Of a stretch of DNA of 29,223 nucleotides, positions 1 to 29,223 are shown one piece after another; position 1 is the first letter of the stretch, and each line of letters starts with the position of its first letter. The position numbers were made by a program, and so were the translations under genes. Source of the stretch: a virus. The DNA lies in the IMG/VR virus record IMGVR_UViG_3300050122_000059, positions 1 through 29,223 of that record; one strand, 5' to 3'. A model generated the notes under the pieces. The model was not told where the DNA came from and searched no databases. It was given only the letters and a program-made list of their open reading frames with translations.

Positions 1-676
1 GCGCGACCAGCTCACGCTGGTGGTGCATCCAATCCCGCCTGACGAGCTTCACGCCGGCCGCCTTGATAGGTGCCGCGATCTCGTCGTAGCGCGCCTTCTC
101 GGTCGCGTTGCGGCGCTCGCCCTGGACGACGTACGCGAACCCGCCGGTGCCGATTGCCTTGGTCAACGCCTTGAGCGCCTTCTTGTTGTCGGCGAACTCC
201 GCGAGCGCGTACGCCTCGTCGAGCGTGGCCTGTACCGCGACCGTCTTGAGCGCGTCGGGCATGGCCGCGACCTTGACCGACTGCGCGACCCGCTCCGTGC
301 TGCGACCGATGGCCGTACCCGGCTCCTTCCAGCCGACGTTGAGCATCGTCTGGATCCCGTTCGCCTCTTCGACTGCGGTCAGGTCACGGCGCACGGTGTT
401 CTCGGCCAGCAGCATCCCAGCCTCGGTGCGGGCGTCCATGGAGCCGTGAACGATGGCGGGGATGGTGACGAGCCCGGCCAGCTTGGCGGCCTCCACGCGA
501 CGGTGGCCGGCCATCAGCGTGAACGTGTCGTTGTCGCTGATCCGGACGACGACGGGCTCGATGAGGCCGATCGCCTTGATGGAGTCGACCAGCGACGTGA
601 GGTCGCCGGAGTCGTCACGATGCTGGAGAGGGTTCGGCACGATCTTGTCGACGCGGATGTCCTCGAGGATGCTCAC
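1..676 (-). CDS. ParB-like nuclease/DNA-binding protein (C-terminus beyond window)
   Basis: The reading frame starts with GTG at 676 and stays open to the window edge, giving about 225 residues. The N-terminal half has the ParB/Spo0J pattern: a 'V..I..NP.Q.R' start, 'L..SI...GLIEPVVV', and the diagnostic GHRR box (residues about 57-60) followed by 'EAAKLAGL..IPAIV'. An 'AENTVRRDLTAVEEANGIQTML' type stretch and a region that could hold a helix-turn-helix follow. The start codon overlaps the stop of the preceding gene by four bases (GTGA), so the two are probably translationally coupled. There is no ParA partner in view, so a plasmid-type partition role is not supported. In phages, isolated ParB-fold proteins near the start of the packaging region are often regulators or nucleases. 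The family call is firm; the job is inferred. Confidence 0.85.
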   Translation of the reverse strand, partial: MSILEDIRVDKIVPNPLQHRDDSGDLTSLVDSIKAIGLIEPVVVRISDNDTFTLMAGHRRVEAAKLAGLVTIPAIVHGSMDARTEAGMLLAENTVRRDLTAVEEANGIQTMLNVGWKEPGTAIGRSTERVAQSVKVAAMPDALKTVAVQATLDEAYALAEFADNKKALKALTKAIGTGGFAYVVQGERRNATEKARYDEIAAPIKAAGVKLVRRDWMHHQRELVA

Positions 677-1554
677 GCCGCCACCTCCGCTGCGAGCTCC
701 GCGGCCTCGATCGCCGGGAAGATGTACTCGGAGGCGAAGTGCTCGGCATCGTCACCGAGCTTGTCCCGGAGCGCGAGCATCATCAGCTCGATGCGCAGCT
801 CCGCGATCTCGGCGCGGGCGAGGGCCAGCAGGGCGTCAATCTCGATGAGCGCATCAGTGCGCTCTGCGTCGCGCTCGGTGGAGGCACGGATGAACTCGGT
901 GAGGATGAATGCGTCGATGAGCTTGGCGGTGACGGGGCTGTCGGCACTTGCCGCGTCTTCGCTGATCGCGAACGCTGACTGCCCATCCGCGTCGTTGCGC
1001 ATCCATATGCCGGGCACGGTCGGCGTCGGGGTTGCGGGACTGTCAGCCGAGGCATCGGTTGAGACTTCGCCGATAGTTGGCGCGTCGCGATGCTGGATAG
1101 TCTCCGGAATCGCCGTCACCGCCGTCACGGGCTCGTTCCCGGATGCCGCGCTCTTGCGGAGGCTCACGCCCAGATGCGACGCGTGAAGCTGGGTAGCCTT
1201 GAAGCTGCGACCGAGGCGCAGCGCGACGGCGGCGTTGCCCTCGTGCGCGAACTCACGCAGCAGGGCGTCCTCTTCGGGGGTCCACTTACCGGGAACGTCA
1301 TTGTTCTTGGTCATGCTCATATCCTCTCGAGTAGGTGTGGCAGTGATGGCGCGCGGGATCCGCTTCTTGCACGCTCCCGCGTACCCGTCCTTGCGGATGC
1401 CGCGGATGGTGCAGTCGGAGTGCGTCGCGGTCGGGTCCGCGTAGCCGGTGCAGGACTTGCAGCGCAGGAGCGCCGCCCCGTTGCCCGAGAGCAGCGGCTC
1501 CCACGCGGACTGCGGGATGACGGCGATGCTGCTGCGTTCGTATCCCATGCTCAC
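673..1554 (-). CDS. SANT/GcrA-like helix-turn-helix protein with N-terminal Cys cluster
   Basis: A 293-residue protein starting at a GTG with an AGAAAGGAA ribosome site (about 1562-1570). The first 70 residues carry a Cys cluster (CxxC at about 32-35, further Cys at about 48 and 62) that may bind zinc. Residues about 90-133 contain 'WTPEEDALLREF' and end in 'HLGVSL', the pattern of SANT/Myb or GcrA-like DNA-binding segments. The middle is Thr/Pro/Ala-rich and probably disordered, and the last 90 residues are strongly helical (Glu/Ala/Leu-rich). An internal ATG near 1320, preceded by GAGAGGAT, could give a second shorter product lacking the Cys cluster. Likely a phage regulator; function unproven. 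Confidence 0.65.
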   Translation of the reverse strand: MSMGYERSSIAVIPQSAWEPLLSGNGAALLRCKSCTGYADPTATHSDCTIRGIRKDGYAGACKKRIPRAITATPTREDMSMTKNNDVPGKWTPEEDALLREFAHEGNAAVALRLGRSFKATQLHASHLGVSLRKSAASGNEPVTAVTAIPETIQHRDAPTIGEVSTDASADSPATPTPTVPGIWMRNDADGQSAFAISEDAASADSPVTAKLIDAFILTEFIRASTERDAERTDALIEIDALLALARAEIAELRIELMMLALRDKLGDDAEHFASEYIFPAIEAAELAAEVAA

Positions 1555-1580
1555 GTTCGCGTTCCTTTCTGAGGTCGTAC

Positions 1581-1648
1581 TTGCGGGCGGGCGGATCGCA
1601 ACGTGCCGGCGTCGCGTTCACGAGGGGGGGCTCTACGCCCGCCCGCAA
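1581..1648. repeat. 13-bp perfect inverted repeat, 42-base gap
   Basis: TTGCGGGCGGGCG at 1581-1593 is the exact reverse complement of 1636-1648. It fills most of the short non-coding gap between the holin-like gene and the SANT-like gene in the early operon, and lies just upstream of the latter's ribosome site. There is no T-run, so it is more likely a long-range hairpin, attenuator or protein-binding site than a simple terminator. Confidence 0.55.
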
Positions 1649-1658
1649 ACTGGGTGGG

Positions 1659-1976
1659 CTACTTGGCGCCGGACTGCAGCGTCTTGACGACTGCCTTGGT
1701 CACGGCGCCCACCGACGCGCCGTTCACGGTCACGTTCGCGGGCGGCGTCGTGGTCACGTCGTACAGGCCGGCGGCACCGAGGCCGATCTTCAGGCCGCCA
1801 ATCGCGGCAACGTAGAGGCCGGTGGAGCCGAACACAAAGTCGGCAACGGCCAGGGCCACGCCGATGACGACGGCCACGAGCGCGGACCACTTGCCGCTCA
1901 GGCCGATGCCTTTGAGCAGGTTGACGAGCGCGATGACCATCAGGACGGACAAGCCGAGCGAGATTGCGGTGTTCAC
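1659..1976 (-). CDS. Small multi-pass membrane protein, holin-like
   Basis: A 105-residue protein with a GTG start and a clean GGAGG site four to five bases upstream. It has three hydrophobic segments (about residues 3-22, 32-50 and 52-68) with a short polar tail containing a Thr/Pro stretch, which fits the size and shape of class I holins. No specific holin family motif was recognised. It lies in the early-type operon, roughly 12 kb from the endolysin gene, so it is not in a classical lysis cassette; however, a transglycosylase-like gene is nearby (2,792-3,223). It could instead be a superinfection-exclusion or other membrane protein. Confidence 0.6.
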   Translation of the reverse strand: MNTAISLGLSVLMVIALVNLLKGIGLSGKWSALVAVVIGVALAVADFVFGSTGLYVAAIGGLKIGLGAAGLYDVTTTPPANVTVNGASVGAVTKAVVKTLQSGAK

Positions 1977-2009
1977 AGTGCCTCCAAAGGGAAGTGGGAA
2001 CGGGAACGA

Positions 2010-2336
2010 TCAGGAGCGGGCGGCATCACCGCCTCTGGTCCTCAGGTGCTTCGCAAACTCCGGGTAGTCGCTCACGAGCATCGCCCGTGCGGCGTGCGTC
2101 CAGAGGTGGTTAATGAGGTACGGACCCTCGCCCCAGCGCGGCGCCAGGTTGCGCGCGAACTCGAACAGCGCATAGACGCTGAAGTGGAGGTGGTTGGCGA
2201 CGCAGTAGTGGCCGCGCCCGACCATCTCGGCATAGCAACGCGGGTTGTCGGCCACGAACTTGCGCCAGCCGAGGTCGGGCGCGGTGCAACCCTTGGCCGG
2301 CGCGAGGTCGTCGATCGTGAGCTGCCCCGGCGTCAT
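2010..2336 (-). CDS. Conserved small phage protein, function unknown
   Basis: A 108-residue protein. The ATG at 2336 overlaps the stop of the RusA gene by four bases (ATGA), which fixes the start against a much longer in-frame reading. The pattern 'F..DNPRCY..MV', then 'GHYCVAN.L', then 'INHLWTHAARAM...YPEF...LRTR' resembles a family found in many siphovirus early regions near recombination genes, in which the equivalent text reads like 'F..NP.vY..F', 'Kin..y..yaR' and 'FF..R'. No catalytic motif is evident. Translational coupling to RusA suggests a DNA-metabolism setting. Confidence 0.65.
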   Translation of the reverse strand: MTPGQLTIDDLAPAKGCTAPDLGWRKFVADNPRCYAEMVGRGHYCVANHLHFSVYALFEFARNLAPRWGEGPYLINHLWTHAARAMLVSDYPEFAKHLRTRGGDAARS

Positions 2337-2788
2337 GACGCCGCCTCGAAGTCCGCACGCGTCGGCTGGTCGAACAGGCGCATCCTCACGAGCAGGCGCG
2401 GCGCCGGGCCGTACTCCTTGCGCACATGCCCGTCGAACACCTGCGAGTCGTCGAGGTACGCGATCTTGGACAGCGCGTCGGTCAGCTTGCCGATGTTGTC
2501 CCAGTCCGGCTTCACGGTGACGCGGATGAGCCCGATCGCTGCGGCGGCCTTGCGCCATTTCGGCCAGGACGGCGGGACGGTGAACGTCGCCAGCACGTCG
2601 AGCTCGACCGGACCATCGTGCGGAGTGTGGCGCGGATAGGCGCGGTCGAACGCTGCACGGATCTCGGCCTCGGCATTGACCGTGGCAGCGGGCGTGTAGG
2701 AGTGCGTGCGCCCGTCCTCGCCAGTCACGGTGCGAGCGCGCGCCTTGCCGATCGGATTCATGGCGACGGAGAACACGAGCTCGCGCAT
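2333..2788 (-). CDS. rusA: RusA-family Holliday junction resolvase
   Basis: A 151-residue protein, the usual size for RusA. RusA enzymes are dimeric nucleases that cut four-way DNA junctions, in phages often clearing branched DNA before packaging. The C-terminal half has the family signature: KPDWDN (residues 93-98), Lys101, Asp104, then LDD (112-114). These aspartates are the metal-binding acidic residues of the family and Lys101 its conserved basic residue. The N-terminus has 'NP.GKAR.R.V' and a 'YTP' segment, also typical. It follows the transglycosylase-like gene by three bases and overlaps the next gene by four, within the recombination part of the early operon. Confidence 0.9.
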   Translation of the reverse strand: MRELVFSVAMNPIGKARARTVTGEDGRTHSYTPAATVNAEAEIRAAFDRAYPRHTPHDGPVELDVLATFTVPPSWPKWRKAAAAIGLIRVTVKPDWDNIGKLTDALSKIAYLDDSQVFDGHVRKEYGPAPRLLVRMRLFDQPTRADFEAAS

Positions 2789-2791
2789 GGC

Positions 2792-3223
2792 CTAGTACCA
2801 CCCATGCGCGTAGCTGTGCGCGAGGGCGCGGACGGGGGTGCCGTAGCGGTGGCGGATGTAGACGATCGCCCGATGCGTGTTCCAGGTCGCGTCCCACCAC
2901 GGGTGACCGAGGCACATCGTGTAGTGAAGCTGAAAGGTGCCCCAGCAGCCGTGCATGCTCGACCGGCTCCACGGATGCCAGCGCGACTCACGATAGGCGA
3001 GCTTCACGAGCGCCTCGCGGTTCGTGTAGCCGTAGTGCCATGTACGGGCCTCGGCGCGGATCAGCGAGCGCACCTGCGCCTGGGACGTGTGGTAGCGCGC
3101 CTGGTGGTACGTCATGCCGTGCGCCGTCATCGGATGCACGAGCATCTCGCAGAAGCCGAGCGCGATCGTGAGCGCGGCGACGGCGACGAGCCATGCGAAC
3201 GGTCCTATCCAGCGGCGGGTCAT
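2792..3223 (-). CDS. Exported transglycosylase/lysozyme-like (SLT-fold) protein
   Basis: A 143-residue protein. The N-terminus is positively charged and followed by a hydrophobic stretch (about residues 6-28), which could be a signal peptide or membrane anchor. The C-terminal part contains 'REALVKLAYRESRWHPWS' followed by 'CWGTFQLH', matching the SLT/lysozyme-like core with the catalytic Glu at residue 79 and the 'G.fQ.' segment. Such enzymes cleave peptidoglycan glycan strands. Its place is odd: inside the early operon between RusA and two mini-proteins, far from the endolysin. Possibilities include local wall remodelling or an accessory lysis enzyme. Family call moderate. Confidence 0.7.
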   Translation of the reverse strand: MTRRWIGPFAWLVAVAALTIALGFCEMLVHPMTAHGMTYHQARYHTSQAQVRSLIRAEARTWHYGYTNREALVKLAYRESRWHPWSRSSMHGCWGTFQLHYTMCLGHPWWDATWNTHRAIVYIRHRYGTPVRALAHSYAHGWY

Positions 3224-3330
3224 CGGTACGTCCCTTCGTCGGTGAGCCGGACGAATCCGGCGTCGGACATGAGCGCGAGGAAGATCGCGTTGGCGAGCGC
3301 GCTCACTGCTCCGAACAGGCGGCGGGTCAC
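3220..3330 (-). CDS. Mini-protein, 36 residues
   Basis: A short frame from GTG at 3330 to a TGA overlapping the next gene's ATG by four bases. Its own GTG overlaps the stop of the preceding 45-residue gene by four bases. This two-sided coupling is the main support that it is translated. The N-terminal half is moderately hydrophobic (about residues 5-21, 'LFGAVSALANAIFLALM') and the C-terminal half is charged. No family recognised. Confidence 0.5.
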   Translation of the reverse strand: MTRRLFGAVSALANAIFLALMSDAGFVRLTDEGTYR

Positions 3331-3464
3331 TTGGAGTGCCTCGGCCGATACGGCGGCCGCGCGTTGGCGACCTCGGCGAGGACTAGCGCGGCGATGGCAC
3401 CGAGAACGGAGCCGGCGAGGACACCGAGCACGAAGCCGGTGAGGTAGGCGAGGGTGGTGGTCAC
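3327..3464 (-). CDS. Single-pass membrane mini-protein, 45 residues
   Basis: A GTG start at 3464 overlaps the stop of the DUF1351 gene by four bases, and its stop overlaps the next GTG by four. Residues about 5-34 are a strongly hydrophobic Gly/Ala/Leu-rich segment, followed by a basic tail ending in 'RPPYRPRHSK', so the protein is probably inserted with its tail in the cytoplasm. No family recognised. It forms a chain of coupled genes with the 36-residue protein and the transglycosylase-like protein. Confidence 0.55.
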   Translation of the reverse strand: MTTTLAYLTGFVLGVLAGSVLGAIAALVLAEVANARPPYRPRHSK

Positions 3465-4390
3465 GACAGCACCTTCCGGACGGTCCCGGTGAGGCCCAGC
3501 GCGCGGATGCTCCCGACGATGGAGTCGCGCTGCGCCTCGGTGCAGGAGACGGTGAACGTGAAGGTGTGGACGGCGGGAGCGAACATGGCCGCGTCCTCCT
3601 CCAGCTCGTCGAGGCTGTCGGGGCACGACTCGCCCTCGGCGATGGTGGCGACGATCTCGGCGGGCGTCTCCGGCTCGGCAGGCGCGATGTACGCGGCGAT
3701 TTCGGCCTTCTCGGCCTCGAGGCGGCGCGTGCGCTCGTCGGCCTCGTCGAGCGCCTTGGAGCGTGCGATGGCGGCGGAGAGGTCGAGCGTCTCGAAGTAG
3801 GTGGTCTTCGCGTCGGTCAGGTGTGTGAGCCCCAGCGAGTCCAGCGTCGCGTCGTCGCGCGCGATCCGGTCGACGATGCTCTCTATGTCCTCGAACGCCT
3901 TCACGAGGCCGTACGTCTTGTTGCGCCACTCGGCGCGTTCGATGCGCTCGAACGGCACGACCTCCACGAGGATGGGCGCGTAGTCAACGAAGTGCTTCTC
4001 GAGCTCGGCGCGCTTGCCGGCCTTCTCCCGCTCCTCGAACGCCTTGACCTGCGCGTCGATCGCAGCGGACGCGGCCTCGATGGGAGCCTGCAGCTCCTTG
4101 ATCTGGCGGTCGAGCGTCTCCACCGGCGCCATGAACTCGCGCTTCACGTCGCGGAAGCGTTGCGTCAGCGAGGTCTTGAGGCTGTTGAGGTACGCGCGGT
4201 CCTTCTTCGCCTGGGGGACGTAGCCCTCGGTGATGACGAGGCCGGTATAGTCGGCGACCAAGCGGTTGATGTACGCCTGCACCGCGGCGAAGTTCGCCTC
4301 GATGGCGAGGCCCGGCTGCACCTTCGTGAACACGAGGTCGGTAGCCTCGCGTTCGATGACCTCGGCGGTAACGACGGTCGACTTGCTCAC
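3461..4390 (-). CDS. DUF1351-family phage protein
   Basis: A 309-residue protein with a long coiled-coil middle. Residues about 40-130 read as 'Y..LVITE.YVPQAKKDRAYLNSL...L..R...VKREFMAPVE...' and lead into 'I.EL.API..A..AID.QVK.FEE..K', the characteristic DUF1351 pattern. Members sit beside RecT, Erf or exonuclease genes in phage recombination operons, and the same holds here: the annealing protein gene is 12 bases upstream. The C-terminal 60 residues form a separate acidic-linked domain ('FTFTVSCTEAQ...') of unknown role. The biochemical role of the family is not established; a helper function in recombination is inferred from position. Confidence 0.75.
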   Translation of the reverse strand: MSKSTVVTAEVIEREATDLVFTKVQPGLAIEANFAAVQAYINRLVADYTGLVITEGYVPQAKKDRAYLNSLKTSLTQRFRDVKREFMAPVETLDRQIKELQAPIEAASAAIDAQVKAFEEREKAGKRAELEKHFVDYAPILVEVVPFERIERAEWRNKTYGLVKAFEDIESIVDRIARDDATLDSLGLTHLTDAKTTYFETLDLSAAIARSKALDEADERTRRLEAEKAEIAAYIAPAEPETPAEIVATIAEGESCPDSLDELEEDAAMFAPAVHTFTFTVSCTEAQRDSIVGSIRALGLTGTVRKVLS

Positions 4391-4402
4391 AGCTCCCCCT
4401 TC

Positions 4403-5215
4403 CTAGAACGGGATGTCTTCGGCGCTCGGGTCGAACGCGAACTCGGGTTCGGGCTCGGGTTCCGGTTCGGGGTCTGGCTTCTTGTCCGCCTGCTTCTGCT
4501 TGAGCGCCTCGATCAGCGCGGATGCATCGGCCTTCGCCAGGTCGCCGACGTGGTCGATGCCCTTGCTGCGCTTCAGCGAGGCGTGGAGGTACTCGTCGGA
4601 CCAGCCCAGGGAGTGGGCGATCGCGTAGATGGCCTTCTGCTGGCCCTCTGTGAGCTTGCCGGGGGCGGTCGCGGGGCTTGCTGTGGGCGCTGCGGCGGCG
4701 TGAGGGGCCGGCGCGCCGTCATCCTCGGGGATGAGCGTTGCCTTGGCCCGATCGGACTTGCTCCACAGCGCAGTCCCCACGCCGAAGCGCATCGCACCGT
4801 TGCGGAGCATGTCGCCGATGGCTTCCTTCATGCCGTCGGGCGTGCCCGCCTTCGTCTTGTTCAGGTAGTTCAGGCCGGGGTCGCCGTAGGCGGGCTTGCG
4901 CGAACCGAGGATCGTCAGCCACGCCCACAGCCCGCCGCTGGCGTCGAGCGCAGGGAGACCGTTGGCGTCGAAGCCCATCGGCTCCCATGCCCACGTCGGG
5001 TCCACTTCGTTGAGCCGCATGGTGATGTCAGCGTGCCCGACGTAGGAGAGGTGGATGCAGGGGAACTCGTGGTAGCCGCCGCACTCGGGGCAGGACTTCT
5101 TGGTGCGCTTGTCCTTGTCGCCGGTGGCACGCGGGAGGAGCGAGATCGACTCGCTATCGAACGGCGCCTGGAGGGCTTCCCAGCCAACGAGAGCAGGCTT
5201 CGTGGATGCGCTCAC
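4403..5215 (-). CDS. Rad52/Erf-like single-strand annealing protein with SSB-like tail
   Basis: A 270-residue protein. GTG at 5215 overlaps the previous stop by four bases, which decides the start. The first half has 'LSYVGHADIT.RLNEVDP.WAWEP', then 'GGLWAWLTI', then 'MKEAIGDMLRNGAMRFGVGTALWSK', a conserved pattern in actinophage annealing/Erf-like proteins. A CPEC pair near residue 42 lies in a His/Cys-containing insert. The C-terminus has a helical segment (about 190-240), a Pro-Glu repeat linker, and ends in 'SAEDIPF', nearly the tip of bacterial SSB ('DDDIPF'), the docking peptide for replication and repair partners. It probably binds or anneals single-stranded DNA in phage replication/recombination. 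Exact superfamily (Erf versus Rad52) is not settled by eye. Confidence 0.7.
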   Translation of the reverse strand: MSASTKPALVGWEALQAPFDSESISLLPRATGDKDKRTKKSCPECGGYHEFPCIHLSYVGHADITMRLNEVDPTWAWEPMGFDANGLPALDASGGLWAWLTILGSRKPAYGDPGLNYLNKTKAGTPDGMKEAIGDMLRNGAMRFGVGTALWSKSDRAKATLIPEDDGAPAPHAAAAPTASPATAPGKLTEGQQKAIYAIAHSLGWSDEYLHASLKRSKGIDHVGDLAKADASALIEALKQKQADKKPDPEPEPEPEPEFAFDPSAEDIPF

Positions 5216-5448
5216 GGCTGCACGGCCCCCGCGACGCTGTCCGCCCACTCGACGGCAGCCTTGGCGACAGCGTCCGCGAGATCGGCGCCCTCAACGGTCG
5301 GGTCGACGTACACGTTCAGCTCCGCGAGCTTGAGCGCGAACCGAGGCTGGCCGCAGTCGCCGAACGAGATGATGCGCGGATCGGCGTCGGCGGACTGCAG
5401 GTACAGGTGCGCGCCCATGGACGAGCGCGGTGCGCGGCTGTCGCTCAT
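5212..5448 (-). CDS. Small early protein, unknown
   Basis: A 78-residue protein. The ATG at 5448 overlaps the upstream stop by four bases, so the longer in-frame N-terminus is rejected. It begins with a polar stretch and contains 'PRIISFGDCGQPRFALKLAELNVYVDPTVEG' and an alanine-rich C-terminal helix. No known family recognised. Coupling on both sides (four-base overlaps) puts it in the recombination operon just before the annealing protein. Confidence 0.6.
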   Translation of the reverse strand: MSDSRAPRSSMGAHLYLQSADADPRIISFGDCGQPRFALKLAELNVYVDPTVEGADLADAVAKAAVEWADSVAGAVQP

Positions 5449-5672
5449 GAGAGGTCGGATTCGATGGAGACGAGCGCGCGGGGAATGCAGACGGTCTCTC
5501 CAGTGCAATAGCCGTCCGCGTTCGGGTCGCTAACGACTCGCACGATCGGGAAACGGCTGCGGATCTCGGCCGCGGTAGCGGTCGCCGCGATGGGCTTCCG
5601 GTCGCTGAACTCGATCCTGACGCTGACCTCTTCGGTGCCGATGGTGACGCCCCCACACTCACAATCTGTCAT
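5445..5672 (-). CDS. Small early protein with N-terminal CxC, unknown
   Basis: A 75-residue protein starting at ATG 5672, preceded by AAGGGGAG at good spacing. It has Cys at residues 4 and 6 and two further Cys near 56 and 62, so metal binding is possible but not shown. The rest is beta-rich with 'VSVRIEFSDRKP'. No family recognised. It is the second gene after the early promoter region, behind the excisionase-like gene. Confidence 0.6.
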   Translation of the reverse strand: MTDCECGGVTIGTEEVSVRIEFSDRKPIAATATAAEIRSRFPIVRVVSDPNADGYCTGETVCIPRALVSIESDLS

Positions 5673-5710
5673 GCGTAACTCCCCTTCTTGGCCAACGGAA
5701 CGAGATCCGG

Positions 5711-5929
5711 CTATCTGCTCGGGGTCTGACTGGAGCCTTTCTCGAGCCAGGACTCGAACGCCTTGATCGGGATCCGGATCGAGCCCTTGCCGATCCGGAT
5801 CGACGGGATCAGGCGCCCGGCGACCATGTCGTAGACCGCGGGGGTCCCGACGCCGAGGCGGTCGGCAACCTCCTTGACCGTGTAGGCATCCTTCTCGGGT
5901 GCTGCCGCGGGCGCCTGCTCAAGTGCCAT
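5711..5929 (-). CDS. xis: Excisionase-like / MerR-type helix-turn-helix protein
   Basis: A 72-residue protein. I chose ATG 5929, since the longer frame runs through the promoter region and a GGAGG lies 11 bases upstream. Residues about 15-62 match the HTH_17/excisionase pattern: 'YTVKEVADRLGVGTPAVYDMVAGRLIPSIRIG' followed by 'IRIPIKAFESWLEKG'. Such proteins bend DNA at att sites and direct excision; many also regulate early promoters. It is the first gene of the leftward operon and is divergent from the repressor and integrase, which fits either role. Excisionase versus regulator cannot be separated from sequence alone. Confidence 0.75.
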   Translation of the reverse strand: MALEQAPAAAPEKDAYTVKEVADRLGVGTPAVYDMVAGRLIPSIRIGKGSIRIPIKAFESWLEKGSSQTPSR

Positions 5930-5967
5930 TGTTGGTATCGCCTCCGATTCATTGGTATTCCCAACCC

Positions 5968-5995
5968 AAGATACCGCACGCCTACCGCCTGTCAA
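5968..5995 (-). promoter_or_regulatory. Leftward early promoter
   Basis: On the minus strand a perfect -35 TTGACA (5995-5990) is followed after 16 bases by TATCTT (5973-5968), a fair -10. Transcription would start about 30 bases upstream of the excisionase-like gene and run through the early operon. The promoter overlaps the candidate operators. Confidence 0.6.
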
Positions 5996-6013
5996 TCAGT
6001 ATCGAAGAAAAGA

Positions 6014-6022
6014 TGATAGAAT
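6014..6022 (+). promoter_or_regulatory. Extended -10 promoter for repressor/integrase
   Basis: TGATAGAAT at 6014-6022 fits an extended -10 (TGn plus a 5/6 match to TATAAT). The -35 position is poor, as is common with extended -10 promoters. Transcription would begin near 6029 and leave an untranslated leader of about 80 bases before the repressor start. Confidence 0.4.
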
Positions 6023-6109
6023 CTGCGAAAGGTTGGGAAACACTACCGATAAGGGAAGCGAGGGCGCGCCACCGTGGCTTTGTCTAGCGGAAATGAAGGG
6101 GGGTTCGGT

Positions 6110-6475
6110 ATGATGAGCGCGACGATGGAACCTGTGAGAGGGGCATTCGTGGGGGATACGCCGGACGTGCAGGGTCAGAAGGTTGCCCCGTTGGTGAACA
6201 AGGCCCGCTTCGGTCGGAGAGTGGCCGCAGCACGGAGCGATGCGGGGTACAGTTCCAGGCCGAAGTGCATCGCGGCTTTGCGGTCCCAGCTCGACTTCGA
6301 GATGGCGGGGTGGGCGCTAGGCTCGATCGAGCGCGGGGAGCGGCTTCCGGAAGCCGACGAGCTGGCGGCGCTCGCGCTGCTGCTCGACCCTCCGGGCGGG
6401 ATCCACTACTTCTATCTGCCTTCGATGCCAGCCGAACTCGCCAAGCGGTTCGTCGGCATGAACTGTGGTGACTAG
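6110..6475 (+). CDS. XRE-type phage repressor (immunity protein)
   Basis: A 121-residue protein. ATG 6110 is preceded by a GAAGGGGGG ribosome site. Residues about 34-95 match a Cro/CI-like helix-turn-helix: 'FGRRVAAARSDAGY', a divergent recognition region, then 'WALGSIERGERLPEADELAALALLL'. No peptidase domain is present, so this is not a LexA-type self-cleaving repressor. It is the first plus-strand gene facing the excisionase-like gene, the standard position for the lysogeny repressor. Its stop lies 11 bases inside the integrase gene, so translation of the two is probably coupled. Confidence 0.7.
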   Translation: MMSATMEPVRGAFVGDTPDVQGQKVAPLVNKARFGRRVAAARSDAGYSSRPKCIAALRSQLDFEMAGWALGSIERGERLPEADELAALALLLDPPGGIHYFYLPSMPAELAKRFVGMNCGD

Positions 6476-7625
6476 CCGACGCGTCTCCGGCTCCGTATTC
6501 GATGCCGGAGACGGCAAGAAGGTTCGCGTACAGGTGAGCGCCGGCCACGACCCGGTGACACACAAGCGGCGGCGACCCTCCCGGACGATCAGTGGCGGCG
6601 TCCGTGAGATAGAGAAGGCGCTGGACGCGCTCCAGATCGCGGCTGGTAAGGTCCCCGAGGCGCACGGACTGAGGCTGTCGGCCTACTTCGAGGACATGTG
6701 GTTCCCGTGGCTCGAGACGCGCGTCCCCCAGGGGAAGATCCGGCGCGAGACGATCGACGGCTACCGCTCCAAGTACGACCTGCACATCGAGCCGTTCCTC
6801 GGCACGCTCATGCTCGACAAGCTGACGCCGTATACGCTCGAGCGGTGGCTTGGCGACCTCGCGGCCGGGGGCCGGAGCAAGGCCATGCTCGACCACTGCT
6901 ACAGGGTCCTGCACAACGCGCTGGGCCGTGCGGTGAAGTGGCGGATGCTGGTCGGGAACCCGCTGGACGGAGTCGAGGCGCCCGACGTGCCCGCCTACCA
7001 ACCTCACGTCCGAGGAGCCGGTGAGGCCAACGCCATCATCGACGCGTTCACCGGCCACCAGCTCGAGCCGATCGTGCTGCTCGCGCTCGGCGGCGCGCTC
7101 CGGGTCAGCGAACTCGCCGCGGTCGACTGGTCGGACTTCGACTGGACGACCGGCTCGGTGCGGATCTGGCGCGGGTACCACTCCAAGAACGGCAAGGCGT
7201 GGTTCGAGGAGAACAAGACGGAGCGGTCGAAGCGCACCGTCGCGCTGCCCGGCTGGGCGATCGGCCGGCTCAAGGAGCTGCGCTCGTTCGGGCCCCTGGT
7301 CGCGGACAACGGCGTGCGCCTGGTTCCGAGCCGGATCACCTCGCGGTACAAGGCGCGGTTCGCGGCAGTGGACAAAGGGGTCCCGAAGGCCGCTCAGATG
7401 CCCTGGACGCCGCTGAAGGACCTCCGGCATACGAGCGCCACCATCGCGCTGTCGCTGGGGGTAGACGTCGTCGTGGTATCGCGTCGACTCGGCCACTCGC
7501 AGGTGGGGACGACCGACCGCTACTACCTCCGTCCGGGCGCCACCGCGGATGCCGACGCCGCGACCAAGATGGACGGCATGCGGGGGTCGAAGAAGGCTCC
7601 GAAACGAGGCGCGAAAAGGGCGTGA
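6465..7625 (+). CDS. int: Tyrosine-family phage integrase
   Basis: A 386-residue protein starting at GTG 6465. The N-terminal part ('GSVF...GKKVRVQVSAG') fits an arm-binding domain, residues about 70-170 a SAM-like core-binding domain, and 190-360 the catalytic domain. Visible catalytic residues are Arg213 ('GALRVSEL'), Lys251 or 256, Arg321 in 'LKDLRHT', His344 in 'RRLGHSQVGTT' and Tyr353/354 in 'DRYYLRP'. The usual His of the HxxR box is Lys318 here. The C-terminus is basic. It recombines phage attP with the bacterial attB; attP lies immediately downstream. Overlap with the repressor gene suggests the two lysogeny genes are expressed together. Confidence 0.95.
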   Translation: MVTSRRVSGSVFDAGDGKKVRVQVSAGHDPVTHKRRRPSRTISGGVREIEKALDALQIAAGKVPEAHGLRLSAYFEDMWFPWLETRVPQGKIRRETIDGYRSKYDLHIEPFLGTLMLDKLTPYTLERWLGDLAAGGRSKAMLDHCYRVLHNALGRAVKWRMLVGNPLDGVEAPDVPAYQPHVRGAGEANAIIDAFTGHQLEPIVLLALGGALRVSELAAVDWSDFDWTTGSVRIWRGYHSKNGKAWFEENKTERSKRTVALPGWAIGRLKELRSFGPLVADNGVRLVPSRITSRYKARFAAVDKGVPKAAQMPWTPLKDLRHTSATIALSLGVDVVVVSRRLGHSQVGTTDRYYLRPGATADADAATKMDGMRGSKKAPKRGAKRA

Positions 7626-7630
7626 AAGTC

Positions 7631-7676
7631 CGTGCCATCTCGTGCCTATCGTGCCATTCGTGCCATCTCGTGCCTA
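7631..7676 (+). repeat. Five CGTGCC direct repeats, probable integrase arm sites
   Basis: CGTGCC(A/T)(T/A) occurs at 7631, 7641, 7650, 7659 and 7669, spaced 9 to 10 bases apart (about one helical turn). The array begins six bases after the integrase stop and ends about 100 bases before the tRNA-like core. Matching copies lie on the far side of the core at 7899 and 7909. This arrangement fits arm-type sites bound by the integrase N-terminal domain. Confidence 0.65.
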
Positions 7677-7777
7677 GAATCCGATATAGCGGAACAGAGG
7701 CGAAGCCAATCGAAGATTGATTCAGCCGCCGAATCGTAGCCGTAAGCCATCTACCTGCGACGATGAAAACGGCTTCA

Positions 7778-7837
7778 GAGGCCTCAAAAGCCTCTATGGG
7801 AAACCATGTGTGGGTTCGAATCCCACCCCGGGCACCA
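7778..7837 (+). other. attP: attP core: 3' half of tRNA-Leu(CAA)
   Basis: The segment folds as the 3' part of a tRNA: anticodon stem GAGGC/GCCTC (7778-7782, 7790-7794) with loop CTCAAAA (anticodon CAA, leucine), a long variable arm ATGG-GAAA-CCAT (7796-7807), a T arm GTGGG-TTCGAAT-CCCAC (7810-7826), the 3' acceptor strand CCCGGGC, discriminator A, and encoded CCA (7835-7837). No matching 5' half (GCCCGGG and D arm) lies upstream, so this is not a working tRNA gene. Phages using a tRNA gene as attB carry this 3' half so that integration restores the host tRNA. It sits just after the integrase. Confidence 0.85.
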
Positions 7838-7898
7838 GGCCTGACCTGCGGTTATGCGCGACGGTGGGGGAATCTGGGAGGGTACGGCGCGGACGAAT

Positions 7899-7929
7899 CG
7901 TGCCAAGTCGTGCCTAACGTTTGTGGCAC
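7899..7929 (+). repeat. Second-arm CGTGCC repeats of attP
   Basis: CGTGCCAA at 7899-7906 and CGTGCCTA at 7909-7916 match the repeats on the integrase side of the core, with the same 10-base spacing. An inverted TGTGGCACA follows at 7921-7929. They lie about 60 bases beyond the core and just before the zinc-ribbon gene. Confidence 0.6.
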
Positions 7930-7943
7930 AAGGGGGAACGGCT

Positions 7944-8411
7944 ATGAAGAAGTGCGCGAAGTGCGGGGCCGAGTACGACGATGCCTACGACGGCTGCCCA
8001 GAGTGCGCGAAGAAGGCGTTGAAGCCGAAGGTGACGGGAAAGCAGATGGCCATCGGCTGTGCTCTCCTTCTCGTAGTCCTCGCCGGACTCGCGATCGGGA
8101 TGAACTCATGCTTCTCGTCGGTCGCATCCTCAGCTCCGAAAGATAATCCGACGCTCGCCGTGAAAGCGAATCTGGCGCTCGGTGCGGCTCTCGCTCCGTA
8201 CGTGGACACGGTCACGGCCAACTCAGCCGGCGCCGTCATCGTCACTCTCAATCAGACTTCTGCCGCGATCGCGGGCGACGCGGGGGCGAACGGCGCTGCG
8301 AAGGTCGGCGGCGGCATCGGCTCGCTGGTGCTCAACGCCGTGCCCGAGGCGACGTCAGTTGCCGTGTTCGACGCGGACAACAAGATGCTCGAGATCTCGA
8401 CGCGCAAGTAG
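7944..8411 (+). CDS. Zinc-ribbon, single-pass membrane protein
   Basis: A 155-residue protein with start ATG 7944 behind AGGGGGAA. Residues 4-26 form a zinc ribbon (CAKCG ... CPEC). A transmembrane segment follows at about 38-58 ('IGCALLLVVLAGLAIGMN'), then an outside domain of about 95 residues with a repeated small-residue pattern and little charge. No family name is recognised beyond the zinc-ribbon plus membrane layout, which is common in actinobacterial and prophage proteins of unknown function. It is the first gene after attP and is on the opposite strand to the late genes, so it may be expressed in the lysogen. Confidence 0.65.
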   Translation: MKKCAKCGAEYDDAYDGCPECAKKALKPKVTGKQMAIGCALLLVVLAGLAIGMNSCFSSVASSAPKDNPTLAVKANLALGAALAPYVDTVTANSAGAVIVTLNQTSAAIAGDAGANGAAKVGGGIGSLVLNAVPEATSVAVFDADNKMLEISTRK

Positions 8412-8448
8412 GACCATTCCGGGACTGCGACAGAAAGGTGGTGCCATT

Positions 8449-8688
8449 ATGCGAGACGTTGGGCTGGTCATGGTCAACCTGTTGACTGCATCGATGGACG
8501 TCAGCGATGAGCTGAAGAAGGCTGGGCTCGCCGATGTGGCCCATGCCGAAGTCAAACGCGCGGAAGCGATGGACAAGGCACTCCGCGCCATCGTCGAGCG
8601 GATCGACGAAGCGACTGACATAGATCGCATCAGTCGGGGACTGGCCAAAGAGCTGCAAGTGAGACGTCGTTCTCAGGGAATCGTGTAA
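8449..8688 (+). CDS. Small helical protein, unknown
   Basis: A 79-residue protein with ATG 8449 preceded by AAGGTGG at seven bases. The sequence is almost wholly helical and charged ('ELKKAGLADVAHAEVKRAEAMDKALRAIVERIDEA'). No family recognised. It lies 37 bases after the zinc-ribbon gene on the same strand and just before a strong terminator, so the two probably form one transcript. Confidence 0.55.
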   Translation: MRDVGLVMVNLLTASMDVSDELKKAGLADVAHAEVKRAEAMDKALRAIVERIDEATDIDRISRGLAKELQVRRRSQGIV

Positions 8689-8715
8689 GACACCGCTGAC
8701 GTCCGCAGGCAGAGA

Positions 8716-8750
8716 AAGGCCCCGCCACCGGGTTAGGGTGACGGGGCCTT
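8716..8750. terminator. Strong hairpin terminator (copy 1)
   Basis: AAGGCCCCGCCACC (8716-8729) pairs with GGTGACGGGGCCTT (8737-8750) around a seven-base loop, with one C-A mismatch. CTCTTGTTCT follows. It ends the zinc-ribbon/small-helical transcript. The two arms are identical to those of the hairpin at 10277-10309. Confidence 0.8.
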
Positions 8751-8809
8751 CTCTTGTTCTCTCGCTGTCTCGTTCTGGGCGTATAGTGACGGCGGGGAGA
8801 GGGGTCTTC

Positions 8810-9442
8810 ATGAAGCTGAAGATTGGGCTCGGCGTCGCCGTGTGCACGCTCATGCTATTGCTCTCTGGGGTGGGGCCGGCTTTCGCCGAGTTCCCATCGC
8901 CGGGATCCCTCGCGCAATCGATGATCATCGCTCGGATGCAGGCCCGACTGGCTGCCGAGAACGCGCAGAAGCTGAGCGCGCAGCAGGCGCAAGCGGGTGA
9001 CGTCGCGCTACAGACGAGGTACGACAAGCTGCACACCGCCTACGACAAGCTGCAGACTGCCTATGGCAAGCTAGCGAAGTTAGACGACTCGATCGCAGCC
9101 GAAAACGAACACAACAATGAGCTCATATTGGTGGGGCAGGCCAGGGAGGCGTCCCTGACGGCTCAGGTGGCGACTCTCACCGCCCAGGTGGCAGCTCTCA
9201 CCACGCGGACGGAACGTGGTCCGTTCGACTTCAGCGATCCCGGCCATCTTGCACTCGGGACCATCGGCGTCGCTGCCGGCCTCATAGCGGGGATGGCTCT
9301 AATGGCGGTCTTCGCACGGTTGGTCGGTCGGAGAACGGCAGTGTCCGATGGCGCGCAAAGTTACCTTGCTGGAGAACGACCCGAAATCGGGAGGATGCAC
9401 CGTGAATCTGAGCAAGAGTCCGACGCGCGAACAGATGCGTGA
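8810..9442 (+). CDS. Secreted/anchored coiled-coil protein with signal peptide
   Basis: A 210-residue protein starting at ATG 8810 after GGGAGAGGGG. Residues 1-27 are a clear signal peptide (Lys-rich start, hydrophobic core, AFA-E cleavage). Residues about 35-145 form a coiled coil with short internal repeats ('YDKLHTAYDKLQTAYGKL', and 'TAQVATLTAQVAALT'). A second hydrophobic segment lies at about 160-185 ('GTIGVAAGLIAGMALMAVFARL') followed by a basic stretch and a polar tail, so the coiled coil would be outside and the tail inside the cell. No family recognised. A TATAGT box lies at 8782-8787 but its -35 is weak. The last 95 bases overlap the next gene. Confidence 0.65.
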   Translation: MKLKIGLGVAVCTLMLLLSGVGPAFAEFPSPGSLAQSMIIARMQARLAAENAQKLSAQQAQAGDVALQTRYDKLHTAYDKLQTAYGKLAKLDDSIAAENEHNNELILVGQAREASLTAQVATLTAQVAALTTRTERGPFDFSDPGHLALGTIGVAAGLIAGMALMAVFARLVGRRTAVSDGAQSYLAGERPEIGRMHRESEQESDARTDA

Positions 9443-9716
9443 TCTAATCGGATCGGCCGACGACAACGCCGCGAATCACGTCCTGTGGGTGGGCTTCGAC
9501 GGCGATGTCCATCTGGACGCGCTGGAGGCTGACGAGTCGCCCATCGCGTTCGAAGAGCGCCGTCGCGGCGAGATGAAGTTCCGCGGCGAGACCATGTGCA
9601 TGAGAAACGACTACGCAGGTGCCGCGGCTGCCGCAAGCCAGGCGTATGTGGACAACACCCTCGCGTGGCTGGTGCGCAGCTGGAAGAAAGGTGCGACGGG
9701 GCTTGTCGATCTCTAG
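9348..9716 (+). CDS. Unknown protein, 122 residues
   Basis: Starts at ATG 9348 inside the end of the coiled-coil protein gene. It contains 'VLWVGFDGDVHLDALE' and ends in a helical, Trp-containing stretch; overall it is soluble and mildly acidic. No family recognised. The long overlap makes the exact start uncertain; an internal GTG near 9401 would shorten it by about 18 residues. It ends 13 bases from the end of the convergent minus-strand gene. Confidence 0.55.
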   Translation: MARKVTLLENDPKSGGCTVNLSKSPTREQMRDLIGSADDNAANHVLWVGFDGDVHLDALEADESPIAFEERRRGEMKFRGETMCMRNDYAGAAAAASQAYVDNTLAWLVRSWKKGATGLVDL

Positions 9717-9729
9717 GTCAGTTGGTCGC

Positions 9730-10116
9730 CTAGGCGATCTCCTCGACATTGAGGCCGTAGACAGGCCCGTCGTGGATCTCGAAGACCCTCACCGTGGGGT
9801 CATCTCCGAACTCGCGCCTCAGGGTCGCACGCAGCTCGGGTATGTCTGAGCCCAGGCCAGTGCCTCCGTTCCAGGGCGTCGGACCCTGGTCCGCGTTCAC
9901 GACGGTCTCGCAGTGAACGCTCCAGCGCCCGTCCTCCCCGGGACCGTTGACACTGAATGTGACGTCCGCGGTGCAGATGAAGAAATAGCGGTATCGGTAT
10001 GTCACCGACGGGAACTGCCATTTCTTGCCCCACTTGTCGCAGCCGCTGCGACGATAGGAGCCGCCCGTGAACTCGGCAACCTCACCGCACTGTTCAAGAA
10101 TCTCACCGGCAGTCAT
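9730..10116 (-). CDS. Unknown soluble protein, 128 residues
   Basis: I place the start at ATG 10116, where GGGGG lies about six bases upstream; the longer in-frame extension to 10257 runs through a strong hairpin (10184-10221) and is low-complexity Arg/Gly. The protein is beta-rich with 'YRYRYFFICTADVTFSVNGPG' and 'RWSVHCETVV', then a helical 'IPELRATLRREFGDDPTVRVFEIHDGPV' end. No family recognised. It is the only minus-strand gene in the cassette between the twin terminators. Confidence 0.5.
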   Translation of the reverse strand: MTAGEILEQCGEVAEFTGGSYRRSGCDKWGKKWQFPSVTYRYRYFFICTADVTFSVNGPGEDGRWSVHCETVVNADQGPTPWNGGTGLGSDIPELRATLRREFGDDPTVRVFEIHDGPVYGLNVEEIA

Positions 10117-10183
10117 CTGGACCCCCATCGCAGGCGTGGGCACTCCCCCGTGCCGGATTCTACGCCTGCGAACCGACATGACG

Positions 10184-10221
10184 CGGCCACCGAGCGGAGA
10201 CTCCAAGAGGCTCGGTGGCCG
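10184..10221. other. 12-bp hairpin upstream of the 9,730-10,116 gene
   Basis: CGGCCACCGAGC (10184-10195) pairs perfectly with 10210-10221 around a 14-base loop. There is no T-run. It lies in the non-coding stretch between the minus-strand gene start and the second terminator, so it could be a terminator-like insulator or a protein site. Confidence 0.5.
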
Positions 10222-10276
10222 ACTAGATGCTATCGGACCGGCCCTACCGCTTTCCAACCCGGCACCAAACGGGTGA

Positions 10277-10309
10277 AAGGCCCCGCCACCTGGTAGGTGA
10301 CGGGGCCTT
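10277..10309. terminator. Strong hairpin terminator (copy 2)
   Basis: AAGGCCCCGCCACC (10277-10290) pairs with GGTGACGGGGCCTT (10296-10309) around a five-base loop; CTTGTT follows. Arms are identical to copy 1 at 8716-8750. It can serve the end of the methyltransferase transcript (minus strand) and insulate the cassette to its left. Confidence 0.8.
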
Positions 10310-10348
10310 CTTGTTGGGACTTATATACTTGACATACCACCGCGCAGG

Positions 10349-12010
10349 TCAGTCTCCGAATAGCTCGGTCTGCTCGGCTGCGTTGGGGAGTTCGACCCGC
10401 TCGGCCCGCTGGTAGGGGCTATGCACGAACGACGGCAGGTCGGGCACGCGGTGTTCTTCGAGCAGATCGCGTATCGAGAGAATCTGGATGCGAGGGTAGT
10501 CCCTGTTCCAGACGTTGGAGTGCCACGCTCCGGCAGTGGCGGCTTCCTCGCGCATGGGGCGGGTAGGTTCCTCAAGAGTGACGAAGATGCCGACAGCGGC
10601 CTTCTCACGCTCAATGGTGCCTTTGAGATCGCGTATCTGCGAGACGTTCACGTGCCCGCTCTTGACGCTCACGAGCACCTGTTCCAGTTTGCCGTGTTCG
10701 TCGGTGAAGGTGATCTTGCCGTCAATGCCGGAGTCGGCACCCTTCTTCTGGACTCCGCCAACCGGCTTCGCGTCGATCAGCCCGAGCGCCCACCACTGGA
10801 ACTGGTAGCGGCTTTCATGGTCCAAGGCGAGTTGTCGGGCGCCTTCCACCTCGGTCGGCTGACCAACGACCTCGATATCGGCGAGCCCGAAGCTGTCCTT
10901 CAGGCGCGCCTTCATGACAGCGATGGACAGGTATGTGATGTCGATGCCGATCCACTTCCGTCCGAGCTTCTCGGCCGCGACGAGGGCGGTACCACAGCCG
11001 CAGAACGGATCGAGAACGATGTCTCCAAGATTCGAGGACGCGGCCACGATTCGCTCCAGCAGCTCGGCGGGCTTCTGGGTCGGGTAGCCAAGTCGTTCCT
11101 TCGCCGACTGGTTGATGCGATCGATGTCCGTCCACAGGTCGCCGACGACGACCTCGCGCGAATCGGGCAAGAACGGCTCAGCCGCGCGACGACGAGGGAA
11201 GCCACCATTCTTCGGCCAGTGGATCAGACCTTGCGCATCCCACTCGTCCATCACCGACGGCAGGTTGGCCCAGTGACGCCCCATCTCGGCCGGGCTGAAC
11301 CCCCGCCAGACATGACCGCTCGGACCGTCCTTAGTCACGCCCGGTGCTGTCAGCTCGTAGCTCATGTACTTCAAGCCGTCCGAACCCGTGACCAACGTGT
11401 GCGGCATCTTCCGCGAGTCGGCGGCAACGACCGTCGGGTTGAAGGTCCCAGACGAGGATCGGCCGTAAACCAGCAGCACGTCGTGTACGCTCGGCCACTT
11501 GCCGCGCGTGCTACGCGCGTTGGTTCTCTGCCAGACGATTTCGTTCAAGAAGTTCTCGGGACCGAAGATGGCGTCGAGCACGACCTTCAGATAATGGCTC
11601 GCGGTCGGATCGCAGTGGAGGTACAGCGAGCCGGTTACCCTGAGGACGCGGCGCAACTCGACAAGCCGCGCCGCCATCTCCACGAGATAGGCCATCATCT
11701 GGTTCGCGCCGATACCGTGCCGGAGCGCGGCCACGAGCGTGGAGACGTTGTCGGGCACGCGCCCCTCATGTTGTGAAGTGTTCGTCAGGTAGTCGTAGAT
11801 GTGCTCAGCATCCGGGCCCCAGTGCCACGTGTCCTCAAAGGCCACCAGTTGAGCGTCACTCTTGCGACCAGACTCGTCCTTGAAGATGACGTTGTAGTCG
11901 CGGTTCGAGTTGAACGGCGGGTCGAGGTAGACGAGATCGACCGACTCGTCGGGGATGTAGCGGCGCAGGATGTCGAGATTGTCGCCGTAGTAGAGGATGT
12001 TCGTCTTCAT
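10349..12010 (-). CDS. Fused DNA methyltransferase and Mrr-like restriction endonuclease
   Basis: A 553-residue protein. The N-terminal 380 residues are an N4/N6-type DNA methyltransferase with motif order typical of the beta class: catalytic DPPF at 30-33 first, and the S-adenosylmethionine site DPFCGCG at 334-340 later, followed by 'GIDI'. Residues about 395-520 form a second domain resembling Mrr-type PD-(D/E)xK nucleases: 'WALGLI', GADSGIDG (424-431), then 'VSVKSG' with Lys450 as the catalytic lysine. One chain therefore appears to hold both modification and cleavage functions, with a target-recognition region probably at 160-290. Type II-like or methylation-directed action cannot be decided from sequence. 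It lies among accessory genes next to the PIN module. Confidence 0.85.
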   Translation of the reverse strand: MKTNILYYGDNLDILRRYIPDESVDLVYLDPPFNSNRDYNVIFKDESGRKSDAQLVAFEDTWHWGPDAEHIYDYLTNTSQHEGRVPDNVSTLVAALRHGIGANQMMAYLVEMAARLVELRRVLRVTGSLYLHCDPTASHYLKVVLDAIFGPENFLNEIVWQRTNARSTRGKWPSVHDVLLVYGRSSSGTFNPTVVAADSRKMPHTLVTGSDGLKYMSYELTAPGVTKDGPSGHVWRGFSPAEMGRHWANLPSVMDEWDAQGLIHWPKNGGFPRRRAAEPFLPDSREVVVGDLWTDIDRINQSAKERLGYPTQKPAELLERIVAASSNLGDIVLDPFCGCGTALVAAEKLGRKWIGIDITYLSIAVMKARLKDSFGLADIEVVGQPTEVEGARQLALDHESRYQFQWWALGLIDAKPVGGVQKKGADSGIDGKITFTDEHGKLEQVLVSVKSGHVNVSQIRDLKGTIEREKAAVGIFVTLEEPTRPMREEAATAGAWHSNVWNRDYPRIQILSIRDLLEEHRVPDLPSFVHSPYQRAERVELPNAAEQTELFGD

Positions 12011-12035
12011 GATCGCAGTCTAGCAGCGGAGCCGC

Positions 12036-12161
12036 CTACTTGGGCGGCTCCGGCTTCTTTGGTTTGGGCCTCTCTGCCTTCTTCGGCGGCTTCGCGCTCA
12101 GCAGCTTGCGGAGGGCGTCGTCGAAGGGAATGGGTTCGCGGTCAGTCGCTGGCTTGGTCAT
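12036..12161 (-). CDS. Lys/Pro-rich 41-residue peptide beside PIN gene
   Basis: A short frame from ATG 12161 to TAG at 12036, overlapping the end of the PIN gene by 20 bases. It reads 'PIPFDDALRKLLSAKPPKK' and then a Lys/Pro-rich tail. The overlap and the 'FDDALRKLL...PPKK' pattern, which I associate with tiny proteins encoded next to PIN genes, support it as a real gene. A role as antitoxin-like partner is speculative. Confidence 0.55.
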   Translation of the reverse strand: MTKPATDREPIPFDDALRKLLSAKPPKKAERPKPKKPEPPK

Positions 12162-12696
12162 TGTCCGCCGCCATGTCGTCGAGGCTGATCTGCCCGTCCG
12201 CGCGGCCTGCGGGCTTCAGGATGCGGAGAGTCGTTCCATCGGGGCTGATAGCGATCTTGTTGTCCAACGGAAGCATCTTGCCCGGCTTGGGGTTGCCCGC
12301 CGAGTCACCGTCGAACGTGTACACGACTGGCACCTTGTGAAGCACCGCCGTGGCAAGAATCACGGCATCGCATGTCCCCAGGGGATGGTAGTTTCGTCGC
12401 AACTGAGCTGCCAGAAGCGCGACGGGCTTGTCCACAATCCGCCGAACCATATAGGACCGCTCGAAGAAGTCGTTGATCAGACTGACATGCTCGGCTATCG
12501 TCGCGTGATCTATGCCGCCGATCTTCTCAAGAGTGAGCACCTCGGCGGGCGTGATCTCCGACACGACTATCTTGAGTTCGCCCTTCTCCGCCTGATCGAT
12601 CATGGGCTGGATTAGCGGGAACCGCGCGTCATGTTGCTTGAGATAATCGATCACGACGCATGAGTCCCACATGACGAGGTACGGTTTACTCGCCAT
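12142..12696 (-). CDS. PIN-domain ribonuclease-like protein
   Basis: A 184-residue protein. PIN domains are metal-dependent RNases, often toxins. The acidic active-site set is visible: Asp11 in 'VMWDSCVVIDYL', Glu52 in 'ITPAEVLTLE', Asp110 in 'GTCDAVILATA', and Asp129/131 in 'TFDGD'. The C-terminal 40 residues beyond the domain are acidic and may contact a partner. Start ATG 12696 overlaps the previous gene by 11 bases and its end overlaps the 41-residue peptide gene, giving a coupled three-gene unit. It is longer than VapC toxins (about 130), with a longer insert, so it belongs to a wider PIN group. Confidence 0.85.
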   Translation of the reverse strand: MASKPYLVMWDSCVVIDYLKQHDARFPLIQPMIDQAEKGELKIVVSEITPAEVLTLEKIGGIDHATIAEHVSLINDFFERSYMVRRIVDKPVALLAAQLRRNYHPLGTCDAVILATAVLHKVPVVYTFDGDSAGNPKPGKMLPLDNKIAISPDGTTLRILKPAGRADGQISLDDMAADNDQASD

Positions 12697-13492
12697 CGCG
12701 AAGGCTCCTCACGTAATCCTCGGAACTCATTCCTTCGGGCAAGGGACGCATCGCGCCGCGGATTTCCGACAATGTGGCCAGTTCAGAGTCGGGCCTGAGA
12801 ACGCTCCATTCCTCGATGTCCACACGTATCGGTCGGTTCCTTCTGTCATAGGTGATCGGTCCGCAGACAGCCACCCGCATGGCGATCGCCTCGGCCACGT
12901 TGTGCAGTTGGTCTTCGGCGAAGTGGCATGCGATCTGGTGGTCATCAAGTTCGTCGTAGATCACGAACTCGCGAGTGCTCCCGTGCGCGGTTATCTGCCC
13001 GAGCAGACCACGCAACTCGCCCGTCGCATAGTAGTGCATCGGCCTCGCGGCCTTGTTCTTCGCGTGTATCGCTGCAGCCCTCGCTGTAGCGACTCCAGAA
13101 GACCGCACGCTGTCGCCGTTGGCGCGGTACTCGACGGCATCAATGCGCTTCCGCAATGGCACCAAGTTGGCGAGACTCGCCATGGCCTCATCGCTGAACC
13201 CCTCGGGCTGGACTTCACTCGCTTCGAGTTGCTGCATTCCCTTGACGAACGTGGAAATCCAGTCAGTCGGAGGTTCGACCCCAGTAGCCGGATCGAAAGC
13301 CAGCACTGCCTGCACGGGGCTGTTCATCGACAGATCCGCTACGCGCCAACTGCCGGCGAGACTGTCCGTGTCGGCGAGTACCTTACCCACGCCGTTGAGG
13401 GCATGGATGTTCTCTTCGATCGTCTTCTTCAGGTCGCTCCAGAGAAGTCGACCTTCATGCGCGTGAATGACGATCGTGATCTCGTTGATCAT
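12686..13492 (-). CDS. Conserved partner of PIN protein, unknown
   Basis: A 268-residue protein. ATG 13492 has AAGGGG at suitable spacing; the longer GTG start at 13501 leaves no room for it. The N-terminal 100 residues start 'MINEITIVIHAHEG'. Residues about 150-235 read 'YYATGELRGLLGQITAHG...FVIYDELDDHQIACHF' and 'RVAVCGPITYDRRNRPIRVDIEEW', a pattern seen in proteins encoded next to PIN genes in several bacteria. Its beta-rich shape could bind RNA or nucleotide, but no active site is evident. It may be the antitoxin or substrate-recognition partner; this is inference from coupling. Confidence 0.6.
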   Translation of the reverse strand: MINEITIVIHAHEGRLLWSDLKKTIEENIHALNGVGKVLADTDSLAGSWRVADLSMNSPVQAVLAFDPATGVEPPTDWISTFVKGMQQLEASEVQPEGFSDEAMASLANLVPLRKRIDAVEYRANGDSVRSSGVATARAAAIHAKNKAARPMHYYATGELRGLLGQITAHGSTREFVIYDELDDHQIACHFAEDQLHNVAEAIAMRVAVCGPITYDRRNRPIRVDIEEWSVLRPDSELATLSEIRGAMRPLPEGMSSEDYVRSLRDGE

Positions 13493-13517
13493 TCGTCCCA
13501 CGCCCCTTACAAGGCAT

Positions 13518-13660
13518 CTATGCGGTGAGGACTGCCGACCCCCGGTAGACGAATCTCTTGCCAGAGATACCCCGCATGGCCGCGACGGTGCGCTCCATGT
13601 CGGTAGTATCCCTCGTGTTGTAGCGGAAGTCGAACTCGGACAGATAGCTGCTCAGTCCGT
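13518..13660 (-). pseudogene. Remnant of IS1595/ISXO2-type transposase (C-terminal end)
   Basis: The frame ending at 13518 encodes about 45 residues with 'YLSEFDFRYNTRDTTD' and 'ISGKRFVYRG', the C-terminal signature of ISXO2-like (IS1595 family) DDE transposases. The rest of the transposase, including the catalytic triad and N-terminal zinc ribbon, is absent: upstream of about 13660 the frame runs antisense-like through the next gene. It lies exactly between the phage late genes and the PIN/methyltransferase block. It cannot make an active enzyme. Confidence 0.75.
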
Positions 13661-14035
13661 GCCGCCCACCTTCACGCGTGATCGGCGGTGCGGCCTCGGG
13701 TCTGACTCGACCGTCTCCGGCAGCACGCGGTCGCCGCAGTCCCACGCGATCGCGCAGATGCCCGCATTGGCGACGGCGCGAGCGAACACTTCGGCGGCGA
13801 ACTCGTAGCCCTGTCGTTCCCCCGCGAGCTCGTCGAGGCGTCGCTTGAGCTCGGTGTTGTCTTCCTTTAGCCCCGCGATGTCGTCGTCTTGGACCTTGAG
13901 CCGTTTCTCCTGCGACTCAACGGTGACGCGGTAGTTCTCAAGCGCAGCCTTGTTGCGGGCGATGTAGAGGGCCGACAAGATGGCCGTGAGCGCGGCGATG
14001 AGCGTCGCATACTGGAGGATGAGGGAGAAGCTCAC
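13652..14035 (-). CDS. Membrane-anchored coiled-coil protein of the lysis region
   Basis: A 127-residue protein with one N-terminal hydrophobic segment (about residues 5-27) and a charged coiled coil (about 30-75, 'ESQEKRLKVQDDDIAGLKEDNTELKRRLDEL'). The layout is like a spanin-type or holin-associated protein. It starts three bases after the endolysin stop, so it is the last gene of the late operon. Its end abuts and slightly overlaps the transposase remnant, so its C-terminus ('RRSRVKVGGTD') may have been altered by that insertion. Not a multi-pass holin. Confidence 0.6.
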   Translation of the reverse strand: MSFSLILQYATLIAALTAILSALYIARNKAALENYRVTVESQEKRLKVQDDDIAGLKEDNTELKRRLDELAGERQGYEFAAEVFARAVANAGICAIAWDCGDRVLPETVESDPRPHRRSRVKVGGTD

Positions 14036-14038
14036 GGG

Positions 14039-14827
14039 CTACGCCACCTTCCTGATCCGCGTCCGCAAGATGAAGCCGCGCGTCGTTAGGGCCCACAGCA
14101 CCGTGCCGCCGGGGATCGCGATGAGCTTGTCGCTCTTGTGGACGATCTCCTCAACGTGCGAGTGGACGTTCGGGTTCAGCCGGATGTACGCCTTGGCGAA
14201 GGTCACGACGCGGTTGTAGGCAGGCTCCATCACGGGTGGCGTGACGGGCGCCTTGTAGCCCCACTGGCCCACGTCGGTGGCGAGCACGTAGTCCACGTCG
14301 TAGGAGATGCCGAGGCTGCCGTACTCCTTGCTGCCGTTGTGCTGGTAGAGGGAGGCGCTGGCGAGCCGCTTCCCGTCCGACCACGCGAGCGTCTGCCATG
14401 CCTTCGCGGCGGCGTGCGCCTTGAGCGCGTGGTCGCACACGTCGTAGGAGCCGTAGATGCCGACCTTGTCCTTGCCGAGCACCTCGGCGGCGCCGGCCAG
14501 GTACGCTTCGATCGCGGCGTGGTTCTCGGTGGCGGTGTCGCACGCGAAGTAGATGAACGCGTCGGCCGGCCCGCCGCATACGACGATCGCGGCCTTCGCC
14601 GTCTTCGCGCCGCTCACGCCCGCCGGGTGTCCGAGGAGCATCATCGTGGCGGTCGTCTCGTAGACGGCGGCAAGGTCGAGGTCTGCCTTGCGCAGCGCCA
14701 CGCACTCACTCTTGGTCGCGTTCTTCCACGACGGCGCACCGAAGTAGCGAATGACGACGGAGATCCCCGCCTTCTTGAGCGCGGGAATAACCTTGCTCGC
14801 GTTGGCTGCGCAGTCGATCGCCTTCAT
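14039..14827 (-). CDS. Endolysin, DUF1906/glycoside-hydrolase-like
   Basis: A 262-residue protein. Residues 1-200 match the DUF1906 (Rv2525c-like) glycoside-hydrolase-like domain: 'AIDCAANASK' with Asp5, 'VVIRYFGAPSW', 'GKDKVGIYGSYDVC', and 'YQHN...YDVDYVLA'. The domain has a TIM-barrel fold related to GH25 muramidases and occurs in phage lysins and actinobacterial wall proteins. The last 50 residues ('AYIRLNPNVHSHVEEIVHKSD...') form a separate module, possibly for wall binding. No signal peptide is present, so release would need a holin. It sits at the end of the tail genes, the normal place for a late lysis gene. Confidence 0.85.
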   Translation of the reverse strand: MKAIDCAANASKVIPALKKAGISVVIRYFGAPSWKNATKSECVALRKADLDLAAVYETTATMMLLGHPAGVSGAKTAKAAIVVCGGPADAFIYFACDTATENHAAIEAYLAGAAEVLGKDKVGIYGSYDVCDHALKAHAAAKAWQTLAWSDGKRLASASLYQHNGSKEYGSLGISYDVDYVLATDVGQWGYKAPVTPPVMEPAYNRVVTFAKAYIRLNPNVHSHVEEIVHKSDKLIAIPGGTVLWALTTRGFILRTRIRKVA

Positions 14828-14888
14828 GGCCGTGCCTCCGTCTCGGGAGCGGTTGTCGTCATGCCCATGGTCGGGCCGCTGTCAGCGC

Positions 14889-16880
14889 CTAGTAGACGAC
14901 GGTGATGGCATCCCAAGTGGCTCCGCTGTCGCGGGACTTCTGAAGGTTGCCATTACTGATGCTGCGGATGAGGAGAGGGGGGTTGCCAGCGCGGGCGAGA
15001 GCGAGTTGGCCACAGTAGACGTTGCCCGTTGTGTTCACCCCTGCATGCCCGAAATCGAGGTAGTCGGCTAGGAACCGCAGTCCTTGTGGCAAGGACGGGA
15101 TGACGGTGATCTTGGCGAGGCTCGCGCCGCCGAGGAAGAAGTTGATGGTGCCGCCCCCGGTGGGGTCGTCGTAAATCTCGACTCCCACCTTGTTCGGGTC
15201 GGTCTTGTCAGACGTGCGGACGATGCCGCCCGTGACGGTCGCGCCCGTGATTATCGGGGAGGTCATCACCACCGTCGCGGTGATGGTGCCCGCCCCGATG
15301 TGGTCTGCGGCGAGAGTCCCTTGGACTACCGCGCCGGGGGAGCCGACATCGTTGAGCGGTATCCCTCCGGCGGCGATGATGGCGGCCTTCCACGCGTCTA
15401 TCTGCGTCGCGTTGAAGGTGCCGGTCGGGCCCTGCGGACCCGTGGGGCCGGTCGGACCCGTGGAGCCGGTATCGCCCGTCGAGCCGGTCGGACCCGTGGA
15501 GCCGCCCGGGCCCTGCGGACCCGTGGAGCCGTCCAGGCCCGTGGAGCCGGTCGGACCCGTGGAGCCGCCCGGGCCCTGCGGACCCGTGGAGCCGTCCAGG
15601 CCCGTGGAGCCGGTCGGACCCGTGGAGCCGGTCAACTTCACGGCGGCAGACCATGTCGCGGTCGCCGAGTAGCAGCTCCCGTCGGCCTTCTTAATCGTCC
15701 GCGTCATCCATAGGTTCTGCCCAGCCGGGACGGTCGGGGGTGCGCCGACCCACGGCGAGGTTGGCGTCGCCACGTTGTCGGCTGGCGCAGCGGGTGCGGT
15801 CGTCGCAGCCGCGAACCAGAAGTCGATGTAGTTGCCGTTACCGCCGGCGGGTCCAGTCTCGCCGACGATACGCGCGGCTCCGCTCCACGAGGCGCCGCCG
15901 TCGTTGCTGGTGCGCATAAAGACGTCGCCCGTGGCGAAGGTCGCATGCCATGACGTGGAGCCATTCACCGAGTAGACGACCTGGAGCGGGGACGCGTTCG
16001 TGCCGGGTGCGCCATTGCTGCCGGGTGCGCCGGGGAATCCCTGAGGCCCCGCGATGCGCACGGCGGCGCTCCACGTCACGCCACCGTCATTGCTGGTGCG
16101 CAGATAGAGGTCGCCCTCCGCGAACGGAGAGTGCCAGCTGCCGGTGCCGGTGATGGAGTACTGCGTCTGCAGGAGCGGAGCGGCAGTCCCACCCGGCCCC
16201 TGTGGCCCGTTCGGTCCCTGTGGTCCGTTCGGTCCCTGCGGCCCAGTGTCTCCACCCGGCCCCTGCGGTCCGTCCGGTCCCTGCGGCCCGAGCATGCGCA
16301 CGGCGGCGCTCCACGTCACGCCACCGTCGTTGCTGGTGGAGATGTAGACGTCGGTCCCGGTGTAGGTCGTGTGCCAGTCGGAGCCGTCGAGCGAGTACCG
16401 AATCTGCAGCAGCGGCGCCGCGGGGCCCGGATCGCCAGTGAGCTGCACCGGGAGCGACCAGGAGCCGACGACGACGCCTTGCGGGTTCTTCGTCGCCTGA
16501 CTCATCCACAGCGGAGTGGTCCCGGACGGCGGCGAGCCGTACCACGGCGGCGACGCGGGGATGTCGCCGGTCGGGGTCGCGGGCTGCGTCGCGCCACGAG
16601 CGAACGTGTAGTCGACGTAGTAGCCCCATGGCGTCGTGTCGGTGGTCATCAGCGTCGCGATCGCCCACAGGTCGCGTCCATCGGTGGCGAGCCAGACTGC
16701 GAGGCCGGGCACGGGCATGACGCCGGTCGCGTAGCGGACACCGGAGATGGGCACGGCCGATCCCGCGATGGTGACGGTCAGCGTGCACTGGTCCGCTTCC
16801 ACGGACACGATGCTGCCCTGCCGGAACCGCAGAGGATTGTCCTTGGGAGCGAACCGCGCCGGGAGGTTTCCGAGGTTCAT
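14889..16880 (-). CDS. Modular tail fibre protein with collagen-like repeats
   Basis: A 663-residue protein. Residues 1-95 form an attachment domain that follows from the upstream tail protein. Then come two types of repeated module. One is a 'YYVDYTFA.../NYIDFWFA...' unit with 'PPWYG.P' and 'LWM', found twice. The other ends in '[14 protein letters not shown]', resembling an Asp-box-like sugar-binding motif, found three times (about 145-180, 235-270, 285-320). Collagen-like Gly-x-y runs link them at about 195-230 and 415-485, and a C-terminal receptor-tip-like region follows. Collagen-like fibres form trimers. Probably the receptor-binding fibre. Confidence 0.85.
15483..15632 (-). repeat. 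63-bp tandem repeat in tail fibre gene
   Basis: Two full copies of a 63-base unit (15483-15545 and 15546-15608) plus a partial third encode a 21-residue collagen-like unit ([19 protein letters not shown] and so on). The copies are nearly identical at the DNA level, so recombination could change fibre length. Confidence 0.85.
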
Positions 16881-17969
16881 CTACGCCACCGCCGTCTTCC
16901 TTGCCGTCACGGACATGTTCGCGCTGTCGAGCGGGATGGTGAGCTGGTCGAGCATGTAGCGGGTGTGCGTCCCGTCGGTCGCGACGAAGTCGAGGACATC
17001 GAACGCCTCGAGCGCCGGGTTCGGGACCATCTCCCACATCCGCTGCTCGGTGCGCCCCTTGATGCGCCCGTACGTCGTCTGTGCCGCGCTGTCGACCTCG
17101 CCTTGCGTGACCAGCAGCGGCGACGGGTAGTTGTAGGGGATCTGGCCGAGCGGCCCGTAGCGGTACGTCGGCGAGGTCGGGTCCTCGTCCCAGCACTCGC
17201 CCCGGACGGGGGTATCGACGCCGCTGCCCTCCGCGCGCGCGATCACGCCGTTGTACAGCTGCGAGAGCAGCGCCACGCGCTTGCTCGTGACGATGACCCC
17301 GGCCTCGCCATCGTGGTACGTCATGCAGGGGTCGGCCGTCGCGGGGTCGGGCACGGGGCGAAGCTTCGCCACCCCGTCGGCATCGAAGTAGAGGTCGAGA
17401 CCGGCCGTGGCCGCCAGCGCGCGCGCGTCCTTCCACGGGTCGGCCCCGCCGCCGTCCTGGAACAGCGCGGGCGAGCTGAGCAGCTTCCCCGTCTGCCCGA
17501 ACCCGATCGGGCACGCGGGCCAGCACGTGCGCAGTATCCCGGTGATCGCGTCGCCCACGTCGGTCCCGGCAGCGACGGCGTACGGGTCGGTCCACCCGGC
17601 GCGGGTGATGCGCTTGCTCCGGTCCGCGGCGCTCACCGTGACCGAGCCGTCCATCCCCTCTTCGGGGTCGGCGTCGAGCACGAACACGCCCAGGGACGCG
17701 AGCACGTCGCCGCCCGGGAGCGTCAGTCCGCGCCACGCCTGTATCTCGGCACCGGCGGCGGTGATCCACTCCCACACGTCCGGATTCGGCGCACAGGTGA
17801 GCGACAAGGACCGCAACACACCGTCGCTCGTCCCGTCCATCGTCACGGAGCCGCCGGTGACGAGCAGGTCGCCGAGGATGTCGTCGCCCAGGAGCACGGA
17901 CGCACGGATGACGGCCGTCTGGCAGCTTGCCGAGACCGCGTCTATGAACGTGTCGGAGACGGGATACAT
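16881..17969 (-). CDS. DUF5047-like minor tail protein
   Basis: A 362-residue protein. ATG 17969 lies one base after the upstream stop, which decides the start over a longer in-frame reading. 'YPVSDTFIDAVSASCQ..VIRASVL' at the N-terminus, 'SLTCAPNPDVWEWITAAGAEIQAWRGL' and 'GVFVLDADPEE' fit DUF5047-type tail proteins of actinophages, which sit at the tail tip between the minor tail proteins and fibre. The fibre gene begins one base after its stop. Probably part of the baseplate or tip complex. Confidence 0.7.
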   Translation of the reverse strand: MYPVSDTFIDAVSASCQTAVIRASVLLGDDILGDLLVTGGSVTMDGTSDGVLRSLSLTCAPNPDVWEWITAAGAEIQAWRGLTLPGGDVLASLGVFVLDADPEEGMDGSVTVSAADRSKRITRAGWTDPYAVAAGTDVGDAITGILRTCWPACPIGFGQTGKLLSSPALFQDGGGADPWKDARALAATAGLDLYFDADGVAKLRPVPDPATADPCMTYHDGEAGVIVTSKRVALLSQLYNGVIARAEGSGVDTPVRGECWDEDPTSPTYRYGPLGQIPYNYPSPLLVTQGEVDSAAQTTYGRIKGRTEQRMWEMVPNPALEAFDVLDFVATDGTHTRYMLDQLTIPLDSANMSVTARKTAVA

Positions 17970-17970
17970 G

Positions 17971-19593
17971 CTAGGGCTCCCCGACTTCGCGGCAGTCGAG
18001 GTGCACCCGCCGGCGCGCGTCTCCGGCAGGTCCGGTCTCCGCCCACTTGCGCGCCGCGCTCCTGCCACCGCCCGGTACCATGATGCGGATCCATCTTCCC
18101 CACCCGAACGGTGACTCGAGGAACAGCGCGCCGCGGTAGGCCATGAGCGCCTGTAGCAGCGTCCACTCCGCTTCCGTTCGCGTCTGCATGTCGAACGCGC
18201 CGTCGATGCCGTTGAGGGCCATGCTCACGACGACCGGGTAGGTGCGGCCGACGACGTTGAACTCGACGACCTCCTCGGTCTGCGTGAACTCCGGGTCCTT
18301 CGCGATGAGCGCGCCGAGCATGTTCATGGCGGGAGCGTCCGGCACCTTCAGGTTCCACCCCGCACCGGCCAGCGTCCCGGCGACGGCGGCACTCGCCCAC
18401 ACGGTCGCGAGCTGCTGCGAGGAGACCGTCGCGGTGACCTGCACCCGGTAGGTGAGCGCGACTCCTCGCGGCGCGGTGTAGTCGTAGAAGGCGATCGGCG
18501 TCCCGAACGTGCCCGGCACGGAGGTAGCGCCGTGCACCGCTTGCCACGTCGCGCCGCCGTCTGATGTGCGCTGCAGGCTCACGAGCGGGCCTGTGGCGCC
18601 GCTGCTCGCATTCGGGGTCACCGTGACGGCCACGCGCTGGTTCGCGCCGTCTGCGGCCGCGGAGATGGTCGGCGCCGTCGGAAGCGTGATGGCGACGGTG
18701 ACCGCCAGCGACGTCCACGCGCCGGCAAGGGCGCCGGCAAACGCCCTCGTGGCGCGCACGTAGGCGTAGTAGGAGCCGTTCGCGAGCACGGAGTCACACG
18801 CGACCGAGGGCGCGGCGGTGGATGGCGTCGAGCCGTCGATGTAGTCCAGCGGCGCGGTCCCGACAGCGGACCAGTACGGGACCGTCACCGCCGCGTCGAA
18901 CCCGCCGGCTGCGACCTGGGCCGCGGTGAACACCTTCAGCTCCCAGGCGCAGTCCGTCATCGTCGCGGCGCCGACGTTGTCCTGCCACGCCTCGATGAGC
19001 GCGGAGACGCTGACGTTGAAGACGGGGAAGCTCGTCGTGGAGATCGGCGAGGACGGTGTCGTGGTGACGGACGCGGTCGGGCGCGCGGCGTAGTAGACGT
19101 CGGCGGACAGCTCGTAGATGTAGTCACGGTTCGAGTCGGTGTACGCGTGCCCGTCGTCGACCGCAATACCGAGGAGCCCGGCGGCCGCGGCCGCGACCCA
19201 GCCCGTGCCGATCGGCGCGAGAGCGGCTCCGGCAGAGGCGGCGGCAGCAACGTTGGCGGGGCTCGAGAACACGCCGGGGAAGCCGACCTTCGGCCCCGCA
19301 CAGTAGATGCCGCCGGCCTTGAACCCGTACAGGTTCAGCGACAGTATCTTCGGCGCGGTCCCGGTCGGCTGCTTGACGCGGGCGCACGGGACGATGGTGG
19401 CGACGTCGCTGCCCGCCGGGACGGAGGGAGCCGCGAGGTGGTAGTAGATGCCGGGACTGCCCGCGGACATGCGCCGGATGTAGGTGGTGTCCAGGCCGTC
19501 GTGCATGATCGCCCCGCCGGTCCCGCCGGTGGAGGCGAAGCGGCTGTGGCGCGCGTTGTCCCACGTGATGGGGGCGACGGTCGTCTTCGGCAT
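17971..19593 (-). CDS. Minor tail protein with fibronectin-like domains
   Basis: A 540-residue protein right after the tape measure. It begins with 'TTVAPITWDNARHSRFAS', has Ala/Thr/Val-rich beta domains, and at about 300-400 an FnIII-like unit ('TAPTISAAADG...', 'LVSLQRTSDGGATWQAVHG', 'YRVQVTATVSS'). The last 130 residues contain 'PEFTQTEEVVEFNVVGRTYPVVVSMALNG...LMAYRGALFLESPFG', like the domain often found after the tape measure in tail-tip (Dit-like) proteins. Role: tail tip or distal tail structure. Confidence 0.75.
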   Translation of the reverse strand: MPKTTVAPITWDNARHSRFASTGGTGGAIMHDGLDTTYIRRMSAGSPGIYYHLAAPSVPAGSDVATIVPCARVKQPTGTAPKILSLNLYGFKAGGIYCAGPKVGFPGVFSSPANVAAAASAGAALAPIGTGWVAAAAAGLLGIAVDDGHAYTDSNRDYIYELSADVYYAARPTASVTTTPSSPISTTSFPVFNVSVSALIEAWQDNVGAATMTDCAWELKVFTAAQVAAGGFDAAVTVPYWSAVGTAPLDYIDGSTPSTAAPSVACDSVLANGSYYAYVRATRAFAGALAGAWTSLAVTVAITLPTAPTISAAADGANQRVAVTVTPNASSGATGPLVSLQRTSDGGATWQAVHGATSVPGTFGTPIAFYDYTAPRGVALTYRVQVTATVSSQQLATVWASAAVAGTLAGAGWNLKVPDAPAMNMLGALIAKDPEFTQTEEVVEFNVVGRTYPVVVSMALNGIDGAFDMQTRTEAEWTLLQALMAYRGALFLESPFGWGRWIRIMVPGGGRSAARKWAETGPAGDARRRVHLDCREVGEP

Positions 19594-19596
19594 GGC

Positions 19597-21423
19597 TTAC
19601 CTCCTCGCGATCTGGTCGGCAAGCTGCTTGAGGCTCTGGTTGACGATCGCTCGGACGTCTTCCACGGTGGCGGTCGTGCCGCTGGGGAACGCGATCTGCA
19701 CGGCACCCTCCGCGATGTAGACGGGGCGCGAGGAGGATGCACCGGCACCGGCGAACGCGGGCGACAGCGAGCCGTAGGAGCCGTAGGAGCCGCCGGCGGT
19801 CGCGCTCGCCCCGAAGGTCGCGTTCGCGCTCACGGAGGCGGCAGCGGCCATACGTGAGGCCGCGGACGTCACAGCGCCGATGCCGCCGGTCATGCCGTTG
19901 GCGAGACCGGCGGCAATGTGCTTGCCGATGCCAGCGAACACGGTGGACGGTGACTTGATGCCGAGCAGGTTCTTGACGAAGCTCACGGCGCCGCTGAACA
20001 GCGACCCCAGCGTCGAGGTCACGGCCTTCCACGCGGCCTTGAGCCCGGCGACGAGGCCGTCGACGATCTGGCCGCCGATCTTGCCGATGCCGCCGAAGAC
20101 CGTCTTGAAGATGCTGATGACCGACTTCCACGCACCGGACCAGTCTCCCGTGATGAGCTGCATCCCGAGCTTGATGACGCCCAGCACGGTGGAGACGATC
20201 GTCTTGACCAGCGTGCTCGCGACTCCGAACGTCGTCTTGATGATCGGGACGATGACGGGCGCGAGCTTGTTCCACACCGCGATGACGGCGTTGATGACCG
20301 TCGTGATCGTCTTCTTGATGAGCGGCATGTTCGCGACGACCCAGTTGACGACCATCTGGAACGTGCCGCGCATGGTCGCCGCGAATCCCATGATGGCCGG
20401 GAGCGCGGGCCGCAGTCCGTTCATGACCGCGCTGCCGAGCTTGCCCAGCGAGCCCATCAGCGTGGTGGACAGCTGCCGGAGCGGGCCCATGACCGGCGCG
20501 AAGCCTGCAAACAGGCCCTTCACCTTGTCCCAGTTCGTGTAGATGAGGAACGCGGCCGCGGCGACTCCCACGACGATGGCGCCGATCGGACCCAGGGACG
20601 CGTTGGCGAGCAGCATCGCGGCACCGATCGCGGCGATGCCGATCACGACTTGCTTGGTGGAGCCAGGCAGCTTGTCGAACATCGCGGCTAGGTTGGACCC
20701 GGCGTCCATCAGCTTGGTCAGCGCCGGGAGCAGCGCCGTGCCGACGGTCGACTGCAGCCCCAGCAGGCTGTTCTTGAACCGGTCCTGGGCACCGGCCGCC
20801 GTCTTGCCGTATGCCTCAGCCGCGCCGCCGAACTTCTTCTGCATGGCGGCCAGCGCCTCATGCGCGGTCGAGCCCTTCTTGAGCACGATGCCGTAGCGAG
20901 TCAGGATGCCGGTGTTGCCCGCCGCGACGCGCCCGACGAGCTGCCCGGCCTTCGACATGTCCATGCCCTTGACGCGCGCAAGGTCCTGCGTGAGCCCGAG
21001 CAGGCTGATCGACTTCCGGTAGTCGCCCGTGCCGACGGTCAGCTGAGTCAGAGCCCCGCGAAGCTCGCCCTTCGACTGCCCGGTGAGCTTCGACTGCGAG
21101 GCGAGGACGGCGTCGATCTGCGGCTTCACCTTCGAGAAGTCCACGCCGGTGTTCGAGACCATCGTCCCGAGCTTGGCCCATGACGTCTGTGCGTTGACGG
21201 CGACGCCTATGGAATCCTTCAGCCAGCTCGTGATGCCGAGACCGGCGATGGCGGACCCGATGCGCCCGGCCATGCTCCCAGCCGCCTGACCCATCTTGCT
21301 GAACGAACCCTTGATGCCGGTGCTGCTCTTGGCGACGCCCGACTTGAGCTTGTCGAGGTCCTTCTGCGCGGCGTCGATCGCCCGCATGTCCGACTTGCCG
21401 ATGACGGAGATGATGACGGCCAC
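19597..21423 (-). CDS. Tail tape measure protein
   Basis: A 608-residue protein with the classic layout: helical N-terminus, 'GKSDMRAIDAAQKDLDKLKS', long Ala/Gly-rich helices with several hydrophobic segments (about 265-310 and 395-440), and a Ser/Gly-rich C-terminus. Its length sets tail length; at about 0.15 nm per residue the tail would be about 90 nm, which is short for a siphovirus. It overlaps the gp10-like gene by one base (start 21423) and is followed after a few bases by the minor tail protein. Confidence 0.95.
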   Translation of the reverse strand: MAVIISVIGKSDMRAIDAAQKDLDKLKSGVAKSSTGIKGSFSKMGQAAGSMAGRIGSAIAGLGITSWLKDSIGVAVNAQTSWAKLGTMVSNTGVDFSKVKPQIDAVLASQSKLTGQSKGELRGALTQLTVGTGDYRKSISLLGLTQDLARVKGMDMSKAGQLVGRVAAGNTGILTRYGIVLKKGSTAHEALAAMQKKFGGAAEAYGKTAAGAQDRFKNSLLGLQSTVGTALLPALTKLMDAGSNLAAMFDKLPGSTKQVVIGIAAIGAAMLLANASLGPIGAIVVGVAAAAFLIYTNWDKVKGLFAGFAPVMGPLRQLSTTLMGSLGKLGSAVMNGLRPALPAIMGFAATMRGTFQMVVNWVVANMPLIKKTITTVINAVIAVWNKLAPVIVPIIKTTFGVASTLVKTIVSTVLGVIKLGMQLITGDWSGAWKSVISIFKTVFGGIGKIGGQIVDGLVAGLKAAWKAVTSTLGSLFSGAVSFVKNLLGIKSPSTVFAGIGKHIAAGLANGMTGGIGAVTSAASRMAAAASVSANATFGASATAGGSYGSYGSLSPAFAGAGASSSRPVYIAEGAVQIAFPSGTTATVEDVRAIVNQSLKQLADQIARR

Positions 21424-21893
21424 TAGGACACCCCCGCCCGGTCCATCGCGGCCTGCAGCTCAGACTCGGCGGTCTTCCAGATCCCTTCGACCTCGGCGAG
21501 GACGGTCGCCTTCTTCAGCCCCCACGCGGACCACATGAAACGACCCGGACTGCCGTAGTAGCCGCTCAGCCAGTCGATCATGGCGCGGCCCTGCGGCTTC
21601 ACCACGTTGCCGGGCTTGCCCGCGAACTCGAAGATGGCGGCGTTCTTCCCCAGCTTGCTGCCGGCGCGGGCGTAGACCTTCATACCGGCGCTCTTGCCGC
21701 GCTCGGTGATCTTGACGCCGAACCCGCCCTGGGCAGCGAGCGGGGCGCGGGCGTTGGCGAGGTTCGACACCTGCTTGCCGGCCTTGCGCAGAGACGACTT
21801 CATGCGTTTGAGCGCGCCCGGCTCGAACTTCCGCAGAGCCAGCGCGGTAGCCTCGAAGTGCTCGACCTTGACCTCGGTCTCGTATAGGCTCAC
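21423..21893 (-). CDS. HK97 gp10-like tail/neck protein
   Basis: A 156-residue protein. A pattern of 'LRKFEPGALKRMKSSLRKAGKQVSNLANARAP' and '...ARAGSKLGKNAAIFEFAG' is like the HK97 gp10-type tail completion proteins. In most phages that family sits between the head-tail adaptor and the tail tube gene; here it lies between the chaperones and tape measure. Either the order is rearranged or the similarity is only of fold. Confidence 0.55.
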   Translation of the reverse strand: MSLYETEVKVEHFEATALALRKFEPGALKRMKSSLRKAGKQVSNLANARAPLAAQGGFGVKITERGKSAGMKVYARAGSKLGKNAAIFEFAGKPGNVVKPQGRAMIDWLSGYYGSPGRFMWSAWGLKKATVLAEVEGIWKTAESELQAAMDRAGVS

Positions 21894-21915
21894 CGCCGCA
21901 CTCCGCTTCCGTCTC

Positions 21916-22430
21916 TCAGCCGCCCGTCCTCTGCCTGAGCTCAGCCATCAGGTCGTCCTGTCGCTTCTCACGCGCCCGGTCGGTCAGGATCTCGTGCAGG
22001 GCCTCGAACACTTCCGGGTCACACCGCTCCAAGTCGAGGCCGAACCCTGCACCAAGCGCCACGTCCGCGATCAGGTACGCGGCGCGGGAGATTCCCCCTC
22101 GGCGTCCGGCAGCACTTCGGCGCGCAGTACTTCGGCTTCCTTCTCGTTGATGTTGCCGAGCGCCAGAGCCTGGTCGATCATGCGGGCCGTGTAGACCGGC
22201 TCGATCTCGGAGACGACGGCGGCGGACCACACCTCGAACGTGACGTCCGCGGCTCCGGCGATGTGCATCCGCTTGGCCGCGAGCCACGCCTTGTACGTCG
22301 TGACCTCGTCGTCGGTCCAGCCCTTGCCTCGCAGATCGCGCGTGGCGACCATGCCCTCGCCGTTGCCGATAGTGACGATGTCCTCGTCGCGTGCCTCGTC
22401 GTAGTACCGAACGTGCATCCTGAGAAGCAT
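21916..22430 (-). CDS. Tail assembly chaperone, -1 frameshift product
   Basis: Reading starts at ATG 22430, shifts back by one base at the GGGGGAA site (22092-22098), and continues in the second frame to TGA at 21916, giving about 171 residues. The added part contains 'ISRAAYLIADVALGAGFGLDL', 'DPEVFEALHEILTDRAREKRQDDLMAELRQ', a helical end typical of gpGT-type chaperones. Gene order (major tail protein, chaperones, tape measure) is the textbook setting for such a shift. The second frame has no good start of its own at the right place. Confidence 0.7.
22071..22430 (-). CDS. Tail assembly chaperone, unshifted product
   Basis: A 119-residue protein from ATG 22430 to the in-frame TGA at 22071. 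It begins 'MLLRMHVRYYDEARDEDIV' and ends just after an acidic stretch that encodes the slippery site. It would bind the tape measure during tail assembly, with the longer frameshift product made in smaller amounts. Confidence 0.75.
   Translation of the reverse strand: MLLRMHVRYYDEARDEDIVTIGNGEGMVATRDLRGKGWTDDEVTTYKAWLAAKRMHIAGAADVTFEVWSAAVVSEIEPVYTARMIDQALALGNINEKEAEVLRAEVLPDAEGESPAPRT
22092..22100 (-). other. Likely programmed -1 ribosomal frameshift site
   Basis: On the minus strand the 0-frame codons are GAG GGG GAA. The GGG in the P-site can slip back onto an identical GGG, and GAA becomes GGA, joining the two overlapping chaperone frames. No T-run or stem was verified downstream. Confidence 0.6.
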
Positions 22431-22444
22431 TGCCCCTGCCTTTC

Positions 22445-23428
22445 CTAGTAGGTCGCCATGCCATTGCTGAGCACGCACACCAGCGGAGAGGTGCCACCGA
22501 CGGCCATGGCGGCCTTCCCGACGAGCGCGATCTCCGCGTTGCCACCCTTGGGGTCGACGTCCGGATACTCGGTCTCGAACGCGACCTTGCTGCCGGTGAT
22601 GGCCAGTGAGCCGGTGCCGGCGTTCTCCTTGAGCGTGATCGCGAGCGAGCCATACGGCGCGGTCGGTGAGTAGGCCGAGCCGTCGGACGTCCCGGTGGCG
22701 GCCGTGTTCCACATCGCCATGTCCTCGGGGACGACGGTGAGCTTGCAGGTGGCCAGGAGGAGCGTCCGGGCGCCGGGGTCGTCGGCCTCGAGTGTTCCGG
22801 ATGCGAAGACGGCGTCGTGGCCGCCGTTGAAGTCGATCTCGCCTTCAGTGATGCGGGCCATGACGGGGACGCCACCGACGATGGCGATCTGGAACGTCCC
22901 GCCGACCGGCACGAGGAACGACTCGGAGCCGGTCTCGTCCGTGGTCGGGGTGAACGTCAGCGGGAAGGACAGCACCGTGCCGGCCGCCTTGACCGTCAGG
23001 GTGACGGGCTCGTTGCCCTTCCACTTGAGCGTGATGCCGTCGATCTTCACGTCACGCATGGCGCGCAGCGCGCCGTTGTAGCTCTCGAAGACGCTCAGGT
23101 ACGGCTGCGCGGCCGCGAGCCCGAACGTGTGGACGTAGGGGCCCGCGCCGGTGACGACGTCCGAGCCGAACAGTCCGAGCAGGTACAGGCCGAGCACCTT
23201 CAGGTACGCGCGGGTGTCGAAGCCGACGCCCGAGTCGATGCTCGTGCGGTCGACGTTGGACGGCGTGATGCTCCCGGACGTGACGTCCGCGAAGTCCTGC
23301 TTGGGGACGGAGTCGATGATCTTGCCTCCCGCGACGCCATGAGCGAAGACGGGGTCGGCCTCCAGCGTGCCCTTGGCGACCTGCTTCGCGACTCCGGCGA
23401 GTCCGTATGCCTTATTGAACGGTGACAT
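22445..23428 (-). CDS. Major tail tube protein
   Basis: A 327-residue protein located just before the chaperones, the normal place for the tail tube gene. It is beta-rich with Gly/Thr turns, has 'GITLKWKGNEPVTLTVKAAGTV' and ends in 'AMAVGGTSPLVCVLSNGMATY'. It is longer than minimal tube proteins (about 200), which suggests an extra surface domain. Overlaps the preceding 70-residue gene by 17 bases. Confidence 0.8.
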   Translation of the reverse strand: MSPFNKAYGLAGVAKQVAKGTLEADPVFAHGVAGGKIIDSVPKQDFADVTSGSITPSNVDRTSIDSGVGFDTRAYLKVLGLYLLGLFGSDVVTGAGPYVHTFGLAAAQPYLSVFESYNGALRAMRDVKIDGITLKWKGNEPVTLTVKAAGTVLSFPLTFTPTTDETGSESFLVPVGGTFQIAIVGGVPVMARITEGEIDFNGGHDAVFASGTLEADDPGARTLLLATCKLTVVPEDMAMWNTAATGTSDGSAYSPTAPYGSLAITLKENAGTGSLAITGSKVAFETEYPDVDPKGGNAEIALVGKAAMAVGGTSPLVCVLSNGMATY

Positions 23429-23624
23429 CGGTTGTCTCCTTCTTCGACTTCGGAGCCTTGGGCGTCTCGTCCACAGGCGAGGCGAGGCCGGACCGGATGA
23501 GCAGGTCGATCACGGCCGCGTCGACGTCGGCGGCTTCGACCTCGCCAGCGACGACGTCGACGGAGGTCTCCCCGCGGCCGTCATGCAGCTCGACGTGGGC
23601 GTTTGCTGTGATCGCGTATCTCAT
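23412..23624 (-). CDS. Small late protein, unknown
   Basis: A 70-residue protein with 'VVAGEVEAADVDAAVIDLLIRSGLASPV' and a basic tail. Located between the tail terminator-like gene and the tail tube gene; it may be a connector or assembly factor. The 17-base overlap with the tube gene suggests coupled translation. No family recognised. Confidence 0.55.
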   Translation of the reverse strand: MRYAITANAHVELHDGRGETSVDVVAGEVEAADVDAAVIDLLIRSGLASPVDETPKAPKSKKETTDVTVQ

Positions 23625-23645
23625 GACCTCACTCTGCCTTCCGTG

Positions 23646-24086
23646 TCAGCCGACGAATGCGGAGCACGCGACGTCGATGGTCAGCGCCGCGTCCCGGCTC
23701 CGGGCCTCGGCGTCGGCGACGCCCGAGTCGAACTCGGTGCCGGTGATGACCGCCTGCATGACGACGCCGCCCAGCGAGGGAGCGGCGGTGAGTGCGGCTT
23801 CGATGGCGACCTTGACGGTGTCGACCTCGCTGCGGATCTCGAGTGCGGTCGCGCCCGTCTTCTTGGCGTAGAGCCAGATGTGCAGCGTGAACTTCTCGTC
23901 GTAGCAGACGAGGCCGGACGTGACCTCGGTCCGCTCGGTGATGACCTGCTCGTCGACCCAGCACTCGAGCTCGCCGCGGTCGAGCGGGATGCCGTAGTCG
24001 ACGTGCCACGCTGCGAGCGCGGGCAGCGCCTTCAGCAGCACCGTGAGCGCGTCCTGTGCGGGGAACGCGCGGTCGCCGGTCGCCAT
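23646..24086 (-). CDS. Tail terminator-like / head-tail connector protein
   Basis: A 146-residue protein, start ATG 24086, one base after the upstream stop (the longer 243-residue reading is an antisense-like extension). 'AFPAQDALTVLLKALPALAAW' and 'FTLHIWLYAKKTGATALEIRSEVDTVKVAIEAAL' fit the size and pattern of tail terminators, which cap the tail tube and connect it to the head. Position before the tube gene agrees. Confidence 0.6.
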   Translation of the reverse strand: MATGDRAFPAQDALTVLLKALPALAAWHVDYGIPLDRGELECWVDEQVITERTEVTSGLVCYDEKFTLHIWLYAKKTGATALEIRSEVDTVKVAIEAALTAAPSLGGVVMQAVITGTEFDSGVADAEARSRDAALTIDVACSAFVG

Positions 24087-24087
24087 G

Positions 24088-24933
24088 TCAGCCCACGACC
24101 GGACGGACGCGCCCGAACTGGTTGATGGCCGCGTCGACGTCGGGGATCCCGGTGAAGCCGTCGCGGCCGGCGATAGTGATCCGGTACTGCATCTCGCCGA
24201 TGGTCGACGCGGTCGCGCGCGCCGGGAGCGTCGTGGACGGAACGATGTGCTCCTTGGCCAGGATGAGCGCGGCGCGGCGGATGGGACCAGGCGCGCGGTC
24301 GAAGCCGTAGGAGTAGTGGACGGCGATGTTCGCGAACCCGCGTGGCCACGGGAGCTCGCGGTAGATGGCGTTGCCATCGAACGCGAGCGCGGCCAACTCG
24401 TCGGCTGTGAGAGCGACGCCGTCGACGGTGATCGAGTAGATGCCGCGGATGTCCGTGTTGCGCAGCACGAGCTTCCGCTGGCCGCTTCCCGACACCTTCT
24501 CGCGCGCGCCCCGGGGGCGGAACGCGCACATGCCGTTCTGCTCGACCTGCTCCTCTATCTGATCGCGGCAGCCCGACACGTACGCGTCCGGGTACTTGGT
24601 CACGTCCTCGAACGCGCGGTCGTAGCCGCGGATGTCGGCGACCGTGACGATGGAAGCGCCGACGAGCTCGAACACATCATCGAACTGGCGGGTGTCCGCG
24701 CCGACGACGCATTCCCACATGACCTTGTAGGTGTCCAGCGCGCTCGCCTTGGCGCCCACGAGCGCGTATGACAGGACGCCGCCTGTGACCGCGGCGTCGC
24801 CCGTATCGACCTGCGTCCCGGCTCCGTCATAGACGGTCGCGGTGGCGGGCTCGGTGACGGCGATCGCCACCCCGAGGTCGTCGACAGGCGTGAACGTCAG
24901 CGCGATCAGATCGGCCCCGCGGTACTTCCTCAT
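24088..24933 (-). CDS. Head-tail adaptor protein
   Basis: A 281-residue protein. The first 90 residues are an Ig-like beta domain ('LIALTFTPVDDLGVAIAV'); the rest is helical with 'VTVADIRGYDRAFEDVTKYPDAYVSGCRDQIEEQVEQ', 'ILAKEHIVPS' and 'INQFGRVRP', typical of HK97 gp6-like adaptors that join the portal to the tail. The N-terminal extension is unusual for the family, which is normally about 100-200 residues. Confidence 0.65.
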   Translation of the reverse strand: MRKYRGADLIALTFTPVDDLGVAIAVTEPATATVYDGAGTQVDTGDAAVTGGVLSYALVGAKASALDTYKVMWECVVGADTRQFDDVFELVGASIVTVADIRGYDRAFEDVTKYPDAYVSGCRDQIEEQVEQNGMCAFRPRGAREKVSGSGQRKLVLRNTDIRGIYSITVDGVALTADELAALAFDGNAIYRELPWPRGFANIAVHYSYGFDRAPGPIRRAALILAKEHIVPSTTLPARATASTIGEMQYRITIAGRDGFTGIPDVDAAINQFGRVRPVVG

Positions 24934-24980
24934 CGGTTCTACCTCCTGGAACCATCGTGGCCGCGGTGTCAGCGGAGACA

Positions 24981-25008
24981 GGCCAGGCCCGGGAAACCGG
25001 GCCTGGCC
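24981..25008. other. 12-bp perfect hairpin, GAAA loop
   Basis: GGCCAGGCCCGG at 24981-24992 pairs perfectly with 24997-25008 around a GAAA tetraloop. It sits between the small capsid-adjacent gene and the adaptor gene. There is no T-run, so it may act as an RNA processing or stability element, or a partial terminator on the minus-strand late transcript. Confidence 0.7.
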
Positions 25009-25032
25009 GCGAACGTGATGCTTGGGAGCGGG

Positions 25033-25269
25033 CTACTCCGCTGCCGTCTCCGGCTCCGGCGCTGCTTCCGGCTCCGGCGCTGCTTCCGGCTCCGCTGCCG
25101 TCTCCGGCTCCGGCTCCGGGTCGTTCTTCCCTGCGGCCGTCACGACACCGGCCTCGAGCAGGCGCGCGGCCCGCTCGGCGTCCGCGACGATGCTCTTTCC
25201 GACTGCGACGACCTCGCCGGTGTCGGCGTCGATGAACTCGGAGATCACACGGAACTTGGTCTTTGCCAC
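25033..25269 (-). CDS. Small capsid-adjacent protein with Pro-Glu repeats
   Basis: A 78-residue protein: an N-terminal 50-residue domain ('FRVISEFIDADTGEVVAVGKSI', 'AERAARLLEAGVV') followed by a Glu/Pro/Ala repeat tail encoded by near-identical short DNA repeats. Small genes with this N-terminal pattern often follow the capsid gene in siphoviruses. Strong hairpins flank it on both sides, so its expression can differ from its neighbours. Confidence 0.65.
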   Translation of the reverse strand: MAKTKFRVISEFIDADTGEVVAVGKSIVADAERAARLLEAGVVTAAGKNDPEPEPETAAEPEAAPEPEAAPEPETAAE

Positions 25270-25294
25270 GGGACACCCCTCTCTTCATGGAGTC

Positions 25295-25327
25295 GGGGCC
25301 GGAGACCCGCGTAAGGTCTCCGGCCCC
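25295..25327. terminator. 13-bp perfect hairpin just after capsid gene
   Basis: GGGGCCGGAGACC (25295-25307) pairs perfectly with 25315-25327 around a seven-base loop. It starts ten bases beyond the capsid stop on the minus strand. There is no T-run in the sequence that follows (GACTCCATGAAG), so it may be a partial terminator or a 3' stabiliser that raises capsid mRNA over downstream genes. Confidence 0.65.
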
Positions 25328-25336
25328 GCACGGTGA

Positions 25337-26677
25337 CTAGGCGCTGACGAGGTCCAGGCCGACGAACGGAGACACGGTCGTGACGCCGTCCTCCAGCACG
25401 AGCGGGCCCGTGAGCCAGCCCTTGCCGTCGACGGAGCGGTTGATCTTGACGATCATCCGGTCCCGCTTGAACAGCGCATGCTGCGAGGCGGAGATCAGCG
25501 GCTGCATCCCCTCCTTGATGAGGTAGTACGAGAAGTCGCACAGGATGAGGTCACCCTTGGTGCCCTTCGCGCCGACCTTGCCGGTGTAGATGACCGGGAT
25601 ACCGTCGAGCGTGTCTGCCACGCCCTTGGTCGGGTCGCCGGTCCAGTACACGCGGTTGCCGGCCTTGTCCTTGATGTCGCGCAGCGCCGGGTACAGGCCC
25701 TGGCTGGCGACGAACACGGCGCGGTCGCGGCACTCGGGGTGCAGGGCCGTGCCCATCGCGAGCACGTCCTCCCACAGGACCGTTCCGGCCGTCTGGCGGT
25801 GGATGTAGATCATGCCGAGACAGTTGCGGACGCCTTCGGGAGCGGCCGCGGCGCTGGGACCGGAGAGGAACTTGAAGTCCTCGCTGTTGACCAGCGCGTT
25901 GCCGAGCAGGCGCTCGACCAGGCCCGAAGCGGAACCGGCGTTGCGGAAGAACTTGTTGGTCTCGGTGACCATCGCGCGGACGCTCTTGGCCTGCACGGTG
26001 ACCATCGAGGTCTTCGGCTCGGTGGACGACGCATCGGCGTCGGCCTCCTCGTCCTCCCAGTAGACCTCGACGCCGCCGAACATGTTGCCGGCGCCCGTCT
26101 GGTTCAGCGCGCGCATCTGGAGCGGGGCGTCCGGCATGTCCCCGCCCGCGATGATGGCCGCGCCGTGGTTGCGCACGATCGGCGTCACGGTCGGGGCCTC
26201 GAGGATGCGATCGAGGAACAGCGTCGGCAGCGGGAATCCGCCGACCTCGGGAGCGCCGGTCGTCGAGACCTCGTTGCGGAACTCGAGACCGCGTGCGGCG
26301 ACCTCGCTGGGGTTGAAGCACACGTCGGCGATGAACTCTCCGACGTTCTTGTAGCCGTAGGTCTCCTCCGGGCCGTACTTGCCGGCGATGACCGGGCGGA
26401 TGCCGCCGAACACCTTCGCGCCCGGCGTGAGCTTCGCCAGGGGCTCGAGCTCGGCCACGAGCGCGTCCGCGTCGACCTCGCCGGTCGCGGCGGCATCGTA
26501 CTCCGCCTTGGCGTCCTTGAACGCCTGGTACTCGGACAGGTCCTGGAGCTTCGAGCCTTCGGGCACGGTGGCGCTCTCAAACGCCGCCCGGGCCTGCTCC
26601 TGGGCCTGGTACTTCGCGGCAGCTTCCGCCTTTGCGGCGGTCCGCTGAGCGCGAGCCATGCGCAGCTTGTCAGGCAT
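25337..26677 (-). CDS. Major capsid protein, HK97 fold
   Basis: A 446-residue protein. The N-terminal 100 residues are a helical, Ala/Glu-rich scaffold-like (delta) region, usually removed by the prohead protease. From about 110 on the HK97 pattern follows: 'EFIADVCFNPSE', 'STTGAPEVGGFPLPTLFLDRILEA', 'RNHGAAII', a domain with 'VTVQAKSVRAMVTETNKFFRNA', and the C-terminal 'GDLILCDFSYYLIKEGMQPLISASQHALFKRDRMIVKINRSVDGKGW'. The protease gene is immediately upstream. Confidence 0.95.
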   Translation of the reverse strand: MPDKLRMARAQRTAAKAEAAAKYQAQEQARAAFESATVPEGSKLQDLSEYQAFKDAKAEYDAAATGEVDADALVAELEPLAKLTPGAKVFGGIRPVIAGKYGPEETYGYKNVGEFIADVCFNPSEVAARGLEFRNEVSTTGAPEVGGFPLPTLFLDRILEAPTVTPIVRNHGAAIIAGGDMPDAPLQMRALNQTGAGNMFGGVEVYWEDEEADADASSTEPKTSMVTVQAKSVRAMVTETNKFFRNAGSASGLVERLLGNALVNSEDFKFLSGPSAAAAPEGVRNCLGMIYIHRQTAGTVLWEDVLAMGTALHPECRDRAVFVASQGLYPALRDIKDKAGNRVYWTGDPTKGVADTLDGIPVIYTGKVGAKGTKGDLILCDFSYYLIKEGMQPLISASQHALFKRDRMIVKINRSVDGKGWLTGPLVLEDGVTTVSPFVGLDLVSA

Positions 26678-26709
26678 GCTACGTTCTCCTTCCAGAGATC
26701 CGGGCGACG

Positions 26710-27594
26710 CTACAGCAGCGCCGCTACTTCGCTACCTACAGTGCGAGACGTGTCAGCCGATCCCTCGGCGGCGCCTTCCTCGGGGCCTTCCGGGTCGTCC
26801 GGCTCATACGTCGGGTCCACGGAGGCGATGACCGACTGGACCTTGACCTCGGCCTGGTCGATGAGATCGAGAGCGTCCTTGAGCGTCTGCTCATTGCCGG
26901 CGGACAGCACCCGACCGTCAGCGAGCACATCGGGCTTCGAGAAGCCGAACGCGGCGATCGCGGACGCGAACGGGACGCTGCCCTGGTGCGCGAGAGCGGC
27001 CGCCTCGAGCCCGGTCACGATCTCGTCGGCGAATCCCCAGTCGATGAGCTCCTGCGGGTCGAGCAGCGTCTCAGCGACCAGCGCGGCCTGCAGCTCCTCG
27101 ACCGTCTTGGTGCAGCGCAGCATGTACGTGGTGACCATGCCGGCGCCGACCTTGTCGAGCCAGTCGGCGAGGTCGCGGAAGTCTGCCGAGTTGCCGCACG
27201 CCATGGTCCACGGCTGGTGGATGAGCGCGGTGGCGTTGTCCCAGACCTGCACCGTGTCGCACGAAAACGCGATGACGGTCGCGATGGACGCGGTCTGCGC
27301 CTCGATGATCGCGGTCGTGTGCGCGGCATGCGCTCGCAGCGCGTTCGCGATCGCGATACCGTCAGTGACGCTGCCGCCGGGAGAGCTCACGTGCAGCACG
27401 ATCTCGTCGGTGGTGATGGCCGCGATCTGCTGGCAGAGCACCTTGGCGGACAGGCTGTCGTCCCACCAGTCCTCACCGATGACGTCATAGATCCAGATCT
27501 CGGTCACGGTGCCGCCCAGCGCCTGCGCCTTCGGCTTGACCTCGTACCAGGCGCCCTGCGCACGCGGGAACTTCATGAGGGCCTTCGGCTTCAT
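26710..27594 (-). CDS. ClpP-like prohead maturation protease
   Basis: A 294-residue protein. It has the ClpP-type serine protease fold: 'IVLHVSSPGGSVTDGIAIANAL' (67-86), nucleophile Ser103 in 'AQTASIATVIAFSCD', His126 in 'ALIHQPW', and a 'LLDPQELIDWGFADEIV' end region. The C-terminal 100 residues are helical and acidic and may act as an internal scaffold. It overlaps the end of the portal gene by four bases and lies between portal and capsid, as in HK97-type phages; it removes the capsid protein's scaffold segment. Confidence 0.92.
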   Translation of the reverse strand: MKPKALMKFPRAQGAWYEVKPKAQALGGTVTEIWIYDVIGEDWWDDSLSAKVLCQQIAAITTDEIVLHVSSPGGSVTDGIAIANALRAHAAHTTAIIEAQTASIATVIAFSCDTVQVWDNATALIHQPWTMACGNSADFRDLADWLDKVGAGMVTTYMLRCTKTVEELQAALVAETLLDPQELIDWGFADEIVTGLEAAALAHQGSVPFASAIAAFGFSKPDVLADGRVLSAGNEQTLKDALDLIDQAEVKVQSVIASVDPTYEPDDPEGPEEGAAEGSADTSRTVGSEVAALL

Positions 27595-28961
27595 TTCGTG
27601 CTCCTATCTCCGCCGCGGATGGCTTCCGCGAGCAGCGCGGATCCGGCGTCGAGTTCCCCGGCGGGCGGCTCCACGACCGGCTTGACGTGCTCGGGCGCAT
27701 AGCCGAGCGGGTAGCCGTTGCCAGCGACCCATGGCAGGTTCGCGGGGTTCTTCGGGTCGTTCACATCACCGATCGGGGGCAGTTGCCGGCTCTGGCGCCG
27801 CTCGTTGGTGACGGTGGTGCCTGACTGCATGTCCATGAGGTCGGCGCGGGCCTGAGACTCGGGCTCGGGCCGCAGTAGCTCCGTCATGTCGAAGCGCAGG
27901 AAGGCGTTCGCCCACATCGGCTCGCTGCGCACGAGCTGCGTGTTCAGGAACTCCTCGATGAGCGTGATCTTCGGGCCGACGCCGTCTGTGTAGAACGACC
28001 GGCGCCACTCGACCGCGCTCGCGTAGGTGGCCGGCTGCCCGCTCGTAGCGAATCCGAGAAGGGACGGCTGCACCGAGTAGCAGGCGCACACGTCCTCGCG
28101 TGCAGACTGGCGGACGGTGATGAGGCCAATGTCGACGGCGGACAGGCCGGTGAGCGGCTTAACGTCGCTGTCCGGTCCGAGAATCGCGTACTGCTTGCCA
28201 TTCGGGCCGGAGTACAGCGAGTCGAGCATCTCGCGGGTGGCTGCGACCGTCTCCGTGTCCTTCAGGTTGATCTTGGTCGTGAACACGGACTTGGCTGAGA
28301 AGCCGTGCGCGAGCGCCTCGTCCTGCCAGTCCATTGCGTGGTCCTCGATACCGATGGACCTACGCAGAGGCTCGATCGGCGATGTGCCATGCCCGACGAG
28401 CTCCATGTAGAGGCAGTCCTCCGGCGCCAGCACGTAGAACTGGCCGTCGAGCATGACCTGGAACGCCTGGTAGCCGCGGATGTCCCAGATCGGGATGACG
28501 CACCACCACGGGATCGGCCAGCACTCGACCGGCGGCGCACCGGGAGATGGCCGCAGCTTCCAGGCGAGACACTTGCCGTGGACGAGCAGGTCGAATCCGA
28601 GTCGCTCCTTGAACTCCCACTGGGAGTGGCCCTTCCACGGTTCGACCATGAGGTTGGCGAGCGAGAGCACGGGGGTGACTGCGAGCTCGCCGCGAGAGGC
28701 GATCGGACGCGCCCGGACGCGCTGCCGCGAGTCGCCATCGTCGCCGAACTCGTACGCCTTGATCGGCAGGCGGCAGATGCCTTCGAGCAGCCGGTTCACG
28801 ACCGCGTTCACTCCCGGCTGCTTGGCGTAGATGGCCTCATACGCCATCGTCGAGTAGCGGTCGTAGAACTTGCCGGGGAGCCCCTGCGAGCCCCACCGCT
28901 GGTAGCCCGGCGTGATACTGCGAACGGACGTCGGCAGGCCCTTGCTCAGGAGAACGGTCAC
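27591..28961 (-). CDS. Portal protein, HK97-type
   Basis: A 456-residue protein. Portals form the ring through which DNA enters the head. Visible family features are 'AIYAKQPGVNAVVNRLLEGICRLPIKAYE', 'LGFDLLVHGKCLAW', 'YQAFQVMLDGQFYVLAPEDCLYM', 'SPIEPLRRSIGIEDHAMDWQDEALAHG', and 'PSLLGFATSGQPATYASAVEWRRSFYTDGVGPKITLIEEFLN'. GTG start at 28961 overlaps the stop of the small upstream gene by four bases. Confidence 0.95.
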   Translation of the reverse strand: MTVLLSKGLPTSVRSITPGYQRWGSQGLPGKFYDRYSTMAYEAIYAKQPGVNAVVNRLLEGICRLPIKAYEFGDDGDSRQRVRARPIASRGELAVTPVLSLANLMVEPWKGHSQWEFKERLGFDLLVHGKCLAWKLRPSPGAPPVECWPIPWWCVIPIWDIRGYQAFQVMLDGQFYVLAPEDCLYMELVGHGTSPIEPLRRSIGIEDHAMDWQDEALAHGFSAKSVFTTKINLKDTETVAATREMLDSLYSGPNGKQYAILGPDSDVKPLTGLSAVDIGLITVRQSAREDVCACYSVQPSLLGFATSGQPATYASAVEWRRSFYTDGVGPKITLIEEFLNTQLVRSEPMWANAFLRFDMTELLRPEPESQARADLMDMQSGTTVTNERRQSRQLPPIGDVNDPKNPANLPWVAGNGYPLGYAPEHVKPVVEPPAGELDAGSALLAEAIRGGDRSTK

Positions 28962-29197
28962 TGAGACTCACCCGGCCCTACGACCTGGATCCAGTCGACG
29001 TTGACGCGAGGGATGGCCTGCTCACCGTCGACCGGCGTGAAGTCCTTCGCCCCGGCCGGGGCCGCGGACGCGTGGATGACCACGACCACGTCCGCATAGA
29101 CGCCGTACAGGACGCCCCTGATCGACGTGCCGCCCTTCAGCTGCACGACGACGTTCGGACATGACTTGCGCGCGAGGAATGAGCGGAATCTGTTCAT
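28958..29197 (-). CDS. Small protein upstream of portal, Sm-like pattern
   Basis: A 79-residue protein. 'NVVVQLKGGTSIRGVLYGVYADVVVVIHAS' resembles the Sm/LSm core ('V.V.L..G....G.L...D....') and ends in 'NVDWIQVVGPGESQ'. Such small genes are common between terminase and portal in actinophages, with unknown function. Overlaps the portal start by four bases. The fold call is tentative. Confidence 0.6.
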   Translation of the reverse strand: MNRFRSFLARKSCPNVVVQLKGGTSIRGVLYGVYADVVVVIHASAAPAGAKDFTPVDGEQAIPRVNVDWIQVVGPGESQ

Positions 29198-29223
29198 GCC
29201 TCGATGGTGCGGGACGTGTCAGC
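29194..29223 (-). CDS. C-terminal end of upstream gene (terminase expected)
   Basis: The last codons read Ala-Asp-Thr-Ser-Arg-Thr-Ile-Glu-Ala-stop, and the TGA (29196-29194) overlaps the next ATG by four bases, the coupling used throughout this operon. Only nine residues are visible, so the identity as terminase large subunit is inferred from gene order alone. Confidence 0.35.
   Translation of the reverse strand, partial: ADTSRTIEA

Follow-up and report, generated by a model that had tools for sequence, protein, structure and literature searches.

Positions 7630-7916 of the window, the whole 29,223-nt stretch of DNA that was analysed, are very probably an intact attP belonging to a temperate tailed phage, most likely read, to judge from sequence comparison, from its un-integrated form (circular, replicating or packaged). 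The phage is an ordinary temperate phage of uncultured soil Coriobacteriia and its attP is of a well-known kind. The arrangement expected of a tyrosine integrase that targets a tRNA gene was found, with the integrase gene adjoining the site, a core that corresponds to the 3' end of a host tRNA, arms built from a single motif, and both an attB and an attR that fit. The features are listed in Table 1.

Table 1. Attachment site and neighbouring features of the window
Feature	Positions	Strand	Evidence or remark
Early module: ParB-like, D5-like regulator, DUF1351, single-strand annealing protein, Xis-like	1..5995	-	Order kept in C162
Small HTH_17 protein	5711..5995	-	PHROG 66 excisionase E 7.8e-9; Pfam HTH_17 E 9.6e-12
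Tyrosine integrase, 386 aa	6465..7625	+	PHROG 1 integrase E 8e-47; Pfam Phage_integrase E 1.2e-12, Phage_int_SAM_3
Left (P) arm, five direct CGTGCC(A/T) sites	7630..7676	+	Identical in attR contig L002
Common core	7780..7837	+	100% identical to host attB G001:C188/L003 and attR L002
P' spacer, core to right arm sites	7838..7897	+	Carries TGACCTGC at 7842
Right (P') arm, two direct TCGTGCC(A/T) sites	7898..7916	+	Start 60 bp after CCA
155-aa protein, first phage gene right of core	7944..8411	+	Cys-rich N-terminus, membrane segment, outer domain
79-aa ORF	8449..8688	+	No confident family
Strong hairpin; nothing clearly terminator-like precedes it on the P' side	8717..8749	+	-32.9 kcal/mol, z -3.5
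Late module: spanin-like, endolysin, fibre, tail, tape measure, head-tail adaptor, major capsid, protease, portal	13652..29197	-	Relatives on host MAG contigs C102 and C162

The core comprises 58 bp of a tRNA-Leu(CAA), from the anticodon stem to the CCA end, with the anticodon at 7785-7787. An exact search of genome_contigs with a 48-nt stretch of the core gave a single match, contig PKWR01000173 of the Coriobacteriia MAG palsa_660, which also ranked first among the 298 genomes of the class search. In this MAG the complete gene is called as tRNA-Leu (caa), and the 58 nt at its 3' end agree with window positions 7780-7837 at every base (58/58); ARAGORN called no complete tRNA in the 29,223-nt window. 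The sequence-only reading had recognised the 3' end of a tRNA-Leu(CAA), as the host gene confirms, but had set its limits two bases too wide, at 7778-7837.

An integrase search revealed the viral contig IMGVR_UViG_3300050124_000069 (L002), which is 100% identical to window positions 1436-7837 over 6,402 bp and breaks away exactly after the tRNA CCA. The 68 bases of L002 past the core are identical (68/68) to palsa_660 DNA downstream of tRNA-Leu(CAA), whereas the window past the core is like that host flank at 18 of 68 positions. Thus, L002 represents attR, palsa_660 the empty attB and the window the P-core-P' arrangement. The advice to look for genomes with a matching tRNA-Leu(CAA) 3' end and for integrated relatives was in this way rewarded with an attB in a Coriobacteriia MAG and an attR in a viral contig, and the DNA to the right of 7838, which might have turned out to be conserved host sequence, differs from the host flank of the same tRNA. 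A predicted attL, composed in silico of the host 5' half, the window core and P', restores a tRNA-Leu(caa) according to ARAGORN, which called no tRNA in attP alone or in attR alone. An exact search of viral_contigs with the P' side returned no natural attL, a second scan with the host B' flank returned the attR contig L002 as its sole match, and the integrase search of genome_contigs gave no close relative.

The arms display six exact copies of TCGTGCC(A/T), all direct (7640, 7649, 7658, 7668, 7898 and 7908), which are the only ones in the 29,223 bases. A near copy with one mismatch at 7630-7637, CCGTGCCA, constitutes a fifth left site, and the spacing is 10, 9, 9 and 10 bp on the left and 10 bp on the right. 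The seven direct repeats described from the letters, five to the left and two to the right of the core, are thus recovered as six exact copies and one near copy placed 9-10 bp apart. Six copies across 29 kb are unremarkable by themselves (shuffle mean 2.8; 9 of 100 shuffles reach 6). Their concentration within 7626-7945 is far above chance: 20,000 dinucleotide shuffles gave a mean of 0.02 and a maximum of 2 for that interval, and the two right-arm copies occurred in 0 of 20,000. An inverted copy proposed in the same reading is weak, being a near-chance match at 7924-7931; it carries one mismatch and a comparable one-mismatch inverted match lies at 7607, and it was therefore given no weight. 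The element TGACCTGC or its complement was also observed close to the core in several divergent Coriobacteriia att sites, mostly within ~25 bp past the CCA (window 7842; L012 2740/2760; L013 2717; L020 2675/2775; L058 right flank).

The presence of both arms beside one core had been taken to show an attP. The conclusion holds here, but the argument alone is unsafe, as three Coriobacteriia-class genomes display a right-hand repeat pair at an integrase-side core, and in related genomes (L012, L013 and L020) such a core is followed, 60 bp past the CCA, by a pair of a different motif. Since Coriobacteriia lysogens too carry a right-hand pair at the integrase-side core, a matching motif is needed to mark a single attP. 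The G138 chromosome, in which tRNA-Glu 3' ends at 956 and 987 kb border a 31-kb prophage (L053 and L054; G138:C1 956137 and 987343), served as a positive control. Its attL comprises an intact tRNA-Glu followed 60 bp on by CGTTACATC-GCGTTACATC, and the P arm on the integrase side also consists of CGTTACATC-GCGTTACATC, so that P and P' are divided between attR and attL just as the sequence-only reading had presumed for an integrated prophage. The integrase-side core of G138 is also trailed at +60 by another pair, CGTGACA. Further loci were drawn from G006 (L055) and G089 (L056-L058). At the tRNA-Arg of G089, the attL carries CCCGCAA, the integrase-side core has CCCGCAA as left arm and GGCACAC as right arm, and another core is flanked on each side by GGCACAC. 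The matching motifs suggest that each attL is tied to its own integrase, and the simplest reading of the foreign pairs in G138 and G089 is that of stacked integrations, in which a newcomer would have entered the tRNA and pushed the older P' arm behind its own integrase-side core. The possibility that the right-hand repeats of L012 and L013 deprive two-sided arms of meaning was rejected, as a foreign pair proves to have its own motif once the matching attL of G138 and the loci of G089 are considered. Across the related Coriobacteriia elements, a direct-repeat pair lies ~60 bp after the tRNA CCA with a 10-11 bp step and an element-specific motif, a geometry that the window pair at 7898 shares.

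The same loci bear on an alternative in which serial accretion placed a different element to the right of the core, making the P' arm and the genes beyond it foreign to the integrase on the left. L012, L013 and L020 show that such an order of integrase, P arm, core and foreign pair does arise. However, their left and right motifs differ while the window has TCGTGCC(A/T) on both sides, and the early and late modules of the window are complementary, and the relative C162 (20,196 bp), of the host MAG palsa_660, carries both kinds on one contig. This alternative is largely refuted already and is very improbable. Equally improbable is a chimeric assembly joined within the conserved tRNA sequence. 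Repeats of this kind (58 bp of tRNA) are well known to cause false joins, and it is at precisely this point that the attP and attR contigs part. However, the right side bears the matching arm motif and is the phage's own late module, with synteny to C162 maintained through the corresponding region.

The genes to the right of the core are those of a phage, as had been claimed, and include portal, protease, capsid, tail, lysin and fibre genes. C162 presents the order tail, lysis, Sie, integrase, early genes, ParB, HNH, TerS and TerL, which in window terms reads 18.5k to 13.65k, a Sie-like gene with a short integrase, 4.7k to 1, ~3.1 kb and then the L007 genes to TerL; a second contig of the host MAG, C102, extends from portal to tail. 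L007, a contig of the metagenome that also yielded L002, shares 4,272 bp with the right end of the window at 99.98% identity and continues into TerL, TerS and HNH. The gene set of Caudoviricetes is therefore present, with portal, major capsid, protease and tail genes in the window and the terminase, which lies outside it, on the overlapping L007. Because C162 joins tail and lysis genes to early genes, and ParB to the terminase, the two ends of the window lie close together in this relative. The window is classed as linear in IMG/VR, and no terminal repeat was found at its ends. As the contig is linear and does not extend to the terminase region, closure of its ends rests on C162 and L007. At L007 9570-9671, the ~100% identity to the window ends at window position 24952 with an abrupt switch to unrelated sequence at a gene boundary, which may reflect a recent mosaic exchange between coexisting phages; L007 may thus be a mosaic relative. 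Where the window has the 386-aa arm-binding type, C162 carries at 5280-5909 (L050) a short, 210-aa integrase with the catalytic domain only, and the integration module appears to have been swapped between this relative and the window phage.

The sequence-only reading had offered a circular or packaged phage, or the junction of tandem prophages. The intact attP on which both depend stands, attR and attB fitting it base for base, and it is intact under either form. Should the junction be the internal attP between two head-to-tail prophage copies in one chromosome, the sequence would be identical; such tandems at a single att site have been described (PMC9934374), and the existence of the attR of the window phage means that lysogens are present. 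The tandem requires an extra event, and the phage modules lie on either side of the core with no duplicated segment in the contig. It is an unlikely arrangement, and the free form is more likely.

The integrase, of the lambda type, would use its N-terminal domain to contact the arm sites, five in P and two in P', and strand exchange with the host tRNA-Leu(CAA) 3' end would take place inside the 58-bp core. The nearest arm sites lie 109 and 111 bp from the anticodon, which suggests strand exchange there, and the crossover is most likely near the anticodon loop. Integration would generate an attL in which the host tRNA 5' half, the phage core and P' form a whole tRNA, and an attR comprising the integrase gene, the P arm, the core and host downstream DNA. 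Excision would be performed by an Xis-like protein, for which the HTH_17 protein is, by its family matches, a candidate excisionase (recombination directionality factor). At the far end of the early module, the ParB-like gene runs off the left end of the window; its interpretation as a truncated gene was discarded, as the contig end simply cuts through the reading frame.

Upon integration, the host terminator that follows tRNA-Leu lands on the attR side, and no fold better than random was found on the P' side from the core to 7943. Because the host terminator moves to attR and the P' side presents no terminator-like fold ahead of two phage genes, there is room for read-through from the tRNA promoter into 7944-8411. 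Integration could conceivably act as an expression switch, although we consider this rather doubtful, with the tRNA promoter driving 7944-8411 in the lysogen and integrase transcripts reading into it in the free circle. The hairpin that follows the 79-aa ORF was not called by a strict terminator scan. In G001:C162, the gene that follows the integrase encodes a homologue of the 7944-8411 product (41% identity over 93 aa, E 8e-14), and this homologue matches the PHROG Sie-like family (3.3e-9), so that the 7944-8411 product is superinfection-exclusion-like by homology. Contig G111:C109, which matches window positions 7945-8008, was rejected as evidence of host DNA there, the common part being only a 23-residue Cys-rich N-terminus. 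Further right, 10349-12010 encodes a fusion of an N4/N6 methyltransferase with an Mrr/NA-iREase-like nuclease domain, and a PIN-domain gene extends over 12142-12696; in the interval from attP to the lysis genes they may represent cargo of the single-chain restriction-modification type.

The attP of mycobacteriophage Omega and Cluster J also corresponds to tRNA-Leu-CAA, at attB-11 (PMC3706429, PMC10865867), with strand exchange drawn at the anticodon loop (PMC3706429). In both Omega and the window phage, the integrase gene lies upstream of attP, the left edge of the core falls at the anticodon loop and the core takes in the 3' half of tRNA-Leu-CAA, the tRNA is rebuilt at attL, direct ~10-bp arm sites are grouped on the left and right, and an HTH gene upstream of the integrase is the candidate RDF. 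The window phage differs in its Coriobacteriia host class and as a phage, in a core of 58 rather than 44 bp, in the arm motif (TCGTGCC(A/T) against TGCATAC) and in site number (5+2 against 2+2). Heterobivalent tyrosine recombination of the lambda/L5 kind resembles the window in having a core, P and P' arm sites and an Xis-like neighbour, the N-terminal arm-binding domain, the arm binding and any bending sites being putative here; in contrast to lambda/L5, the window core lies inside a tRNA gene. The G138 prophage shares a related integrase (37%), a tRNA 3' core, the 60-bp CCA-to-P' spacing and the 10-bp step, and differs in being integrated with its arms split, in its arm motif and in its use of tRNA-Glu. 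In tRNA-dependent lysogeny, a short core destroys the host tRNA and the phage carries a whole replacement tRNA (PMC10865867); this was rejected for the window phage, whose tRNA is rebuilt in the predicted attL and whose window holds no complete tRNA.

Of the four attachment sequences, attP, attR and attB are thus in hand for a phage of uncultured soil Coriobacteriia, which assigns its host at the base-pair level, something rare for metagenomic phages. These observations also suggest a rule for reading such sites from the arm motif 60 bp past the tRNA CCA: a match between the two sides would indicate an attP, and a mismatch stacked elements.
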